Assembly (NCBI RefSeq): GCF_003234445.2 | Contig: NZ_CP126269.1 | Location: 124,001-188,000 of the forward strand | DNA: 64,000 nt | Direction of reading: 5' to 3' | DNA from: Curtobacterium sp. MCLR17_036 | Lineage (GTDB): Bacteria; Actinomycetota; Actinomycetes; Actinomycetales; Microbacteriaceae | Part shown: one piece after another, positions 1 to 64,000 of the stretch | Layout: every line of letters starts with the position of its first letter | Position numbering within the stretch: position 1 is the first letter of the stretch | The notes under the pieces: generated by a model | Told to the model about the DNA's origin: nothing | What the model saw: the letters and a program-made list of their open reading frames with translations, nothing else | Databases searched by the model: none | Made by a program: the position numbers and the translations under genes

Positions 1-72
1 GAAGCGGGTCCACTGGTTGTAGGCAGCGGAGACGGGCACGTTCACGTCGACGGTTTCGATGATCTGGGGCAT
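1..72 (-). CDS. SRPBCC-family protein, N-terminal fragment (cut by window edge)
   Basis: The reverse strand from position 72 reads ATG followed by 23 open codons to the window edge. The peptide begins MPQIIETVDVNVPVSAAYNQ and continues WTRF. This is the typical first strand and helix of SRPBCC / polyketide-cyclase-like proteins, which bind small hydrophobic ligands or lipids (beta strand I-x-x-x-V-x-V, then P-V-x-x-x-Y-x-Q-W). Only 24 residues are visible, so function cannot be refined. It is divergent from the acetyltransferase at 171. Confidence 0.6.
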   Translation of the reverse strand, partial: MPQIIETVDVNVPVSAAYNQWTRF

Positions 73-170
73 GGGTTGCACGGTAGGCCGGTCGTCCTGA
101 GCGGAACCCAGACGGGTGTCCCCCTCGGCGCCGTGCACGTCGACGGTCGGCTCGCACTAGTGTGGGCCGG

Positions 171-713
171 ATGACAGAGCACGGCAGGCACGCGTTCGAC
201 GAGCGCGACGAGCACGGGATCCTCGTGCGTCCGGCGCTGGCGTCGGACGTCCCGCACATCCAGCGGCTCATCGCCCCGTACGTCGACCGCCGCATCCTGC
301 TCGGCAAGGAGAACGTCCAGCTCTACGGCTCGATCCAGCAGTTCCGGATCGCCGAGGGCCCCGACGGCGTGCCGATCGGCTGCGGCGCCCTCGCCGTGTT
401 CTGGGACGACATCGCCGAGGTCCGCACGCTCGCCCTCGACGCCGACTGGATCCACAAGCGCGTCGGGCACCGCATGCTCGAGGCGCTCGAGCACGACGCC
501 CGCGAGCTCGCCGTCGCCCGCATCTTCTGCCTGACGTTCGAGGTCGACTTCTTCGCGAAGCACGGCTACCTGGAGATCGGCGAGAGCGTCGTCTCGCCGG
601 ACGTCTACGCCGAACTCGTCCGCTCGTCGGACGAGGGGGTCGCGGAGTTCCTCGACCTCGCCCGGGTCAAGCCGAACACCCTCGGCAACACCCGCATGCT
701 GAAGATCCTCTGA
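171..713 (+). CDS. GNAT amino-acid N-acetyltransferase (ArgA-like, short actinobacterial type)
   Basis: A roughly 180-residue single GNAT domain. It contains V-R-P-A at the start of the fold, the strand CGALAVFWDDIAEVRTLALD and an R-V-G-H-R-M acetyl-CoA loop. The C-terminal part, reading K-x-N-T-L-G-N-T-R-M-L, resembles the short actinobacterial N-acetylglutamate synthases of arginine biosynthesis (Rv2747 type), so acetylation of glutamate with acetyl-CoA is the likely reaction. That assignment is from family resemblance only; another amino-acid acetyltransferase is possible. ATG at 171 is chosen; a GTG at 162 in frame would add three residues. No strong ribosome-binding site is seen. Confidence 0.75.
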   Translation: MTEHGRHAFDERDEHGILVRPALASDVPHIQRLIAPYVDRRILLGKENVQLYGSIQQFRIAEGPDGVPIGCGALAVFWDDIAEVRTLALDADWIHKRVGHRMLEALEHDARELAVARIFCLTFEVDFFAKHGYLEIGESVVSPDVYAELVRSSDEGVAEFLDLARVKPNTLGNTRMLKIL

Positions 714-764
714 CGCGTCGCGCGGCATCCGCGCTCGTCCGACCTGCCGCCCTACCCTGTGCGC

Positions 765-1442
765 ATGTCGTCGTTCCGCCACCCCGTCGGCCCCGAGCGC
801 CCCAGCGTGTACTGGCGCCGCCGGGCCATCGCGCTCGGCGCGGTCCTCGTCGTCGTGATCGTGGTCGTGCTCATCGTGGTGGGCCGCGGCGGGGCAGCCG
901 AGTCGGCTGCTCCCGGGGCCTCCGGTTCCGCGGAGCCGGCCGCGGGGTCGGGATCGGGTGCGAGCTCCGGTTCGTCGTCGACGGCGACGTCGCGCACGCC
1001 CGCGCCCTCGCGTTCCGCGGCGCCGACCGCCGCCGACGGCGCCGAGTGCACGGCAGACCAGATCGAGCTCGAGCCCGTCCTCGACAAGGAGGCCTACGGC
1101 CCCACCGAGGACCCGAAGATCGCCATGTCGATCACCAACTCCGGCTCGAACAGCTGCCACTGGGACCTCGGCTCGGCGCAGCAGGTCCTGACGATCAGCT
1201 CCGGTGAGGAGCAGTACTGGTCATCGAAGGACTGCCAGACCGGCGGCACCCACCAGGACGTCACCATCAAGGCCGGTCAGACCCTCACCACGCCGGCGAT
1301 CGAGTGGGACCGCACCCGGTCCTCGACGACGACCTGCGACTCGTCGCGGCCGGCCGTCACCGGCGGGGGAGCGAGCTACCACCTGCAGGTCGGGGTGGGG
1401 AAGGTCGAGTCGAAGCGCTCGGCGCAGTTGGTGCTGAACTGA
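765..1442 (+). CDS. Membrane-anchored extracytoplasmic protein, DUF4232-like
   Basis: 225 residues. A short basic N-terminus (YWRRR) is followed by one strong transmembrane helix rich in V/I/L at about residues 20-40. Next come a Ser/Ala/Gly-rich linker to about residue 88 and a C-terminal beta-rich domain with four cysteines that probably form disulfides outside the cell. The folded domain (S-I-T-N-S-G, C-H-W-D-L-G, then a K-A-G-Q-T stretch) resembles DUF4232-type Ig-like domains of actinobacterial envelope proteins. Function unknown. ATG 765 is preferred; GTG 759 is in frame. A conserved palindrome follows its stop. Confidence 0.75.
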   Translation: MSSFRHPVGPERPSVYWRRRAIALGAVLVVVIVVVLIVVGRGGAAESAAPGASGSAEPAAGSGSGASSGSSSTATSRTPAPSRSAAPTAADGAECTADQIELEPVLDKEAYGPTEDPKIAMSITNSGSNSCHWDLGSAQQVLTISSGEEQYWSSKDCQTGGTHQDVTIKAGQTLTTPAIEWDRTRSSTTTCDSSRPAVTGGGASYHLQVGVGKVESKRSAQLVLN

Positions 1443-1616
1443 GGCTGGCGGGGCGCCGGGCGGGGCTTGGCGTTCGGCGGGGCGCCGGGCGGGGCTGGGC
1501 GCTCGGGGCTGTTGAGTGTGTCGCGTAAGCGACTGATCTCCGCGGATGGTTCGCGGCACACTGTCGCTTTCGCGGGTCCGTCGCTGCGGTGATGCGGCGC
1601 TCGACGTGCGCACGGA

Positions 1617-1660
1617 CGGACGGGAGGCGCGGTGCCAGCTGGTGCCGCGCCTCCCGTCCG
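1617..1660. repeat. Dispersed GGACGGGAGGC palindrome, copy 1
   Basis: A 20-bp stem with two G-T wobble pairs and a 4-nt AGCT loop. The left arm begins CGGACGGGAGGCGCGG and the right arm ends CCGCGCCTCCCGTCCG. It lies between two convergent genes. The same arms recur at 16398, 33574, 39675, 41420, 42511 and, partly, 56366. Confidence 0.85.
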
Positions 1661-1818
1661 GCGGTGGTCGCGACCAGGGCAGGGTGGCGACGGGCGGGGT
1701 CCCGTTGCTCGGTCGGGTGGTTCGGGGACGCTTCGCACAACCGGAGTGCGTCCACGCCGGGTCGTGTGCCGGTTCCGGTGCACTGTGGTTGTGCGGCGTT
1801 CCCTGCCCGGGGACAGCA

Positions 1819-1852
1819 AACGGCCCCGTCGTCCGAAGACGACGGGGCCGTT
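1819..1852 (-). terminator. Hairpin terminator of cspA
   Basis: A perfect 15-bp stem (1819-1833 with 1838-1852) around a CGAA tetraloop, 15 bp downstream of the cold-shock gene stop on the reverse strand. The stem is very GC-rich; the following minus-strand sequence has only a short T run. Confidence 0.8.
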
Positions 1853-1866
1853 CGAAGCTGATGTGA

Positions 1867-2076
1867 TCAGCCGAGGACGGTGATGTTCTCCGCCTGCGGG
1901 CCCTTGCGGCCCTCGGTGATGTCGAACTCCACCTTCTGGTTCTCCTCCAGCGACTTGTAGCCGTTGCCGGCGATCGCGGAGAAGTGCGCGAAGACGTCAG
2001 CGCTGCCGTCGTCCGGGGCGATGAAGCCGAAGCCCTTTTCGTTGTTGAACCACTTGACGGTACCGGTAGATGCCAT
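1867..2076 (-). CDS. cspA: Cold-shock protein, CspA family
   Basis: 69 residues, the normal length for a single cold-shock domain. It has RNP1 (KGFGFIAP) and RNP2 (VFAHFSAI), the nucleic-acid-binding motifs of this OB fold, and starts [18 protein letters not shown]. It acts in the cytoplasm as an RNA/ssDNA-binding chaperone. An AAGGAAACGCC stretch just upstream of the ATG provides the ribosome-binding site. It is monocistronic, with its own hairpin terminator at 1819-1852. Confidence 0.97.
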
Positions 2077-2368
2077 GATGGCGTTTCCTTAGCTTTCTTG
2101 CGTTCCGCCATGGTGCGATCGCACCTGCGGAGCCCCGACGTACGTCGACGGGGGTGATGCGCCACGCGGGCAGGTGCCGGCGGGACGGGTTCGGGATCAG
2201 GTCTGACGACCGGTGATCCTGGTAGTCCGAGTCAGGGGCAAACCACCTGACCAGGACGTTGAGCGCCGCCGAAGCGGTTTCACCAGGCTAGCGTGCTCCG
2301 GCTCCGCTGGCTACCCGTTCTCGCGACGCGTTCTCCACGGCACAGCGAAATCTGGTGGAATCGTTCCG

Positions 2369-2752
2369 ATGGCAGACAAGGAACAGCGCTTCCGGAGTGA
2401 ACAACTCGAGGAAGCCCTCGCGAAGCAGGACGTCGCTGCGGTGGCGTTCGCGCTGCGCAACGACATCGTGATCGTCCCCCGACTCGTCACCGGCAAGAAG
2501 GACATGCAGGTGCGGGTGTTCGGCCGTGAGGGCTCGGACAAGCGCATCCTGCTGCTGTTCTCGTCGGCAGACGCCTACACGGCGATGGTGCCCGACGAGA
2601 AGATCCGACAGGTCATGGTCTACGACGGACCGCGGCTCGAGGAGTTCCTCGCGGCGCACCTCGACCTGCTCGAGGGCGTGTTCTTCGACATCGCCGGCCC
2701 GCACACCATGCAGGCGACGCCCGAGGACCTGCTGGCCGCATTGCGCGCCTGA
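2369..2752 (+). CDS. SseB N-terminal-domain protein
   Basis: 127 residues from ATG 2369. The frame is open further upstream to 2213, but those codons translate poorly and the ATG fits the family. The core (E-Q-L-E-E-A-L, then V-P-x-L-V-T, and L-L-L-F-S-S-A-D-A-Y, ending E-D-L-L-A-A-L) matches the SseB N-terminal domain found in many small actinobacterial proteins of unknown role. No signal peptide or membrane segment, so it is probably cytoplasmic. It is convergent with radA. A GCAGGTGC/GCACCTGC hairpin at 2773-2798 could terminate it. Confidence 0.75.
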   Translation: MADKEQRFRSEQLEEALAKQDVAAVAFALRNDIVIVPRLVTGKKDMQVRVFGREGSDKRILLLFSSADAYTAMVPDEKIRQVMVYDGPRLEEFLAAHLDLLEGVFFDIAGPHTMQATPEDLLAALRA

Positions 2753-2814
2753 GGGGCGGCGGGGCGGCTCGTGCAGGTGCCCGCGTCGGTGCACCTGCCC
2801 CGGCGTGTGCTCGT

Positions 2815-2872
2815 GCGTGCCGGTGCTCGCACGTGCCGGTACTCGCACGTGCCGGTGCTCGTACGTGCCGGT
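2815..2872. repeat. 16-bp tandem repeat, about 3.6 copies
   Basis: Units of consensus ACGTGCCGGTRCTCGC start at 2815, 2831, 2847 and 2863; the last is partial. The array abuts the radA stop codon (TCA at 2872-2874 on the plus strand). It fills the gap between the convergent SseB-domain gene and radA. Confidence 0.85.
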
Positions 2873-4233
2873 CAGAAGGCGCGGTCGAGTTCGCGCTCGC
2901 GAGCGGACTGGGTCATCGAGAACGCGACCCGGAGTGCCTCGCGCAGGTGACCGGAGTCCGCGCCGAGCACCGTCGTGAAGCCGAGCCGCTTCGCCTCGGC
3001 CACCCGCTGCTTCGTCCCCGTGGCCGGGCGGATCTCGCCGGCGAGGCTGATCTCACCCACCGCCGCCAACGTGTGCGGGTACGGGCGGTCTCGTGCGGCG
3101 CTCGCGAGCGCCAGTGCGATGGCGAGGTCGGCACCCGGCTCGGTGAGCTTCATGCCGCCGACCGTCGAGACGTAGACGTCGGCATCGGAGAGCTTCAGCC
3201 CCGCGCGCCGTTCGAGGACGGCGAGCAGCATCGCCACGCGTGACGAGTCGACACCGTTCACCACGCGGCGCGGCTGCGGGGCGGAACTCGGCACGATGAG
3301 GGCCTGGACCTCGACCGGCAGCGCCCGACGCCCTTCGAGCGCGACGGTCACGCACGTGCCCGACACCGGGGTGGCGTTCTTCGACATGAACAGGCCGCTC
3401 GGGTCGGGGACCTCGTGGATGCCGTCGCCGGCCATGTCGAAGCACCCGACCTCGTCAGTGGGGCCGAAGCGGTTCTTCAGCGCCCGGACGAACCGGAGCG
3501 CGGTCTGGCGATCGCCCTCGAAGTGGCAGACGACGTCGACCAGGTGCTCGAGCAGCCTGGGGCCGGCGATCGTGCCGTCCTTCGTCACGTGCCCGACGAT
3601 GAGGACCGGCAGTGCGCGGTCCTTCGCGATCCGGATCAGGGTCGAGGCGACCTCGCGCACCTGTGACGTCCCACCGGCGATGCCGTCGATCGCGCCCGAC
3701 GAGATCGTCTGCACCGAGTCGGCGATGAGCAGGTCGGGCTGCACCTGGTCGATCTGCCCGATGATGACGCCGAGGTCGACCTCGCTCGCCAGGAAGAGCT
3801 GGTCGTGCATGGCGCCGGTGCGCTCGGCACGCAGGCGGACCTGGTCGACGGACTCCTCGGCGCTGACGTAGAGGACACGCTTGCCGGCCGACGCCGCACG
3901 CGAAGCGACCTCGAGCAGGAGCGTCGACTTGCCGACGCCGGGTTCACCGGACAGCAGCACTGCCGCTCCGGGAACGACGCCGCCGCCGAGCACCCGGTCG
4001 AACTCGCCGATGCCGGTCTGCCACCGCTGCACCGACGTGCCACGGGCCTCGGTGATCGGTCGGGCGACGCGCGTGCCCGTGACGGCGACCGCAGCGGTGC
4101 CGCGGGAGCTCGCCGAGGCGGCGGAGGAGTCCTCGACCGTTCCCCAGGTCTGGCACTCGCCGCAGCGGCCGACCCACTTCACGCTGGTCCAGCCGCACTC
4201 GGTGCATCGGTAGAGGGACTGCGGGCGCGCCAT
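2872..4233 (-). CDS. radA: DNA repair protein RadA
   Basis: 453 residues, normal for RadA. An N-terminal zinc finger has C10, C13, C24 and C27. Walker A GEPGVGKST lies at 96-104, the RadA-specific KNRFG motif at 253-257, and a Lon-protease-like C-terminal domain follows. RadA is a RecA-like ATPase that drives branch migration of recombination intermediates. The start at 4233 (MARPQSLYRC) is chosen because the zinc finger begins there; an earlier in-frame ATG at 4266 would overlap the upstream gene. The SGNH hydrolase gene ends 10 bp upstream, so the two are probably co-transcribed. Confidence 0.97.
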   Translation of the reverse strand: MARPQSLYRCTECGWTSVKWVGRCGECQTWGTVEDSSAASASSRGTAAVAVTGTRVARPITEARGTSVQRWQTGIGEFDRVLGGGVVPGAAVLLSGEPGVGKSTLLLEVASRAASAGKRVLYVSAEESVDQVRLRAERTGAMHDQLFLASEVDLGVIIGQIDQVQPDLLIADSVQTISSGAIDGIAGGTSQVREVASTLIRIAKDRALPVLIVGHVTKDGTIAGPRLLEHLVDVVCHFEGDRQTALRFVRALKNRFGPTDEVGCFDMAGDGIHEVPDPSGLFMSKNATPVSGTCVTVALEGRRALPVEVQALIVPSSAPQPRRVVNGVDSSRVAMLLAVLERRAGLKLSDADVYVSTVGGMKLTEPGADLAIALALASAARDRPYPHTLAAVGEISLAGEIRPATGTKQRVAEAKRLGFTTVLGADSGHLREALRVAFSMTQSARERELDRAF

Positions 4234-4243
4234 GACGTCGAGG

Positions 4244-5359
4244 TTAGGGGGTGCCGCCGACATCACCCGACGGGCCGGCGGGCTGCTGTCGAGCGGATTG
4301 CGCTCGGTTGTCGTGCTGGTCGGGCTCGGCTTGCTCGTCGTGCTGGGCGGGGGCGGCTTGCTCGTCTGACTGTCGGTCTCGGTGTTGGTCCGGGTTCGCG
4401 TCGGTGGCGCGCTCGTGCTCGTGCTCGTGCTCGTCGTGTGTCGCCGATGCCGTCATCCGCTGGCGGAGTCGTTCGACCGGGCCGGGGCTCTGCCGCCCCG
4501 CGTGGTCGAGGGCCTCGGCGCCCTCCGTGTCCTGCTCGGCGCGGGCGTTGGCGACGGCGCCTGCCTCACGCCCGAGGGTCTCGGCCTCGCGAGCAGAGAG
4601 GTAGTGCCGGATCGCCGCGACGGTGTCCACCCGGGCGTCGACCGACGGCTCGAACGCACTCGCCCAGATCTCGTACCCGCGGTCGTTCGGGTGGAACAGG
4701 TCCCCGTAGCTGTTGAAGAACGTGCGCCGCAGCCCGACCCGCTTCGTGATGGTGTGCAGCGGTGCCACCGTCAACCCGAACTCGGCGGCCACCCGGTGCA
4801 CGATCTCGTTCGCCACCGCCACCTTGCGCTCCCGGTCCGGCACGAACATGCACGGCAGTTCGGCGACCACCGTGTGCGACGGCACGGCACCGTAGATCGC
4901 CCGGATGTTCCGCTCGAACTTGCCCGGGTCGAAGTCGGCGATGTCGTTCGCACCGATCGACACCGTGCAGACGTCGGGGGAGTACTGCTGCAGCTTCGGG
5001 AGCTGGTCACGCTTCGCACCCCAGGTCGTCGAGCCCGAGACGCTGAGGTTCACCACCCGCACCGACATGCGGGAGCGGTGCCGGATGCGCCGGGCGAGCA
5101 GGCCCACGTACCCGCGGGACGGAGCGGTCGCGCCCACGCCCTGTGCGGCCGAATCACCGATCGCCAGGTAGAGGAGCTGCCCCTCGTGCTGCTGGCGTTC
5201 GCGCCACCAGTCGGCGTGCACGGGGAGCATGTCCACCACGCGTTGGGCGGCGGCACGCTGACCCTTCACACCGGCGCGGGTACCGAGGGCGGCGCTGCCG
5301 GCGACGAGCAGGCCCCCGCCGATCGAGGACACCAGGGCGATGAGCGTGCGGGACTTCAT
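4244..5359 (-). CDS. SGNH/GDSL-type hydrolase with N-terminal membrane anchor
   Basis: 371 residues. An N-terminal hydrophobic helix (about 5-27) anchors or exports it. The catalytic blocks are clear: GDSAAQG with Ser70 (block I), GANDIADF with Asn138 (block III), and D220-LFH223 (block V), giving a Ser-Asp-His esterase/lipase of the SGNH fold. The last 90 or so residues are a hydrophilic tail rich in His, Gln, Asp and Glu with no recognisable domain. Start ATG 5359 precedes the basic residues and the helix. It lies directly upstream of radA. Substrate unknown; a cell-envelope acyl ester is plausible. Confidence 0.9.
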   Translation of the reverse strand: MKSRTLIALVSSIGGGLLVAGSAALGTRAGVKGQRAAAQRVVDMLPVHADWWRERQQHEGQLLYLAIGDSAAQGVGATAPSRGYVGLLARRIRHRSRMSVRVVNLSVSGSTTWGAKRDQLPKLQQYSPDVCTVSIGANDIADFDPGKFERNIRAIYGAVPSHTVVAELPCMFVPDRERKVAVANEIVHRVAAEFGLTVAPLHTITKRVGLRRTFFNSYGDLFHPNDRGYEIWASAFEPSVDARVDTVAAIRHYLSAREAETLGREAGAVANARAEQDTEGAEALDHAGRQSPGPVERLRQRMTASATHDEHEHEHERATDANPDQHRDRQSDEQAAPAQHDEQAEPDQHDNRAQSARQQPAGPSGDVGGTP

Positions 5360-5488
5360 GCCGAGGACGGTACGCCGCAACGCTTCGTCCTCGGCGGAGG
5401 TGCTGCGCGGATGTGGAGAGTGCCCTGGATGCAACCGCTTGTGGAGGGACGGCCGACCGCGGGTGGCGGGAGGGGCCTCCTGATCGTG

Positions 5489-5494
5489 TATGAT
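5489..5494 (+). promoter_or_regulatory. Candidate -10 box of tRNA-Ser
   Basis: TATGAT at 5489-5494 lies 7 bp before the tRNA 5' end, as expected for a tRNA promoter. No good -35 hexamer is visible at the proper distance. Confidence 0.5.
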
Positions 5495-5501
5495 CTTTCC
5501 C

Positions 5502-5588
5502 GGTACCGTGTCCGAGCGGCCGAAGGATCATGTCTCGAAAACATGTGTGGGGGCAACTCCACCGTGGGTTCAAATCCCACCGGTACCG
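5502..5588 (+). tRNA. tRNA-Ser(CGA)
   Basis: A cloverleaf can be drawn. The acceptor stem is GGTACCG/CGGTACC (5502-5508 with 5581-5587). The anticodon stem is CATGT/ACATG with loop CTCGAAA, giving anticodon CGA at 5536-5538, which reads UCG. A long variable arm, as in serine tRNAs, is present, and the T loop has GTTCAAAT. G5588 is the discriminator, and CCA is encoded at 5589-5591. It flanks a low-GC island and is a likely integration site. Confidence 0.95.
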
Positions 5589-5594
5589 CCACAG

Positions 5595-5620
5595 AAAACC
5601 CCCGTTGACGCGGGGGTTTT
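5595..5620 (+). terminator. Terminator of tRNA-Ser
   Basis: A 10-bp perfect stem, AAAACCCCCG (5595-5604) with CGGGGGTTTT (5611-5620), and a 6-nt loop, followed by CTTATCT. It starts 4 bp after the encoded CCA. Confidence 0.9.
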
Positions 5621-5624
5621 CTTA

Positions 5625-6057
5625 TCTCTGGGGGGTGCCCGTGGTGCTGTTCTGGTGCACGCTCTCCATCCACCGCTTCAGACCGCCCCTCTCGTGGCCG
5701 CCATCTCCTCGGCAGGGCTGCTTGTCGGGGTTCCTCCCGGGCTGATGCTCACATCCACTCGCTTGTTACACGAGCTTGCATGTCGAAGCGGAGGTGCTCG
5801 CTTGCGTCTCTCCCGCTTCGTGGCGAGTCGAGCGCCGCCGCCGACTGGCGTTGCACAACATCTAGACCAGGGCTCAGATGTGCGGCAAGCTGCCGAGAGG
5901 GACCGTAAGACAGCATGCGCATGGCTGACAAGCGGATCGCGTCGAAATCATGACGCGGTGCGGAGGCGGCGCGCGTGACGCTGGAGACGCTCGCGCTCAG
6001 CGCACTCGATACAGTTGCATCGAGCATGCCTCACGGATGAGGCGGGAGAGGACCATC
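5625..6057. other. Left part of the island, no gene seen
   Basis: About 430 bp without a convincing coding frame on either strand. An inverted repeat CTCGAT-N8-ATCGAG lies at 6005-6024, 34 bp before the start of the NdpA-like gene, and could be an operator or part of its promoter region. Confidence 0.5.
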
Positions 6058-7095
6058 GTGCCGACTGTAGAACCACTAACTCTTCAGCAGACAATGCTGC
6101 ATGAGATCCCTCGCGGTCGCCGGCAGGACAAGGGCGGGGCTGAGCCGTTGTATTCCTCCGCTCCGACGCCGCTGAACCCCGCGACGGATCGCTTCATCCG
6201 GGAGGAGATGCTGCAGCCAGCATTCGCGTTCGCACGAGAGATTGTCGCAACCGACACGTACGGCAGCCCGGTACCAGCTCTGGTGCGAGCTGCACTTCAA
6301 AATCCTGACCTCCTTGCGGACAACTCGAAGCAAATTGCCGATTGGATGCATCGCAAGCAGACGAATGGTAGCTCTGCTGGCGTATTTCTGGCAGCTCTCG
6401 CTAAAGCTAGCGCTGGTGATCGTTTCGTCATTCTGAAGGCCGAACACCAGGAAGGCGTTCGCTTGAACCATGAGACGAACGGCGAGAATGTTGTTTTCGA
6501 GGTTGAACATCTCACTGAACTCATTATGGGGCAGAACTCTCGCGTCTATAAGATCGGGTTGTTTTGGGTTGATGCTCAGGATCAGCTTGTTGGTCTGATG
6601 GTAGATAAGCAAAATGGCGTTTCTTTTGCGGACTACTTTCTGCAGCAATTTCTTGGCTGTGAACTAAAGCATCGAGCAGAAGTGCAGACAGAAGAGTTTG
6701 TGAAGGCCGTTACCAATTTCATCAACACGCCCGGAATGCCGGAGGAGAAGCGTGCGCGGTATGCAACGGCGGCCGTCGCCGTGCTCGAAAGCCCTTCTGG
6801 TCAACTAACCCCGAGTTCCTTCATTTCAGAATTCATGGATGCCGAAGACCGGGATACTTTCTCCCAGAGTCTTCCGAGTCAGATTCGTTCGTCGACCTTC
6901 ACAAAAGATACTCGATTGGTGAGGAGCCAGATTGGGGGCTTGAAAGTGAAGACTTCGTCAGGTGTGACGATCACTGCTTCCAGCGAGGCCATGCAGAACG
7001 GAACTGTGATCGTTGACCCGACTTCGGAGGACGGTCCCCGAATCATCGTGAAGGGCGAGGCGGACTCCTACCGCCTGTCACGTCCGCCAGCGTGA
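6058..7095 (+). CDS. NdpA-like (37-kDa nucleoid-associated protein, NA37 family) protein
   Basis: 345 residues from GTG 6058, preceded by GGGAGAGG at good spacing; upstream in-frame codons from 5950 read as non-protein. The N-terminus LTLQQTMLHEIPRG matches the opening of NA37 proteins. The middle holds an L-V-G-L-M-V-D-K strand, then GVSFADYFLQQFLGC (residues 187-201), the family's most conserved stretch, and T-E-E-F-V-K-A. Family members associate with nucleoid DNA; their biochemical role is poorly known. Codon use is far less GC-rich than the neighbours, suggesting transfer. Its stop overlaps the next gene's start (TGATG), so the two are translationally coupled. Confidence 0.75.
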   Translation: MPTVEPLTLQQTMLHEIPRGRRQDKGGAEPLYSSAPTPLNPATDRFIREEMLQPAFAFAREIVATDTYGSPVPALVRAALQNPDLLADNSKQIADWMHRKQTNGSSAGVFLAALAKASAGDRFVILKAEHQEGVRLNHETNGENVVFEVEHLTELIMGQNSRVYKIGLFWVDAQDQLVGLMVDKQNGVSFADYFLQQFLGCELKHRAEVQTEEFVKAVTNFINTPGMPEEKRARYATAAVAVLESPSGQLTPSSFISEFMDAEDRDTFSQSLPSQIRSSTFTKDTRLVRSQIGGLKVKTSSGVTITASSEAMQNGTVIVDPTSEDGPRIIVKGEADSYRLSRPPA

Positions 7096-8075
7096 TGGCG
7101 GACGCCGAAGACCTAGGGTCGCGCTACCGAGATGCGCGGCCGTCGCTCGATGAGGCGCTCGTGACCTACGAGCGGGACCTCAAGGAGGTCGTGTCTCCAC
7201 TCCTGAGCGACTACGTGATATCAGGGAGAGTGAAGACAGCCCGCAGCCTCATCCGGAAGGCACGTGCGGACCCGTCGAACCCCCGTTCTTGGACCTCTAT
7301 CCAGGATAAAATTGGTCTAAGAATTATCTGCTCGACGAAGGAGGACGTTCGCTCCGCAGATCGGCTCATAGAGCGAGGTCCATGGCGCATCCTTGAACGT
7401 ACCGTCAAGCGAGGCAAGCACGACCAGCTGTTTTATCCCGGTATCCACTTTATCTTGTCGGCAGGGACTGTTGTCGATGACAAGGAGGAGCTGATCCTGG
7501 CTGAGGTGCAGCTACGAACTCGTGCTCAGGATGCATGGTCAGTGGTGTCGCATAAGCTGCTGTACAAAGGGCTTGTGAAACCTCCCAGCGGGATGCGGCG
7601 AGTGATTGACAGGCTTACCGTTCTTGTCGAACTGTTTGACGACGAGGTTCAGCGGATGATTCGCAAGAGGAGGAAGCTGCCTATGTACAGGCCGGCGCTC
7701 GCTCTCGAAGCGCTGGAACAGGAGTACGAGGTTCTGAGTGGGGAGATCACAACCCCTTCCGTGGACGTAGTATTGATGAATCTCCTGTTGAGCGCATATC
7801 CATCGGACGCCGACCGTGTCGAAGATCTGGTGCACATATTTTGTGAGTTGAATAGATCCAGGATCAGTCGGTTGCTGAAGCAGCATGCCCCCGAGGCTGC
7901 GGATTATGTGGACTCGCGCGACTGGCTTTACTCGCAGCCCGAGATTCTTGCTGTCCTTGAACGAGCGGAATCGAAGCCATATTTGCTTGCCAATGCAATC
8001 GCCAACACCGACTTTGAAGATGTGATCAGAAAATCGTGCGTAAGCGCGGGTGTCGTTCTGCCTCGAGACGCGTGA
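7095..8075 (+). CDS. RelA/SpoT nucleotidyltransferase-domain protein with C-terminal extension
   Basis: 326 residues from ATG 7095, overlapping the upstream stop by one base (GTG 7092 is also in frame). The first 160 residues show the (p)ppGpp-synthetase-like SYNTH fold: GRVKTARSLIRKA (44-56), DKIGLRI (71-77, pattern D-x-x-G-x-R), Y114 and H118 in FYPGIHFI, and EVQLRTRAQDAWSVVSHK (137-154). No HD hydrolase, TGS or ACT domain is present. The remaining 165 residues are helical with no recognised domain. Possible roles are an alarmone synthetase or a toxSAS-like enzyme that modifies nucleotides or tRNA; the sequence does not decide. Codon use is foreign-looking, as in its partner. Confidence 0.8.
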   Translation: MADAEDLGSRYRDARPSLDEALVTYERDLKEVVSPLLSDYVISGRVKTARSLIRKARADPSNPRSWTSIQDKIGLRIICSTKEDVRSADRLIERGPWRILERTVKRGKHDQLFYPGIHFILSAGTVVDDKEELILAEVQLRTRAQDAWSVVSHKLLYKGLVKPPSGMRRVIDRLTVLVELFDDEVQRMIRKRRKLPMYRPALALEALEQEYEVLSGEITTPSVDVVLMNLLLSAYPSDADRVEDLVHIFCELNRSRISRLLKQHAPEAADYVDSRDWLYSQPEILAVLERAESKPYLLANAIANTDFEDVIRKSCVSAGVVLPRDA

Positions 8076-8114
8076 CCCTCAAGTGGCCGCTCGCACTGGG
8101 CTGCCATTAGAGCG

Positions 8115-8291
8115 CTAACTTGGCGGCCCGCAGTTTAGACCTTTCAGGCTCGAGGACCCGAGATGAACCATGTCGCCGTGGATGTAGGACTTGAAGTTCC
8201 GCCCTTCCACGGAGCCGCGGAGATGGTTCGCGATCCGCGAGATCGTCTTGTGTAGCTCGGACCGCTGCGACTCCTTCATGGTCGGTGCCAT
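8115..8291 (-). pseudogene. Remnant of hsdM (type I restriction methylase), N-terminal piece
   Basis: Read from ATG 8291 on the reverse strand, about 33 residues around SELHKTISRIANHLRGSVEG and then FKSYI match the conserved HsdM opening. That opening is typically S-E-L-H-K-T-I-W-R-I-A-N-D-L-R-G-S-V-D-G, then W-D-F-K-S-Y-V-L-G. After FKSYI the similarity stops and the frame ends within 20 codons. The DNA methylase domain is absent. This is a decayed restriction-modification gene in the island. Confidence 0.75.
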
Positions 8292-8315
8292 GTATATCGA
8301 TCTTGTCAGCCCACG

Positions 8316-8525
8316 GTGGGGCGATGCTTGTTGGGTCGACTTCCGACGGATCACGATGACGCGGCGGCGTTCGCGATCAGTGCCGATTCCAACGTCAAGG
8401 TGATCCAGCGGATGCTGGGTCACAAGTCGACCAAGGTGACGCTCGTCATCTACGCCGCGTCGTCCCCCGATGACCTCGATAATGTTACCTCTGCGTTGAG
8501 TCGGCAACGAGCGGAGCAGCTGTAG
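8316..8525 (+). pseudogene. C-terminal remnant of a tyrosine recombinase/integrase
   Basis: The frame encodes AAAFAISADSNVKVIQRMLG then HKSTKVTLVIYAASSPDDLD, the last 50 residues of a phage-type integrase. It includes the HK pair of the G-H-x-S/T motif and the nucleophile tyrosine in V-T-L-V-I-Y. The upstream catalytic arginine motif (L-R-H-T) is not readable in frame, and the rest of the enzyme is missing. Most likely the relic of the element that brought the island. Confidence 0.85.
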
Positions 8526-8828
8526 CGCTGGCTTCAGACACTGGCCGCGGCCACTGGCTGCAGGCTTGTTCGTTCCGAGCTCTGAATGGTCGCGCGCGGC
8601 GGTTTGTTTTTTATAGCAACTTTGCCGTAATCAGTCCGATATTAATCATTTGAGGCGGGGTATCTCGCGGCGAGCTCACACCCACCCCGTACGACTCGTA
8701 CCGCACCACCGAGAACGCATCACAGCAAGGTAGCGCCAGCTCCTGAGCTCAGCGGCATGGTCGGCCGCGGACCTGAGATGACAGAACCCCGCGCTCTTCG
8801 GAGCTGCGGGCTTTCTGTTCTTCTAAGG
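8526..8828. other. Intergenic, right flank of the island
   Basis: About 300 bp. An AT-rich stretch lies near 8605-8650. A stem-loop at 8787-8812 (CCCGC with GCTC-TTCG-GAGC inside and GCGGG) lies 17 bp beyond the stop of the reverse-strand gene at 8829 and probably terminates it. No gene seen. Confidence 0.5.
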
Positions 8829-9470
8829 CTAGGTCTTGCTCTGCTGCGATCCCGCCGGCGGAATGCCGTCGACGTCACCGATTGGCGTGACACGGCCCTC
8901 GTGGACGACGATGATGCTCAGACCGAGATTCAAATGCCGCACTGTCTCCGACGGGTGCCGTCGGAACAGCCCTGCGCCGATCCGAGGCTCGTGTCCGAGC
9001 TCGCCGGGTGTGAAGACGAACGGGTTGCCCTGACGCAGCCACGACGCATTCATTCCAAGGGCCTCGTGCTCGTGCCGGTCAATCCGGCTCGAGCGGAGGT
9101 GATAAGGCAACACGGCGAATTCGTCGATGCCATTTGCCGGGCCGCTGACGATGTCCTCGACGGTTCGGATTGTCGCGTCGTTCTCAATTCCTATGCCGTC
9201 TACGAGCCGCTCGTGCAATGAGCCAGTCCAGACGTTCACGTGCTTCCGTTGTGCCGGTCCATCGGAAGCAGGGTTCACGACAGGCTGGTCGATTCTCGGG
9301 TCCCGTGACGGCTCGGACAGTCCAGCTTGGTCCCGGTCCTTGGCCGGCTTCTCGGCGTCGGCAAGATCTATCCTGGAGAGCTCGAGCACTTCGTCGCTGA
9401 CCGATTCACCAGTGCGGCGCGCGAGTGCCACCCGAGCGCGCGCACGTGCGATCTGAAGTCTCGTCGCCAT
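8829..9470 (-). CDS. Hypothetical protein
   Basis: 213 residues, no recognised domain. The N-terminus (RLQIARARARVALARRTGES) is a basic helix; the rest has no signal peptide or membrane segment and contains a stretch LSIIVVHEGRVTPIGDVDG near the end. ATG 9470 is preceded by AGGAGG at a 9-bp distance. The upstream gene ends 14 bp away, so the two form an operon. Codon bias is moderate GC, intermediate between the island and the core. I cannot assign a function. Confidence 0.55.
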   Translation of the reverse strand: MATRLQIARARARVALARRTGESVSDEVLELSRIDLADAEKPAKDRDQAGLSEPSRDPRIDQPVVNPASDGPAQRKHVNVWTGSLHERLVDGIGIENDATIRTVEDIVSGPANGIDEFAVLPYHLRSSRIDRHEHEALGMNASWLRQGNPFVFTPGELGHEPRIGAGLFRRHPSETVRHLNLGLSIIVVHEGRVTPIGDVDGIPPAGSQQSKT

Positions 9471-9484
9471 CGGGTCACCGCCTC

Positions 9485-9928
9485 CTAGTCCAGGCCCTTG
9501 AAGGTCCGGTTCAGTAGTTCGACATCGTACGTCGTCATCTTGATCGGTGGACCGCCCGATTTGGCGGAGTGCTCGTCAGCTTCAAGCAGGTGCTCGATCG
9601 CGAGTGCCCCGACGAAAGCGCGCGGTTCGACCTCGCTCGTCGCCGCCTCGAGCGCCCACTGCATCCGGTTCCACAGCTGCTGCCGACGGTCGGAGCGGTG
9701 CCGCTGCACGATCGTCCAGATGATGCCGGCAGCGGTCGCGGCACCGAGCAGGACTGTCACGAGTAACGGCAACGTCCACTGCCACGGGGCAGCCATCGCG
9801 ACGGTGTCCCCGATGCCAGGCGCGGGGTTGGGCGTCGAGGTAACGCACGGGCACGAAGCGGCGGGCGGTGTCAGAGCCGAACTCGGCGCTGGCGACGCCG
9901 CCATCCACAGGTACCCCACCGCGCTCAC
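9485..9928 (-). CDS. Small single-pass membrane protein, hypothetical
   Basis: About 147 residues from GTG 9928, chosen because GAGGAGG lies just upstream; an internal ATG at 9796 (MAAPWQWTLPLL) could also serve. The first 50 residues are Ala/Pro/Ser-rich. A transmembrane helix lies at about residues 50-72 (WTLPLLVTVLLGAATAAGII), followed by a basic segment (QRHRSDRRQQ) and a cytoplasmic helical tail. It is the first gene of a two-gene operon with the 8829-9470 protein. Function unknown. Confidence 0.55.
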   Translation of the reverse strand: MSAVGYLWMAASPAPSSALTPPAASCPCVTSTPNPAPGIGDTVAMAAPWQWTLPLLVTVLLGAATAAGIIWTIVQRHRSDRRQQLWNRMQWALEAATSEVEPRAFVGALAIEHLLEADEHSAKSGGPPIKMTTYDVELLNRTFKGLD

Positions 9929-10493
9929 GGACCCCTCCTCGGTTCTCGGCTTCACGGTACCGGGCCGCGGACAGCGACTAGCCGTCAGATGCGTAACACC
10001 GACGAACTATCGCCGCCCACTATCCGAGGCCGCCGCCGGCCGGACCCCTCACGGGCTCAACCTAACGGTCTGTTGACCAGCCTCGGCCGTCACCGGCGTT
10101 CGCTGGATGCCGACTTGCTTTTGGTTTGCGTGCCGCCACCCTGCAAGGTTCAAAATCGCGATCGAGCACACGAGCCGATGCATCCAGCGATTGTCTCGAT
10201 GGTCGATGGTCGATGGCCGATGGCCGACGGCCGACGGCCGACAGGTGAACGGGACGTTCAGCAAGCGTTGGACCGAATAAGTCAGTCGCCGACCCGAGCT
10301 TCGACCCGCGCGCAAGTCCGGCGGTTGCGACCGCGGGGCCGTGTCGGTCCTGCTGCTCGCAGTTGTTTTCGGGTGGGCCCGAGGGGACCCCGTTGCGAGG
10401 GCGGTGCCGCGGGACGCGGAGCCACGACCGGCAGTAAACGGGCTGTCGAACACCAGCAGTCGTTCGTACGCTGCACGAGTGGGGGCGGCGGAC
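9929..10493. other. Intergenic, 565 bp, no gene recognised
   Basis: Forward frames are open here but read as Arg/Pro/Ser-rich low-complexity. The notable content is an array of six 7-bp units at 10198-10239. Upstream of 9928, on the reverse strand, lies the promoter region of the two-gene operon, but no clear -35/-10 pair was found. Confidence 0.45.
10198..10239. repeat. Heptanucleotide tandem repeat, six units
   Basis: Six consecutive 7-bp units change stepwise: GATGGTC twice, GATGGCC twice, GACGGCC twice. The pairwise order suggests growth by duplication with point changes. It lies outside any convincing gene. Confidence 0.9.
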
Positions 10494-10895
10494 ATGGGAC
10501 GATACAGACGACGCCTCGCGCTCGTCACCGCGGTCTGGGTGCTCGGCTTCGGCATCGGGGCCGCGACGCACCTGTTCGAGCTGATCACCGCGGGCATGGG
10601 CGTCTACGCCGACGCACCTGAGCCGGTCCGGTGGTTCTGGGTCGCACTCACCGTCGTCGATCCCGTCATCGTCGTGCTGCTCCTCGTCAGGCGCCGAGCC
10701 GGTGTCCTCAGTGGAGTGACCACGATGGTCGCGGACGTCCTGGTCAACTGGTCGGCGGCGTTCGCACATCCTGCACTCGCCGGGCCCGGGCTCGTCACGC
10801 AGCCGGCGTTCCTGCTGTTCCTCCTGCTCACCGCCCGGCCGCTCTGGAGGTCTGCCGGAGCGACGCGACCTCGCCGGCGGCATCCCGACGGCTGA
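10494..10895 (+). CDS. Four-helix membrane protein, hypothetical
   Basis: 133 residues from ATG 10494. There are four hydrophobic helices: LALVTAVWVLGFGIGA, WFWVALTVVDPVIVVLLLV, a third around TTMVADVLVNWSAAFAH, and QPAFLLFLLLTARPLW. The C-terminus is basic. It resembles small integral membrane proteins of Actinobacteria of unknown role. It ends 1 bp from the convergent GNAT gene. The frame is open further upstream but not protein-like. Confidence 0.7.
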   Translation: MGRYRRRLALVTAVWVLGFGIGAATHLFELITAGMGVYADAPEPVRWFWVALTVVDPVIVVLLLVRRRAGVLSGVTTMVADVLVNWSAAFAHPALAGPGLVTQPAFLLFLLLTARPLWRSAGATRPRRRHPDG

Positions 10896-11465
10896 TCAGC
10901 GGACAGGTCGCGCGGCGGCCCACTCGCGGTCGAGGACGGCGTACTGGTAGCCGTCGACCCAGCCGAGGTCGGCGTGCCAGGAGTCCTCGATGCCGTGGTG
11001 CTCGCGTCGCATGCCGATCTTCTCGAGGACCCGGACTGAGGCGATGTTGTCTGCGTTGCAGCTCGCTGTGACGCGCCGGAGCCGGAGCACGTCGAACGCT
11101 GCGGTCAGCAGACCGCGCGCCAGGGCGGTTCCCAGTCCTCGTCCGACGAGGTCGGGTCGCAGCATGTAGCCGATGACGCCCTGCGTGTGCTGCGGCATCC
11201 CTGGTTGCCCGAGTCCGTCGGTGACGTCGAGGAACCCCAGGCCGGCGAGCCGACCGTCCAGCTCGGCGGTGCACGAGTAGTCGGTGTCGCTGTCGGGGAT
11301 GCTCGCCCACTCCCTGGCGTACGCGTCCGGGTCGACGTGCGTGCGGAGCATGAAGCGGTTGGCGACCGGGTCGTTCCGCAGGGCGACGAGCTGGGCTGCG
11401 TCACCGGGGCGAGGCTCGCGGAGGACGAGAGCCCCGCTCCGAGCGGGCCAAGGAGTGGTGCGCAC
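10896..11465 (-). CDS. GNAT N-acetyltransferase, RimJ/RimL-like
   Basis: 189 residues, one GNAT domain. L-V-L-R-E-P-R-P-G-D-A opens the fold; the acetyl-CoA loop is LVGRGLGTALARGLL (pattern R-G-x-G-x-A), and NADNIASVRVLEKIGMRREH gives the typical RimJ/L C-terminal motif (N-x-A-S-x-x-V-L-E-K-x-G). Such enzymes acetylate protein N-termini, amino acids or small molecules. Start ATG 11465. It is adjacent to, and transcribed the same way as, the MarR gene upstream, with 114 bp between. Confidence 0.88.
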   Translation of the reverse strand: MRTTPWPARSGALVLREPRPGDAAQLVALRNDPVANRFMLRTHVDPDAYAREWASIPDSDTDYSCTAELDGRLAGLGFLDVTDGLGQPGMPQHTQGVIGYMLRPDLVGRGLGTALARGLLTAAFDVLRLRRVTASCNADNIASVRVLEKIGMRREHHGIEDSWHADLGWVDGYQYAVLDREWAAARPVR

Positions 11466-11579
11466 GCCGTCACCCTGCCAGGAGCCGTGCGCGCCGACCG
11501 CGCAACGGTCGGCAGGAGCGACCGTGCGTCACGGCTGCTCCTCGGACGCGGGCACGGTCCGACTGCCGGCCGCCGTCGG

Positions 11580-12053
11580 TTACTGCTGGTCCTCGACGGC
11601 GATGTCGGCGAACGCGGTGGCGACCCGGCCGGAGAAGTCGATGAACATCTCCGTGCTCTCCCGCGGCAGTGAGCGCTGCAGTGCCTCGCGGTACGCCGAG
11701 CGCAGGGCGCCCACGATCGCGAAGCCGTTCGCGGACAGCTCGATCCGGACGCTGCGCCGGTCGTCGGGGTTGCGGACCCGGTCGAGGAAGCCTCGTCGCG
11801 TCAGCCGGTCCAGCAGGGCGGTGACGGCACCGGTCCCCATCTCGAGGTAGGTGCCGAGCTCCTTCGGGGTGCGGTCCTCGTCGAGCGCACCCAGGAACTT
11901 CAGCGCTCGCAGGTCGACCGGGTTCAAGCCGTGCGCGACCGCCAGGTGCTGGATGAGGTGGGCGTGCTCCACCTGGGCTGCGTAGAAGGCAGCCACGGCG
12001 TCGTCGAGCAGGCGGTCGTCATCGCGGGATGTCCCGGACGGGGCGGCAGGCAT
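11580..12053 (-). CDS. MarR-family transcriptional regulator
   Basis: 157 residues with the MarR winged helix-turn-helix. The recognition region reads ELGTYLEMGTGAVTALLDRL, followed by the wing TRRGFLDRVRNPDDRRSVRI with the diagnostic DDRR. Flanking helices form the dimer interface. It is divergent from the TasA-like surface gene, and a 33-bp perfect palindrome lies between them, so autoregulation and control of the surface operon are plausible. The ligand is unknown. Confidence 0.92.
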   Translation of the reverse strand: MPAAPSGTSRDDDRLLDDAVAAFYAAQVEHAHLIQHLAVAHGLNPVDLRALKFLGALDEDRTPKELGTYLEMGTGAVTALLDRLTRRGFLDRVRNPDDRRSVRIELSANGFAIVGALRSAYREALQRSLPRESTEMFIDFSGRVATAFADIAVEDQQ

Positions 12054-12089
12054 GCGGCGAGTCTAGACGAGAATCGTTTGGCACGAAGA

Positions 12090-12150
12090 TTGACATGATC
12101 GAAAATTGAGGCGTATGGTTCAGATGGCTCGAAAAACGAGCCATCTGAAC
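12090..12150 (+). promoter_or_regulatory. Promoter and 33-bp palindromic operator of the tasA-like gene
   Basis: TTGACA (12090-12095) and TATGGT (12114-12119) are 18 bp apart, a good vegetative promoter. A perfect inverted repeat with 14-bp arms (12118-12131 and 12137-12150, arm GTTCAGATGGCTCG) and loop AAAAA overlaps the -10 box and the expected start site. It is placed to act as an operator for the divergent MarR protein or as a 5' hairpin in the message. Confidence 0.7.
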
Positions 12151-12169
12151 CTGCTCTGAACGGAACCCC

Positions 12170-12772
12170 ATGCGTCGCCCGAACCGCACCCTTGCTCGTC
12201 TCGCCACCCTCGCCGTCATCCCTGCGGCGCTCATCGCCGGCGGTGTCGCCGTGTCCACGGCGTCGTACTCGGCGTTCTCGGCGACGTCGTCGGACGACGC
12301 CAACAACTGGTCGATGGGATCGGTCGCACTCAGCAACGACGCCTCGAACGGCGCGCTGTTCTCCGCCGCCAACCTCAAGCCGGGCTCGACGGGGACGAAC
12401 TGCATCGCGGTCACCTCGAGCGGCTCCCTGCCGAGTGCCGTGAAGCTCTACGCGACGAACGTGCAGCAGACGAAGGCGCTCGCGTCGTACGTGACCCTGC
12501 AGGTGAAGCAGGGCTCCGGTGGCGGCTACGGCACGTGCAACGGCTTCACCGCGGCGTCCGGTGCGGACGGCACCCTGTACAACGACTCGCTCGCCACCTT
12601 CGCTTCCACCCGGACCAACTACGCGACCGGGATCGGCACGTGGAAGCCGGCTGGTGACAAGGCGGAGTCGAAGACCTTCCAGATCACGTACACGGTCTCC
12701 CCGGACGCTCCGGCGTCACTGATGGGCGCGACCGCGAGCCTCGGCTTCACCTGGGAAGCACAGAACTCCTGA
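12170..12772 (+). CDS. TasA/CalY-like surface protein with SipW-dependent-type signal
   Basis: 200 residues. An N-terminal basic stretch and hydrophobic helix (LATLAVIPAALIAGGVAVST) are followed by ASYSAFSATSSDDANNW, the pattern of SipW-dependent exported filament proteins (A-x-Y-S-A-F-S-A-T). The mature part is beta-rich, with a single Cys pair (C-I-A-V near residue 85, C-N-G-F near 123). In Bacillus such proteins form extracellular fibres; here that is inferred. The dedicated signal peptidase gene begins 23 bp after its stop. Confidence 0.85.
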   Translation: MRRPNRTLARLATLAVIPAALIAGGVAVSTASYSAFSATSSDDANNWSMGSVALSNDASNGALFSAANLKPGSTGTNCIAVTSSGSLPSAVKLYATNVQQTKALASYVTLQVKQGSGGGYGTCNGFTAASGADGTLYNDSLATFASTRTNYATGIGTWKPAGDKAESKTFQITYTVSPDAPASLMGATASLGFTWEAQNS

Positions 12773-12795
12773 TCCCTCGTCGGGAGGAACCGACC

Positions 12796-13782
12796 ATGCG
12801 ATCGTCGTCCTGGATCCGCTTCGCGGCGGTGCTCACCGCGCGCGGCGTCATCGCGGCCCTGCTCGGGCTGCTGTTCTGGGCGGTGGCGCCGATGCTGCTC
12901 GGTTGGCACAGCACGACGGTGATGACCGGGTCGATGGAACCCTCCCTGCACGTCGGCGACGTCGTCGTCAGCAAGACGGTCACCCCGCACGAGCTCCGCA
13001 AGGGCCAGGTGCTCCTGTTCGCCGACCCCGACCACGTCGGCACCCTGCGGATGCACCGCTTCGACACCCTGAACGACGATGGCACGCTCACGACCAAGGG
13101 CGACGCGAACCCCGCCGCCGACTCCACCCCCGTCACTCGCTCCGCCGTGCTCGGTGTGGGGTACCTGCGCGTGCCGCTGATCGGGACGCCGGTCCGCTGG
13201 GCCGCCGACGGTGACGCCGGCGCGCTCGTCGCCCTCGGTGCAGCACTCCTCGCCCTGGCCGCCCTCGCGGTCACCCCCGCCGTCGCCGACGGGCGGACGC
13301 CCACCGGGCCCACGGCCGGACGTGCCCGACACCGCGCGGCACCGCGACGACCGCGGACGACGGTCGCCGTGGCGTTCGCGATCGCCGCTGCGGTCGGAGC
13401 GCTGGCGCTGCCCGCTCCGGCGGCCGCAGCGAGCTTCGCCGCGAGCACCGCCGCACCCACGGGCAGCCTCACCGCAGCGACGGCGACACCCGTCAGTGCG
13501 CTGACGTGCACCTCGAACCCGGACGGGTCCGTCACCATCGGCTGGGCCTACGCCGGAGCCGCTCCCGAACGCTTCACCACGCTCGTCGACGGACAGGCCA
13601 CCGCGACGGCTGCCCCCGCGACACGATCCACCACGCTCAGCTCCCGGGACCTCTTCACCTGGCGTACCTCGACGGTGAGTGTCCGGACCGATCTCACCCC
13701 CGCCTGGACCGCCACCTCGGACAGCACCGTCCGGATCGTCACCGTCAAGTTCCTCGGCTTCGGCCGCAGCAGCTGCGGCTGA
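12796..13782 (+). CDS. sipW: SipW-type signal peptidase I with an extra C-terminal secreted domain
   Basis: 328 residues. The first 150 or so form an S26B (ER/archaeal/SipW-type) signal peptidase: N-terminal helix at about 15-35, Ser46 in TGSMEPS, His87 in LRMHRF replacing the Lys of classical SPase I, and the KGDAN-PAAD box at 101-109. A second helix (about 142-160) closes the peptidase. An unusual extension follows: a basic linker, a third hydrophobic segment at about 190-214, and A-S-F-A-A-S-T resembling a SipW-substrate junction. A roughly 110-residue Thr/Ser-rich domain with two Cys (near 235 and the C-terminus) ends the protein. It looks like a protease fused to a substrate-like domain. 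Confidence 0.88.
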   Translation: MRSSSWIRFAAVLTARGVIAALLGLLFWAVAPMLLGWHSTTVMTGSMEPSLHVGDVVVSKTVTPHELRKGQVLLFADPDHVGTLRMHRFDTLNDDGTLTTKGDANPAADSTPVTRSAVLGVGYLRVPLIGTPVRWAADGDAGALVALGAALLALAALAVTPAVADGRTPTGPTAGRARHRAAPRRPRTTVAVAFAIAAAVGALALPAPAAAASFAASTAAPTGSLTAATATPVSALTCTSNPDGSVTIGWAYAGAAPERFTTLVDGQATATAAPATRSTTLSSRDLFTWRTSTVSVRTDLTPAWTATSDSTVRIVTVKFLGFGRSSCG

Positions 13783-13908
13783 CGACGCGACCAGCGGCCG
13801 TGCCCCGCCGCACCCGTGTGCGCCCGAGCATCCGGACCGGGGACGGAGGAGCAGCGGGCCCCGGCGACGTGTCGGCCGCCGCAGAGCGCGCTGACGGCAG
13901 GCGCTCGG

Positions 13909-14328
13909 TCAGCCCGCCGCCGGCCGGAACCACCGGATGAGTTCGCGCAGCGCCGGCAGGGAGCTCACCTGGGCGCCGCCGGCGGCGTCGAGGTCGTCGA
14001 AGGTGGTCCGGTAGCCCGGGGCCTGCTCGACGTCGGAGTCCTCGGCGGGGAAGCCCATCGTCCACTCCGGGAACTGTCGTTCCTCGACGAGTTCCTCGAC
14101 CAGGACGGAGACCTTGGTGTGCCGGTCGTCGTGCTTGATGGTCGCCATCTTGTCGCGGACGGCCTGGTCCGGCCCCTCGAGCAGCTGCAGGAAGTAGCCG
14201 TTGCGGAACAGCAGGACGCCGGTGATGTCGTTCTCGGCGTTCGCGCGTCGGCTCTGTGCGAGCAGGGCGGCGAGGTCGTCGTCCTCGAGGTGTCGGGTGG
14301 CGAGGCTCGAGTAGATGAGGGACAGCAT
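13909..14328 (-). CDS. BLUF-domain blue-light sensor protein
   Basis: 139 residues: a BLUF domain (about 1-95) plus a short tail with no output domain. The flavin-binding residues are in place: Tyr6 (LIYSS), Asn30 (RRANAEND, followed by ITGVLLF) and Gln48 (YFLQLLEG), with the spacing expected from AppA-type BLUF proteins. It would bind FAD and respond to blue light, probably acting through a partner protein. ATG 14328 follows AAGGAGCC; upstream in-frame codons to 14370 are unlikely. It is divergent from the arabinofuranosidase gene. Confidence 0.93.
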   Translation of the reverse strand: MLSLIYSSLATRHLEDDDLAALLAQSRRANAENDITGVLLFRNGYFLQLLEGPDQAVRDKMATIKHDDRHTKVSVLVEELVEERQFPEWTMGFPAEDSDVEQAPGYRTTFDDLDAAGGAQVSSLPALRELIRWFRPAAG

Positions 14329-14401
14329 CGGAGGCTCCTTGTCGGGGGTCGTGCCGGGACGGTCAGTCAACTCCGTGGGTGCCGTGTGCCCGATCGGACT
14401 G

Positions 14402-14448
14402 TTGCGCCGACCCGGCCTGCGCTATCCTGGTCGCGGTTAATCGATTAA
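14402..14448 (+). promoter_or_regulatory. Promoter region with LacI-type operator before the arabinofuranosidase
   Basis: TTGCGC (14402-14407) and TATCCT (14423-14428) form a weak -35/-10 pair. The perfect palindrome TTAATCGATTAA (14437-14448) lies just downstream of the -10. The same motif occurs before the LacI-family gene at 16497 (TTAATCGATAAA) and, with two changes, at 16461. It is a strong candidate operator for that regulator. Confidence 0.75.
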
Positions 14449-14505
14449 GCATCCTCGCGATCGACCGCATCCGCAAGCAACGACGCTCGGAAGGAACCGC
14501 TCACC

Positions 14506-16392
14506 ATGCACACCAGACCACTCACGCGAAGGCGGCGTCCCATCGCCGCCGCGCTCGGCGCCCTCGCCCTCGTCACCGGCGGCCTGTTCGCCACGACGTT
14601 CGGTGCCGGCGCTGCCTCGGCAGCCACGAACGGCCCGTGCGACACGTACGGCAGTGCCGGCACGTCGTGCGTCGCCGCCTACAGCTCGACGCGCGCCCTC
14701 TTCGCCGCGTACAACGGCCCGCTCTACCAGGTGCAGCGCGCCTCGGACGGCGCGACCACGAACGTCGGGCTGCTCGCCGCGGGCGGGTACGCGAACGCCG
14801 CGATGCAGGAAGCGTTCTGCTCCGGCACCACCTGCACCATCCCGAAGATCTACGACCAGACGAGCAACCACAACGACCTGACGGTCGCCGGGGCGGGGGA
14901 CGCGGGCCCGGCGAACCACGCCGCCGACGCCGCGGCGCTGCCGATCACGGTCGCCGGGCACAAGGCCTACGGCGTCTTCATGCCGCAGCAGGTCGCCTAC
15001 CGCATCTCGAGCACGGTCGCGAAGGGCACCGCCCGCGGCGCCAGCCCGGAGTCGATGTACGAGGTCGCCAGCGGCACCAACGTCAACCACGGCTGCTGCT
15101 CGGACTTCGGCAACGTCGAGACCCTGCCGCAGGACACCGGCAAGGGGCACATGGACGCCCTGAACCTGTCGATGCTGAACGGCAAGGGCAGTGCGGGCCG
15201 CGGTCCGTGGGTGCAGGCCGACCTGGAGAACGGCGTCTACGAGGGGAAGACGGCGATCAACACGGCGAACACCGGCAACTCGAGCAAGTTCGTCACCGCG
15301 CTGCTCAAGAACGACGGCGTCGCGAACTTCGCGCTGAAGGGCGGGGACGCGCAGGGCGGCTCGTTGTCGAAGTGGTACGAGGGCGCGCTGCCCACGGACC
15401 GGGACGGCGACGGCCAGGGCTACACGCCGATGAAGCTCGAGGGCTCGATCGTGCTCGGTGCCGGCGGCGACAACTCGAACCGCGGCACGCAGTCGTTCTT
15501 CGAGGGCGTCATGACCACGGGGTACTCGACCGACGCCGCGGACAGCGCGGTGCAGGCGAACATCGTCGCGCAGAACTACCAGGGCGTGTCGACCGGCGGG
15601 GGACCCGGCGCGTCCATCACCGGCCCCGGCGGCAAGTGCGTCGACGTCGCCGGTGACGACACCGGTGGCAACACCGCGGTCGTGCAGCTGTACGACTGCC
15701 GGGCCCTGGCGGCGGACCAGCACTGGCTCGGCAACGTCTACGGCACCCACACGTTGAGCACGTTGGGGCGCTGCCTCGACGCGAACGGCAACGGGACCGC
15801 GAACGGCACCCACGTCGAGCTCTACGACTGCAACGGCGTCGGCGGGCAGCAGTGGATCGTGCAGCCGGACGGGTCGATCAAGAACCCGCAGTCCGGCCGG
15901 TGCCTCGACGTGCCGTCGGGCAACACCGCGAACGGCACGGCGCTGCAGCTCTACGACTGCAACGGCAACGCCGCGCAGAGGTTCGTCGCCGCGGTCCCCA
16001 TCGGCACCATCGGCGGCAAGTGCGTCGACGTGGCGGGCAACGACCTGCAGCAGAACGGCCAGCAGGTGCAGGTGTACGACTGCCAGACCCTGTTGACCGA
16101 CGAGCAGACGACCGACCAGCAGTGGGCGTACGACGCCGGTGACCACACCATCCGCACGCTCGGCCGGTGCCTGGACCTCGACGGCAACGCGACGGCGAAC
16201 GGCACGCACCTGGAGCTGTACACGTGCAACGGCGTCGGCGGACAGCAGTGGGTGCCGCAGGCGAACGGGTCCGTGCTGAACCCGCAGTCCGGCCGGTGCC
16301 TCGACGTGCCGTCGGGCAACACCGCGAACGGCACCGCCCTGCAGCTGTACGACTGCAACGGGCAGGCGCCGCAGGTGTTCCGCTTCAACTGA
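14506..16392 (+). CDS. Secreted alpha-L-arabinofuranosidase (GH54) with two ricin-type lectin domains
   Basis: 628 residues. The signal peptide at 1-40 ends GAASAA. The catalytic domain (about 43-365) has the GH54 hallmarks PCDTYGSAGTSCVAAYSSTR, YNGPLYQV, R-x-S-D-G-A-T and IYDQTSNHNDL, with paired cysteines. Two ricin B-type beta-trefoil domains (about 373-500 and 505-628) carry repeated QxW-type units (G-G-Q-Q-W) and C-L-D repeats. The enzyme removes terminal arabinofuranosyl residues from arabinoxylan or arabinan outside the cell. It is preceded by a LacI-type operator and followed by the importer that probably takes up the products. Confidence 0.93.
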   Translation: MHTRPLTRRRRPIAAALGALALVTGGLFATTFGAGAASAATNGPCDTYGSAGTSCVAAYSSTRALFAAYNGPLYQVQRASDGATTNVGLLAAGGYANAAMQEAFCSGTTCTIPKIYDQTSNHNDLTVAGAGDAGPANHAADAAALPITVAGHKAYGVFMPQQVAYRISSTVAKGTARGASPESMYEVASGTNVNHGCCSDFGNVETLPQDTGKGHMDALNLSMLNGKGSAGRGPWVQADLENGVYEGKTAINTANTGNSSKFVTALLKNDGVANFALKGGDAQGGSLSKWYEGALPTDRDGDGQGYTPMKLEGSIVLGAGGDNSNRGTQSFFEGVMTTGYSTDAADSAVQANIVAQNYQGVSTGGGPGASITGPGGKCVDVAGDDTGGNTAVVQLYDCRALAADQHWLGNVYGTHTLSTLGRCLDANGNGTANGTHVELYDCNGVGGQQWIVQPDGSIKNPQSGRCLDVPSGNTANGTALQLYDCNGNAAQRFVAAVPIGTIGGKCVDVAGNDLQQNGQQVQVYDCQTLLTDEQTTDQQWAYDAGDHTIRTLGRCLDLDGNATANGTHLELYTCNGVGGQQWVPQANGSVLNPQSGRCLDVPSGNTANGTALQLYDCNGQAPQVFRFN

Positions 16393-16397
16393 TCCAC

Positions 16398-16441
16398 CGG
16401 ACAGGAGGCACGGGGCGGCCCCGCCACGCGCCTCCTGTCCG
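16398..16441. repeat. Dispersed palindrome, copy 2
   Basis: Arms CGGACAGGAGGC and GCCTCCTGTCCG flank a GC-rich centre, 5 bp after the arabinofuranosidase stop. Probably that gene's terminator. One arm base differs from the GGACGGGAGGC consensus and is matched by a compensating change in the other arm. Confidence 0.8.
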
Positions 16442-16460
16442 ATCCACACGCACCGCTTGC

Positions 16461-16508
16461 TCAATCGATTCAGCAGGTGCATGCTGTGCAGACCGGTTAA
16501 TCGATAAA
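16461..16508 (+). promoter_or_regulatory. Two LacI-type half-conserved operators before the regulator gene
   Basis: TCAATCGATTCA (16461-16472) and TTAATCGATAAA (16497-16508) share the AATCGAT core with the site at 14437. They are 36 bp apart centre to centre and precede the GTG start of the LacI-family gene, which suggests autoregulation. Confidence 0.7.
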
Positions 16509-16527
16509 ACAACCCGAGGAGGCGCTC

Positions 16528-17577
16528 GTGCCGAAGTCCGTGACCCTGAAGGACGTGGCCGCTGCGGTCGGCGTCACCTCGGCCGCCGCGAGCATGGCGC
16601 TGTCCGGCCACGAGCGGATCAGCGAACGGACCCGGGCCGCCGTCAAGCAGGCGGCCGACGAGCTCGGGTACGTGCCGAGCTCCGCCGGTCGGGCGCTCCG
16701 CAGCCAGCGCGCCGACGCCGTGGCGCTCATCGTGCCGAACTCGTCGACCCACGTGTTCGGCCACCTGTACTTCATGCACGTCCTGACCGGCATGTCGACC
16801 GCGGCGAACGCGCACGACGCCCAGGTGATCGTCTCGACGAACGCCGACACGTCCTCGGGCAGCGTCGCCTACGAGCGCGTCATGCGGTCGCGGACGGCCG
16901 ACGGCGCGATCGTCACGAGCGCCGCGATCGACGACGACCACGTGCAGACGCTCGTCGCGAGCGGGCTGCCCGTGGTGCTCATCGGCAACTACCCGCACCT
17001 CGACCGGGCGGTCTCCGTCGGCATCGACGACGTCGCGGCGACCGAGCGACTCGTCGAGCACCTGGTCACCGTGCACGGCCGCCGCCGGCTGCTGCACGTC
17101 ACCGGCACGCTCGACCACCAGACCGGCATCGACCGTCGCGACGGGTTCCTCCGCGCGGCGGACGAGCACGGTCTGACCGACGTCACGGTGGTCGAGGGCG
17201 ACCTGTCCGAGGCCTCCGGTGCCGCGGCGGTCGAACAGGCCCTCGCGAGCGGGGCCGACCACGACGGCATCGTCTTCGCCAACGACGACATGGCCGTCGG
17301 GGGCCTCCGGGTCCTGCGTCGCGCGGGTGTCCGCGTCCCCGAGGACGTCTCGGTCGTCGGCTTCGACGACTTCGGCCTCGCCCGCGTGACGACCCCCGGC
17401 ATCACCACCGTCCGCGTGCCCGCCGAGGAGATGGGACGCATCGCCACCGAGCGCCTCTTCGACCTCGTCGACCGTCGGACCCCCAGCACGACCGGGCAGC
17501 ACACCGAGCTGCCCGTCGAGGTCGTCCTCCGCGGATCCTGCGGGTGCGACGACGACCGCGAGCAGCCGACCGGCTGA
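16528..17577 (+). CDS. LacI-family transcriptional regulator of the arabinoside locus
   Basis: 349 residues from GTG 16528, preceded by GAGGAGG. The N-terminal LacI helix-turn-helix reads VTLKDVAAAVGVTSAAASMA with the hinge helix S-S-A-G-R-A-L-R-S. A periplasmic-binding-protein-like effector domain (60-330) follows, with the typical FANDDMAVGGLRVLRRAGVR and VPEDVSVVGFDDFGLAR. By context it likely represses the arabinofuranosidase and importer until an arabinose-containing sugar binds. TTAATCGATTAA-like palindromes lie before it and before the enzyme gene. Confidence 0.93.
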   Translation: MPKSVTLKDVAAAVGVTSAAASMALSGHERISERTRAAVKQAADELGYVPSSAGRALRSQRADAVALIVPNSSTHVFGHLYFMHVLTGMSTAANAHDAQVIVSTNADTSSGSVAYERVMRSRTADGAIVTSAAIDDDHVQTLVASGLPVVLIGNYPHLDRAVSVGIDDVAATERLVEHLVTVHGRRRLLHVTGTLDHQTGIDRRDGFLRAADEHGLTDVTVVEGDLSEASGAAAVEQALASGADHDGIVFANDDMAVGGLRVLRRAGVRVPEDVSVVGFDDFGLARVTTPGITTVRVPAEEMGRIATERLFDLVDRRTPSTTGQHTELPVEVVLRGSCGCDDDREQPTG

Positions 17578-17707
17578 GCCGCTCCCGACAGCACCACCCG
17601 AACCAGCACGACCCGATCCCACACCACCCGACCCGCACCACCACAGCGCCGATCGACACCGAACACCGACCCGCGCACCCACCTGCAACGCAAAGGAGCG
17701 TTCGACC

Positions 17708-18970
17708 ATGAAGCACGCACGCACGACCCTCGCGGTCGTCTCCGGTGCCGCCGCCATCGCCCTCGTCCTGTCCGGCTGCTCGGCCGGCGGGTCCGCGGAC
17801 ACCGACGGACCCGTCACCCTCAAGGTCTGGACCGGGTTCACCGGTGGCGACCGCCCCGGCTACGCCACGATCGTCAAGGACTTCGAGAAGACCCACCCGA
17901 AGATCAAGGTCGACATGACCGTCCAGCCGTGGGACACGATCCAGCAGAAGCTGCCGTCGGCCTGGCTCACCGGGCAGGGCCCCGACGTCGCGGCGGTGTC
18001 GAGCGACCCGAACGCCGTCGCGCAGTACGTGAAGACGAACTCGGTGCTGCCGATCACGATGACGGGCAGCGGCGACGGCAAGATCAACACGTCCGACTTC
18101 GCGCCGGGGACCGTCGAGGAGTTCACCTACGACGGCAAGCTCTACGGCGTCCCGGCCAACTTCGCGACGCTCAGCCTGTACTACAACAAGAAGCTCTTCG
18201 AGGACGCCGGCATCGCGAAGCCGCCGACGACCGTGCAGGAGCTGGCGGCCGACGCGAAGCAGCTCACCACCGATGGCAAGTACGGCATCGCGCTCGCGGA
18301 CAACCAGACGATCCAGATGTGGCCGGTCCTGCAGTGGCTCGAGGGCGGCGACGTCGTCACGAGCAAGGGCTGCAGCGCGGTGCAGACGAGCGCCTCGCGC
18401 CAGGGCCTCGAGACCTGGGGCGACCTGGTCGCGAAGGACAAGGTCAGCCCGGTCGGCCTCACCGGCGCCGAGGCCGACTCGCTGTTCTCGGCCGGCAAGG
18501 CCGCGATGGAGATCAACGGGCCGTGGGCGGCCTCCGGGTACAAGTCGGCCGGCATCGACCTCGGCATCGTGAAGGTGCCGGTCGGCGTCGACGGCAAGTC
18601 GTCGACGCTCGGCTCGATCGCGCCGCTGTCGATCTCGGCGAAGACGAAGTACCCGGAGCAGGCGCAGCAGTTCCTGGCGTACTGGACGTCGAAGACCGCG
18701 CAGCAGAAGTTCTCGCTGCAGACCGGATTCCCGCCGCTCCGCACCGATCTGTCGGACGACGCGAAGCTGCAGGCCGACCCGACGGTGTCGGTCTTCGCCA
18801 GCCAGGTCGGGGACGCCCGCCTGTACCTGCCGCACGTGCCGGACGCCACCAAGGTCGACTCCGACGCCTACGTCCCGATGATCGGCAAGATCACCCGCGG
18901 CACCTCCGTCGCGGACGCGACGAAGGAAGCCGCGCAGACCATCGACGGCCTGACCGGTTGCAGCAAGTGA
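17708..18970 (+). CDS. Sugar ABC transporter substrate-binding lipoprotein (family 1)
   Basis: 420 residues. The lipoprotein signal ends LVLSGCSAGG (lipid-modified Cys near 24). The body is a family 1 extracellular solute-binding protein: V-T-L-K-V-W-T-G-F-T opening, G-Q-G-P-D-V, Y-G-V-P-A-N-F, and LYYNKKLFEDAGIAKPPTTV. It delivers an oligosaccharide, probably arabinose-containing, to the permeases encoded next. AAGGAG lies before ATG 17708. The 130-bp gap after the LacI gene has no hairpin, so co-transcription is possible. Its stop overlaps the next start (GTGA). Confidence 0.93.
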   Translation: MKHARTTLAVVSGAAAIALVLSGCSAGGSADTDGPVTLKVWTGFTGGDRPGYATIVKDFEKTHPKIKVDMTVQPWDTIQQKLPSAWLTGQGPDVAAVSSDPNAVAQYVKTNSVLPITMTGSGDGKINTSDFAPGTVEEFTYDGKLYGVPANFATLSLYYNKKLFEDAGIAKPPTTVQELAADAKQLTTDGKYGIALADNQTIQMWPVLQWLEGGDVVTSKGCSAVQTSASRQGLETWGDLVAKDKVSPVGLTGAEADSLFSAGKAAMEINGPWAASGYKSAGIDLGIVKVPVGVDGKSSTLGSIAPLSISAKTKYPEQAQQFLAYWTSKTAQQKFSLQTGFPPLRTDLSDDAKLQADPTVSVFASQVGDARLYLPHVPDATKVDSDAYVPMIGKITRGTSVADATKEAAQTIDGLTGCSK

Positions 18971-19989
18971 CCGACCAGACCACTGGGTCGGCCCCGGCAC
19001 GCACGGCGCGTGCCGGGGCCCCCGCCTCCGACCGGGGTCTGGGCCCACGCCGCCGGTTCCGGCGCGACGCGCCAGCGGCGGGCCGGCCGAGACGGTGGGG
19101 AGAGGCGCGCCCCACCCGCCGCCGAGCGCGCCGCTTCCAGCCGGCCTGGCTCTTCATGGCCCCGTCGCTGCTCATCCTCGGCGTGTTCGTCGTCTTCCCG
19201 ATCCTGCGCTCGCTGTACTACTCGTTCTTCGACTGGACGGTCGGTGCGGTCTCGCAGCAGTTCGTCGGCTTCGGCAACTACGTGCAGCTCGCCCACGACC
19301 CGCAGTTCTGGAACGCCCTGCGCGTCACGCTCGAGTACACGGTCGTCTCCGTCGTCCTGCTCGTGGTGCTCGGCTTCGTCGCCGCGCTCCTGCTGCAGTG
19401 GGACACGCTGCTCAACCGGATCGTCCGGTCGGTGTTCTTCTTCCCGACGATCGTGTCGCTCGTCACCATCGGCCTGGTCTGGAAGTTCCTGCTCGACCCC
19501 GACATCGGGCTCGTCGGGGGCATCACCGCCCTGCTCGGGCTGCCGAGCGTCGCCTGGCTGCAGTCGACCTCGCTCGCCCTGCCGACCGTGATCCTGGTCT
19601 CGGTGTGGAAGAGCATCGGCTTCGCGATGATCCTGTTCATCGCCGGGCTCAAGGGCGTGCCGGCGGAACGCTACGAGGCCGCCGAGCTCGACGGCGCGAA
19701 CCGCTGGCAGACCACCTGGCGGATCACGCTGCCGAGCATCCGGCCGACGCTGCTCTTCACGTCGATGATCCTGACGATCCAGTCGTTCCAGGTGTTCGAC
19801 CTCGTCTACGTCATGACCGGCGGCGGCCCCGTGTTCGCCACCGACTCCCTCGTGAACCTGCTCTACCGCGACGGGTTCGTCGACTACCAGACCGGCTACG
19901 CGTCGGCGATCTCCTGGGTCCTCTTCGTGATCATCATGCTCATCTCCGTCCTGCAGCTCCGACTCTTCCGGTACGACGATGTCGACTGA
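18967..19989 (+). CDS. Sugar ABC transporter permease (MalF/UgpA-like)
   Basis: 340 residues from GTG 18967, overlapping the binding-protein stop by 4 bp. After a 55-residue basic, disordered N-terminus come six membrane helices, starting FMAPSLLILGVFVVFPILRS. The cytoplasmic EAA loop YEAAELDGANRWQTTWRITL that contacts the ATPase is clear. It forms the channel with the next permease. No ATPase gene is present in the operon, so a shared MsmK-type ATPase encoded elsewhere probably drives it. Its stop overlaps the next gene by 11 bp. Confidence 0.92.
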   Translation: MTDQTTGSAPARTARAGAPASDRGLGPRRRFRRDAPAAGRPRRWGEARPTRRRARRFQPAWLFMAPSLLILGVFVVFPILRSLYYSFFDWTVGAVSQQFVGFGNYVQLAHDPQFWNALRVTLEYTVVSVVLLVVLGFVAALLLQWDTLLNRIVRSVFFFPTIVSLVTIGLVWKFLLDPDIGLVGGITALLGLPSVAWLQSTSLALPTVILVSVWKSIGFAMILFIAGLKGVPAERYEAAELDGANRWQTTWRITLPSIRPTLLFTSMILTIQSFQVFDLVYVMTGGGPVFATDSLVNLLYRDGFVDYQTGYASAISWVLFVIIMLISVLQLRLFRYDDVD

Positions 19990-20899
19990 CGCGCTCACCC
20001 GGCGACCGTCCGAGACGGAGCCGACCCGTGCCTCCCGGCCGACCACCGACCACCGACGGCGGCGACACGGTCGCCAGAGCGGCCTCGTCGTCACCGGCTC
20101 CGTCCTGAAGTGGGTGTACCTCGGCATCGGACTCGTGTTCGCGCTCGTGCCGTTCGTCTGGATGGTGAGCGGGTCGTTCCGCTCCGAGGCGGACCTGTTC
20201 GGCCACCCCGCCTCGCTGTTCCCGACCAGCGTCACGCTGCACGGGTACCAGGGGGTGTGGTCGCAGCTGCCGTTCCTGCGGCTCCTGCTCAACTCGTTCG
20301 TCTTCACGGTCGTGACCACCGTGCTGACGCTGCTCTTCGACTCGATGTGCGCCTACGCGCTCGCGCGGATGCGGTTCGTCGGCCGGAACGTCGCGTTCGT
20401 GCTCGTCATCGCGACGCTCATGGTGCCGTTCCAGGTGACGCTCATCCCGGTCTTCGTGGAGCTGTTCCACCTCGGCTGGCTGAACACCTACCAGGGGCTC
20501 ATCATCCCGCGGGCCACCTCGGCCTTCGGCATCTTCCTGTTCCGGCAGTTCTTCATCGACATCCCCCCGGAGCTCGACGAGGCCGCGCGCATCGACGGTG
20601 CCGGGCACTGGCGGATCTACTGGCAGGTCATCCTGCCGCTGGCGAAGCCCGCGATCGCGACCGTGGCGGTCCTCAACGGCATGGCGCTGTGGAACGACCT
20701 GCTCTGGCCGCTCGTCATCAGCACCTCGAACGACATGCTCACCCTGCCGGCCGGGCTGACGCTCTTCGGCGGAGCCCACGTGACGGACCACGCCGTCCTG
20801 CTCGCCGGGGCCGTGATCTCGCTGCTGCCGATCGCCGTCGGGTTCTTCTTCGCGCAGAAGTACTTCGTCGCCGGCGTCGCGACGTCCGGGCTGAAGTGA
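19979..20899 (+). CDS. Sugar ABC transporter permease (MalG/UgpE-like)
   Basis: 306 residues. A basic N-terminus is followed by six membrane helices and the EAA motif DEAARIDGAGHWRIYWQVIL. The VPFQVTLIPVFVELFHLGWL region and N-x-x-x-W-P-L-V near the C-terminus are typical of MalG-type subunits. It pairs with the permease encoded just upstream. Its stop overlaps the GH1-like gene's GTG (GTGA), so the operon continues. Confidence 0.92.
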   Translation: MSTDALTRRPSETEPTRASRPTTDHRRRRHGRQSGLVVTGSVLKWVYLGIGLVFALVPFVWMVSGSFRSEADLFGHPASLFPTSVTLHGYQGVWSQLPFLRLLLNSFVFTVVTTVLTLLFDSMCAYALARMRFVGRNVAFVLVIATLMVPFQVTLIPVFVELFHLGWLNTYQGLIIPRATSAFGIFLFRQFFIDIPPELDEAARIDGAGHWRIYWQVILPLAKPAIATVAVLNGMALWNDLLWPLVISTSNDMLTLPAGLTLFGGAHVTDHAVLLAGAVISLLPIAVGFFFAQKYFVAGVATSGLK

Positions 20900-22218
20900 C
20901 CGGCCCGTCCGCCTTCGCCCCCGGCACGTTCACGTGGGCGCTCGGCATCGAGGACACCTGCGTCTACCCACCCGCCCGGTTCGCGATGGCGCCGCTCGAC
21001 GAGCACGCGCTCACCGACCACGACGCGTCCTGGCGGGCGGACCTGGACACCGTGCGCGAACTCGGCGCGGGAGCGCTGCGCTACGGGGTCGACTGGCCCC
21101 GGGTGCACACGGCACCGGGGGAGTTCGACTGGTCCGTGCTCGACGAACGGCTCCCGCACGCCGCGGCCGACGGGGTCACCGTGATCGCCGACCTGGTGCA
21201 CTACGGCACACCCACCTGGCTCGACGACTCGTTCGCCGACCCGCGGTACCCCGATGCGATCGCCGAGTTCGCCGGCGCCTTCGCCGCGCGGTACGCCGGC
21301 GTCGTCGACCACGTCACGCCGCTCAACGAACCCATCACCACGGCCTCGTTCGCCGGGCTGCGCGGGGTGTGGCCCCCGGGCCTGACCGGCTGGGACGGGT
21401 GGACGTGCGTCGTGCTCGGCATCGCCGCGGGCATCCAGCGCACCGTCCGGGCCGTCCGTGCCGCGAACCCCGCGGCGGTCGTCGTCCACGTCGAGGCCAG
21501 CACCCTCGTCGAAGCCGCGGACGACACGGCCGAGACCCGGGCGGAGGCCGAGCTGCTCGAGACGCTCGGCACCGTGCCGACCGACCTCGTCCTCGGTCGC
21601 GTCACGGCCGACCACCCCGCCCACGGCTGGCTGCGGTCCCACGGCGCCACGACACCGGTGCTGCGCGCACTGGTCGACGGCGCGGTGTCGATCGACCTGC
21701 TCGGCGTCAACTACTACCCGGACCTGTCACCCCGACGGCTCGTGCACGAAGCGGGCCGGGTCGTGCAGCACGCACACGACCGGTGGACGGACGGCCTCGA
21801 GGAGACCGTCCGGCGCTTCGACCAGCGGTACGGGCTGCCGATGCTCGTCACCGAGACCTCCATCGAGGGCGACGACGCGGTGCGGTCCGCCTGGGTGCGG
21901 GACGCAGCCGGTGCGGTGCAGGGACTCGTGGCGCAGGGCGTCGACGTCCGGGGCTTCACGTGGTGGCCGATGTTCGACTTCGTGGACTGGTCGTACGCGG
22001 CCGGCGGCAGGAACGTCGAGGAGTTCGAGCTCCCCGCCGAACTCATCGCGGAACGCGCCGAGAGCGTGCGGAAGACCCCGTACCTGCGGCGGATGGGCCT
22101 GCTCCGGCTCGAGGAACAGGCCGACGGCACGCTCGCACGGGTCCGCACCGGTGCCGCGGCGGCGTTCTCGCGGTGCGCGGCCGGCGACGAGGACGTGCAG
22201 CGGGCCGCGGGGTCCTGA
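20896..22218 (+). CDS. GH1-like glycoside hydrolase, cytoplasmic
   Basis: 440 residues from GTG 20896. A (beta/alpha)8 glycoside hydrolase of the GH1/clan A type: W-A-L-G-I-E-D opening, G-A-G-A-L-R-Y-G-V-D-W-P-R, acid/base Glu145 in PLNEP, N-Y-Y-P, and nucleophile Glu320 in LVTETS, then W-W-P-M-F-D-F-V-D-W. It has no signal peptide, so it would hydrolyse the imported oligosaccharide. It is divergent from classic beta-glucosidases (V-T-E-T-S instead of I-T-E-N-G), and exact specificity cannot be read. Last gene of the arabinoside operon. Confidence 0.85.
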   Translation: MTGPSAFAPGTFTWALGIEDTCVYPPARFAMAPLDEHALTDHDASWRADLDTVRELGAGALRYGVDWPRVHTAPGEFDWSVLDERLPHAAADGVTVIADLVHYGTPTWLDDSFADPRYPDAIAEFAGAFAARYAGVVDHVTPLNEPITTASFAGLRGVWPPGLTGWDGWTCVVLGIAAGIQRTVRAVRAANPAAVVVHVEASTLVEAADDTAETRAEAELLETLGTVPTDLVLGRVTADHPAHGWLRSHGATTPVLRALVDGAVSIDLLGVNYYPDLSPRRLVHEAGRVVQHAHDRWTDGLEETVRRFDQRYGLPMLVTETSIEGDDAVRSAWVRDAAGAVQGLVAQGVDVRGFTWWPMFDFVDWSYAAGGRNVEEFELPAELIAERAESVRKTPYLRRMGLLRLEEQADGTLARVRTGAAAAFSRCAAGDEDVQRAAGS

Positions 22219-22285
22219 GCGCTGTCGTGGTCGAGTCCGACGTGCACCGCCCTGCGGCCGCCCGTCGCCCGTTGCCGCGCGGGCG

Positions 22286-22648
22286 ATGGGCGCACTCGCG
22301 GGCGCCCCGAGCAGTGCCGACTTCGAGACCATCGAGGACCACGTCCTCCGCCGCCGCTGGTGGGCGGTCGCAGCGGACACGGTGTGGCATCACGGCGACG
22401 GGTGGGAGTCCGGAGTGGCGTCACTGTCCAACGTCGGACGGGAACTCGCCGTCGTCGTGGCCCCGGGCAGCTGTCGACCCGCGTCGACTGTGCGCGGACG
22501 GTGCCGTTACACGATCGTGATCTCAGACCGTAGCCGCGGCAACGCCCCCCGAACGGGGTACAGGGGGTCCGCCGTTCAGCCCACCGCGAGCGGTGAATCC
22601 GCTGGGACCGATGCTGCCCGACTTGACGGCTGGCAGGGCGCTGAATAA
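22286..22648 (+). CDS. Possible small hypothetical or truncated gene
   Basis: A 120-codon frame from ATG 22286 reads naturally in its first 60 codons (FETIEDHVLRRRWWAVAADT, then V-W-H-H-G-D-G-W-E-S-G-V-A-S-L). These use GC-ending codons like real genes, but the rest does not look like protein. It is probably a decayed fragment or a short gene with a shifted end. I do not recognise the family. Confidence 0.25.
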   Translation: MGALAGAPSSADFETIEDHVLRRRWWAVAADTVWHHGDGWESGVASLSNVGRELAVVVAPGSCRPASTVRGRCRYTIVISDRSRGNAPRTGYRGSAVQPTASGESAGTDAARLDGWQGAE

Positions 22649-22725
22649 ATACGCACGCGTGCGGTGATGGGTGTGCATTGCATGCCCCATGCAGATGCAT
22701 TGATTTGGCAACCGGTGGCAACGTC

Positions 22726-22754
22726 TTGCGCGTCCGGTACCGGAATGCAATTAT
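22726..22754 (+). promoter_or_regulatory. Candidate lanA1 promoter
   Basis: TTGCGC (22726-22731) and AATTAT (22749-22754) are separated by 17 bp in the AT-richer zone. They would give an untranslated leader of about 135 nt before the alpha precursor. Chosen by eye. Confidence 0.4.
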
Positions 22755-22898
22755 CGGTGGTGCCGGGGGTGGGAACGGCAATGGGGGATGAATCATCTTC
22801 TGTACGTCGCAGCACGCCTCGGATGTTCGCAAAGAAGCGACGGCTGGGGGGCGGAGAACAGCATCCTCAGCTGTCAATCGACAATTGAGGAGCACCGA

Positions 22899-23075
22899 AT
22901 GCGCAACGTCAGCGTTCTGGAAGAGATCGACGAGCAGGGCATGAGCGACCTGCAGGCCGGCCAGGGGATCGGGACGACCGTCACCACGCTGAGCTGCTAC
23001 GGCGTGAGCTGGGCACTCGGCAACGACGGCAACTTCTGCACCGCCACGGTCGAGTGCCAGTCGAACTGTAAGTGA
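22899..23075 (+). CDS. lanA1: Lantibiotic alpha-peptide precursor (two-component class II)
   Basis: 58 residues from ATG 22899, with TGAGGAG 6 bp upstream. The acidic leader (VLEEIDEQGMSDLQAG) is short. The C-terminal 32 residues carry L-G-N-D-G-N-F-C-T-A-T-V-E-C. This matches the alpha peptides of lichenicidin, haloduracin and lacticin 3147 (pattern L/W-G-N-x-G-x-x-C-T-x-T-x-E-C-x-x-x-C), which bind lipid II. Cysteines are C33, C47, C53 and C57; dehydratable residues include T26, T27, T29, T30, S32, S37, T48, T50 and S55. As I recall it, the lichenicidin alpha core aligns over all 32 positions without gaps. Cleavage could follow G21 or G25. Confidence 0.93.
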   Translation: MRNVSVLEEIDEQGMSDLQAGQGIGTTVTTLSCYGVSWALGNDGNFCTATVECQSNCK

Positions 23076-23078
23076 CCA

Positions 23079-23112
23079 GTCGGGCGCGTGCCGACGTCGG
23101 CACGCGCCCGAC
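23079..23112 (+). terminator. 34-bp perfect palindrome between lanA1 and lanM1 (attenuator)
   Basis: A 17-bp arm (GTCGGGCGCGTGCCGAC) is followed at once by its exact complement, starting 4 bp after the lanA1 stop and ending 20 bp before lanM1. No T run follows. Such a hairpin would stabilise the short precursor message and let only part of transcription reach lanM1. The functional reading is inference. Confidence 0.8.
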
Positions 23113-23131
23113 CACCACGAGGGGGACGATC

Positions 23132-26125
23132 ATGACGATCGCAGCGACGGACGAACTGATCTCGGTGTACATCCCGGAGATCACCGAGTCGACCAGGGCG
23201 GCCCGGGTCGGTGAGCGCCTGGCTGAGCTGATGGAGAGTCGGGACGGAAATGCCGGTACCGATCGGGATGCGGCTCGGAGAGGGCTCGCGCCCGCATTCC
23301 GAGAAAAGCGTCTCGACATTGTCGCCGACGAACGCGACCTCTACTTCTCGACATTCATCGAGGCCGTCGTCGACGTCTGGGCGCCGAACGGGGGAATCCC
23401 TGTCCTCCCGGAATCGGTGCGGTCGGAACTCGTCGCTCGACAGCGAAGTCTGGCGTTCAGTGCGCTGCTCCGGTCGTTGCTCGACGAGTTGCACCACCGC
23501 CGCGATGCCGGGTTCCTCTCCGCGGCGACGTCGGAAGCCCGCTTCGACGAGTTCTCGGCCTGGATCACCTCCGAAGCAGGCGTGACCGTCTTCGCGAACC
23601 GTCACGACGGCGCTCTCGCAGCTGCGCACCGCGCGGTCACCAGCGCGGGGCGGGTAGCCGAGGAAGCGTTCCGCCGGATCGAAGCCGACCGCGGAGCGCT
23701 GGCTCGGGAGTTCCCTGGTCTGGACCCGGAATCGCCCGTCCGCCTGCTCGGCATCGGCGGAGGCGACACGCATCGAGGGGGTCGGTCCGTCGGTGTGGTC
23801 GAGTTCGTCGACGGACAGCGCGTCGTGTACAAGCCGCGCAGCGTCGGTACGGACACCGCGTGGAACGGCTTGTTGGGGGACCTCCGCAACCTCGGAGTCG
23901 CCGATCTCCGTCCCCTGCGGTGCCTCGATCGTGGCCGGTACGGCTACACGGAGTTCGTACAGGCCGACCCGCCAGGGGCACCGGACGTCGCGTACCTCGA
24001 CGACATCGGGACCCTCACCGCTGTGTTGCACCTGGCGAACGGGTCGGACATGCACCACGAGAACGTGATCACGTCGGGCGGTCGAGCGGTCGTGGTCGAC
24101 ACGGAGACGGTCCTCACTCCGCGACCGGTGGTCGCGGAGTCGTACGACGACGGCGCCGCGTCGAAGGTCGCGAAGACGCGCATCACCGACTCCGTCCTCG
24201 GGATCGGCATCCTGCCGAACCTGGTGAAGGTCCCCGGACGCGAACAAGCGCTCGACATCGGCGCGGTCGGGTACGCGCCCGGCCAGACGGGCCCGTACCG
24301 GAGCCTCCTCCTCGTCGATGCCGGACGTGACGACATGCGGACGACCCTCGCGCACGCGTCGACCACAGTCGCCAGCGCCAACCCCGTCCTCGACCGAGAC
24401 GGTGACGTCCGTGCGGTGCGAGAGCCGATCCGCGATGCCTTCCGCCGTACCCTCGAGCGCGCGGCCGCCCGTCGAGCCGACGTGCAGCGCGCCTTCGTCG
24501 AACGGTTCGAGGGCACCGAGGTCCGCTACGTGCACGCCCCCACGATGTTCTACGCGCAGCTCCTCCGGATGGCCACCCACCCTGACCTCCTCGAGGACGA
24601 GCGCGCTCGTGCCGCGGTCATGTACCGGGTCGCGCTCCGGGAAGGCGCCGCGGCAACGAGCCTGGCCGACCTCGAGTTCGCGGAGCTCCTGGACGGCGAC
24701 GTCCCCTACTTCTGGTGCGACGCAGACGGCCGGGACCTCCACAACGCGAAGGGCGCTCCGGTCCCGTCGTTCTTCGTGGAGAGTCCCCTGGAGCGCGTCC
24801 GGCAGCGGATCGCAGGACTCGAGCTGGACGCGATCGAGGAACAGAGCACACTGTTGGACCTCGCGTTCGTGAACCGCCTGCCCCGCGAGGCCGAGCGCAC
24901 CGTGCTGGCCACGGGCACTCGGCACGACGCCGCGCGACCGAACCGTCGACGAGGGCGCGAGGCGTCGGCGAGAGCGCACCGTGCCGCGAGCAGGATCGCC
25001 GACTCGGTCGTCTCCAGTCCCGATCCCGCTCACCCGGCCACCTGGATCGGTCCGCAGGTGACGACGTCCGACCAGGCGCAGTGGCTGCCCGGCACCCTCG
25101 GGTACGACCTGTACGGCGGGAGCACCGGTGTCGCCCTCTTCCTCGCCGCCTCGGCAGCGGTGAACGGCGACGAGCGGGTCGCGGCAGTCGCCGAGCGGGT
25201 CTTCGCGCCGATCGAACGGCAGCTCGTCGATCGTCAGGTGGACCCGACAGCGGTGTCCGGCGGCGGCATGACCGGCATGGGGGGCACGGTCTGGGCGCTG
25301 TCCCGTTCGAGACGGCTCCTCGCCGGCACCGGGCTGCGACCCGAACGGCAGGACCCGGGCGCGGACGGCGTCCTGCTGCAGCGCCTGGCCGAGTCGGTGC
25401 AGACCGACACGTCCGCCGACTTCACGAGCGGACTCGCCGGGACACTCGCGGCCGCGCTCGACATCGAGGGGGGCTCGCAGTCACCCTCCACGGACGTCAT
25501 CGCTGAACGGCTCTGCTCGGTGCTCCGGATCCCGGCGGACGGTCGCCCTCGCTACACCGGCTACGCGCACGGGACGGCAGGGATCCTGCGACCCCTGCTC
25601 GCTTGGGCGGACTCGCGCGACGACGAGCGAGCCCGGGACCTCGGCGGCCGACTGCTCGCGGAACTGGTCTCCGCCCGGCACGACGACGGTGAGTACCCGC
25701 GTCAGTTCGACGGCGACCCCGCAGAGCGATCGTGGGCGTGGTGTCACGGGGCTCCGGGGATCCTGCTCGGGCTGCTCGGAGCGCGCGCGTCCCTGCCGGA
25801 GCACGTGCCGGACTCACTCCTCCGCCCCCTCGTCACCAGCAGCGTGGAGCGAGCGCTCGGGAACAACCCGACGCTCTGCCACGGGGACGCCGGGACCCTC
25901 GACATCCTCGCCGAGGCGGCAGAGGTGCTCGGGGACGACGTGCTGGCGAGCACCGTCGACGACGCGTTCGCGACCCTCCTCGACGACGGACTCCTCGTCG
26001 GACGACGGCGCGACTCGAAGTACGACCACACCGACAGCCTCATGGTGGGGACCGCCGGCATCGGTTGGACGCTGCTGCGCCATGCAGCCGACCGCCACCT
26101 GCCGAGCGTGCTCTCCCTCAGTTGA
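23132..26125 (+). CDS. lanM1: Class II lanthipeptide synthetase LanM1 (for the alpha peptide)
   Basis: 997 residues from ATG 23132 after GAGGGGG; an in-frame GTG at 23072 would run through the hairpin. The N-terminal two thirds is the kinase-like dehydratase, with K234 in VVYKPRS and D306-M-H308-H-E-N followed by V-V-V-D-T-E-T, which phosphorylates and eliminates Ser/Thr. The C-terminal cyclase is LanC-like: H813 in YAHGTAG, zinc ligands C871 (WCHG) and C916-H917 (LCHG). It makes the thioether rings of the alpha precursor encoded just upstream. Length and domain order are normal for LanM. Confidence 0.95.
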   Translation: MTIAATDELISVYIPEITESTRAARVGERLAELMESRDGNAGTDRDAARRGLAPAFREKRLDIVADERDLYFSTFIEAVVDVWAPNGGIPVLPESVRSELVARQRSLAFSALLRSLLDELHHRRDAGFLSAATSEARFDEFSAWITSEAGVTVFANRHDGALAAAHRAVTSAGRVAEEAFRRIEADRGALAREFPGLDPESPVRLLGIGGGDTHRGGRSVGVVEFVDGQRVVYKPRSVGTDTAWNGLLGDLRNLGVADLRPLRCLDRGRYGYTEFVQADPPGAPDVAYLDDIGTLTAVLHLANGSDMHHENVITSGGRAVVVDTETVLTPRPVVAESYDDGAASKVAKTRITDSVLGIGILPNLVKVPGREQALDIGAVGYAPGQTGPYRSLLLVDAGRDDMRTTLAHASTTVASANPVLDRDGDVRAVREPIRDAFRRTLERAAARRADVQRAFVERFEGTEVRYVHAPTMFYAQLLRMATHPDLLEDERARAAVMYRVALREGAAATSLADLEFAELLDGDVPYFWCDADGRDLHNAKGAPVPSFFVESPLERVRQRIAGLELDAIEEQSTLLDLAFVNRLPREAERTVLATGTRHDAARPNRRRGREASARAHRAASRIADSVVSSPDPAHPATWIGPQVTTSDQAQWLPGTLGYDLYGGSTGVALFLAASAAVNGDERVAAVAERVFAPIERQLVDRQVDPTAVSGGGMTGMGGTVWALSRSRRLLAGTGLRPERQDPGADGVLLQRLAESVQTDTSADFTSGLAGTLAAALDIEGGSQSPSTDVIAERLCSVLRIPADGRPRYTGYAHGTAGILRPLLAWADSRDDERARDLGGRLLAELVSARHDDGEYPRQFDGDPAERSWAWCHGAPGILLGLLGARASLPEHVPDSLLRPLVTSSVERALGNNPTLCHGDAGTLDILAEAAEVLGDDVLASTVDDAFATLLDDGLLVGRRRDSKYDHTDSLMVGTAGIGWTLLRHAADRHLPSVLSLS

Positions 26126-26237
26126 GGCGGCTCCGAACGTCCCCGCCCGCGGGGTAGCAGACGCTCGCGACGATCTCCGTCGCGAGCCGGGCAGCACCGT
26201 CCGGTGCCGCCCTGACAACAACGACAGGAGAACGATC

Positions 26238-26441
26238 ATGACCATCTCGAACCTCCGTTCCGCCGACCGCAGCACCGGCTACGTCGCCGAGGACGAGCTC
26301 GTCCTGCTCGCCGACGACGGCGTCGACGCAGGCGTCGCAGGGACGACGACCGTGCCCTGCGGTGTCGCAGGCACGATCATCGCCGCCAGCGCCGCCCTCC
26401 CCGGTTTCTGCCCGACGGGAGCCTGCACCTCGAAGTGCTGA
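26238..26441 (+). CDS. lanA2: Lantibiotic beta-peptide precursor (two-component class II)
   Basis: 67 residues from ATG 26238 with AGGAG 7 bp upstream. The acidic leader contains AEDELVLLADDGVDAG. The core, from TTTVPC to the C-terminus, ends F-C-P-T-G-A-C-T-S-K-C. This matches beta peptides of haloduracin, lichenicidin and lacticin 3147, whose cores begin T-T and end C-P-T-T-K-C-T-x-x-C. Cysteines are C41, C58, C63 and C67; T36-T38, T46, S51, T60, T64 and S65 can be dehydrated. Cleavage likely after G35 (V-A-G) or G32 (D-A-G). The beta partner would form pores after the alpha peptide binds lipid II. Confidence 0.93.
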   Translation: MTISNLRSADRSTGYVAEDELVLLADDGVDAGVAGTTTVPCGVAGTIIAASAALPGFCPTGACTSKC

Positions 26442-26446
26442 GCAGT

Positions 26447-26477
26447 CGGCGGGGTGTCGCTCCACGGCACCCCGCCG
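26447..26477 (+). terminator. Hairpin between lanA2 and lanM2 (attenuator)
   Basis: A perfect 10-bp stem (CGGCGGGGTG 26447-26456, CACCCCGCCG 26468-26477) with an 11-nt loop, starting 5 bp after the lanA2 stop. It parallels the palindrome after lanA1, so both precursors are followed by a strong structure before their LanM gene. Confidence 0.75.
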
Positions 26478-26596
26478 CGCTCGCTCCGCCGCGCCCGTGC
26501 GTCACCTGGACGGTCGAGCGCTGCAATCCGTCACCGGGAAGCCACCGCGACCCGGTTCGGACACCACACCCGACCGACCCCTTCCCGGAGCAGCTC

Positions 26597-29344
26597 ATGA
26601 CGGTCCTCCTGATCCCCGTGACCCACGTCGACGACCCGGATGTCGACCGGATGGTCGACGAAGTCGTCTCCGCCGGAGCAGACCGGTTCGGAGAGTTCCA
26701 CCGCCGCCGCCTCCGTGCCGTGGGGGCCCAGCTCCTGGTCGGGTTGCGCGCTTCAGGCGCCGACATCGATGTCAGATCGGTCCTCGAGGGACTGCTCGCC
26801 GACATCGCTCGCGACCTCGACGGGATAGCGGTACGCACCTTGATCACGGAGTTCCGCGAGCACGGAGGCACCTTCTCGGACTTCGCCGCCTCGCTCAAGC
26901 AGACGTCGGCGGTCCGAGCGGTGGAAGAGCGCGCACCGGAACTCGCGCGACTGCTCGACCTCACGGTCGAACGCGACGTCCGCGCCGCGCTCGAGGTGGT
27001 CGACGCCGTTCGTCAGGACCAGGACGCGTTGCGGGGACTGGGTGTGGTCGGCTCCGTGCGGTCCATCCGCTTCGGGAGCGCGGACAAGCATGCCGGAGGC
27101 CGGTCCGTGAGCATCGTCACCGACACCTCGGGCAATCGCGTCGTCCACAAGCCGGCCGTCGCCGACCAGGACCGGCTCCTCCGCGGTGTCCTCGAGCTGG
27201 CAGATCCGGACGGTGTCGTCTTCGGACCCGTCGTCGCACCCGCGACTCTGCACCGGACGGGACGCCCGCACACCTGGCAGCGATTCGTGTCCCACGACGA
27301 CCTGCCGGACCCGGATGCTGTCGATCGGTGGTTCACCCGCTACGGAGCGCTCGTCAGCCTCGCGCACGCGCTGGGGAGCACCGACCTCCACTTCGAGAAC
27401 CTGATCGCGACTGCCGACGGCCCGGTGGTCGTCGACGTCGAGACCGTGTCGAGCATGCTCGCCCCGGCAGCAACCGACGTATCCGCGCACGAGGCGCTCC
27501 GCGACCACATCGACCGGTCGGTACTGCACTCCATGCTCCTGCCGACGCGGTTCGCCGGTTCGCGTCTGGGCTCGGACATCTCCGGTCTGCGCAGCGCTGC
27601 GACGGCGCGGACCGCGATGACCGGTTTCGACGTCGTCGACGCCGGCACGGACCACATCCGCTTCGACGACACCACCAGCTCCGTCCCGCTCGCTGCGAAC
27701 CGCGTCACCTCCCAGGGTCGTGAGGTCGACGCTCGTGACCACACGGCGGCGATCCAGCGAGGGTACCGCCGCGGTCGCGCCGCACTCGTCGCTGCAGCGC
27801 CGGCGATCGCCGCGGCGTTGGAGGACCTCGTGCCGTCGACGGTGCGACAGGTCTTGCGACCGACGTACGTGTACGTGCGGTTCCTCGAGGCGTCGACGCA
27901 CCCGAACTACCTCCGCGGAACCGACCAGCGACGCGCGCTCTTCGAGCGGCTTCCGGTCCGCTTCCGGTCCGCCACCGACACGGCCGCACCGGAACTCCAC
28001 CGCGCCGAGGTCGACGCCTTGGTCGACCTCGACGTCCCCGCCTTCGACATCGAGGCGCGATCCACGGGCATGCAGGTCCGCGGAACCGGTCGACGGGTGA
28101 GCGGTGCGGCCTGGACGGACCTCGTGTCGACGGTGCAGGAGTGGTTCGACGGGTTCCTGTCCGCCGACCCGGACGACGCCGTGCGGCTCATCGAGCTCGC
28201 ACTGGTCTCGGCGGCCGACGACGTCTGGGACGTCCCGACGGCCCCTCCGCGGGGTGAGCCGTCGCTCGTGCCGCCGGCGACGATCTGCTCGTCGGACGGG
28301 CGCACCGCGACGAGGTTGACCGTGACGGCCCTGGGTGACGGTCTGCGTCTGACGCCGATCGGTCTCAGCCTGTTCGAGGGTGGAGGAGAGTTGCTCGTCG
28401 AAGCAGCGACGGCGCCGGGTGAGGAGATCGATGCACTCGTCGGCGGGGCCGTGGTCCACGTCCTGCCGGATCCCGACGTCATCGAGCCCTGGCACCTGTC
28501 GGTCTACACGGGGATCCTCGCCGACACCGTGACGCTCATCGAACTCCAGCAGCGGGGCAGACGGGTGCCGTCGGTGCCCGTGCTCCCTGCGTCGCTGGCA
28601 CCCGAGGCCCTGCGGTCGGCCTCCCCACCGGACCTCGACCACCTCAACGGCCTGGGCGGGTACCTCCGTGCGCTGCGTGTCCACGCCGACCACGTCGACG
28701 GACTCGACCGGGACGCGCTCGGACGTGTCCTGTCCGATCGGCTCGCGGCTTGGGGGTCGTCGTTGCTCGAGCACCCCGAGGGCGACGTCGGCCTCGCCCA
28801 CGGCATCGCGGGACGGATCCTCGCCGTGGCGGACGCGGCGGTCCTGGCGGGGTGGCCGCACGGGACTCGGGCCCGTGTCGAGGCCCTGGTCTCCTCCTGG
28901 CGCGAGGTCGTGCTGGACGGCTCCGCCATGCGTGATCGTCGTACTCGTCGAGCGTGGTGCAAGGGCGTGGCCGGCACGGCGTTCGCCCACGAACAGGTGC
29001 TGCGCAGTCTCGACCGCGACCGCGACGCGATCGTGGCGGAACTCGGACCGGAACTGGAGCTGCTCCGGTCGGTCTCTCCGACCGTCGCGGGTGAGGACGT
29101 CGACGTCAGTCTCTGCCACGGTGTCGCGGGGACGGCGGCGGTGCTCGCCGGGTTGGGGGAGCGCCTCGCCCTCCCCGACCTCACGGACCACGCTGACCGC
29201 CTCGTCCGTGCGGCACGGTCCGGGGTCCCCCGATCGGGACTGCTCGGCGCACCCCGGCTGGACTCCTTCTTCCTCGGTGCAGCAGGGTGGCGCGCTGTGC
29301 GGGACGGGCTCCCGCTCCCGGCGCTGCTGGGAGGGACGCGATGA
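26597..29344 (+). CDS. lanM2: Class II lanthipeptide synthetase LanM2 (for the beta peptide)
   Basis: 915 residues from ATG 26597 (MTVLLIPVTH); upstream in-frame codons to 26435 cross the hairpin and are not protein-like. Dehydratase domain: VVHKPAVADQD, then GSTDLHFENLIATADGPVVV with D-V-E-T-V. Cyclase domain: H735 in LAHGIAG, C788 in AWCKGVAGTAF, C840-H841 in SLCHGVAG. It is only distantly similar to LanM1, as expected when each enzyme serves one precursor. Its stop overlaps the lanT start (ATGA). Confidence 0.95.
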   Translation: MTVLLIPVTHVDDPDVDRMVDEVVSAGADRFGEFHRRRLRAVGAQLLVGLRASGADIDVRSVLEGLLADIARDLDGIAVRTLITEFREHGGTFSDFAASLKQTSAVRAVEERAPELARLLDLTVERDVRAALEVVDAVRQDQDALRGLGVVGSVRSIRFGSADKHAGGRSVSIVTDTSGNRVVHKPAVADQDRLLRGVLELADPDGVVFGPVVAPATLHRTGRPHTWQRFVSHDDLPDPDAVDRWFTRYGALVSLAHALGSTDLHFENLIATADGPVVVDVETVSSMLAPAATDVSAHEALRDHIDRSVLHSMLLPTRFAGSRLGSDISGLRSAATARTAMTGFDVVDAGTDHIRFDDTTSSVPLAANRVTSQGREVDARDHTAAIQRGYRRGRAALVAAAPAIAAALEDLVPSTVRQVLRPTYVYVRFLEASTHPNYLRGTDQRRALFERLPVRFRSATDTAAPELHRAEVDALVDLDVPAFDIEARSTGMQVRGTGRRVSGAAWTDLVSTVQEWFDGFLSADPDDAVRLIELALVSAADDVWDVPTAPPRGEPSLVPPATICSSDGRTATRLTVTALGDGLRLTPIGLSLFEGGGELLVEAATAPGEEIDALVGGAVVHVLPDPDVIEPWHLSVYTGILADTVTLIELQQRGRRVPSVPVLPASLAPEALRSASPPDLDHLNGLGGYLRALRVHADHVDGLDRDALGRVLSDRLAAWGSSLLEHPEGDVGLAHGIAGRILAVADAAVLAGWPHGTRARVEALVSSWREVVLDGSAMRDRRTRRAWCKGVAGTAFAHEQVLRSLDRDRDAIVAELGPELELLRSVSPTVAGEDVDVSLCHGVAGTAAVLAGLGERLALPDLTDHADRLVRAARSGVPRSGLLGAPRLDSFFLGAAGWRAVRDGLPLPALLGGTR

Positions 29345-31488
29345 AGGCCGCGGTTCGGGTGCGCGTGGTGCAGCAGTTCACCCAGTCCGAGTGCGGGTTG
29401 TGCTGCAGTGCCATGGTCCTCTCCGCGTACGGAGCGAACGGCACGGTGGCGGCTCTCCGGCGTGAGTACGAGACGGGTCGGGACGGTCTCGGGCTGCGCG
29501 ACGTGGTCGTCCTGCTCCGTCGGCAGGGGATGGAGGTCCGGCCCTACCGCGCGAGCATCGCTGCAGCGCGGCAGCTGGACGGTCCGTTGATCGCCTACTG
29601 GGACGACAGCCACCTGGTCGTCGTGGAGCGGATCCGGAAGGACGACGTCGACATCGTCGACCCGGCCACGGGACGCAGACGGATCCCGATGTCGGAGTTC
29701 CTCGAGCACTACTCCGGCGTGGTGATCCACGCCGTGCCCGCCGAGGACTGGGTGCAACGCCGTCCGCGCGAACGGAGCGTCTGGGCCTCGTTCCTCCGCC
29801 AGACCTCGGGTCTGCGGAACCCGATCAGCGTCGCGGGTGCGCTCAGCCTCGTGCTCTACCTCGCCGTGCTCGGGGTCCCGCTCGCCACGGAGTACGCCGT
29901 GAACGAGTACGGCTCCTTCGTCGGCGACAGCCCGGCGCTCCTGATCGCGCTCGTGCTGGCCCTGTCGATGCTCAGCTACTACGCGGTGTCCGCGCTGCGG
30001 AACCGGGTGATCGCCCGCATCGTCAGCGGACTCGGCTCGGTGATGATGACGACCACCTTCGGTCGTCTGCTCGAGCTGCCCTTCAAGTACTTCGCGAACC
30101 GTTCGTCCGGTGAGCTCATGTACCGCCTCGCGAGCGTGACGTCGGTCCGCGACATGATCAGCGGACAGCTCACGATGGTCGTGCTCGACCTCGGTACGTT
30201 GTTCGCGGTCTTCACCTACCTGTTCCTCCGCTCCGCCGTGCTCGGATCCGTTGCCCTCGGACTCCTCGGCGTCATGGTGGCCGTGGCCGTCATCGGGTAC
30301 CGGCCGAGTCGCACGGTGATCGACGACGAGATCGCGGAGACGACGCGAGCGTCGTCGATGCAACTCGAAGCGCTGTCGTCCATCGAGACGTTGAAGGTCT
30401 CGGGCATGACCGGGCGGTTCCTCGAGGAATGGCGGACGGTCTACGCACGCGCGGTCGGGCACACCGCTCGACGGATCGTCGTGCAGGGACGGATCTCGAG
30501 CGCGACCAGCGCTCTGCAGATGTTCGGTCCGCTGGTCGTGCTGCTGGTGGGACTCGGACTCGTACGGACGGGTGACCTCGGCCTCGGAGCGGCAGTGGCG
30601 TCGCAAGCGCTCGCCGCGACGGCGCTCGGCACGGTCCTCAGCCTGTCGTCCTCGTTCTCCCAGTTCGTCCTCGCGAACGCGCAGGTCTCCAGGCTGGGAG
30701 ACATCGTCAACCAGCCCGAGGACGAACCGGTCTTCGGTGAGGACGACGTCGACCTCGACGGGTCCATCGACGTGTCGGCCGTGCACTTCACCTACCCCGG
30801 GGCCACCCGCCCCGTGCTCCGCGACATCGACGTCACCGTCCGCGCCGGAGAACGGGTCGCGATCGTCGGGAGCACGGGGTCGGGGAAGAGCACGCTCGGC
30901 AAGTTGTTGCTCGGGTTGCACCCGGTCTCCGAGGGTTCGATCGCGTTCTCGGGTCGGCGGCTGGACGAGATGACTCCCGACTCGCTGTACCGCGCCGTCG
31001 GGCACGTGCCGCAGGACGTCGTGCTGAGCAACCGCTCCATCGCGGAGAACATCGACTTCACGGGTGGGGTGCCCGACATGCCGCTGGTCCACGCCGCGGC
31101 GGGTCTGGCATCGCTCACCGCCGACGTCGAACGGATGCCCCTCGGCTTCCACACCCAGGTCCGTGAGATGGGCGGGAGCCTCTCCGGGGGGCAGCGGCAG
31201 CGGATCGCCCTCGCACGCGCGCTGGCACGCCGGCCCAAGGTGCTCGTCCTCGACGAGGCCACCAGTGCGCTGGACGCGGTGACGGAGGCTGCGATCGCCA
31301 ACTCGCTCCGCGAGATGCGGTGCACCCAGGTCGTGATCGCTCATCGGCTGTCGACGATCATGGCCGCCGACCAGATCCTGGTCATGCAGGACGGCCGGAT
31401 CGTGCAGCGGGGCACACATCCCCAGTTGCTGGCGGTCGACGGCGTCTACCGCGACCTGGTCCGAGCGCAGATGGAAGTCGTCGAGTGA
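29341..31488 (+). CDS. lanT: LanT: C39 peptidase-containing ABC exporter
   Basis: 715 residues. An N-terminal C39 cysteine peptidase has Cys18 in QSECGLCC, His91 in DDSHLVVV and Asp107 in DIVDPATG. A six-helix exporter domain (about 160-430) follows. The ATPase domain has Walker A GSTGSGKST, signature LSGGQRQRIALA and Walker B VLVLDEATSALD. It cuts the leader after a double-glycine-type site and exports the mature peptides. One transporter serves both precursors, as in other two-peptide systems. ATG 29341 overlaps the lanM2 stop. Confidence 0.96.
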   Translation: MKAAVRVRVVQQFTQSECGLCCSAMVLSAYGANGTVAALRREYETGRDGLGLRDVVVLLRRQGMEVRPYRASIAAARQLDGPLIAYWDDSHLVVVERIRKDDVDIVDPATGRRRIPMSEFLEHYSGVVIHAVPAEDWVQRRPRERSVWASFLRQTSGLRNPISVAGALSLVLYLAVLGVPLATEYAVNEYGSFVGDSPALLIALVLALSMLSYYAVSALRNRVIARIVSGLGSVMMTTTFGRLLELPFKYFANRSSGELMYRLASVTSVRDMISGQLTMVVLDLGTLFAVFTYLFLRSAVLGSVALGLLGVMVAVAVIGYRPSRTVIDDEIAETTRASSMQLEALSSIETLKVSGMTGRFLEEWRTVYARAVGHTARRIVVQGRISSATSALQMFGPLVVLLVGLGLVRTGDLGLGAAVASQALAATALGTVLSLSSSFSQFVLANAQVSRLGDIVNQPEDEPVFGEDDVDLDGSIDVSAVHFTYPGATRPVLRDIDVTVRAGERVAIVGSTGSGKSTLGKLLLGLHPVSEGSIAFSGRRLDEMTPDSLYRAVGHVPQDVVLSNRSIAENIDFTGGVPDMPLVHAAAGLASLTADVERMPLGFHTQVREMGGSLSGGQRQRIALARALARRPKVLVLDEATSALDAVTEAAIANSLREMRCTQVVIAHRLSTIMAADQILVMQDGRIVQRGTHPQLLAVDGVYRDLVRAQMEVVE

Positions 31489-31566
31489 CCCTCGTTCGGG
31501 GGGTCTGCTACCGTGAGGTGGAACGAGTCGGGGACCTCGTCGCCGGCAGGGGAAGGGGCCGAACAC

Positions 31567-32514
31567 ATGCCTGATCGCAGCGTCCTGGGCAGGACCGACC
31601 ACGACGGGGTGGTCGTCGACGTCGACGGTCTCTCCCGCAGGTTCGGTGACCGTGAGGTGGTGTCCGACGTGTCGTTCTCCGTCCGTCCCGGACGGGTCAC
31701 CGGGTTCCTCGGCCCGAACGGAGCAGGGAAGACGACCACCTTGCGCATGATGCTCGACCTGCTGGAACCGACCGCGGGACGTGCCACGTTCGACGGCGTG
31801 CGGTACCGCGACCTCGCCCGTCCGAGCACCGTTGTCGGAGCCTCGCTGGAGAGCAGCGCCGTTGCGCGCGGGCGACGTGGGAGATCGCACCTGCTCGCGT
31901 ACGCCGCGCCCGCGCATGCTGCTCGGACCCGGGTCGAGGAGCTCCTCGACGTCGTCGGGCTCGCAGAACACGCTCGTCGTCGTGTCGGCGACTACTCGCT
32001 CGGCATGCAGCAGCGACTGGCGCTCGCCACCGCGCTCCTCGGCGACCCGGACGTCCTCGTCCTCGACGAGCCAGCCAACGGCCTGGACCCGAGCGGCGTC
32101 TACTGGCTCCGGACGTTCCTCCGCGACTTCGCCGCCTCGGGTCGGACGGTGCTCCTGTCGAGCCACATGCTCGCGGAGATGGAGTTGATCGCGGACGACG
32201 TCGTCCTGATCGACCGGGGTCGGACCGTCTTCACCGGCTGCCTCTCGGACCTCCTCGACGAGGACACGACGGTCGTGACGCCGTACGGGCCCGATGCGCA
32301 CCGCCTCCTCGAAGCCGAGTTGTCGAGGCGCTTCCCGGTCGAGGCGATCGCGGGGACACGGTTGCTCGTCTCGGCGCCGGTCGCCTCGGTCTCGCCGGTG
32401 GTCGACGACCTCGTCGCTGCCGACCCGTGGTTGCGTGGCGGGTTCTCGATCGAACGGCTCGGACTCGAAGCGGCGTTCCTCGCACGGGTCGCCCCGGAGG
32501 TGTCGGCCCGATGA
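31567..32514 (+). CDS. lanF: LanF-like ABC transporter ATPase (self-immunity)
   Basis: 315 residues from ATG 31567. It has Walker A FLGPNGAGKTTT, signature DYSLGMQQRLALA, Walker B VLVLDEPANGLDPSG and a C-terminal extension typical of the LanF/BcrA group. With the next gene it would pump the lantibiotic away from the membrane to protect the producer. The gap after lanT is 78 bp with no hairpin, so it is probably the same transcript. The signature Q-Q in place of K-Q is a small departure. Confidence 0.9.
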   Translation: MPDRSVLGRTDHDGVVVDVDGLSRRFGDREVVSDVSFSVRPGRVTGFLGPNGAGKTTTLRMMLDLLEPTAGRATFDGVRYRDLARPSTVVGASLESSAVARGRRGRSHLLAYAAPAHAARTRVEELLDVVGLAEHARRRVGDYSLGMQQRLALATALLGDPDVLVLDEPANGLDPSGVYWLRTFLRDFAASGRTVLLSSHMLAEMELIADDVVLIDRGRTVFTGCLSDLLDEDTTVVTPYGPDAHRLLEAELSRRFPVEAIAGTRLLVSAPVASVSPVVDDLVAADPWLRGGFSIERLGLEAAFLARVAPEVSAR

Positions 32515-33296
32515 GAGCGCAGGTCCAGTCAGAGTTCATCAAGGCCGCGAGTGGTCGGACGTGGTGGGTGATCGGCCTGATCCTGCTGGTGGTCGCGCCG
32601 TCGTTCTCGGCGTTCCTGGTGTTCGCCGTCCACGCTGCGCCGCAGGCACGTCTCGACCTCGACGGGCCTGACGGCGTCGGGGTGCTGTACAACCTGCCGG
32701 CTTCGATCGCCTACGTGCTGCCGCTGATCTTCGGTGTCCTGGTCGTCACGTCCGAGTACCAGTCCCGGACGATCTCGCAGACCTTCCTGGCCGAGCCGCG
32801 TCGACTCGTGGTCTTCGCGGCCAAGCTCGTGGTCGGCTTCGTGTTCTCGGCGGCGCTCGCCGTCTCCGCGATGCTCGTGACTGCGGTGGTCGTGGCCCTC
32901 GCGCTGACCGCCACCGGAACGGACCCTGCCGCCACGACCGATGCGGTGACGTCACGGCTCGCGGGTGCTGTCCTCACGCTGACCCTCTGGGGCCTCATCG
33001 GGGTCGGGGTCGGGGCCCTCGTGCGCAACCAACTGGTCGCCGTGGTGGTCGTCCTCGCGTTCACGCAGTTCGTCGAGCCGATGCTCCGTGTCCTCGCCGG
33101 TTCAGTCGGCTTCACGGACGCCCTGCGGTACCTGCCGGGCTCGGCGAGTGACAGTGCCAGCGGTGGGACGCTGCTCTCCCTCGCGACGGGCGCGTCGTCT
33201 GCCGACCAGACGCTGGGGATCGGCGTCCTCGTCGTGTACGTCGTCATCGCAGTGCTGGCAGGAGCCGTCCGGTTCCGCCGTCCGATCACCGCCTGA
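32511..33296 (+). CDS. lanE: LanE/LanG-like ABC permease (self-immunity)
   Basis: 261 residues from ATG 32511, overlapping the ATPase stop (ATGA). It has six predicted membrane helices and the ABC-2 type opening MRAQVQSEFIKAASGRTWWV. Then come TSEYQSRTISQTFLAEPRR, a motif of bacitracin/lantibiotic-immunity permeases, and a basic end (V-R-F-R-R-P-I-T-A). Only one permease gene is present, so it may work as a homodimer rather than as an E/G pair. Confidence 0.88.
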   Translation: MRAQVQSEFIKAASGRTWWVIGLILLVVAPSFSAFLVFAVHAAPQARLDLDGPDGVGVLYNLPASIAYVLPLIFGVLVVTSEYQSRTISQTFLAEPRRLVVFAAKLVVGFVFSAALAVSAMLVTAVVVALALTATGTDPAATTDAVTSRLAGAVLTLTLWGLIGVGVGALVRNQLVAVVVVLAFTQFVEPMLRVLAGSVGFTDALRYLPGSASDSASGGTLLSLATGASSADQTLGIGVLVVYVVIAVLAGAVRFRRPITA

Positions 33297-33313
33297 AACG
33301 GAAGGACCGTCTC

Positions 33314-33514
33314 GTGAAGCCCTCGACCCTCAACCAGAACATCGTCCTCGTCTGCGGCCTCGTCTGCGTCGTGCTCGGCGCCGTCGTGGGACCGCTCGTG
33401 TCAGACGTGCCCGTCACGACCTGGATCCCTGTCGTCATCGGTCTCCTCCTGCTCGGGCAGTGGCTGCTGATGCGCCGCGCCGCCGCGCAACGGAGTGACC
33501 GCTCCAACGGCTGA
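33314..33514 (+). CDS. Small two-helix membrane protein at the end of the lantibiotic cluster
   Basis: 66 residues from GTG 33314, with GGAAGGA upstream and 17 bp after the permease stop. Two hydrophobic helices (IVLVCGLVCVVLGAVVGPLV and WIPVVIGLLLLGQWLLM) are followed by a basic tail RRAAAQRSDRSNG. By position it could be an accessory immunity peptide of the LanI/LanH sort, but the sequence itself is not diagnostic. Confidence 0.7.
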   Translation: MKPSTLNQNIVLVCGLVCVVLGAVVGPLVSDVPVTTWIPVVIGLLLLGQWLLMRRAAAQRSDRSNG

Positions 33515-33534
33515 CGGCCGCCAGGGGCGCGCTG

Positions 33535-33797
33535 TCACTCGAGGGGGCAACGCCTCGTGAGCGCGACCGAGACGGACGGGAGGCGCGGTGCGGATCCGCA
33601 CCGTGCCTCCCGTCCTTCAGTGGCTCGCGACAGAGGACTGACGCCTCCGTCGACGACGAGGGTCGTGCCGGTGACCCACTGCGCACGGTCGGACGCGGGG
33701 GAGGCCACGGCCGCGGCGACGTCCTGGCGGACGGCGACGGTCACGGGGCGGACGTTGCCAGGCACGATCGCGGTGACGCGGATGCCGACGGGGCCAG
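33535..33797 (-). pseudogene. Short-chain dehydrogenase remnant with internal deletion
   Basis: On the reverse strand the frame reads PVGIRVTAIVPGNV, the SDR strand after the catalytic Tyr-Lys helix. It then jumps to QDVAAAVASPASDRAQWVTG and TTLVVDGG, the SDR C-terminus. The 40 or so residues normally between them are missing, as is the whole N-terminal half with the cofactor and catalytic motifs. The frame then runs on through the palindrome at 33574, so the natural stop is lost too. Confidence 0.7.
33574..33615. repeat. Dispersed palindrome, copy 3
   Basis: A 19-bp stem with one mismatch (GGACGGGAGGC left arm, GCCTCCCGTCC right arm) and loop GATC. It lies 60 bp after the last lantibiotic gene and probably ends its transcript. 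Confidence 0.85.
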
Positions 33798-34325
33798 GAG
33801 GGCGACCGGACCACGCACTGGTCGCCGTGGGAGGTCTGCCAGGTCCGCACCGAGGACGGCGGCACGGTCGTCGTCGACGGCGCGGGTCCGGCGGACGAGT
33901 TCGACCTCGGCACGTGGGAGGGCGCGGTGCAGGGGCACGGCGGCCCGGACGGCGTGGTGCTGCCCGTCGGCACCGGGGTCGCGAAGCGCGGCTACCGCGC
34001 CGGGCGCTCGGTCGGGTACCGCCGGGCCTCGGGCACCGTGATCGCGCTCGCCGCGGCCGAGGAACCGGACGACTGCGCTGAACACCCCGACGGCGCTGAA
34101 CACCCCGACGGCGCTGAACACCCCGTCGGCGCTGAGTACCCCGACGGCGGTGCGCGGTTCGAGGTGTGGCTGCAGCGCCCCGTCGCCGCACCGATCGCCG
34201 CGCTCGAGGACCTGCGGCCCGACGCACACCTGGCCGAGCTCGAGGTGCTCGGACGCCGGAGCCCGCTGGCGCCGGGGGCATCGAGGACCACCGCGATCCG
34301 GTGGTGGGTCAGCCCGGCGACCTGA
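33795..34325 (+). pseudogene. 5'-truncated gene of unknown family with hexapeptide repeats
   Basis: The plus frame from about 33795 reads like real protein (TTHWSPWEVCQVRTEDGGTV and FDLGTWEGAVQGHGGPDGVV). It has no start codon with a ribosome-binding site and begins exactly where the opposite-strand SDR piece ends. It continues with AEHPDG-type hexapeptide repeats and ends PIRW-W-V-type residues before TGA at 34325 (TTAIRWWVSPAT). I do not recognise the family. It looks like the surviving 3' part of a gene after a deletion. Confidence 0.5.
34077..34148 (+). repeat. 18-bp tandem repeat, four copies, in frame
   Basis: Four units of GCTGAACACCCCGACGGC-like sequence start at 34077, 34095, 34113 and 34131; the third has one and the fourth two changes. 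They encode A-E-H/Y-P-D/V-G four times within the truncated gene. Confidence 0.92.
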
Positions 34326-34445
34326 CCGGGACCGTGTGCGCGATCCCGGTCGGGTGCTGGCACCGTCTCCCGAGCAGGTGCCCGTGGAGACCATCGCAAC
34401 CGTCGAGCCTGGTCCCGCTGTTGCTCCGGCAGGGTGCAGGCACGC

Positions 34446-34703
34446 TCACTCCTCTGGGAGGCCAGCCGGGAACCGTGTCTCGATCATCCAGGCGATGGGA
34501 CTCACGCCGATGAGGACGAGGCCGAGACCGAACGCTGTGTACTTCACGATGAAGCCCACGCTGACACCCCATCCCAAGCCCACGTCGATCGCTTGCGTTC
34601 CCAGGTAGAGCGGTTGGTCGATGACGAGGATCAGGACGACGCCGATGCCGAACATGACCGCTCCGGTCACGGCGATCCGGCGAGCAGTGAGGAGCGTGTT
34701 CAT
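34446..34703 (-). CDS. Small membrane protein, hypothetical
   Basis: 85 residues from ATG 34703. It has two membrane helices (AVTGAVMFGIGVVLILVI, and YTAFGLGLVLIGVSPIAWMI). A short loop between them and a charged C-terminus (E-T-R-F-P-A-G-L-P-E-E) complete it. The start codon overlaps the stop of a short upstream frame (ATGA), so the two are coupled. Codon use is less GC-biased than the core genes. No family recognised. Confidence 0.65.
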   Translation of the reverse strand: MNTLLTARRIAVTGAVMFGIGVVLILVIDQPLYLGTQAIDVGLGWGVSVGFIVKYTAFGLGLVLIGVSPIAWMIETRFPAGLPEE

Positions 34704-34867
34704 GGCAGGTCCTCGTTGGTGATCTGGGGTGGAGTGCGGCAGTAGCCCTTGATCGCGGGTGCGAACGATGCGAACCAAGCCTCGAACTCGGGGGTGTCAG
34801 TGGCACCGATCTGGTCGAACGCTGCTCGATCGATGTCCAGGCTGTCGATGACTGCCGTGAGGCCCAA
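34700..34867 (-). CDS. Short upstream frame, possibly 5'-truncated gene
   Basis: The reverse frame reads GLTAVIDSLDIDRAAFDQIG, then T-P-E-F-E-A-W-F-A-S-F-A-P-A-I-K-G-Y-C, and ends NEDLP with TGA overlapping the next ATG. No ATG or GTG precedes it; TTG 34867 after GATGAGG is the only start, and the frame opens only after a stop about 35 bp further. It may be a 55-residue protein or the end of a lost gene. Confidence 0.4.
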   Translation of the reverse strand: MGLTAVIDSLDIDRAAFDQIGATDTPEFEAWFASFAPAIKGYCRTPPQITNEDLP

Positions 34868-35132
34868 GACCTCATCGTCAGTGTGTAGAGTTCTAGCACA
34901 AGTATTTCAGCAAAGGAAGAAATGGGGATTCGGTTACTCCCACGGATGCTCCGGTGATCGTTCCGCTCACTGAGTCAAGACCAGAACAAGCCGTCAGGCC
35001 GGAGTGGTACTGGTCCGAGCGGTCGTGAGCGCCGAGCTCGACGCTGCGAGCGGCACCGTGCTCGCGACCGCCACCGTCGCGGAGGCCACCGTCACTCCGG
35101 TACTGCTGACCACTGAGGGCCAGACTGGCCCG
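34868..35132. other. Intergenic, AT-richer patch
   Basis: Contains an A-rich stretch near 34900-34925. No gene recognised; the forward frame into the PAP2 gene is open here but reads as Val/Ala/Thr-rich sequence typical of noncoding GC-rich DNA. Confidence 0.4.
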
Positions 35133-35945
35133 GTGACCGACCCCTCGACCCCTGCCGCCTCCGCGCCCACACCCCACGACCGACGCATCGGCCGCCGTGA
35201 CCTGACCGAGTGGCGCAGCCGCCCCGGGCAGCGCCTCGAGGAGCGGCACCGCTCCGTCGCCCGGCGGATCGGCGCCCGGCGCGCCCTCGTCACCACCCTC
35301 ACGGTCGGCGGCGGCATCGCGGTCGCGGCGACGGCGGGTGCCGCGTACATCTACGACGGCGTCACCGGACGGGACGGGATCCAGAGCCTGGACCGTCCGG
35401 CGCTCGAGCGCGCGAAGCGCCTGCGTTCCCCGCTGGCCAACGGGGTGGCCGCGACCATCGCGCACGTGTTCGGCCCGGTCGCGATGCCGGCCCTGACGCT
35501 CGGGTCGGCGGCGGCCTTCGCGATCCGGGACCGTCGGGCGAGCCCGGTCACGGTGCTGCTCGCGGCCGGTGCCGGTTCACTCGCGATGACCCTGCTCGGC
35601 AAGGACCTCATCAAGCGCAACCGCCCGCGGCGCCGCGACGCGATCCCGCCGTTCGAGACGTCGCCGTCGTTCCCGTCCGGGCACACGCTCAACACGACGA
35701 CGATCATCGGGACGCTCGCGTACCTGTTGGCCCTACGGCAGGAGCGCACCGCCCCGCAGGTCGCGATCATCGGCGGTGCGGCCGGGACGGCGGCGACGGT
35801 GGGGCTGTCGCGGGTGCTGCTCGGGGCCCACTGGTTCACCGACGTCGCCGTCGGGTGGGTGACCGGCGCGGGGTGGCTGTCGATGATCATCACCAGCCAC
35901 CGCCTGTACCTCAGCACCCAGGACGACGACTCCGTCGACGAGTGA
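35133..35945 (+). CDS. PAP2-superfamily membrane phosphatase
   Basis: 270 residues from GTG 35133; an ATG-like start further up at 35004 is less likely. The acid-phosphatase motifs are complete: K-D-L-I-K-R-N-R-P-R (K-x6-R-P), PSFPSGHT (P-S-G-H), and SRVLLGAHWFTDVAVG (S-R-x5-H-x3-D). Hydrophobic helices surround them, and an 80-residue basic N-terminal tail is cytoplasmic. Members dephosphorylate undecaprenyl pyrophosphate or phosphatidic-acid-type lipids at the membrane. The exact substrate is unknown. Confidence 0.9.
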   Translation: MTDPSTPAASAPTPHDRRIGRRDLTEWRSRPGQRLEERHRSVARRIGARRALVTTLTVGGGIAVAATAGAAYIYDGVTGRDGIQSLDRPALERAKRLRSPLANGVAATIAHVFGPVAMPALTLGSAAAFAIRDRRASPVTVLLAAGAGSLAMTLLGKDLIKRNRPRRRDAIPPFETSPSFPSGHTLNTTTIIGTLAYLLALRQERTAPQVAIIGGAAGTAATVGLSRVLLGAHWFTDVAVGWVTGAGWLSMIITSHRLYLSTQDDDSVDE

Positions 35946-35965
35946 CCGAGCGCTGCCGGCCCGGG

Positions 35966-36487
35966 TCAGCGGCCGACCGGTGACCCCGGAGCCGGGAGCG
36001 CGTCCCAGACGTCGGCCCAGACGAGCTCGAAGTCGACCGGGCCGATCCGGTGCGCACGCAGTGCCCGCTCCAGGATCGACAACGCGTCGAGGGACCCGGC
36101 CAGCAGCCGTTCGTCGCCGTGCACCTCTGGTCGGTCGCCCCCGTGGAAGGTCGTCACGGTGAGCGTCCGCACCCGGGGGCGCAGCGTCCGGGTCGCCCGG
36201 TCGAGCACGACGAACCCGAGGGCGTAGAGCACGAGCCCGATGATGATCCCCGGACCCGGTCGGTCGACGGTCACGGCGAGCACCACCACGACGAGCAGCG
36301 CGCCGAGGGCCGGCCAGACGTGCCAGGCGCGCAACCGCCAGCACTCGGCCGGGGTCGTCCCCGGCGGGAACACCGTCAGCGTCCGCGAGCTCCACATCGC
36401 ACGGCTGACCGGTCGCACCGAGTACCAGCCCCACAGGTGCGGGCCGGGCAGCGACCGGGAGCGCAGGGGGACCGCCGACGTCGACAT
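35966..36487 (-). CDS. Two-helix membrane protein, hypothetical
   Basis: 173 residues from ATG 36487. The N-terminal 65 residues are soluble. A membrane hairpin follows (AWHVWPALGALLVVVVLAVT and GIIIGLVLYALGFVVL), then a 75-residue cytoplasmic domain with R-V-R-T-L-T-V-T-T-F-H-G-G and V-D-F-E-L-V-W-A. The start overlaps the stop of the upstream gene by one base. Conserved-looking, but I cannot name the family with certainty. Confidence 0.65.
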   Translation of the reverse strand: MSTSAVPLRSRSLPGPHLWGWYSVRPVSRAMWSSRTLTVFPPGTTPAECWRLRAWHVWPALGALLVVVVLAVTVDRPGPGIIIGLVLYALGFVVLDRATRTLRPRVRTLTVTTFHGGDRPEVHGDERLLAGSLDALSILERALRAHRIGPVDFELVWADVWDALPAPGSPVGR

Positions 36488-37020
36488 CAGGCCTCCGCGA
36501 CCTCGGCGCGGACCGGCTCGACGACGTCCCGGTGCCGCACCGTGGCGAGGCACGGGAAGCACACCAGGTCGCCGGCCCGGACGTCCGCGGGCAGCGGCGT
36601 CGGCAGGCGGTGGAAGGGGCCGTCGGTCTCACCGTCGCACCGGGTCACCACGTACATGGTCGACAGCGGCGCGGTGCTCGTGCGGCCGATGAGCCGGACC
36701 TGCTCGAGGACGGCGCAGCGGGGCAGCACGGCGTCGAGCTCGAGCAGGACCACGCCGGGGCGGGGCCGCCGGACGCGGGCGACCGACGCGACCGCGACGC
36801 TGACGTCGCGCGGTGCCCAGTCGCGCGGGCGGTACCGGGGCGGGGCCTGCTCGGCGGTGTGCACGCACGGGGTGCCAGCGAGGTCGGCGAGCCGGACCAT
36901 CGAGATCGCGGCGACGAGGACGTCGTCGGTCGTGGGCACCGTGTGCGCGGGCCACAGGAAGGGGTCCACCGGGTCGGGGACGGACGCGCGGAGCGTCGGC
37001 AGGATCGCTGTCAGGGTCAC
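36487..37020 (-). CDS. Hypothetical protein, pair with the downstream membrane protein
   Basis: 177 residues from GTG 37020 (VTLTAILPTLRASVP). No membrane segment or signal. It has Pro-rich loops, a strand G-V-V-L-L-E-L-D, and two late cysteines in VCFPC. Translationally coupled (TGATG) with the membrane protein gene at 35966-36487, which suggests a joint role. Function unknown. Codons upstream of 37020 are open but Arg/Ser-rich and unlikely to be coding. Confidence 0.55.
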   Translation of the reverse strand: MTLTAILPTLRASVPDPVDPFLWPAHTVPTTDDVLVAAISMVRLADLAGTPCVHTAEQAPPRYRPRDWAPRDVSVAVASVARVRRPRPGVVLLELDAVLPRCAVLEQVRLIGRTSTAPLSTMYVVTRCDGETDGPFHRLPTPLPADVRAGDLVCFPCLATVRHRDVVEPVRAEVAEA

Positions 37021-37240
37021 ACGGACACGCTCGCGCGCGGAGCGACGCCGGAGAAGGGCGCTGACGGAACCCGAACGGCCGGCCCGCGACTCCTGACGGA
37101 ACGCACACCCCCGCCGTCGCCCGAACTGGGGGTCCGCCAGCCGTACCGGTCGGCGGCTCCCAGGCCCTACTGTGACCGAAACTGAGTCCTTCCTGACTCC
37201 TGTACCCCGTGCTCCGTCCTGACCCGAAGTGGACCCTGCC

Positions 37241-39661
37241 ATGCCTGGTGTGCTCCTGCCGCCGCCCCCTGCCCACCCGCGCCGACGGCGCCTCGTCCAC
37301 CGCCTCGGCGCCCTGCTCGGGGCCGTCGTGGTCGCCGCCTCGGTCTTCGCCGGAGCGGGCGCCGCCACGGCGGCCGGGGCGAGCCGGCCCGACCAGGTCA
37401 ACGACGGGCCGCAGGCCACCATCGCGTGCTCCTGCCGGTGGGACCAGGGCATCACCCCGTCGCTGTCCGGGCCGGTCACTCAGATCGACCTCGACGCCGA
37501 CTCCATGTCCGGTGACGGCGACGGCACGATCCAGGTCACGGTCCGCGCGATGGGCGCGGACGGCATCGGCACCGACGACGTCTTCGCGAGCGGCTCGACG
37601 ACGGTCGGCGGACCCGGCTGGTTCTCGGTCCCGATGACGTCGGTCAAGCCCCTGCGCGCCGGCACCCAGTACGCACTCTCCGTCGACTACCGGGGCATGT
37701 ACCTGTCGTTCACGGATCCGGTGTACGCGGGCGGCGGCCTGCGGCTCTTCCGGGACGGGGTCGCCAGCGACTACACCCGGTACTACGACCTCATGTTCCG
37801 CGAGTACGTCGTCGCGGACGCGGCCATCGCGGGGACCCCGACCACCGACGTCGCGGTCGACCACCCGTACTCGTACACCTACGACCTCGGGGGCGTCCCG
37901 TCGACCACGACCGTCGTCGCCGGCGCGCTGCCGGCCGGTCTGACCCTGTCGTCCGCCGGCGTGCTCTCGGGCACCCCGACCAGGGTCGGCACGTCGACCT
38001 TCACCGTCCGCGCGACGTCCGGCGACACCACCGCCGACGTGACCTCGACGATCGTCGTCCGTCCCGCGCAGGCGCCGTCGGCCCCCACCGCGGTGCAGGC
38101 GACGCCCGGTGCGACCTCGGCGTCGGTCCGGTGGACCGCCCCGGCCGCCGCCGGCGACGACCCGGTCGCCGGGTACACCGTCACCGCGCACCCGGGCGGC
38201 GCGACCGCGACGAGCACCACCACCGAGGCGACCGTGACCGGTCTGACGGCCGGCACCCCGACGACCTTCACGGTCACGGCGAAGAGCGCGTCCGGCACCA
38301 GCCCGTCGTCGGCCGAGTCGGAGGCCGTCGTGCCCTTCACGACCCCGGACGCCCCCGGTCGTCTGCGCGTCGTGCCCGGTGACACCACCGCCGCGCTGTC
38401 CTGGACCGCTCCCGCAGACGGCTCGTCGCCGCTCACCGGCTACGTCGTCACCGTGAGCGCCGACGGCGGCCCGGCCACGGTCGTCGCCCGCCCCGACGCC
38501 GATGCCACCCGCGTCGTCGTCCCCGAGCTGACGAACGGCACGTCGTACGTCTTCACCGTCGCCGCGACGAACGCCGCCGGCACGGGCCCCGCCGCCTCGA
38601 GCGGCGGCAGCGCACCGTTCGGGCTGCCCTCGTCGCCCCGCGGGCTCGCAGCGACGCCCGGTGACTCCTCGGTCGCCCTGGACTGGAGCGCACCGGAGAC
38701 CGCCAACGGCTCGCCCGTCACCGGCTACGCCGTGCAGCACAGCACGGACGGCACCACCTGGACCGACGACGCGTCCGTCGCCGGCACGGCCACCGAGGTC
38801 ACCGGTCTGGCGAACGGCACCGAGGTCGCCTTCCGTGTCGCGGCCGTCAACGCCGCGGGCACCGGCGCCTGGAGCGGACCCGTGCGTGCCACCCCGGTCG
38901 CCCTGCCTGGTGTGCCGCAGGACGTCGCGGTCGTCCCCGGCGACCGTTCCGCGGCCGTGTCGTGGACAGCTCCGACCATCGACGGCGGCAGCGCCGTCAC
39001 CGGCTACGTGGTGCAGACCCGTGAGGGGACCGGCCCCTGGCAGGACGCCGCCGGCACCGAGGGCACCTCGCTCACCGTCGACGGGCTCGAGAACGGCACC
39101 GAGCTGTCGTTCCGCGTCGCCGCCGTGAACGCCGTCGGCACCGGGGCGCCGAGCGCTTCCGTCGGCGCCACGCCCTTCGTCTTCGTCCCCTCGGCCGTGA
39201 CCGACGGCGGCGCGCTCGACGGCCGCACGGTCCGCATCGGTGACCGCGTGCGACTGCACGCCACGGACCTGCCGGCCGGATCGTCCGTCACCGTCGAGCT
39301 GCACTCGAAGGTGGTGGTGCTCGCCACCGAGCGCATCGGCGCGGACGGCGTCCTGGACACGGTGGTGACGATCCCCGCGGCGACCGCCCCGGGCGACCAC
39401 GAGCTCACGGTGACGCTCAGCGACACGGGCGCTGCACCCGTCACGGCGTCGTTCGCCCTGACGGTGGCGAAGCCCACGCCCGCGACGGTCATCACCGCGG
39501 TCACGCACGAGACCGGCGACACCGTCGGCAAGGCCGTCCGCCACGTCGGCGAGCTCGCCTTCACCGGCGGCTCGATCTCACCGCTGGCGGTGAGCGGTGC
39601 CGTGCTCGCGATGGCGCTCGGCGCCTTCGTCCTGGCACTGGTGCGCCGCCGCCGCGTCTGA
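37241..39661 (+). CDS. Cell-wall-anchored protein with four fibronectin III domains (LAFTG sorting signal)
   Basis: 806 residues from ATG 37241 (GTG 37229 also in frame). A signal peptide with basic N-terminus ends near AGAATAAGA. A roughly 150-residue beta domain (DUF4082-like, with CSCRWDQG) comes next. It is followed by one putative Ig domain with LPAGLTLSSAGVLSGTPT and four FN3 repeats, each with a P-G-x-x-x-A-x-x-x-W-x-A-P strand and an N-G-T-x-Y/F turn. Last is a beta domain. The C-terminus is LAFTGG, a hydrophobic helix and RRRRV, a class E (LAxTG) sortase signal. It is probably a surface adhesin or polysaccharide-binding protein. No sortase gene is in the window. Confidence 0.9.
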   Translation: MPGVLLPPPPAHPRRRRLVHRLGALLGAVVVAASVFAGAGAATAAGASRPDQVNDGPQATIACSCRWDQGITPSLSGPVTQIDLDADSMSGDGDGTIQVTVRAMGADGIGTDDVFASGSTTVGGPGWFSVPMTSVKPLRAGTQYALSVDYRGMYLSFTDPVYAGGGLRLFRDGVASDYTRYYDLMFREYVVADAAIAGTPTTDVAVDHPYSYTYDLGGVPSTTTVVAGALPAGLTLSSAGVLSGTPTRVGTSTFTVRATSGDTTADVTSTIVVRPAQAPSAPTAVQATPGATSASVRWTAPAAAGDDPVAGYTVTAHPGGATATSTTTEATVTGLTAGTPTTFTVTAKSASGTSPSSAESEAVVPFTTPDAPGRLRVVPGDTTAALSWTAPADGSSPLTGYVVTVSADGGPATVVARPDADATRVVVPELTNGTSYVFTVAATNAAGTGPAASSGGSAPFGLPSSPRGLAATPGDSSVALDWSAPETANGSPVTGYAVQHSTDGTTWTDDASVAGTATEVTGLANGTEVAFRVAAVNAAGTGAWSGPVRATPVALPGVPQDVAVVPGDRSAAVSWTAPTIDGGSAVTGYVVQTREGTGPWQDAAGTEGTSLTVDGLENGTELSFRVAAVNAVGTGAPSASVGATPFVFVPSAVTDGGALDGRTVRIGDRVRLHATDLPAGSSVTVELHSKVVVLATERIGADGVLDTVVTIPAATAPGDHELTVTLSDTGAAPVTASFALTVAKPTPATVITAVTHETGDTVGKAVRHVGELAFTGGSISPLAVSGAVLAMALGAFVLALVRRRRV

Positions 39662-39674
39662 GACGCGGGAAGAC

Positions 39675-39716
39675 GGACGGAAGGCACGGTGCCAGCTGGC
39701 ACCGTGCCTCCTGTCC
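39675..39716. repeat. Dispersed palindrome, copy 4
   Basis: Arms GGACGGAAGGCACGGTGCC and GGCACCGTGCCTCCTGTCC (one mismatch plus one wobble) around AGCT, between the convergent FN3-protein and msrA genes. Placed to terminate both. Confidence 0.85.
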
Positions 39717-39730
39717 GGAAACCGATCGCG

Positions 39731-40252
39731 TCAGACGGCCGCGGTCGCCTCGTCGCGGTGCGGGAGCTTCCAACCCGGGCGCACGAAGTGGCACGTGTAC
39801 CCGGCGGGGTACTTCTCGAGGTAGTCCTGGTGCTCCTCTTCTGCCTGCCAGAAGTCGCCGGCGGGCTCGACCTCGGTGACGACCTTGCCGGGCCAGATGC
39901 CCGACGCGTCGACGTCCGCGATCGTGTCGCGCGCGACCTGCTCCTGCTCGGGCGAGGTGAAGTAGATCGCCGAACGGTAGCTGCGGCCGACGTCGTTGCC
40001 CTGGCGGTCTTTCGTCGACGGGTCGTGGATCTGGAAGAAGAACTCGAGCAGGTCGCGGTACGAGATCACCGACGGGTCGAAGACGATCTCGACCGACTCG
40101 GCGTGGTCGCCGTGGTTGCGGTACGTCGCGTTCGGGGTGTCGCCGCCCGAGTAGCCGACGCGGGTGCTGATGACGCCGGGACGGCGACGGAGGAGCTGCT
40201 GCGCTCCCCAGAAGCACCCGCCGGCGAGGATGGCGGTTTCGGTGGTGGTCAT
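39731..40252 (-). CDS. msrA: Peptide-methionine (S)-S-oxide reductase MsrA
   Basis: 173 residues from ATG 40252. The active-site motif GGCFWG contains the nucleophile Cys13. Further family blocks are V-G-Y-S-G-G, Y-x-x-H-G-D-H-A-E and [11 protein letters not shown], with the typical Y-P-A-G-Y-T-C-H at the end. It reduces methionine-S-sulfoxide in oxidised proteins in the cytoplasm. Full length. Start chosen at the [12 protein letters not shown] opening; AGGAGG precedes the ATG. Confidence 0.97.
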
Positions 40253-40336
40253 GGTGGCCTCCTGAGGTCGTCGTGCCACTGGCTGCGGCATCCTCTGCTG
40301 CAACCGGCGACGGGGGTGTCGTGTTCCCGACTCGGG

Positions 40337-41158
40337 TCAGTTCGCGGTGTCCTCGAGCGCGTCGAGGGCGGCGACGTCCTCGGCGGCGAGCACGAAGTCG
40401 ACGTCGGCGTTCGCGGCGATGCGCGACGGGGTCGTGGACTTCGGCAGCGGCAGGACGTCCTTCTCGAGCAGGTAGCGGATCGCGACCTGCGCGACGGTCT
40501 TGTCGTACTTCGCCGCGATCTCGGCGATCTGACCGTTCTCGAGCAGGCCGCCGGTGGCGAGCGGGGAGTAGCCCTCGGTCAGGATGTCGTGCTCGCGGTC
40601 GAACGCGGTCGTCTCGTCCTGGGTGTTGCCGATGAACCAGCGGATCTGGTTGGCGTGCGGGACGACGTCGGTGCGGCCGAGCAGGTCCTCGAGGTCCGCG
40701 ACGGCGAAGTTCGAGACGCCGATGCTCTTCGTGCGGCCGGCGTCGTAGACCTCTTCCAGGACCTTCCACACCTCGACGTTGCCGTCGCGGTGGTCGCTGC
40801 CCATGTCGCTCCACGGCCACGGCGCGTGCACGAGGTACAGGTCGATCCCGCCGAGGTCGAGGTTGCGGCTCGAGGTCTCGAAGGCCTCGCGGGCGCCGTC
40901 GGCGGTCTTGATCTCGGCCGGCAGCTTCGTGGTGATGAAGACCTCGTCGCGGGGGATGCCGCTGTCGCGGACGGCCTCGCCGACGCTGGCCTCGTTGCCG
41001 TACGCCAGGGCGGTGTCGATGTGGCGGTAGCCGAGGTCGAGCGCGGTCTTCGTCGCGTCGTACGCCTCGGAGCCGGACGGGATCTGCCAGGTGCCGAAAC
41101 CGATCTTCGGGATGTGCAGACCGTTGGACATGGTGAACGTGTCGGTGAGTGCGGGCAT
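40337..41158 (-). CDS. Aldo/keto reductase
   Basis: 273 residues. An AKR5-type TIM barrel: G-F-G-T-W-Q opening, DLGYRHIDTALAYGNE with the catalytic Asp and Tyr, T-T-K-L-P with the catalytic Lys, and Y-L-V-H-A-P-W-P with the His. IGVSNF and LPLPKST at the NADPH-binding site complete it. It probably reduces small aldehydes or 2,5-diketo-gluconate-like sugars with NADPH. ATG 41158 chosen; upstream codons are low complexity. The 85-bp gap before msrA has no hairpin. Confidence 0.93.
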   Translation of the reverse strand: MPALTDTFTMSNGLHIPKIGFGTWQIPSGSEAYDATKTALDLGYRHIDTALAYGNEASVGEAVRDSGIPRDEVFITTKLPAEIKTADGAREAFETSSRNLDLGGIDLYLVHAPWPWSDMGSDHRDGNVEVWKVLEEVYDAGRTKSIGVSNFAVADLEDLLGRTDVVPHANQIRWFIGNTQDETTAFDREHDILTEGYSPLATGGLLENGQIAEIAAKYDKTVAQVAIRYLLEKDVLPLPKSTTPSRIAANADVDFVLAAEDVAALDALEDTAN

Positions 41159-41250
41159 GCAGCGGACAGTACGCCGTGGCTGCGACGGGGCGTGGAGCGG
41201 CGCCGCCGGCGCGGCGGGGTGGGCCGGGCGGTGCGTCGGCGCACCGCACC

Positions 41251-41407
41251 CCTGTGCGGGCGTTGCGCCCCGGCTCACGTGGGCGCGATGCCCGCGCCGG
41301 GGCGCGGACGCGGGCAGCCGACGCACGGCAGCGGCGACAGACGCCGCGCCCCCGTGCGGGCGGTGCGCCCCGGCTCACGCGGGCGCGATGCCCGTGCCGG
41401 GGCGCGA
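41251..41407. repeat. 57-bp direct repeat with internal hairpins, 100-bp period
   Basis: 41251-41307 and 41351-41407 differ at few positions. Each contains CGCCCCGG and CCGGGGCG arms that can pair around a 23-nt loop, and the conserved block GGGCGCGATGCCCG. The 43-bp spacer is not conserved. Several differences between the copies lie outside the paired arms. Confidence 0.85.
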
Positions 41408-41419
41408 TCGCGCGCAGAC

Positions 41420-41467
41420 GACGGACGGGAGGCCCGTGGCGGTGTAGCCACGGGCCTCCCGTCCGTC
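41420..41467. repeat. Dispersed palindrome, copy 5
   Basis: A perfect 21-bp stem (41420-41440 with 41447-41467) and a 6-nt loop, the best-paired copy. The arms start GACGGACGGGAGGCCC. It lies 19 bp beyond the stop of the reverse-strand DUF4383-type gene. Confidence 0.9.
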
Positions 41468-41486
41468 TGTCGGTCGCGCTGGTGGG

Positions 41487-41948
41487 TCAGCGCGCGGTGC
41501 GCGCACCGATCCGCGGCAGGACCAGGCCGAGCACGATCATCGCGACGGCGAGGAAGGCGTGCAGCACGTTGTCCGCGACGTTCAGCGGCACGAAGTTCGC
41601 GCCGGTGGACATGCCCGCGGTGAACAGGCCGTAGACGAAGAGCACCAGGTAGATGATGCCGCCGACGAGCAGGTACAGGCGGGCGGACGCAGCGCCGCGA
41701 GCTGCGACGAGCCCGACGATGCCGAAGAGCAGGTGCACGATGTTGTGCAGGACGGACACCTGGAACGTGCCCAGGAGCAGTGCCATCGAGCCGTCGCCGG
41801 CCATCGACATCGAACCCATGTCCATGGTCAGGCCGGGGATGAAGCCGGCCAGGCCCACGATGAGGAAGACGACACCGAAGACGAGTGCACCCTTCTGGGT
41901 CCACGTCGAGCCGTAGCCGGAGCGAGCGGGAACTGTGCTGCTGGTCAT
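41487..41948 (-). CDS. DUF4383-type four-helix membrane protein
   Basis: 153 residues from ATG 41948. There are four membrane helices: ALVFGVVFLIVGLAGFIPG, VLHNIVHLLFGIVGLVAA, LYLLVGGIIYLVLFVYGL and NVLHAFLAVAMIVLGLVL. The V-L-H-N-I-V-H-L-L-F-G-I-V-G block matches DUF4383 proteins of Actinobacteria. Function unknown. It sits alone between palindrome-marked ends. Confidence 0.8.
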   Translation of the reverse strand: MTSSTVPARSGYGSTWTQKGALVFGVVFLIVGLAGFIPGLTMDMGSMSMAGDGSMALLLGTFQVSVLHNIVHLLFGIVGLVAARGAASARLYLLVGGIIYLVLFVYGLFTAGMSTGANFVPLNVADNVLHAFLAVAMIVLGLVLPRIGARTAR

Positions 41949-42125
41949 GATCGATCTCTTTCTTCGAGCGCGTCGCCGAGCGCGGCGCACATGGCATTCG
42001 GAGCAAGCCCCCGGGCGGTTTGGAGGTCCGGTCCGAACGTACCCGTCCGCCGATGATCCTGTGCTGGTGCGCACGACGCGCTGCCTACGCTCCGCAGGAC
42101 GGCACCACCAACGGAAGGAACCACC

Positions 42126-42482
42126 ATGGCAAGTGGAGTGGCAGCAGTCTGGGTCCCGGTCAGCGACATGGAGCGTGCGGTCGCGTTCTACCGCGACACC
42201 CTCGGTCTCACGGTGAAGGACCAGTCGGACGACTGGAGCGAGATCGACGCGAACGGCCTGATGATCGGGCTGAACGGCCGCGAGTCGGCCACCTCGTCGA
42301 GCGGCGGGGGAGCGGTCGTGACGTTCCAGCCGGACGGCAGCATCGAGGACGAGGTCGCCTCGCTCAAGGAGCGCGGCGCGGACATCCAGGGCGAGATCAG
42401 CGAGCACCCGTGGGGCAAGATCATCCCCTTCAAGGACAGCGAGGGCAACGACCTGCAGCTCTACTCGCCGCCGCAGGGCTGA
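42126..42482 (+). CDS. VOC-superfamily (glyoxalase/bleomycin-resistance fold) protein
   Basis: 118 residues. One VOC module pair: WVPVSDMERAVAFYRDTLGL opening, W-S-E-I-D-A-N-G, and the closing F-K-D-S-E-G-N-D-L-Q-L-Y, the usual metal-site Glu/Gln region. Family members bind a divalent metal for lyase or dioxygenase chemistry or simply bind drugs; no specific reaction can be inferred. GGAAGGA lies 9 bp before ATG 42126. Confidence 0.88.
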   Translation: MASGVAAVWVPVSDMERAVAFYRDTLGLTVKDQSDDWSEIDANGLMIGLNGRESATSSSGGGAVVTFQPDGSIEDEVASLKERGADIQGEISEHPWGKIIPFKDSEGNDLQLYSPPQG

Positions 42483-42510
42483 GTGCCGCCGCGCTGACGC
42501 GCGCGGAAGA

Positions 42511-42554
42511 CGGACGGGAGGCCCGTGGCGACGCCGCCACGGGCCTCCCGTCCG
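42511..42554. repeat. Dispersed palindrome, copy 6
   Basis: A perfect 20-bp stem with loop ACGC and arms CGGACGGGAGGCCCGTGGCG, between the convergent VOC and AztD-like genes. Nearly identical in arm sequence to the copy at 41420. Confidence 0.9.
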
Positions 42555-42573
42555 GTTCGGGCTCGTTCCGGTG

Positions 42574-43743
42574 CTACGCCACCGCGATCTCGTTGGGCAC
42601 GCCAGGCAGCTCGTCGCTCGAGGCGATGACCTTCCCGGTCGTCAGGTCGACCGCGTGCACCTTCTGCTCGGCAGGGTCGGTGACGTAGGCGACGTCACCG
42701 GCGACCTTCAGTGCGGGGTGGGCGTCCTGCCACTCGGCCGGGCCCTCCCACGCGGCGATCACGGGGAACGACTCGAGCTGCTCGCCGGTCGTCTCGTCGA
42801 AGGTGTGCAGGGCACCGTCCGAGCCGAGCACGACGGCCTCGTCGCCGGGGCCGCGGGCGAGGTCGCGGAAGGTGAAGCCGACGCCGTCGGGCATGTCCGC
42901 GACGGTGTACTCGCCCGAGGCCGCGTCGATGAGGGCGACCTGGTCGAGCAGGTACCCCTCGCTGTCGGGGTCGTCGTTGTAGTCGCCGACCGCGACGGAG
43001 GAGTCCTCGGTGGTGAACAGGTTGCCGGTGCGGCCGTACTCGGTCGGGGCGTCGATCTTCTCGAACGCTCCGTCCGCGTAGACGAGGGCGCCGTCGGTGC
43101 AGCCGAACACCGCGACCTCGTCCGAGACCGCGCCCTCGCCGTGCACGTCGGGGCACGCCTCGGAGCGGGCGATCTCCTCGCCGTCGGCGTCCAGGGCGCG
43201 CACGCCGGAGCGGCTCTCCTCGGTGCCGATGGTCGTCAGGAGCGTGCCGTCCTCGAGTTCGATGGCGACGCCGTGGTGGGCGGCCTCGGACTTCGTCGTC
43301 TCGACGTCGGGCAGGTCGGCCCCGTCGAGCTCGGTGTGGTCGAAGGTCGTGACGTCGCCGGTGCCGTCGGCGAAGAGCGCCGTCCGGTCGCCGTGCACGA
43401 CCGCGTGACCGCCGGTGTCGGCGGGGAACACCGCGTCGGTCAGGGCCGGCTCGGCCTGCGTGTCGAGGACCCGGAAGCCCTCGGGCACGGTGACGAGCAC
43501 GTGGCGGCCGTCACCGGCGGGGTTGACGCGCGTGAAGCCGTCGATCGCGTCGTCGGCGACCACGCGCAGGTCGTCGTCGAGGGTGAGCAGGCCGCCGTCG
43601 TAGGTCAGCGTGATGCGCGTGCCGTCGGCCGCGGGGGTCGGGGAGCGGTCGCCGGCGGCCGGGCTCGAGGAGCAGCCGGTCAGGGCCAGGGCGGCGGCGC
43701 CGAGCAGGGCGGCCGGGGCCAGCAGGTTCTTCGGTGAGGTCAT
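42574..43743 (-). CDS. aztD: Zinc metallochaperone AztD-like lipoprotein 1
   Basis: 389 residues from ATG 43743. The lipoprotein signal ends ALALTGCSSS. The mature protein is a beta-propeller-like repeat of short strands (L-T-L-D-D-D-L, H-V-L-V-T-V-P-E-G-F, L-F-T-T-E-D-S-S-V-A-V-G, A-Y-V-T-D-P-A-E-Q-K-V-H-A-V-D), as in AztD. AztD passes zinc to AztC outside the membrane. It is the last gene of the azt operon, 26 bp after aztC, and the gap contains an AATGAGAATGAGAATCAAT stretch resembling a Zur site. Confidence 0.85.
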   Translation of the reverse strand: MTSPKNLLAPAALLGAAALALTGCSSSPAAGDRSPTPAADGTRITLTYDGGLLTLDDDLRVVADDAIDGFTRVNPAGDGRHVLVTVPEGFRVLDTQAEPALTDAVFPADTGGHAVVHGDRTALFADGTGDVTTFDHTELDGADLPDVETTKSEAAHHGVAIELEDGTLLTTIGTEESRSGVRALDADGEEIARSEACPDVHGEGAVSDEVAVFGCTDGALVYADGAFEKIDAPTEYGRTGNLFTTEDSSVAVGDYNDDPDSEGYLLDQVALIDAASGEYTVADMPDGVGFTFRDLARGPGDEAVVLGSDGALHTFDETTGEQLESFPVIAAWEGPAEWQDAHPALKVAGDVAYVTDPAEQKVHAVDLTTGKVIASSDELPGVPNEIAVA

Positions 43744-43769
43744 GGACAACACTGTATTGATTCTCATTC

Positions 43770-44675
43770 TCATTTACGAATCGACAGGCCGTCGACGATC
43801 GCCGCGGTGTTCGACCGCATCATGCCGAGGTACGTCGAGGCGGCGCCGTCCTCGGTCAGCGACTCCGTCGCGAGCGGTCGGACAGTCACGTGCACGTCGA
43901 CCTCCTCGGCGAGCACCTCGGCCAGTCGTGCCGGCTGCGAGGCGTCGGCGAAGATCGTCGGGACCCCCGCCGTCTCGATCGCGTCGGCGAGGTCGCGCAG
44001 GTCCGCGGCGCTCGGCGAGGCGAGCGTCGTGCCGCTCGGGATCACCGCGCCGACGACCCGGAAGCCGTACCGGTCGGCCAGGTACCCGAACACGTGGTGG
44101 TTCGTCACGAGGGCCCGACGGTCCTCGGGCACCGTGGCCAGTGCGGTCGTCATCTCGTCGTCTAGGTCCTGCAGCGCGGCCAGGTAGGCGTCGGTGCCGC
44201 CCGGCTCGATGCCGACCGCGCGCAGGTCCGCGTCGAGCGCCTCGACGACGTCGACCATCCGTGCCGGGTCGGTCCAGAAGTGCGGGTCCGTGCCGCTGTC
44301 GTCCTCGGTGGTCCAGTCGAGCGTCTCGACGGTGTCACCGGCGGTGGTCACGGGCACGCCGTCCTCCGCCGCGGCCTGCACGTGCCGCGCGACGCCCTCC
44401 TCGAGCCCGAGGCCGTTCTCGACCACCAGGTCGGCGCTCCGCAGGCGTGCTGCCTGCTGCGCCGAGACCTCGAACGAGTGCGGGTCGGCACCCGGCGGCA
44501 TGAGGACCATGACGTCGGCCCGGTCCCCGACCACCTCGGACACGACGTCACCCAGGATGTTCGTGGTGACGGCGACGAGGGGGCGGTCCGAGCCGGCGGC
44601 GGTGCACCCGGCGGTCGTGACGGCGAGCGTCGCGGTGACGACCACGGCGGTCAGCAGTCGCGTCGTCGCCCTCAC
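43770..44675 (-). CDS. aztC: Zinc ABC transporter substrate-binding protein AztC
   Basis: 301 residues from GTG 44675, overlapping the upstream stop (GTGA). A lipoprotein with T-T-A-G-C-T at the cleavage site. A cluster A-I (ZnuA/TroA-like) binding protein: PPGADPHSFE, GTDPHFWTD, TNHHVFGYLADRYGF and IFADASQP supply the zinc-binding His/His/His/Asp set. The long His-rich loop of ZnuA is absent, which fits AztC-type proteins that are loaded by AztD. It lies between two AztD-like genes. Confidence 0.9.
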   Translation of the reverse strand: MRATTRLLTAVVVTATLAVTTAGCTAAGSDRPLVAVTTNILGDVVSEVVGDRADVMVLMPPGADPHSFEVSAQQAARLRSADLVVENGLGLEEGVARHVQAAAEDGVPVTTAGDTVETLDWTTEDDSGTDPHFWTDPARMVDVVEALDADLRAVGIEPGGTDAYLAALQDLDDEMTTALATVPEDRRALVTNHHVFGYLADRYGFRVVGAVIPSGTTLASPSAADLRDLADAIETAGVPTIFADASQPARLAEVLAEEVDVHVTVRPLATESLTEDGAASTYLGMMRSNTAAIVDGLSIRK

Positions 44676-45865
44676 AGCCCGACCTCCGCGAAGGCGGCAG
44701 GTGCGACCGGCAGCTCGAGGGTGCGGGCGACGCGGGCGTCGTCGGCGAAGTCGATCTCGTGCACCGTGCCGTCGGCGGGGTCGGCCAGGTACGCGCGCTG
44801 GGCGTCGAGCTGCAGCAACGGAGTGGCACCGGCGTCGATGAGGGGTTCGGTCGAGGCGGCTGTGCCGTCGTCCGGCGTCACGACGACCACGCGACCGTCG
44901 ACGTCGACCCCGACCACGTGCTCGTCCTCGTCGTCCACGGCGACCACGGCGCGCAGCGGGCGCTCGGTCGGCACGTGGCGCCACGAGCCCTCGCGCACGT
45001 CGAGCAGCCAGAAGCCGGTGTCCCCGGCCAACCCGGCGACCGTCGGACGCCCGGCGCGTGCGGCGAACGCCGTCGGGCGCTCGGCGTCGTCCGGCCGGTC
45101 CACGAAGGACGTCTGCCCGGCGTCGTCGACGACGACCGCGCCGTCGGCGCAGCCCACCACGGCTCCTGCGCGGGTCAGGATCCCGCCGGCCGGGTCGGTG
45201 CAGGCCTGCTCGCCGCCCGCTGCGGTGTCGACCGGGTGGCCGTCCGCGTCGAGCACCCGGACGGTGTCGCCCTGGGCGGCGACGAGCTGCTCGCCCACCG
45301 GCAGCAGGACCGTGGCGTCGACCCGCGCGGTCTCGTCGACCTCGCCCTGGCCCAGGGCCGCGCGGTCGAGCACGACGGCCTCGCCGCGGTCCGGCCACGT
45401 CAGGGTCGTCATGGTCTCGGACGAGTGCACCTCGACCGGGCCGCCGCCGTCGACGGTGCCGACGACGCGGGGCTCGGCAGCGTAGTAGTGCGTGTGGTCG
45501 CCGTGGTCGACCGTCCACGCGCCGCCGTCGACGATCGTCGTGCGGTCGCCGTCGCTCGTCACGAGGAACCGGCCGTCGGTGGCGGAGTGCTCGGGGGCAC
45601 CCACCCCGTCGAGCTCGGTGGACTCCTCGGTCAGCAGGTCGTGCAGCGCCGTCTCGCCGGTCGCCGACACGGCCAGGAGGCGCACCTGCGGCTCCTGGGC
45701 TTCGCTCGCCCCTTCGACGTAGCCGTGGGGGCGGGCGCTCGCGGTCGTCTGGTCGGCCGACGGGGTGCCCGTGGAACAGGCGGTCACGGTGAGGGCCAGG
45801 CCGGTGGCCAGGCCGATGGTGGACAGGAGGCGCGCGGGTGCGCGTCGGGTGGTCGAGTGCGTCAT
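44672..45865 (-). CDS. Zinc metallochaperone AztD-like lipoprotein 2
   Basis: 397 residues from ATG 45865. Lipobox ALTVTACSTG. It has the same propeller-like architecture as the 42574 protein, plus a histidine cluster DHGDHTHYY near residue 130 that is a likely zinc site, and paired cysteines (ACTDPAGG, GCADGAV). The start overlaps the permease stop by 4 bp and the stop overlaps aztC by 4 bp. Two different AztD paralogues in one operon are unusual. Confidence 0.85.
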   Translation of the reverse strand: MTHSTTRRAPARLLSTIGLATGLALTVTACSTGTPSADQTTASARPHGYVEGASEAQEPQVRLLAVSATGETALHDLLTEESTELDGVGAPEHSATDGRFLVTSDGDRTTIVDGGAWTVDHGDHTHYYAAEPRVVGTVDGGGPVEVHSSETMTTLTWPDRGEAVVLDRAALGQGEVDETARVDATVLLPVGEQLVAAQGDTVRVLDADGHPVDTAAGGEQACTDPAGGILTRAGAVVGCADGAVVVDDAGQTSFVDRPDDAERPTAFAARAGRPTVAGLAGDTGFWLLDVREGSWRHVPTERPLRAVVAVDDEDEHVVGVDVDGRVVVVTPDDGTAASTEPLIDAGATPLLQLDAQRAYLADPADGTVHEIDFADDARVARTLELPVAPAAFAEVGL

Positions 45866-46761
45866 GCTCCCTCTCGGTACGGTGCGGCGGATCGCGGTGC
45901 TGCCGGCGCGGCCGCGCGCGCCGGTGCCGGGGTCGGGGTGCGTCGCAGCGCGACCACGGCTGCTGCTGCGGCTCGCGAAGCGACGACGCTCGCGACGGCC
46001 ACCGCGGCGATGCTCGCGCCCGCGGCGGTGCCGGCGTGCCACGAGGCGAGCAGGCCGACGAGGACGGCGGCGGTGCCGATGCCGGCGCCGAGCAGCATCG
46101 TCGAGGCCACGTGCCGGGTCCACGCGCGTGCGGCTGCGGCGGGCGCGAGCAGCAGGCCGACGACGAGCAGGGTGCCGACGGCCCGGTACGAGGCGACGAC
46201 CGCCAGGGTCACGAGGCCGATGAGCACGACCTCGGCCACCCGCGGGTGCAGCCCGAGCGTGGCGGCCTTGCGGGGGTCGAAGGCCAGGGCGGTGAACGGC
46301 CGGTGGAACCCGACCGCCATGGCGAGTGCCACGGCCACGGCGACCGCGAGGCCGCCCAGGTCGGCGCGGGTGACCGCCAGGACGTCGCCGAACAGGATCG
46401 CGGTGACGTCGGTGGCGAACGAGCGCGAGGACGACACGATGATGACCCCGAGGGCGAGCATGCCGACGAAGAGCAACCCGATCGAGGTGTCGTACGACAA
46501 CCGGGCACGGCGGCGCAGTGCCCCGACGCCGAGGACCATGACGCCGGCGCTGACCGCGGCGCCGAGCACGGCCGGGATCCCGGTCAGGGTGGCGACCGCG
46601 ACGCCGGGCAGCATGCCGTGCGACAGCGCCTCGCCCAGGAACGCCATGCCCCGGACGAGCACCCAGGTGCCGACCACGGCGCAGAGGACCGCGGCCAGGG
46701 CGCCGCCGACGAGGGCGCGCACCATGAAGTCGACGGAGAACGGATCGGTCAGCCAGGTCAC
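45862..46761 (-). CDS. aztB: Zinc ABC transporter permease AztB
   Basis: 299 residues, eight or nine membrane helices, ABC-3 (ZnuB/TroC) type. It opens LTDPFSVDFMVRALVGGALA, with RGMAFLGEALSHGMLPGVAV in the conserved cytoplasmic loop and YRAVGTLLVVGLLLAPAAAA later. It forms the membrane channel with the AztA ATPase encoded divergently 50 bp away. The C-terminus is an Ala/Pro-rich tail. First gene of the four-gene minus-strand operon. Confidence 0.92.
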   Translation of the reverse strand: MTWLTDPFSVDFMVRALVGGALAAVLCAVVGTWVLVRGMAFLGEALSHGMLPGVAVATLTGIPAVLGAAVSAGVMVLGVGALRRRARLSYDTSIGLLFVGMLALGVIIVSSSRSFATDVTAILFGDVLAVTRADLGGLAVAVAVALAMAVGFHRPFTALAFDPRKAATLGLHPRVAEVVLIGLVTLAVVASYRAVGTLLVVGLLLAPAAAARAWTRHVASTMLLGAGIGTAAVLVGLLASWHAGTAAGASIAAVAVASVVASRAAAAAVVALRRTPTPAPARAAAPAAPRSAAPYREGA

Positions 46762-46769
46762 GGTCCGAG

Positions 46770-46803
46770 ACGCTACATGAAAACGACTATCGATACTGAT
46801 AGC
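46770..46803. promoter_or_regulatory. Zur-like region between aztB and aztA
   Basis: The 50-bp divergent gap is AT-rich for this genome. It contains TGAAAACGACTATCG followed by CTATC (46787-46791)-GATACT-GATAG (46798-46802), an inverted repeat spaced like Fur-family sites. A zinc-responsive Zur repressor acting on both directions is the natural reading, but it is unproven. Confidence 0.5.
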
Positions 46804-46811
46804 GTGCTCAG

Positions 46812-47447
46812 GTGCCTCCGACCGCTCCGAACGACCTGCGGACCGCCGTCCACCTCGACCGGGTGACCGCCGTCCGCGGTGACCGGACCGTCCTCGACGG
46901 CGTCGACGCGACCTTCGCGGCCGGGGTCGTGACCGCGCTCACGGGTCCGAACGGCTCCGGCAAGTCCACGCTGCTCGACGTGGTGGCGCAGGTCGTGACG
47001 CCGTCCGGCGGACGGGTGACGGGCCTCCCGGCCGACGGCGTCGCCTACGTGACCCAGTCCGTGCCGCCGACCACCCTGCCGCTCACCGTCCGCGCGGCCG
47101 TGACGATGGGGCGGTGGCGGCACCGCGCGTGGTGGCGACCACTCGGGCGCGGCGACCGGGCCCTCGTCGACGCACAACTGGAGCGGATGGCGATCGCGGA
47201 CCTGGCGGACCGGCCGGTCGAGGAGCTCTCCGGCGGTCAGCGGCAGCGCACGCTCGTGGCGCTCGGCCTGGCGCAGCGTGCGCGGGTGCTGCTCGTCGAC
47301 GAGCCGACCGCCGGGGTGGACGCCGACTCCGCGGCGCTCGTGGTGGCGGCGCTCGCCGCCGAGGCGGCCGACGGTGTCGTGGTCGTGCACGCGGCGCACG
47401 ACCCGGTCGCGATCGCCGCGGCCGACCGGGTCGTCAGGCTCGGCTGA
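46812..47447 (+). CDS. aztA: Zinc ABC transporter ATPase AztA
   Basis: 211 residues from GTG 46812. ABC ATPase with Walker A GPNGSGKST, signature LSGGQRQR, Walker B VLLVDEPTAGVD and the H-loop VVVHAAHD. It is short, like other ABC-3 family ATPases. Divergent from the aztB operon and convergent with the oxidoreductase gene at 47434, overlapping its end by 14 bp. Confidence 0.92.
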   Translation: MPPTAPNDLRTAVHLDRVTAVRGDRTVLDGVDATFAAGVVTALTGPNGSGKSTLLDVVAQVVTPSGGRVTGLPADGVAYVTQSVPPTTLPLTVRAAVTMGRWRHRAWWRPLGRGDRALVDAQLERMAIADLADRPVEELSGGQRQRTLVALGLAQRARVLLVDEPTAGVDADSAALVVAALAAEAADGVVVVHAAHDPVAIAAADRVVRLG

Positions 47448-48510
47448 CCGTGCGCGGACCGTCCGGAGCAGCGGGGCGGGGCTGCTCGCTCCGGACCGCC
47501 ACCGTCCTGCCGGTGGCCACCGACTCCTGGGCGGCGAGCACGACCGCCAGTGTCCGGAGTCCGACGTGCACGTCCGGCTGCGGCTGCTCACCGGAGCGGA
47601 CCGCGTCGACGAACGTGCGGAGCATCGCCGTGTCGGGGTCGGCGCCGTACCGCGACTCGATGGGCAGACCGGTCGCGGTGGCGGTGCCGCGGGCGGCGGC
47701 CCCGAAGAAGTCGGTCGCGATCGTGCCGCCGGTGCCCGCGACGTCCAGGGTCAACCCGCCCCACACCGCCGAGGTGTCCGGCGTGCTCCACGAGCAGTCG
47801 ACGGCGGCGACGACGCCGTCCTCGTAGGTGACCGTCACGAGTCCCGCGGTCTCGGCCCGGGCGCGCGCGGCGTGCAGGGTGCGGTTGGCGACGGCCGTCA
47901 CCGAGACGGGAGCCGAGCCGGTCAGGCCCTCGACGAGGTCCGCGACGTGCACGACGTGATCGACGATCGCGCCTCCGCCGGACAGCTCCGGTTCGGTGAA
48001 CCAGGACCGGGTGAGCGGGAGCATGCCGTTGTTCGCACCGCGGATCGAGAACACCTGCCCGAGGGCACCGGACTCGTGCGCCGCCCGGAGCCTGCCGAAC
48101 GCCGAGGTGAACCGCACCGGGTACGCGACCATGAGCAGCACGCGGGCCGCCCGCACGGCGTCGCGCATCGCGATGCCGTCCTCCCACGTCGTGGCGAGGG
48201 GCTTCTCGCACAGCACGTGCGCGCCGGCGGCAGCGGCGGCCTCGACGAGCTCCCGGTGCCGGGCGTTCTCGCTCGTCACGACGACGGCGTCCGGCCCCCA
48301 GGCCAGGAGCTCCTGGTACGTGTCGACGTAGGCGACGCCGAGCTCGTCGGCCAGGTCGCGGCCGCGCAGCTCGACGAGCGACCCGCCGGTGCTGACGCCG
48401 TCCGGGTCGGAACCGCGCACCTCGACCCCGGGCATCGCGGCGAGGGCGGTGAGGTACCCGATCGCGTGGGTGTGCGCGAAGGACAGCACGGCGATCCTGA
48501 GGTCGGTCAC
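47434..48510 (-). CDS. Gfo/Idh/MocA-family oxidoreductase 1
   Basis: 358 residues. An NAD(P)-binding Rossmann start with a divergent nucleotide loop (RIAVLSFAHTHAIGYL, lacking the usual G-x-G-x-x-G), then VLCEKPLATTW with the family's E-K-P lysine. A C-terminal alpha/beta substrate domain with GGAIVDHVVHVADLVEGLTG (the H-x-x-D region) follows. Such enzymes oxidise sugars, inositols or similar polyols. It overlaps the second oxidoreductase gene by 4 bp, so they are co-transcribed and may act in one sugar pathway. The missing glycine loop is an oddity. Confidence 0.88.
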   Translation of the reverse strand: MTDLRIAVLSFAHTHAIGYLTALAAMPGVEVRGSDPDGVSTGGSLVELRGRDLADELGVAYVDTYQELLAWGPDAVVVTSENARHRELVEAAAAAGAHVLCEKPLATTWEDGIAMRDAVRAARVLLMVAYPVRFTSAFGRLRAAHESGALGQVFSIRGANNGMLPLTRSWFTEPELSGGGAIVDHVVHVADLVEGLTGSAPVSVTAVANRTLHAARARAETAGLVTVTYEDGVVAAVDCSWSTPDTSAVWGGLTLDVAGTGGTIATDFFGAAARGTATATGLPIESRYGADPDTAMLRTFVDAVRSGEQPQPDVHVGLRTLAVVLAAQESVATGRTVAVRSEQPRPAAPDGPRTVSRA

Positions 48511-49568
48511 GCGGGCACCTCGAGCGACACCGGCTGCCCGGTCCCGAGCGACTCGAGCGCCGCGTTCGCCAGCCGGACCGCCGCGACGCCGTCGTCCACG
48601 CTCACCCGCGGGGTCGGGCCCCCGGCGAACGCGGCGAGGAACTCGTGCAGCTCGGCGCCGTACGGGTCGTCGGCGGGGTCGACCTGCGGCAGGGAGCCGT
48701 CGAGCGCCTGGGGCGTCGCCAGGTCGGCGACGGAGTCCTGCTCGGCGCGGGACGAGTGCGACAGGCTGCCGGCCGTGCCGGTCACCGAGTACTCCGTCGT
48801 GAAGCCGAGGTGCTGCGGCCCCCAGACCCCGGCGACGTGGGTGATCGCTCCGGACGCGTGCGTGAGGAGCACGTGCGCCGCCTCGACCGGTTCGGCGTCG
48901 GTACCGCTCCGCGTGCCGACCGCGGAGACCCGGACGACCTCACCGGCGACCCAGCGGGCGATGTCGAGGTCGTGGATCATCTGGTCCATCACGATGCCCC
49001 CGGACAGTGCCCGGTCCGCGAACCACGGCGCGTGCAGCGGGAAGGCCCCGGAGCGGACGAACCGCAGCACCGCCAGGTCGCCGAGGAGGCCCGTGGTCAC
49101 GGCTTCCTTGAGGCGCACGTACGCGGGGAAGAACCGCACCACGTGGGCCGGGTAGAGCTGTCGGCCGGCGTCGCGCGCACGCTCGGCCAGGTCGGCCGCG
49201 TCGGCGTCGGTGCGGGCGAGCGGCTTCTCGGACACGACGTCCTTGCCGGCGGCCAGCGCCGCGCGGACCACCTCGGCGTGCGTCGCGGTCGGGGTCACGA
49301 CGTCGACGACGTCCACCGCGTCGAACAGCGCGTCGAGCGAGTCCACGACGGTGATCGAGGACCCGGCGGCCTCGGCGTCGGGACCGAAGGCCGCGGCGAG
49401 CTCGTCGGCACCGCCCTGGGCGTGGACGACGACCGGGCCGAGGCGCAGCAGACCGGGCAGGTGCGCACGGGCGATGCCGCCGGCGCCGACGAGGCCGATC
49501 CGGGGGGGTCGGGGGCATCGGGGCTCCTTCGCGGGGTGAGCCGGTCGACGGTGACCGGGCGCCGCCAT
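48507..49568 (-). CDS. Gfo/Idh/MocA-family oxidoreductase 2, start disturbed by a poly-C tract
   Basis: The body is a complete family member: R-I-G-L-V-G-A-G-G-I-A-R-A-H Rossmann loop, DVVSEKPLARTDADA with the E-K-P lysine, and GGIVMDQMIHDLDIARWVAG. It is co-transcribed with the downstream oxidoreductase. The natural start is probably ATG 49518, which follows AAGGAG, but that ATG is out of frame by one base because of a run of seven C (minus strand, 49502-49508). With six C it would read M-P-P-T-P-R-I-G-L-V-G. As written, the only in-frame ATGs are 49568 and 49655, both with poor ribosome-binding sites; I give 49568. It is a frameshift, a sequencing error or slippage control. Confidence 0.8.
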   Translation of the reverse strand: MAAPGHRRPAHPAKEPRCPRPPRIGLVGAGGIARAHLPGLLRLGPVVVHAQGGADELAAAFGPDAEAAGSSITVVDSLDALFDAVDVVDVVTPTATHAEVVRAALAAGKDVVSEKPLARTDADAADLAERARDAGRQLYPAHVVRFFPAYVRLKEAVTTGLLGDLAVLRFVRSGAFPLHAPWFADRALSGGIVMDQMIHDLDIARWVAGEVVRVSAVGTRSGTDAEPVEAAHVLLTHASGAITHVAGVWGPQHLGFTTEYSVTGTAGSLSHSSRAEQDSVADLATPQALDGSLPQVDPADDPYGAELHEFLAAFAGGPTPRVSVDDGVAAVRLANAALESLGTGQPVSLEVPA

Positions 49569-49701
49569 GCTACCGAGCGGCGTGCACGGGCGGCCCTCGG
49601 GCAGCGCTGGGTCGACAACAGAAGCACGGGACGGATTTTTCTGAGATAGTGGCACAAGTCAGAAGATCTGGCGTCGTTGTTCTGCGATCGGAAGGAGCGT
49701 C

Positions 49702-50889
49702 GTGACCATGGGCACCTGGCCGGCGCTGGAGTACGAGCAACTCGACTGGGAGCGGCGTGACGCCGACCATGGTCCTCGGGCAGCTCGACGCAGCAGGGTG
49801 CGCGAACAGTACCTCGCCGCGGTGCCGCCGCACATCGCCGCGGCCGCACTCGAGCTGAGTGACGCCGTGGCGACGCTGGTCGACGAGGCCTCCACGGCGT
49901 TGGTGCGGTTCGATGGCGAGCTCGGTGGCGAGGTGGCGCCGTTCTCATCGCTCCTCCTCCGGTCAGAGGCAGCGGCGTCCTCACAGATCGAACACCTCAC
50001 GGCGAGTGCCCGACAGGTCTTCACCGCGGAGATCGGCGCCCGGGGCAAGCGCAACGCCGCCGCGATCATCTCCAACACGCGTGCCATGCGGACCGCCATC
50101 GAGTTGTCCGATGAGTTGACCGCGGACACCGTGCTCGCCATGCACGAGGTGCTGATGGACGGAGACCCCCACCACGAGGCCGGAGCCTTCCGACAGGAGT
50201 CTGTCTGGATCGGGACGGACGGACGATCCCCGGTCGGTGCTGACTACGTCGCCCCGGCCTGGCCACGGGTGCCGGCGTTGATCGACGACGTGCTGACGTT
50301 CGCACGACGCCTCGACCTGCCGCGGTTGGCGCAGGTCGCGGTGGCACACGCGCAGTTCGAGACGATCCACCCGTTCACCGACGGCAACGGGCGCACGGGG
50401 CGTGCTCTGCTGCAGGCGATGCTGCGCTCGAACGAACTGACCCGGAACGTCACGGTCCCCGTGTCAGCTGGGCTCCTCGCCGACACCGACGGGTACGTCG
50501 AGGCGCTGATGGCGTACCGCCGCGGAGACGTCGAGCCGATCATCCGACGGGTGGCGGAAGCGTCGTTCACCGCCATCGGGAACGCCGAAGAACTGGTGCA
50601 GGACATCCAGCGGATCCGCCGGGGCTGGCGTGATCGCATCGACGCTCGGCGCGACTCCGGTGTCTGGGCCGCACTCGACGTCGTCGCCCGCCAGCCGGTG
50701 CTGAACGCGACGACGCTCGCTTCCCAGATGGGGATCGCCCCACGGAACGCCTACCCGCACCTCCAGAAGCTCGTCGCAGCGGGGGTCCTCCTGTCGAAGA
50801 ACGAATACCAGCACGGGGTCCTGTACCGCAACGACGAGGTCCTGGCGGCGCTCGACGCGTTCGCCCGGCGGGCCGGTCGTCGCGGCTGA
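49702..50889 (+). CDS. Fic-family protein (AMP-transferase fold)
   Basis: 395 residues from GTG 49702 with AAGGAG upstream; ATG 49708 is also possible. An N-terminal Fic_N helix region (residues 1-100) carries SSQIEH, where E97 corresponds to the inhibitory glutamate (S/T-x3-E). The Fic core is next, with HPFTDGNGRTGRAL starting at H223 (full H-x-F-x-D-G-N-G-R-x-x-R motif), then a C-terminal winged-helix domain (A-T-T-L-A-S-Q-M-G-I, L-V-A-A-G-V-L). Fic enzymes transfer AMP or other groups to proteins. Here a regulatory role with self-inhibition is likely; no antitoxin gene is adjacent. Confidence 0.93.
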   Translation: MTMGTWPALEYEQLDWERRDADHGPRAARRSRVREQYLAAVPPHIAAAALELSDAVATLVDEASTALVRFDGELGGEVAPFSSLLLRSEAAASSQIEHLTASARQVFTAEIGARGKRNAAAIISNTRAMRTAIELSDELTADTVLAMHEVLMDGDPHHEAGAFRQESVWIGTDGRSPVGADYVAPAWPRVPALIDDVLTFARRLDLPRLAQVAVAHAQFETIHPFTDGNGRTGRALLQAMLRSNELTRNVTVPVSAGLLADTDGYVEALMAYRRGDVEPIIRRVAEASFTAIGNAEELVQDIQRIRRGWRDRIDARRDSGVWAALDVVARQPVLNATTLASQMGIAPRNAYPHLQKLVAAGVLLSKNEYQHGVLYRNDEVLAALDAFARRAGRRG

Positions 50890-50902
50890 AGCGCGCCCGG
50901 GC

Positions 50903-51643
50903 TCAGGCGTCGAGCGCGCGCCGCGCGGCCGCCACGACCTCGGCGTCGGTGACGAAGTGCGCGGACCCGTCGTCGGCGCCGCCCATCGGCACCCCGTCGT
51001 GCGCGCTGTCCGCCGCTGGGCGCTTCGCGGAGAGGTGCACCGCGGCGACGCCGGTGCGCACCAGGGCCGGGACGTCGTGCGGGGTGACGCCGGCGCCGGC
51101 CATCACCTGCACCGGTCCGGCCGCCTCGACCATGCGGGCGATGGTGACCGCGCCCGCCGCGGCGGTGGGCGCGCCGCCCGAGGTCAGCACCCGCGTGAAG
51201 CCGAGGTCGGCGACCGTCGCCGCGGCCGTGACCGGGTCGATCGCGTGGTCGACCGCGCGGTGCAGCGTCACCTCGGCCGTCGCGCTGACCGAGCGTGCCG
51301 CGTCCACGAAGCGGCGCAGGGCGTCACGGTCGAGCGTCCGGTCCGCGCGGAGCGCCCCGACCACGACCCCCGCGGCGCCGGAGCGCAGGACGGCGCGGAC
51401 CTCGCGCTCCATCAGCGCGATCTCGTCCGGCGTGTGCACGAAGCCGCCGGGGCGGCAGCGCACGAGCGCGTGGGCGGGGATGCCGGTCTCGTGCGTGGCC
51501 TCGACGAGGGCCTGCGACGGCGTGAGCCCGCCGAGCTCGAGGCCGACGCAGAGCTCGACCCGGTCGGCACCGCCGTCGCGGGCGACGACCGCGCCCGCGG
51601 GTGAGGTGACGGCGATCTCGAGGGCGACGGGGGCGGTGGTCAC
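50903..51643 (-). CDS. cutC: CutC-family protein
   Basis: 246 residues from GTG 51643. A TIM barrel of the CutC family: L-E-I-A-V opening, GGADRVELCVGLELGGLTPS, ALVRCRPGGFVHT, VTLHRAVDHA, and VLTSGGAPTAAAG. CutC was linked to copper tolerance in E. coli, but the true reaction is uncertain. The gene overlaps the M81 peptidase gene stop by 4 bp and is last in the operon with the ROK regulator. Convergent with the Fic gene. Confidence 0.92.
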   Translation of the reverse strand: MTTAPVALEIAVTSPAGAVVARDGGADRVELCVGLELGGLTPSQALVEATHETGIPAHALVRCRPGGFVHTPDEIALMEREVRAVLRSGAAGVVVGALRADRTLDRDALRRFVDAARSVSATAEVTLHRAVDHAIDPVTAAATVADLGFTRVLTSGGAPTAAAGAVTIARMVEAAGPVQVMAGAGVTPHDVPALVRTGVAAVHLSAKRPAADSAHDGVPMGGADDGSAHFVTDAEVVAAARRALDA

Positions 51644-53163
51644 GCGATGGCTCCGAGCGGTTCGTTCGACGGCGGGATGATCCGGGCGCCGAGGTCGGGC
51701 GCCGACGGGAACACTCGATCGTAGGGGAACAGGGGCCGCTGGATCCTGTGGTGCCCGAGCCGGAGCAGGTCCTGGTCGACGCCGCCGGGGGTGAGCGCGA
51801 GCATCCAGTCGGCGGCCATGTCGAACAGTTCGGGTTCGAGGTACCCGATCTTCACGACGACCACGTCGGCGCTGCGCGGGTCGAGGTCGAGGTCGGTGAA
51901 GTCGTGCTCGTGGTGGTACGGCTTCCGCAGCGTCGTCAGGATCGCGAAGACGCTGCCGACCTGCAGCACGACCTCGGTCTCGGCGTCCCGGTCGCCGTGC
52001 TTGATCGCGTGCACCCGGCCGGTCATCGTGACCGGGCCGGCGTGGACGTCGTCGACCGCGGCACCGGCGGTCACGGTGACCGTGGCTCCCACGCCGGCTT
52101 CCACCGCCGTCGCCACCGCCTCCGGACCGGGGACGCTCGCGTACAGGACGGTCGGGCCGTCGGCCTCGGCGAAGGCGGGGTTCGCGAGCACCTGCGTCAG
52201 CCCCCACGACATGTCGCCCGAGCCGCCGGCGGTCGGGTTGTCGCCGGAGTCGGAGACGAAGAACGGCCGGGCGGCGCCGGGCGCGAGTGCGGCGGCGATG
52301 CACTCGTCGAACGTGCCGGTCGGGGCGACGAACGCGAAGTCCTCGCGGGCGTCCCAGAAGGCGCTCGCGAGCCGTTCGGCGCCCGCGGCGACGGCCTGCG
52401 CTGACCACCCGGTGACGACGGTGACGGCACGGTCGCGGGGCTGGTCGGCCCAGGCGTAGCCGACCCAGATCGCGGCGTCGAGCACGCCGTCGGTCCGTTC
52501 GACCTCGGCCACCTGCGCGTACACCGAGGCCGCCGGCTCGATGCGGGTGGAGGTCTGCTCGCCGGGCAGCAGCACCGGGATCGGGACCCACGCCTTCACC
52601 GGGCGCTGCGCACCGACCGGGCGTTCGGTGAGCACGTCGACCAGGTTCCGGACGGCGCGCTCCTTCGTCTCGAGGGCGTCCTCGTGCGGGGCCATCCGGT
52701 AGCAGGTGACGAGGTCGACCTGGTGGGCGAGCTCCGCGGTGACGTTGCCGTGCAGGTCCATCGACGCCGAAACGATCACCTCGGGGCCGACGACCGCGCG
52801 GATCCGGCCGAGCAGGTCGGCCTCGGCGTCGTCGAGGCCCTCGACCACCATCGCGCCGTGGATGTCGTACCAGAGACCGTCCACCGGGCCGATCGCCTGC
52901 AGCCGCGTGACGATCTCCGCCGCGAGCGACTCGTACGCGGCACGGTCCACGATCCCGCCCGGCAGCGCGTGCCCGATGAGCGCCCCGCGGAAGTCGGCTC
53001 GTGCCGACAGCGGACCGAGGAAGTCGTACCGCGCCACGACCTCGTCCCCGCGGTCCGGGTGGAACGCCGGGGCGAGGGTGCGGGTCGGCGTGAAGGTCGA
53101 GGTCTCGATGGCGAGCCCGGCGATCGCGATGACCGGACGGCGGGTGGCGGTGGTCTCAGACAC
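51640..53163 (-). CDS. M81-family metallopeptidase (MlrC-like)
   Basis: 507 residues. It has the M81 N-terminal domain (IAGLAIETSTFTPT, GLWYDIHGAMVVEG, SASMDLHGNVT with zinc-binding Asp/His residues, YRMAPHEDALET) and the MlrC C-terminal domain (VSDSGDNPTAGGSGD, HEHDFTDLDLDP). The relative MlrC degrades linearised microcystin; in soil bacteria homologues probably cleave other small peptides or amides. It overlaps the ROK regulator by 8 bp and faces a divergent dipeptide-type importer, so a peptide or peptide-like substrate is plausible. Confidence 0.92.
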   Translation of the reverse strand: MSETTATRRPVIAIAGLAIETSTFTPTRTLAPAFHPDRGDEVVARYDFLGPLSARADFRGALIGHALPGGIVDRAAYESLAAEIVTRLQAIGPVDGLWYDIHGAMVVEGLDDAEADLLGRIRAVVGPEVIVSASMDLHGNVTAELAHQVDLVTCYRMAPHEDALETKERAVRNLVDVLTERPVGAQRPVKAWVPIPVLLPGEQTSTRIEPAASVYAQVAEVERTDGVLDAAIWVGYAWADQPRDRAVTVVTGWSAQAVAAGAERLASAFWDAREDFAFVAPTGTFDECIAAALAPGAARPFFVSDSGDNPTAGGSGDMSWGLTQVLANPAFAEADGPTVLYASVPGPEAVATAVEAGVGATVTVTAGAAVDDVHAGPVTMTGRVHAIKHGDRDAETEVVLQVGSVFAILTTLRKPYHHEHDFTDLDLDPRSADVVVVKIGYLEPELFDMAADWMLALTPGGVDQDLLRLGHHRIQRPLFPYDRVFPSAPDLGARIIPPSNEPLGAIA

Positions 53164-54340
53164 GGACGCTCCTGTTCCTGGTGGTGGACTGCGGGATGGG
53201 GGCGGACCGCTCCTCGAGCGAGGCGGCCAGGCCGCGCTGCAACGCGAACTGCCCCGCGCCGACGAGTCCGGCGTCGGCGCCGAGGGACACCGGCTCGATG
53301 GCCAGGTGCTGCGTCATCAGCGGGTGGCAGCTCTCGTAGAGCTGGCTGCGCACCGCGGCGATGAACGGGTCCAGGGTGGACAGGATGCCGCCGAGGTAGA
53401 CGGCGTCCGGGTTGAAGAAGTTGACGTTGGCGGCGAGGACCTCGCCCAGGTAGCGCCCGGCGAGCCGGACGGCGCGGGTGGCCTCGGGGTGTGCGTCCGA
53501 CGCGAGGCGGACGACGTCGGCGGTGGAGGACACGTCGACCCCGGCCCCGGACAGGATCCGGACGAGCGCCGCACCGGAGGCGACGGTCTCCAGGCACCCG
53601 GTGTTGCCGCAGGAGCACGGGGTGTCCCCGGCGGCGTCGATGCGCACGTGCGTGATGTCCCCGGCCGACCCGGTCGACCCGCGGTACAGCCGCCCGTCGA
53701 TGACGATGCCCGCGCCGATCGCCGACCCGGCCTTGATCGTGATCGTCTGCCGACGTGCCGGGTCCTGCACGGTCTGCTCGCCGGCGGCCATGCAGTTCGC
53801 GTCGTTGTCGACGACCGCGGGCAGGCCGAACCGGTCGGACAACCAGGCGGCGACGGGGAAGCCGTTCCAGCCGGGCATCCGGCTCGGCAGGTCGACGACC
53901 CCCGCCTCGACGTCGACGGGGCCGGGCAGGCTCAGGCCGACGCCGCGCAGTCCGGCACGGCCGCGCTCGTCGGCGAGGCGCTCGAGCAGCGCGGCGAGGC
54001 GCTGCAGGCCGGCGGTCGGCCCGTCGGAGAGCGCGAAGGGCACGTTCGCGACGGACTCGAGCGCGCCGCCGGGCAGGACGATGCCGATCCGGACGTGCCC
54101 GCCGCCGACGTCCGCGGCCACCGCGTACTCGTCGGCCCCGCCGATCCGGAGCACCTTGCGCGGTCGGCCGCCCGTCGAGACGTCGGTGCCCTCCTCCGCC
54201 AGGACGCCGTGCGACAGCAGGTGGGCGACCACGTGGGACACCGTCGAGGGCGCGGCGCCGAGGAGCTTCGCGATCTCCGTCCGGCTCGCCGCCTGGCCCG
54301 AGGCGACGAGTTCGAGGACGCGTGCGCTGAGGTCCGGCAC
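53156..54340 (-). CDS. ROK-family transcriptional regulator
   Basis: 394 residues from GTG 54340 with GGAG upstream. An N-terminal winged HTH (SRTEIAKLLGAAPSTVSHVV) is followed by the ROK domain: A-A-D-V-G-G-G-H, G-V-G-L-S-L-P-G-P-V, V-D-N-D-A-N-C-M-A-A-G-E, and the complete zinc motif CSCGNTGCLE. Such NagC/XylR-like proteins repress transport and breakdown genes until a sugar ligand binds. It is divergent from the importer operon and heads the M81/CutC operon, and so likely controls both. Confidence 0.92.
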   Translation of the reverse strand: MPDLSARVLELVASGQAASRTEIAKLLGAAPSTVSHVVAHLLSHGVLAEEGTDVSTGGRPRKVLRIGGADEYAVAADVGGGHVRIGIVLPGGALESVANVPFALSDGPTAGLQRLAALLERLADERGRAGLRGVGLSLPGPVDVEAGVVDLPSRMPGWNGFPVAAWLSDRFGLPAVVDNDANCMAAGEQTVQDPARRQTITIKAGSAIGAGIVIDGRLYRGSTGSAGDITHVRIDAAGDTPCSCGNTGCLETVASGAALVRILSGAGVDVSSTADVVRLASDAHPEATRAVRLAGRYLGEVLAANVNFFNPDAVYLGGILSTLDPFIAAVRSQLYESCHPLMTQHLAIEPVSLGADAGLVGAGQFALQRGLAASLEERSAPIPQSTTRNRSVRV

Positions 54341-54555
54341 GACTTTCTCCAATCCGGGTGGAACGCCGGCCGAGCCGACCGAACACCCGGAGCCTAACCG
54401 GCGGAACGGCCCGTTCACCCTTTCGGTCATTCCGCAGAAACGCAGTTTTTACATGGAGATGTTTGTTTTTCCAACGCCTTTGGCCATTGACTGTGTCCGT
54501 GCCGCTCGGCACGCGTGCTCCACCCCGAACGAACGTCCACACAAGGAGACACCGC
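54341..54555. promoter_or_regulatory. Divergent promoter region of the ROK/M81 and importer operons
   Basis: A 215-bp gap with an AT-rich centre near 54420-54480 (TTTTTACATGG, TTTGTTTTTCC). Plus-strand transcription to the binding-protein gene and minus-strand transcription to the ROK gene both start here. No clear palindrome was found; an operator for the ROK protein is expected. Confidence 0.4.
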
Positions 54556-56349
54556 ATGACCAAGCCCCGCCGCTGGGCGCTCCTCACCGGAGCCGCGATC
54601 GCCGTGAGTGCGCTGCTCGCCGGCTGCTCCGGGGGCGGCACCGCGTCCCCCGGGTCGACCGACGAGATCGACTACGCCCTCCCCGCGAACTTCACGCCGA
54701 ACTGGATCCTGCCGATCGGCACGGCGGCGCACCTCAACACGAACAACGGCTCGATCGCGCAGTCGCTGTACGAGCCGCTCGTCGCGTACGACGGCTCCAC
54801 CGGCAAGATCGCGTGGAACAAGGCAGGCTCCGTCGCGACCGACGCCGCGTTCGCAAAGGACGGCAAGAGCGTCACGATGACGCTCGGCGACCGACACTGG
54901 TCCGACGGCGAGGCGATCACGAGCCGCGACGTCGAGTTCTGGTTCAACCTGATCAAGGCGAACAAGGACCAGTGGGGCTCGTACTCGAAGGGCAAGGCGC
55001 CGGACAACTGGACGTCGTTCAAGGCCGTCGACGACACCCACTTCACCATCACGTTCGACAAGGCCTACAACTCGGACTGGATGCTCGCGAACCAGCTGAG
55101 CCACATCATCCCGCTGCCGCAGCACGCCTGGGACAAGACGGGCGCGAGCGCGAAGGTCACCGACGCCGACGAGACCACCGCCGGCGCGAAGCAGGTGTGG
55201 AAGTACCTCAACACCGCCGCCGGCAAGATCTCCGACTACGCCACCGACGACCTGTGGAAGACCATCTCCGGCCCGTACGGCGTCAAGACCTTCACCACGG
55301 CCGGCAAGGTCACCCTGACGGCGAACAAGAAGTACGACGGTGGTGAGGAGCCGTCGATCACGACGGTCAACCTGCTGCCCTTCACCACGGCCGACGCCGA
55401 GGTGAACGCCGTCCGCTCGGGCGAGGTCGACTACGGGTACATCAACGCCACCGACATGGACCAGGAGTCGTCGTTCACGGCGAAGGGCTACGAGGTCGAG
55501 CCGTGGACCGGCTGGGCGATCACGTACATGCCGTACAACTTCAACAACCCGGACATGGGCGCCGTCTTCAAGCAGCTGTACGCCCGCCAGGCCGTGCAGA
55601 TGTCGATCGACCAGGAGTCGCTGTCGAAGGTCGTCTTCAACGGCACCGCCACCTCGACCTACGGCCCGATCCCGCAGGCGCAGGAGTCCGACTACGTCTC
55701 CGACGTGCAGAAGGACAACCCGTACCCGTTCAGCACGTCGAAGGCCAAGGAACTGCTGACGAGCCACGGCTGGCAGGAACAGGGCGGCACGATGGTCTGC
55801 ACCGACCCGGGCACCTCGGACAGCCAGTGCGGTGAGGGCGTGGCCGACGGCACGAAGTTCACCATGAGCGTCCTGTCGCAGTCCGGCTCGACCGTGACCG
55901 ACAACATGATGAGCGCGATCCAGTCCTCGCTCGCGAAGACCGGCATCGGCTTCGAGATCAAGACCGCCCCGGTGTCGAGCGTGCTGTCGCAGACCCCGAC
56001 CTGCACCTCGGACCAGGCGAGCTGCGACTGGGACCTGTCGTTCTTCGGCACCGCGGGCAGCTGGTACTTCCCGGCCTACCCGACCGGTGAGTCGCTGTTC
56101 CAGACCGGCGGTTCGGCGAACTTCGGCAGCTACTCGAACGAGCAGGTCGACTCCCTGATCGACGCGACCACCACCTCGACCGACGCCAGTGCCGTGCAGG
56201 ACTACAGCGCCGCGCTCGCGGAGGACCTGCCGGTGATCTGGCTGCCGAGCCCCGACTACCAGATCTCGGTCGTCAAGAAGGGCCTGTCCGGGTTCGACCA
56301 GGACTCGCTCGCGAACTTCCACCCCGCCCAGTGGAAGTGGAACAAGTAG
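54556..56349 (+). CDS. Peptide/sugar ABC transporter substrate-binding lipoprotein (family 5)
   Basis: 597 residues from ATG 54556 after AAGGAGA. Lipobox VSALLAGCSGG. A family 5 (DppA/OppA) binding protein: L-N-T-N-N-G-S-I-A-Q-S-L-Y-E-P-L-V, W-S-D-G-E-A-I-T-S-R-D-V-E-F-W, and a large C-terminal lobe. It binds peptides, or oligosaccharides in some members, and passes them to the DppBC-like permeases encoded next. A dispersed palindrome lies after its stop and may reduce downstream expression relative to this abundant subunit. Confidence 0.94.
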   Translation: MTKPRRWALLTGAAIAVSALLAGCSGGGTASPGSTDEIDYALPANFTPNWILPIGTAAHLNTNNGSIAQSLYEPLVAYDGSTGKIAWNKAGSVATDAAFAKDGKSVTMTLGDRHWSDGEAITSRDVEFWFNLIKANKDQWGSYSKGKAPDNWTSFKAVDDTHFTITFDKAYNSDWMLANQLSHIIPLPQHAWDKTGASAKVTDADETTAGAKQVWKYLNTAAGKISDYATDDLWKTISGPYGVKTFTTAGKVTLTANKKYDGGEEPSITTVNLLPFTTADAEVNAVRSGEVDYGYINATDMDQESSFTAKGYEVEPWTGWAITYMPYNFNNPDMGAVFKQLYARQAVQMSIDQESLSKVVFNGTATSTYGPIPQAQESDYVSDVQKDNPYPFSTSKAKELLTSHGWQEQGGTMVCTDPGTSDSQCGEGVADGTKFTMSVLSQSGSTVTDNMMSAIQSSLAKTGIGFEIKTAPVSSVLSQTPTCTSDQASCDWDLSFFGTAGSWYFPAYPTGESLFQTGGSANFGSYSNEQVDSLIDATTTSTDASAVQDYSAALAEDLPVIWLPSPDYQISVVKKGLSGFDQDSLANFHPAQWKWNK

Positions 56350-56360
56350 GAACGTGACCA

Positions 56361-56406
56361 TCCCAGGAGGCGCGGTGCGGGTCCGCCCCGCACCGCGCCT
56401 CCCGGG
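56361..56406. repeat. Dispersed palindrome, copy 7 (inside the importer operon)
   Basis: Arms GGAGGCGCGGTGCGG and CCGCACCGCGCCTCC, with TCCC/GGGA outer pairs, 11 bp after the binding-protein stop and 31 bp before the first permease. Unlike the other copies it sits between genes of one operon, where it could act as an attenuator. Confidence 0.8.
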
Positions 56407-56436
56407 ATCACGCAAGAACCGACCATCGGAAGCCGC

Positions 56437-57396
56437 ATGACCACAGCTCTCTCCCTCACCAGGCGCGTCCTGCAGGCGCTCGCGGTGATCCTCATCGTCA
56501 CGATCGTCGTGTTCTGCCTGCTGCACGCGCTGCCCGGCGGCCCCGCCCGCGGCGTGCTCGGCGTCTCCGCGACCCCCGCGCAGATCGCCCAGTTCAACCA
56601 GGCCCAGGGGCTCGACCAGGCGCTGCCCGTGCAGTACCTGCGGTTCCTCGGGCGCCTGGTCACCGGCGACCTCGGTACCTCGTACACGCTCAACGAGCCG
56701 GTCTCGCAGCTCATCGCCGAGCGCCTGCCGAAGACCCTCGTGCTCACCGGCATCTCGGCGGTGCTCGGCCTCGTCATCGCGATCCCGGTCGGCATGCTGC
56801 AGGCGGCCCGCCGCAACGGCCCGGTCGACTACGCCGCGACCGCCCTGGCGTTCGTCTTCTACTCGACGCCGGCGTTCTTCCTCGGCCTCGTGCTCATCAT
56901 CGTCTTCAGCCAGCAGCTGCCGTGGCTGCCGTCGCAGGCCCCGAGCGGCACCACCCTGGCCGAGGTGTTCCAGGACCCGGCCGGGCTCGTCCTGCCCGTG
57001 GTGACCGGCGCGCTCGCGATGATCGCGGTGTTCAGCCGCTACATGCGGTCCGCGACGCTCGAGAACCTGCAAGAGGACTACGTGCGCACCGCGCGGGCCG
57101 GCGGCGCCTCGACGGCGACGATCCTGCGGCGGCACGTGTTCCGGAACTCGCTGACGCCGGTCGTCGCGATGCTCGGTTACTACCTGCCGGTGCTGTTCGG
57201 CGGCGCGCTCGTCACCGAGCAGCTCTTCAACTACCCCGGCATGGGGTTGCTGTTCTGGAACGCCGCACAGTCATCGGACTACCCGACCCTGCTCGGCTGC
57301 GTGCTCGTCATCTCCGTCGCGACCGTCATCGGCACCCTGCTCGCCGACGTCGTGCAGTCCCTCATCGATCCCCGAGTGAAGGCAGACCGCGCATGA
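56437..57396 (+). CDS. Dipeptide-type ABC transporter permease (DppB-like)
   Basis: 319 residues. Six membrane helices with the DppB opening (VILIVTIVVFCLLHALPGGP), then Y-L-R-F-L-G-R-L-V-T-G-D-L-G-T-S-Y and the EAA loop YVRTARAGGASTATILRRHV. FNYPGMG near the end is the usual F-x-x-P-G-(M/L)-G motif. It forms the channel with the DppC-like protein. Its stop overlaps the next start (ATGA). Confidence 0.94.
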   Translation: MTTALSLTRRVLQALAVILIVTIVVFCLLHALPGGPARGVLGVSATPAQIAQFNQAQGLDQALPVQYLRFLGRLVTGDLGTSYTLNEPVSQLIAERLPKTLVLTGISAVLGLVIAIPVGMLQAARRNGPVDYAATALAFVFYSTPAFFLGLVLIIVFSQQLPWLPSQAPSGTTLAEVFQDPAGLVLPVVTGALAMIAVFSRYMRSATLENLQEDYVRTARAGGASTATILRRHVFRNSLTPVVAMLGYYLPVLFGGALVTEQLFNYPGMGLLFWNAAQSSDYPTLLGCVLVISVATVIGTLLADVVQSLIDPRVKADRA

Positions 57397-58286
57397 GCGC
57401 CGTACAACTGGCACCGGAAGCCCCGGGCGCCCCCGTCACCGTCGCGGCCACCGGGTTCCGACTGGCCGCCCGCCGGTTCCGCGGCAACACCCTCGCCGTG
57501 ATCGGTCTCGCCGTCATCGTCGTCATCGTGCTGTTCTGCTTCGTCGGCCCGTTCGTGTACCCGACCGACCAGACCCACACGCTGCTCGAGCAGGCCGACC
57601 AGGGCCCGAGCGCCGCGCACTGGCTCGGCACCGACGCCGTCGGCCACGACGTCCTCGGCCGACTGATGTACGGCGGCAAGGTGTCGCTGATGGTCGGCAT
57701 CGCCGCCGGGGTGCTGGCCACGGTGATCGGCACGCTCTGGGGCTCCGTCGCCGGCTACGTCGGCGGCTGGGTCGACGCCCTGATGATGCGCGTCGTCGAC
57801 GCCGGCATCGCGATCCCGGCGCTGTTCATCCTGCTCGTCATCTCGGCGATCGCGAACCCGGGGGTCGGCGGCCTCATCGTCATCCTCGGCCTGGTGTCGT
57901 GGCTCGTGCCGTCCCGCCTGATCCGCGCCGAGACCCTGACGCTGAAGAACCGCGACTACGTGCTCACCCTGCGCGCGATCGGCGGTTCGCACGCCCGCGC
58001 CATCGGCAAGCACCTGCTGCCGAACTCGGTGTCGACCATCGTCGTCGCCGCCACGTTCCAGGTGGCCGACGCGATCCTGCTCGTCGCCTACGTCTCGTAC
58101 CTCGGGCTCGGCGTGCAGCCACCCGCGACGGACTGGGGCGGCATGCTCTCGGCGGGGCTCACCGCCGCCTACTCCGGACACTGGTGGCTCATCGTGCCGC
58201 CGGGTCTGGCCGTGATCCTGGTCGTCTGCGCGTTCAACGCCGTGGGCGACGGACTCCGGGACGCCTTCGACGTGAGGGGCCGCTGA
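57393..58286 (+). CDS. Dipeptide-type ABC transporter permease (DppC-like)
   Basis: 297 residues from ATG 57393. It has the N-terminal OppC tail (R-R-F-R-G-N-T-L-A-V-I-G), HWLGTDAVGHDVLGRLMYGG (the strongly conserved G-T-D-x-x-G-x-D block) and the EAA loop YVLTLRAIGGSHARAIGKHL. It pairs with the preceding permease. Its stop overlaps the ATPase start by one base (TGATG). Confidence 0.94.
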   Translation: MSAVQLAPEAPGAPVTVAATGFRLAARRFRGNTLAVIGLAVIVVIVLFCFVGPFVYPTDQTHTLLEQADQGPSAAHWLGTDAVGHDVLGRLMYGGKVSLMVGIAAGVLATVIGTLWGSVAGYVGGWVDALMMRVVDAGIAIPALFILLVISAIANPGVGGLIVILGLVSWLVPSRLIRAETLTLKNRDYVLTLRAIGGSHARAIGKHLLPNSVSTIVVAATFQVADAILLVAYVSYLGLGVQPPATDWGGMLSAGLTAAYSGHWWLIVPPGLAVILVVCAFNAVGDGLRDAFDVRGR

Positions 58287-59971
58287 TGACCACCGAACCG
58301 ATCCTGCGGACGACCGACCTCGGCGTCACCTTCCGCACCGAGTCCGGCACCGTCGACGCCGTGCGGGGCGTGTCCCTGCAGGTCGCCCCGGGCGAGACGC
58401 TCGCCCTGGTGGGCGAGTCCGGCTCCGGCAAGTCCACCGTCGCGCTCGCCGCGATGGGCCTGCTCTCCGGCAACGCGACCGCCACCGGCAGCGTCGAGGT
58501 CGCCGGCCGGCAGGTCGTCGGCACGGCCGAGCCGGCACTGCGCGCGCTGCGTGGGTCGACGGTGTCGATGGTGTTCCAGGAACCCGCGACGGCCCTCGAC
58601 CCGCTCACCCGCATCGGCGCACAGATCGCCGAGGTCATCCGGAACCACCGCACGGTGACCGCCGCCCAGGCCGCGGCCGAGGCGGTCGACCTGCTCCGCC
58701 GGGTCGGCATCCCCGACCCGGCGCAGCGCGCGCGGGCGTTCCCGTTCCAGCTGTCCGGCGGACAGCGGCAGCGGGTCGTCATCGCGATGGCGATCGCGAA
58801 CGGGCCGGAGCTGCTCATCGCGGACGAGCCGACGACCGCCCTCGACGTGACCGTGCAGGCCGAGATCCTCGAGCTGCTCCGGAAGCTCGCCGTCGACACC
58901 GGCACGGGCGTCCTGCTCGTCACCCACAACATGGGCGTGGTCGCGGACTTCGCGGACCGGGTCGCGGTCATGCTGCAGGGCGAGATCGTCGAGACCGGCG
59001 GCGTCGAGGACGTGTTGCTCCGTCCCCAGCACGACTACACCAAGCGGCTCCTCGCCGCGGTGCCGCGGCTCGACGTGGCCGGGGACCGTCCGCCGGCTCC
59101 CGTCACCGACGCGCCGACCGGAGCGGACGGGAGGCCCGGCGCGGCCCCGGTGGTCGACCTGCGGGACGTCTCGGTGACGTTCGGGCGCGGGGCGCGCGCC
59201 GTCCACGCGCTCGCCGGCATCGACATCGCGGTGCACGCCGGTGAGACCGTCGGCCTGGTCGGCGAATCCGGATCCGGCAAGTCGACCGCTGCCCGGGTGG
59301 CGCTCGGGCTCGTCAAGCCGACGTCCGGCGCGGTGTCGCTCTTCGGGCAGGACCTGCGGACCGCGAAGGGCCGCGACCGCCGCGCACTGCGGTCCGGCAT
59401 CGGCGTCGTGCTGCAGGACCCGGTGGCGTCCCTCGACGCCCGGATGTCCGTGGCCGAGTGCATCGCGGAGCCCCTCGCCGTGCACCGTCGCGGCACGTCG
59501 TCGGCCGACCGCCGTCGTCGTGTCGACGAGGTGCTCGACGCGGTGCGACTGCCGCGCGCGCTGGCCTCCCGCGCGCCCCGGGAGCTCTCCGGCGGACAAC
59601 GCCAGCGGGTGTCGCTCGCCCGGGCCCTCGTGCTCGAGCCGCGGCTGCTCGTCGCCGACGAACCGACCTCGGCGCTCGACGTCAGCGTGCAGGAGACCGT
59701 GCTCGAGGTCCTGCGCGAACTGCAGGACGACCTCGGCTTCGCCTGCCTGTTCGTCTCGCACGACCTGGCCGTCGTGCAGCACCACGCCGAGCGCGTCGTC
59801 GTGATGCGCCAGGGCGTCGTCGAGGAGCAGGGCCCGACCAGCACGACGCTGCTGCACCCGACGACCGACTACACCCGGCGGCTGCTCGCCGCGGTGCCCG
59901 TGCCGGACCCGGTCCGGCAACGGCAGCGCCGCGCCGAGCGCCTGGCGACCCTCGCGGCGGTGGACGCGTGA
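58286..59971 (+). CDS. Duplicated ABC ATPase, DppD-DppF fusion
   Basis: 561 residues with two complete ATPase domains. The first has Walker A GESGSGKST near 50, signature LSGGQRQRVVIA and LLIADEPTTALDVT. The second has Walker A GESGSGKST near 330, LSGGQRQRVSLA and LLVADEPTSALDVS. Each ends with the oligopeptide C-terminal region (H-D-Y-T-K-R-L-L-A-A-V-P and T-D-Y-T-R-R-L-L-A-A-V-P). It powers the importer alone. The linker DNA (59122-59145) includes GCGGACGGGAGGCCCG, the left arm of the dispersed palindrome, in frame. Confidence 0.95.
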   Translation: MTTEPILRTTDLGVTFRTESGTVDAVRGVSLQVAPGETLALVGESGSGKSTVALAAMGLLSGNATATGSVEVAGRQVVGTAEPALRALRGSTVSMVFQEPATALDPLTRIGAQIAEVIRNHRTVTAAQAAAEAVDLLRRVGIPDPAQRARAFPFQLSGGQRQRVVIAMAIANGPELLIADEPTTALDVTVQAEILELLRKLAVDTGTGVLLVTHNMGVVADFADRVAVMLQGEIVETGGVEDVLLRPQHDYTKRLLAAVPRLDVAGDRPPAPVTDAPTGADGRPGAAPVVDLRDVSVTFGRGARAVHALAGIDIAVHAGETVGLVGESGSGKSTAARVALGLVKPTSGAVSLFGQDLRTAKGRDRRALRSGIGVVLQDPVASLDARMSVAECIAEPLAVHRRGTSSADRRRRVDEVLDAVRLPRALASRAPRELSGGQRQRVSLARALVLEPRLLVADEPTSALDVSVQETVLEVLRELQDDLGFACLFVSHDLAVVQHHAERVVVMRQGVVEEQGPTSTTLLHPTTDYTRRLLAAVPVPDPVRQRQRRAERLATLAAVDA

Positions 59972-60906
59972 GCGACATGCTCGCCGGTGTCGACGTCGGC
60001 GGCACGAACACGAAGGTCGTCCTCACGACGACGGACCTGCGGGTGGTCGACCGCGTCGACCTGCCGACACCCGCCCACGCCGGTGGGGCGGCGATCGTGA
60101 CGGCCGCGCTCGCGGCGGTGACGGACCTGCTCGACCGGCACCGGGCCTCCTTGGCGGGGGTCGGGGTGGGCGCGGCCGGCGTCGTCGACCAGGCCACCGG
60201 CACCGTGCTCGTGACGGGCGATTCGTTCACGGGCTGGGCGGGGTACGGCGTGACCGACGCGGTGACCGCGGCCCTCGGCGTCCCGGCGACCCTGGACAAC
60301 GACGTCAACGCATTCCTGCTCGGCGAGGTCGCGACCGGCGCCGTGACGGGGGCGCGCGACGTGCTCGGGATGACCCTCGGCACCGGCGTCGGCGGGGCCC
60401 TCGTGCTCGGCGGTCGACTGTTCGCGGGCCCGCACGGCGCCGCCGGCGAGATCGGACACGTGCCCGGGTTCGGCGACGCCCGCTGCACCTGTGGGCAGGT
60501 CGGCCACCTCGAGACCATCGCGGGTGCCCGGGGCATCGCGGACCGCTACGCCGAGCGCTCCGGCCGACGGGTCTCGGCCCGCGAGGTCGCCGCAGCCGCC
60601 CGGCTCGGCGACCCGGACGCCGCGGCGATCTTCGTCACCGCCGGACGGGGACTCGCCCGCGCGGCGCTGCTCACCGCGGGGATCCTCGACGTCACCACCG
60701 TCGTGATCGGCGGCGGCATCGCCCGCTCGTGGGACCTGCTCGAACCCGCGATCACCGCCGCGATCGCCGCCGAACCGCCGGTGAGCGGCGCGACGATCCG
60801 GCTCGCGCAGTCGACGCTCGGGTCGGACGCCGTCGCGCTCGGTGCCGCGGCGCAGGTGCGGGCGCTGGTGCTCGCGGCCGACCCCGTCGAGGGCGCCCGG
60901 TGGTGA
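59968..60906 (+). CDS. ROK-family sugar kinase-like protein
   Basis: 312 residues from GTG 59968, overlapping the ATPase stop (GTGA). ATP-binding phosphate loop AGVDVGGTNTKVVL, catalytic-region LDNDVNAFLLGE (D of the N-D-x-N motif), TLGTGVGGALVLGG and GAAGEIGHVPG. No DNA-binding domain, so a kinase. The zinc motif reads CTCGQVGHLE, with His where the third Cys normally is, which may weaken or change zinc binding. Co-expression with a Dpp-type importer suggests it phosphorylates an imported amino sugar or similar. ATG 59977 is an alternative start. Confidence 0.9.
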   Translation: MSDMLAGVDVGGTNTKVVLTTTDLRVVDRVDLPTPAHAGGAAIVTAALAAVTDLLDRHRASLAGVGVGAAGVVDQATGTVLVTGDSFTGWAGYGVTDAVTAALGVPATLDNDVNAFLLGEVATGAVTGARDVLGMTLGTGVGGALVLGGRLFAGPHGAAGEIGHVPGFGDARCTCGQVGHLETIAGARGIADRYAERSGRRVSAREVAAAARLGDPDAAAIFVTAGRGLARAALLTAGILDVTTVVIGGGIARSWDLLEPAITAAIAAEPPVSGATIRLAQSTLGSDAVALGAAAQVRALVLAADPVEGARW

Positions 60907-60912
60907 CGCGGC

Positions 60913-61617
60913 TCAGTCGACCCAGACGACGGTGCCGCTGAGGTCGTGCAGCGCGGCGGCGACGCCCGCCCGGAGCGCCCGACCGGCGCGCTCGTCGGTG
61001 AAGGTCGACGGATCGTAGTGGCTCGAGGGGCCGAGGCCCTCACCGCGGAAGCCCCCGCCGGTCCAGTCCGCGGCCGTCACGTTCGACGTCGGCTCGGCGA
61101 TCTCCGCTCCGAGCACCAGGAACGGCTGGTGCAGCGCCGTCGGTGAGACGGCCGCGACGGGGTCGACCATGTCGTTCCCGACGCTGACGACGAGGTCGGC
61201 GCCCTCGTGCACCGCGCGGGTCACGGCGGCGATGCGGTCGTCCGGCGTGGCCGCCTCGACCTCGGTCACGGTGACGTCCTCCGCCGCCGCCCACGAGTCG
61301 ACCGCGTCGACGAGCGTCCGTGCCGCCGCGCTGTCGCGGGTGTCGCCGCGGTCGGACAGCAGCACCACCCGGTAGTCGGCGGGCGGGTGCACGCCCGACC
61401 ACGACCCGGGCGCCGGGGTGATCGTCGCCTCGGGGGCCGGCGGGTGGTCCGGGTCGGAGAACCCCGTGCCGAGGGTGCCGGCCGTGGCCCGCGGTGCCGG
61501 GCCGGCATCGGTGCCGTCGTGCGGCGCGGTCGCGCAGCCGGCGAGCAGGGCGGCGACCGCGCCGGCGATCGCGACGGCGGTCAGGGCGCCCGTCGTCCGG
61601 GCTGCGGGGCGGGTCAC
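60913..61617 (-). CDS. BMP/Med-like substrate-binding lipoprotein, short
   Basis: 234 residues from GTG 61617 with CAGGAGA upstream. Lipobox VAALLAGCAT. After a 60-residue Pro/Thr-rich linker comes a domain with YRVVLLSDRGDTRDSAAART and HEGADLVVSVGNDMVDPVAA, resembling the first lobe of basic membrane protein (nucleoside-binding) folds. It is shorter than full BMP proteins, and the second lobe looks reduced. It stands alone, convergent with the ROK kinase gene 6 bp away, with no transporter genes next to it. Confidence 0.75.
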   Translation of the reverse strand: MTRPAARTTGALTAVAIAGAVAALLAGCATAPHDGTDAGPAPRATAGTLGTGFSDPDHPPAPEATITPAPGSWSGVHPPADYRVVLLSDRGDTRDSAAARTLVDAVDSWAAAEDVTVTEVEAATPDDRIAAVTRAVHEGADLVVSVGNDMVDPVAAVSPTALHQPFLVLGAEIAEPTSNVTAADWTGGGFRGEGLGPSSHYDPSTFTDERAGRALRAGVAAALHDLSGTVVWVD

Positions 61618-61796
61618 GGGGATCTCCTGGGGCGGGTGGGACGCCGGCGGTGGGGCACGGGGCCGGGGCGGACGCGACCATGCTGACACGGCCGGGGTGC
61701 CCGACGGGCCGGGCGGGGCACCTGTCCGGGTGCCGTCCCACTCCTGGTCACCGGCTGTTCACCTGCCGGTCGTGCGCGCGCCGCATCGTCTGCCCG

Positions 61797-63077
61797 GTGA
61801 CCCGTACCCCCACCCCGCTCCTCCGTGCCCCGCTCCTCCGTGCCCCGCTCCTCCCTGCCCTGCCCGCCCGGATCGTGGCCGCCGTCGTGCTCTTCGCGGC
61901 CGTCGTGTTCGGCGTGCTGGCGCCCGCCGGCCCGGCCGGCGCGCACGGCTTCAGCTCGGTCGTGTACGCCCACGTGACCTCGTCCGGGCCCGAGGTCGTG
62001 CACGCCGAGCTCGGCCTGGAGTACGACCTGGTGCTCGTCTCCGTCGCGACGAGCGAGCACGACGACCCCTTCCACACGCAGGGGCAGCAGGCCTGGGACG
62101 ACGGGGACTTCCCCGGGATGGTGTCCGCCGCCGAGGAGCACGCCGACGCCCTCGGGTCGTACGTGTTCGACCGCTTCTCGGTGACGTCCGGCGGTCGGCC
62201 CTGCACCGGCGAGCTCGACCCGACGATCACCGTCGACATGCAGGACGAGGTGCCCTACGCCGAGGTCACCGCCGACTTCACCTGTCCCGCGGCAGGGCAC
62301 ACCGAGTCCGGGCACGTCGTCACCTCGACGCTGTTCCCCGACGACGAGTCCTTCGTGCGGGACACGAAGACCATCGTCACCTACGACGTCGACGCGAAGC
62401 AGGGGTCGGCGACGCTCGACGCGTCGCAGCCGTCGTTCTCGACCGAGCAGTCGGCGGGGGAGCGCTTCTGGGAGTTCTTCCGCCTCGGCGCCGAGCACCT
62501 GCTGTCCGGGATCGACCACATCCTGTTCCTCGTCGCGCTCATCGCCGGCTCCCGGCGCCTGCGCGAGGTCGTGTTCACCGCGTCGGCCTTCACCATCGCG
62601 CACTCGATCACGTTCATCCTGGCCGCGCTCGGCGTGGTGAGCCCGCCGGCGATCGTCGTCGAGCCGCTCATCGCGCTGTCCATCGCGGCGGTCGCCGGCT
62701 GGTACCTGTGGCGGCTCTGGCGACGCCGGTCGCGCGCCGACGAACTCGTCGTCGGCGAGCACGGGCACTTCTCGCTCGACCGCGCCGGGTGGACGCGGTT
62801 GGCCGTGGTGTTCGGCTTCGGGCTCATCCACGGGCTCGGGTTCGCCGGTGCCCTCGGCATCCACGAGGCGTTCTCGTGGCAGCTGCTCGTGTCGCTGCTC
62901 GTGTTCAACATCGGCATCGAGGCGGTGCAGCTCGCGATCATCGTGATCGTGTTCCCGCCGCTGTCGCTGCTGCGCCGGAAGGCCCACCGCGTCTCGCTCT
63001 GGGTGACGGGGGCCGTCACCGCCGGGGTGTTCGTGATGGGGATGATCTGGTTCGTCGAGCGGCTCGCTGCCGGCTGA
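61797..63077 (+). CDS. HupE/UreJ-type membrane protein with large extracytoplasmic domain
   Basis: 426 residues from GTG 61797. A signal peptide (about 25-50, ending AGPAGAHG) leads to a 190-residue beta-rich extracytoplasmic domain. Seven or so membrane helices of the HupE/UreJ_2 family follow: HLLSGIDHILFLVALIAGSR with the G-I-D-H motif, TASAFTIAHSITFILAALGV, and FGFGLIHGLGFAGALG. The histidines are a likely metal path; nickel or other metal transport is known for relatives, but not proven for this long type. Three 15-bp repeats encode the start (P-L-L-R-A units). Confidence 0.82.
   Translation: MTRTPTPLLRAPLLRAPLLPALPARIVAAVVLFAAVVFGVLAPAGPAGAHGFSSVVYAHVTSSGPEVVHAELGLEYDLVLVSVATSEHDDPFHTQGQQAWDDGDFPGMVSAAEEHADALGSYVFDRFSVTSGGRPCTGELDPTITVDMQDEVPYAEVTADFTCPAAGHTESGHVVTSTLFPDDESFVRDTKTIVTYDVDAKQGSATLDASQPSFSTEQSAGERFWEFFRLGAEHLLSGIDHILFLVALIAGSRRLREVVFTASAFTIAHSITFILAALGVVSPPAIVVEPLIALSIAAVAGWYLWRLWRRRSRADELVVGEHGHFSLDRAGWTRLAVVFGFGLIHGLGFAGALGIHEAFSWQLLVSLLVFNIGIEAVQLAIIVIVFPPLSLLRRKAHRVSLWVTGAVTAGVFVMGMIWFVERLAAG
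61816..61860 (+). repeat. 15-bp tandem repeat, three copies, in the HupE-like signal region
   Basis: CCGCTCCTCCGTGCC-type units occur three times (the third with one change) and encode L-L-R-A-P twice and then L-L-P-A-L. They lie in the N-region of the signal peptide, so copy-number change would alter its length without a frameshift. Confidence 0.85.
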
Positions 63078-63206
63078 CCCCCGCGGCGCTGCGGTGACGT
63101 GAGCCGATCCGGGGCGAATCGACACTCAGCGTTCACCAAGGCGTTCAGCAGGCCATGCAGAGTCGCGTGTGCTGCACCAACCCCACGTTTCGAGAAACGG
63201 ACCACC

Positions 63207-64000
63207 ATGAGTCTCCTGTCCGGCGCCCCTTCGCGGCGCAGAACCACCACGCTCCGCATCGGCGGAGCGGTCATCGGGGCCGCGCTCATCGCGGGCGCCT
63301 CGGTGATCGGCACCGGGGCCGCCTCGGCGGCGCCGACCTCGCCCACCTCGAACATCTCGACGGGCGGCCCCATCCACATCCTGCTCGGCGTCGGCGCGAC
63401 CGAGAGCCAGCGCATCGCCTCGTGGTACTTCCCCACGAACGTCGCGCAGTCGCTCGAGATCCAGAAGACCGCCGACATGACCGGCGGCGTCTTCACCGAC
63501 GCGAAGCAGACCATCGCCGCGTCGAAGGCCGCGAACACCGCGGTCGACACGAGCACCACCGACTCGAACACGAAGAACCTGCCCGGCATCGCCGCCGAGT
63601 CCGGCTACATCAACGCGCACGCGACGATCTCGGACCTCGAGCCGAACACCTCGTACACGTACCACGTGGGTGCCGCCGACGGTTCGGCGTGGTCGGCGTC
63701 GTACACGTTCACCACGAAGAGCTTCTCCGGCGACTTCGACTTCCTGTTCTTCGGTGACCCGCAGATCGGTTCGTCGGGCTACGTCGACGACGACGGCGCG
63801 GGCTGGGCGAACACGCTCGACTACGCCACGAGCACCGAGCCGGACGCCGAGCTCCTGGTCTCCGGCGGCGACCAGATCGAGCACGCGAACAACGAGTACG
63901 AGTGGGGCGCCTTCGCGGACAGCAGCGACGTCCTGAAGCGCTACCCGTGGGCCTCGACCATCGGCAACCACGACGTCGGCGGCAAGGCCTACGAGCAGCA
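63207..64000 (+). CDS. Purple-acid-phosphatase-like metallophosphoesterase, N-terminal part (cut by window edge)
   Basis: 264 codons are visible from ATG 63207 to the window end. The signal peptide (about 1-42) ends GTGAASAAPT. An FN3-like N-terminal domain of purple acid phosphatases follows (ISDLEPNTSYTYHVG). The metallophosphatase core starts with FLFFGDPQIG (G-D-x), LLVSGGDQIEH (G-G-D) and STIGNHD (G-N-H-D), all metal ligands in place. The protein is secreted and would hydrolyse phosphate esters. The rest lies outside the window. Confidence 0.92.
   Translation, partial: MSLLSGAPSRRRTTTLRIGGAVIGAALIAGASVIGTGAASAAPTSPTSNISTGGPIHILLGVGATESQRIASWYFPTNVAQSLEIQKTADMTGGVFTDAKQTIAASKAANTAVDTSTTDSNTKNLPGIAAESGYINAHATISDLEPNTSYTYHVGAADGSAWSASYTFTTKSFSGDFDFLFFGDPQIGSSGYVDDDGAGWANTLDYATSTEPDAELLVSGGDQIEHANNEYEWGAFADSSDVLKRYPWASTIGNHDVGGKAYEQ

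Follow-up and report, generated by a model that had tools for sequence, protein, structure and literature searches.

Eight consecutive genes on the + strand of the Curtobacterium sp. MCLR17_036 genome look like a complete set for making, exporting and resisting a ring-bearing antibacterial peptide pair. They lie at 22899-33514 of the window, the 64,000-nucleotide stretch of DNA analysed, which corresponds to positions 124001-188000 of the genome's single 3.6-Mb contig. On the sequence evidence we put a probability of nearly 0.9 on an operon for a two-component class II lantibiotic akin to lichenicidin, haloduracin and birimositide, which one lineage of the species probably acquired and which would work by the mechanism proposed below. 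It is not the first of its kind in actinobacteria, others of which have already been reported to contain such systems.

The order of the genes, whose starts were picked by a simple script, is alpha precursor, LanM1, beta precursor, LanM2, LanT, ABC ATPase, ABC-2 permease and a 66-aa membrane protein. This content and order, with its coordinates, had been given in the original prediction and is borne out on reading the window, and the curated models for both precursors and both LanMs agree with its designation of a two-component class II lantibiotic cluster. Both LanMs score above the TIGR03897 cut-off and contain DUF4135 and LANC_like with their motifs intact, the fused dehydratase-cyclase form that marks class II. 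Leaders are of the double-glycine type, AG or GG preceding the conserved core in 11/11 alpha and 5/5 beta rows, and LanT carries the corresponding C39 peptidase (PF03412). Chance origin of the matches is ruled out by scores over curated model cut-offs. No regulator gene is present among the cluster genes, as judged by gene list and Pfam. Elsewhere in the window, a PADLOC scan of four small frames at 8115-10892 gave one weak match, MTase_I, E 0.0096.

The alpha precursor gene, lanA1 (22899..23075, + strand), is preceded by a GAGGAG stretch and encodes 58 aa, with a leader of residues 1-21 and a predicted core of residues 22-58 (QGIGTTVTTLSCYGVSWALGNDGNFCTATVECQSNCK). The product scores 34 bits against Pfam PF14867 (Lantibiotic_a; cut-off 27) and 42.1 bits against NCBIfam NF000539 (plantaricin C family; cut-off 29). 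Its C-terminal end, LGNDGNFCTATVECQSNCK, displays the pattern L-G-N-x-G-x-x-C-T-x-T-x-E-C-x-x-x-C expected of it and, with the two models, identifies the mersacidin-like CTxTxEC lipid II motif of the lichenicidin/haloduracin type. The sole match in a PDB search was lichenicidin A1, and it was weak (E 0.22). The motif C-T-x-[ST]-x-E-C is present in all 30 alpha sequences counted, and in 29 of them a serine stands 10 residues ahead of its first cysteine, the exception being the second precursor of the Nocardiopsis locus, L017. By spacing, the rings of the window alpha would be Ser37-Cys47, Thr48-Cys53 and Thr50-Cys57, plus Thr29-Cys33.

The last of these deserves separate mention. For lichenicidin alpha, the available part of PMC9863751 attributes lipid II binding to the C-terminal mersacidin-like rings and describes a ring near the N-terminus, Abu3-Cys7, that may be a second, nisin-like contact and is there called unique to lichenicidin alpha. 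Thr29-Cys33 has the spacing of that N-terminal ring, so that the presence of two lipid II contacts becomes testable. Both residues are invariant in an 11-row alpha alignment that includes the window. Across the 30 alphas, a Ser or Thr is found 4 residues ahead of the N-terminal cysteine in 21, and the ring is thus a trait of part of the alpha family, the window's part included. The spacing is missed in L014, both L017 precursors, L018, L071, L021, L022, L024 and L031 (9/30), the N-terminal cysteine itself being absent from L018 and from the Bacillota chromosomal alphas L021, L022, L024 and L031.

Beta is encoded by lanA2 (26238..26441, + strand; 67 aa), preceded in its turn by an AGGAG stretch, and its predicted core is residues 36-67 (TTTVPCGVAGTIIAASAALPGFCPTGACTSKC). 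It scores 42.7 bits, at a cut-off of 26, against NCBIfam NF038161, and so falls in the LchA2/BrtA2 family. Its C-terminal end, CPTGACTSKC, is as anticipated (C-P-T-x-x-C-T-S-K-C). No Pfam family was matched by beta, and a PDB search with the beta profile returned no lantibiotic, just a hemin-binding protein at chance level.

Evidence on the origin of the cluster comes from a second genome of the same species, G031. Its left flank is 98.8% identical up to window position 22218 and its right flank 92% identical from 33798; between these shared flanks it has 9.75 kb of other DNA, with a sugar operon instead of the cluster. Read by eye, this insert encodes a regulator of the AraC type and an ABC transporter for sugars; Pfam adds a zinc dehydrogenase and a DUF5107-TPR protein. 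The window retains at 33798..34325 (+ strand) a 5′-truncated remnant of the operon's last gene, 92% identical to L057 12644-13679, where the open frame runs from 12209. The full-length L057 protein is DUF4380-like, at a score below the model cut-off, and the remnant matched no Pfam family. Over most of its length, and at 81-100% identity, the sugar operon occurs in 3 of the 66 genus genomes (G031, G051 and G033). GC3 lies between 0.855 and 0.915 in the eight cluster genes, whereas 12 hand-chosen flanking genes have 0.941-0.982. Overall GC per cluster gene, 0.64-0.71, is not unusual; the species has 71% GC. Mobile-element genes at the cluster borders were checked for by reading the gene list. 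Because the sugar operon occupies the site in a genome of the same species, a truncated gene of it is kept here and GC3 is lower, the cluster was probably acquired horizontally. The simplest order of events, with its direction inferred, starts from the operon, which the cluster then replaced.

Replacement need not have left a working cluster. A real cluster might still be unexpressed or in decay in this strain, so that no peptide is made. GC3 below that of the chosen flanking genes and the scars at the right border are compatible with this, as is the absence of a match to LanM2 in the species' other genome (in the genus LanM2 is matched in 3/66 genomes, full length in its own only, with partial matches of 29-31% identity in G051 and G011). 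In addition, a sigma-70 scan detected no promoter-like site upstream of alpha, its one site, against 0.3 expected, being upstream of beta at 26212-26239. However, all eight frames are open with the expected motifs intact, and both precursors retain the cysteines that are invariant among their relatives, which makes silence or decay improbable. Beyond the last gene is a terminator-like palindrome with 24-nt arms (33571..33618, not assigned to a strand), and similar palindromes recur in genus genomes.

For the functional operon that we favour, two synthetases are at hand, each encoded 3′ of one precursor gene and each presumed to serve one peptide: LanM1 (23132..26125, + strand; 997 aa) for alpha and LanM2 (26597..29344, + strand; 915 aa) for beta. 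The LanM model matches no other protein of this genome. Among solved structures LicM2 (PDB 6st5) comes closest to both, at E 3.1e-52 for LanM1 and E 7.6e-42 for LanM2. Motifs that we take to be catalytic or zinc-binding are found in LanM1, LanM2 and LanT. LanM1 reaches 512 bits against TIGR03897. LanM2 has 307 bits at a cut-off of 304, a surplus of 3 bits, and its cyclase half, which is divergent, gives a weak model score (LANC_like, 34.5 bits at a cut-off of 23.2). Such scores could mean that the LanM2 cyclase is degraded and the enzyme dehydrates beta only, or that LanM1 serves both precursors. The zinc-ligand motifs are nevertheless intact, H735, C788, C840 and H841 being conserved without exception across the alignment of LanM2 with 10 relatives (11/11), and the actinobacterial LanM2s are a single well-supported group in a tree, so we give a loss of cyclase function, or a shared LanM1, little credence.

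That tree comprises 40 of 41 rows prepared, the L011 LanM2 frame (1914 aa) having been removed by the length filter. The window LanM1 is placed with actinobacterial LanM1s (100/100), and Bacillota LanM1s are the next to join (99/99). The window LanM2 pairs first with four metagenomic LanM2s (100/100), after which come the actinobacterial LanM2s (100/100); Bacillota LanM2s stand apart from the actinobacterial ones in the tree as drawn, with a midpoint root only. The LanM1 side is consistent with a shared origin of the systems in the two phyla, and the LanM2 side is neutral. This reading is tentative since the branch of the window LanM1 is long and many rows differ in composition.

A scan of named genomes with the LanM2 alignment yielded 25 loci, of which L009-L019 are actinobacterial (9 Streptomyces, 1 Streptomonospora and 1 Nocardiopsis). 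The order alpha-LanM1-beta-LanM2-LanT-ABC-ABC is complete in 8 of these 11; L012 and L019 end at contig edges (L012 before alpha) and L017 has no LanT after LanM2. The window pair is distinct from theirs in sequence, with LanM1s that are 35.5-38.9% identical. The same gene order is present in L069 and L070, from another family of the same order, with alpha 75%, beta 52-56% and LanM2 37% identical. In a twelfth actinobacterial locus, L028 (an Actinomycetota MAG), LanM is matched only distantly, at 30% over 473 residues; LanT-like stretches are present, and alpha and beta are unmatched. At the Bacillota loci L021, L022, L024 and L031, alpha and beta are adjacent, between their LanMs. That there is no synergistic pair at all, alpha being a mersacidin-like inhibitor in its own right and beta having another role, could be suggested by the second alpha-like precursor of L017, which is accompanied by a LanM of its own and by no matched beta, and by a beta-like frame in just L065 among the loci of four other class genomes (loci of ~3.2 kb, outside which a beta could lie), but is very improbable given that alpha and beta occur together in 10/11 of L009-L019 and in L069-L071, and that a related pair, birimositide, is described as synergistic in the accessible part of PMC7268733.

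The genes that would serve export and self-protection of the pair follow LanM2. LanT (29341..31488, + strand; 715 aa) is a C39 peptidase and ABC exporter in one (PF03412, PF00664 and PF00005), with QFTQSECGLC, HLVV and DPATG stretches. The lanF-like ABC ATPase (31567..32514, + strand; PF00005) is a putative self-protection component; its best NCBIfam model is TIGR03740 (lantibiotic protection ATPase), at 174.9 bits, under the cut-off of 309.75. Next to it is a lanE/G-like ABC-2 permease (32511..33296, + strand; PF12730), with a counterpart at the same position in 10/11 of L009-L019, the 11th locus ending at a contig edge. The 66-aa membrane protein (33314..33514, + strand), of hydrophobic sequence, is a candidate immunity protein. 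It matched no Pfam or NCBIfam family; a 30% identical stretch occurs at the same position in L070, and no counterpart was matched in L069 or L009-L033.

A strong hairpin lies between each precursor gene and its LanM gene. That between lanA1 and lanM1 (23079..23112, + strand) has two perfectly complementary 17-nt arms and a z of -4.55, and could be an attenuator or an mRNA-stabilising element; that between lanA2 and lanM2 (26447..26477, + strand) has 13-nt arms, 92% complementary, and a z of -2.51. When the 60 nt 3′ of each precursor stop were folded, the post-alpha fold had z <= -1.5 in 9/11 actinobacterial loci (exceptions L014 and L017) and the post-beta fold z <= -2.5 in 11/12 (exception L017), the window included in both, though these counts are non-independent because many Streptomyces rows are closely related. 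None of four Bacillota loci has hairpins at those levels; these are an unmatched control, as there beta, not LanM, follows alpha. By energies only, L069 and L070 have long stems at the same places and L071 has none after alpha. In sequence, the stems of the window are unlike those of Streptomyces. No T-run terminators were found at the two inter-gene hairpins, and it is their position and stability that suggest an attenuator or stabiliser, by which the ratio of precursor to synthetase transcript might be set.

In the proposed mechanism, dehydration and cyclisation to the predicted ring pattern would be carried out by LanM1 on alpha and by LanM2 on beta. Calculated monoisotopic masses of the unmodified cores are 3827.69 (alpha) and 2968.42 (beta); each dehydration would take off 18.01, with at most 9 in alpha and 8 in beta, and four thioether rings are predicted for either peptide. 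LanT would cleave both precursors after the AG motif and export both products. Alpha would then bind lipid II through its CTATVEC rings and recruit beta, the presumed synergy leading to pore formation in putative targets, Gram-positive neighbours. Protection of the producer would fall to the ABC pair, perhaps aided by the 66-aa protein, and the hairpin after each precursor gene may let precursor message exceed synthetase message.

Lichenicidin, haloduracin and lacticin 3147, all from Firmicutes, have two precursors, two LanMs and one LanT, as does the window. Unlike in these systems, each LanM gene of the window follows its own precursor gene, with the hairpin between. Among the eight cluster proteins, the gene list and Pfam reveal no peptidase domain but the C39 of LanT, and thus no LicP-type trimming protease; in lacking this second protease the cluster differs from that of lichenicidin proper. 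A further difference is the C-terminal end of alpha, Q-S-N-C in the window and M-P-S-C in lichenicidin A1. The Staphylococcus epidermidis plasmid SAP106A (NC_013379) encodes an alpha whose core is 64% identical over 36 residues, with a different leader. It also has a gene annotated LchA2/BrtA2 family, which the window beta matches weakly (E 0.6), its precursor genes are ~5 kb apart across the circular record start, and an S8 peptidase gene is near. SAP106A is the one plasmid record matched by alpha, and the only one by beta at that E value; LanM1 matches 155 plasmid records, all at <60% identity. On these grounds plasmid carriage was rejected.

The original prediction regarded the design as one of Firmicutes, which is outdated. 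As far as the accessible text of Walker et al. 2020 (PMC7268733) goes, family II 4, whose precursors resemble lichenicidin alpha, includes some from actinobacteria, with putative partners in family II 49; by family description, such pairs share with the window a lichenicidin-type alpha and a separate actinobacterial beta. The same text reports birimositide, from Streptomyces rimosus, as isolated, with masses observed. It is likewise an actinobacterial two-component class II system (the model matched by the window beta is named LchA2/BrtA2), but its alpha resembles that of lacticin 3147 (family II 9) and contains D-Ala, probably formed by a luciferase-like oxidoreductase, LanJC, and Pfam reveals no such domain among the eight cluster proteins. 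The portion of PMC3951391 available notes putative two-LanM clusters in S. hygroscopicus, S. bingchenggensis and S. viridochromogenes, and actinobacterial lanthipeptides are reviewed in PMC10676316, also available in part. Roseocin, from Streptomyces roseosporus, is a two-peptide system too, of a family extended in PMC10027976; according to the part of that paper at hand it has one LanM and an alpha without CTxTxD/EC, and the two LanMs and CTxTxEC of the window rule out membership. In view of the actinobacterial pairs of PMC7268733, and of homologous clusters that share its gene order in both Streptomyces and Streptomonospora and in a second family of the host's order (Nocardiopsis also has a homologous cluster), the window cluster is a further case of a known type.

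The peptides themselves do appear to be new, as originally suggested. A word-based search of ~5.8 billion clustered proteins returned, besides the window's own, 10 relatives of alpha at 65-89% identity and 4 of beta at 63-78%, so that the nearest others found are 89% and 78% identical. One beta relative is a 'class II lanthipeptide, LchA2/BrtA2 family' of Microbacterium sp. ZW T5_56. For LanM2 there are four relatives at 50-52%, followed by Streptomyces proteins at 36%, among the 8000 candidates sharing most words. A beta homologue, P0021, and a LanM2 homologue, P0029, each list a longest contig of 21015 bases and may adjoin in one genome. With its own genome counted, the alpha profile matches 1/398 host-family, 4/396 order and 5/394 class genomes, these sets being samples and some of the non-own matches weak. 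The LanM model matches 22 of the 398 host-family genomes and exceeds its cut-off in 3, this genome and those of L034 and L035, whose precursors we take to be michiganin-like. No description of these two peptides or this cluster was found in the literature searched, a partial body of text with subscription papers largely outside its scope; within the same limits no such cluster turned up for Curtobacterium, Microbacterium or Microbacteriaceae, and PMC10456417, in the part available, treats other bacteriocins.

The pair is thus apparently uncharacterised and comes from a family where such an alpha is rare (1/398 sampled genomes). The same-species genome that lacks the cluster and has the sugar operon at the site provides a natural comparison, and the wider actinobacterial set allows a test of how common a second, N-terminal contact with lipid II is among such alphas. 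One speculative extension, which we think unlikely though worth stating, is that alphas with a CYG/CLG segment (those of the window, its metagenomic relatives and most Streptomyces loci) make two lipid II contacts, by the Thr48-Cys53/Thr50-Cys57 rings and by a nisin-like Thr29-Cys33 ring, and that a hairpin between lanA and lanM sets the precursor:synthetase ratio in actinobacterial clusters. If true, dual lipid II contact and ratio control by hairpins would be general principles of design in a lineage, not the oddities of one peptide.

At its right border the lantibiotic cluster is followed by what looks like a second gene fragment (window 33620–33797), in addition to the 5′-truncated remnant of the last sugar-operon gene (window 33798–34325, + strand). 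In antisense reading, and judged by eye, the 33620–33797 segment resembles a short-chain dehydrogenase at its C-terminus. Directly before it is a palindrome with arms of 24 nt (window 33571–33618), relatives of which, about 45–100 bp in length, are present on both strands in many genomes of the genus; it may be a terminator that these genomes share, or else a dispersed repeat of small size.

Within the truncated gene, an 18-bp tandem repeat of the GAACACCCCGACGGCGCT type (window 34060–34130) has a higher copy number than in the same-species genome that lacks the cluster (G031). A second difference from that genome near the cluster is a gap at window 34865–34930, where about 1.2 kb of the same-species sequence (13679–14851 of its aligned locus, L057) is absent from the window. 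Elsewhere in the window, a tRNA-Ser gene is followed by a low-GC stretch (together 5502–8114; GC is 55% at 6001–8000 versus 71% for the genome), in which a GC-based script called no genes, and the arrangement is as at an integrated element.

Alpha-like precursors also occur in other actinobacterial loci. In Nocardiopsis flavescens (L017 18829–22132) a second one, with its own LanM, follows the first beta precursor at a distance of about 9 kb, and a pair of alphas similar to the pair in this locus is present in G1138 (L064 and L068). In two further genomes, G659 (L071 4793–17993, which has several LanM-like stretches) and G968 (L065), alpha-like and beta-like precursors are near each other; both their subtypes and their arrangement differ from those of the window. 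Within the same family, Microbacteriaceae, two loci (L034 of G228 and L035 of G323) have precursors with a CTLTIECGT.ICACR end immediately upstream of a LanM; these precursors resemble michiganin/actagardine-type lantibiotics. The alpha on Staphylococcus epidermidis plasmid SAP106A (L058 2120–2371) has a leader unlike that of the actinobacterial alpha; the two cores are 64% identical over 36 residues, and the match, across phyla, includes a STLGCYG segment.
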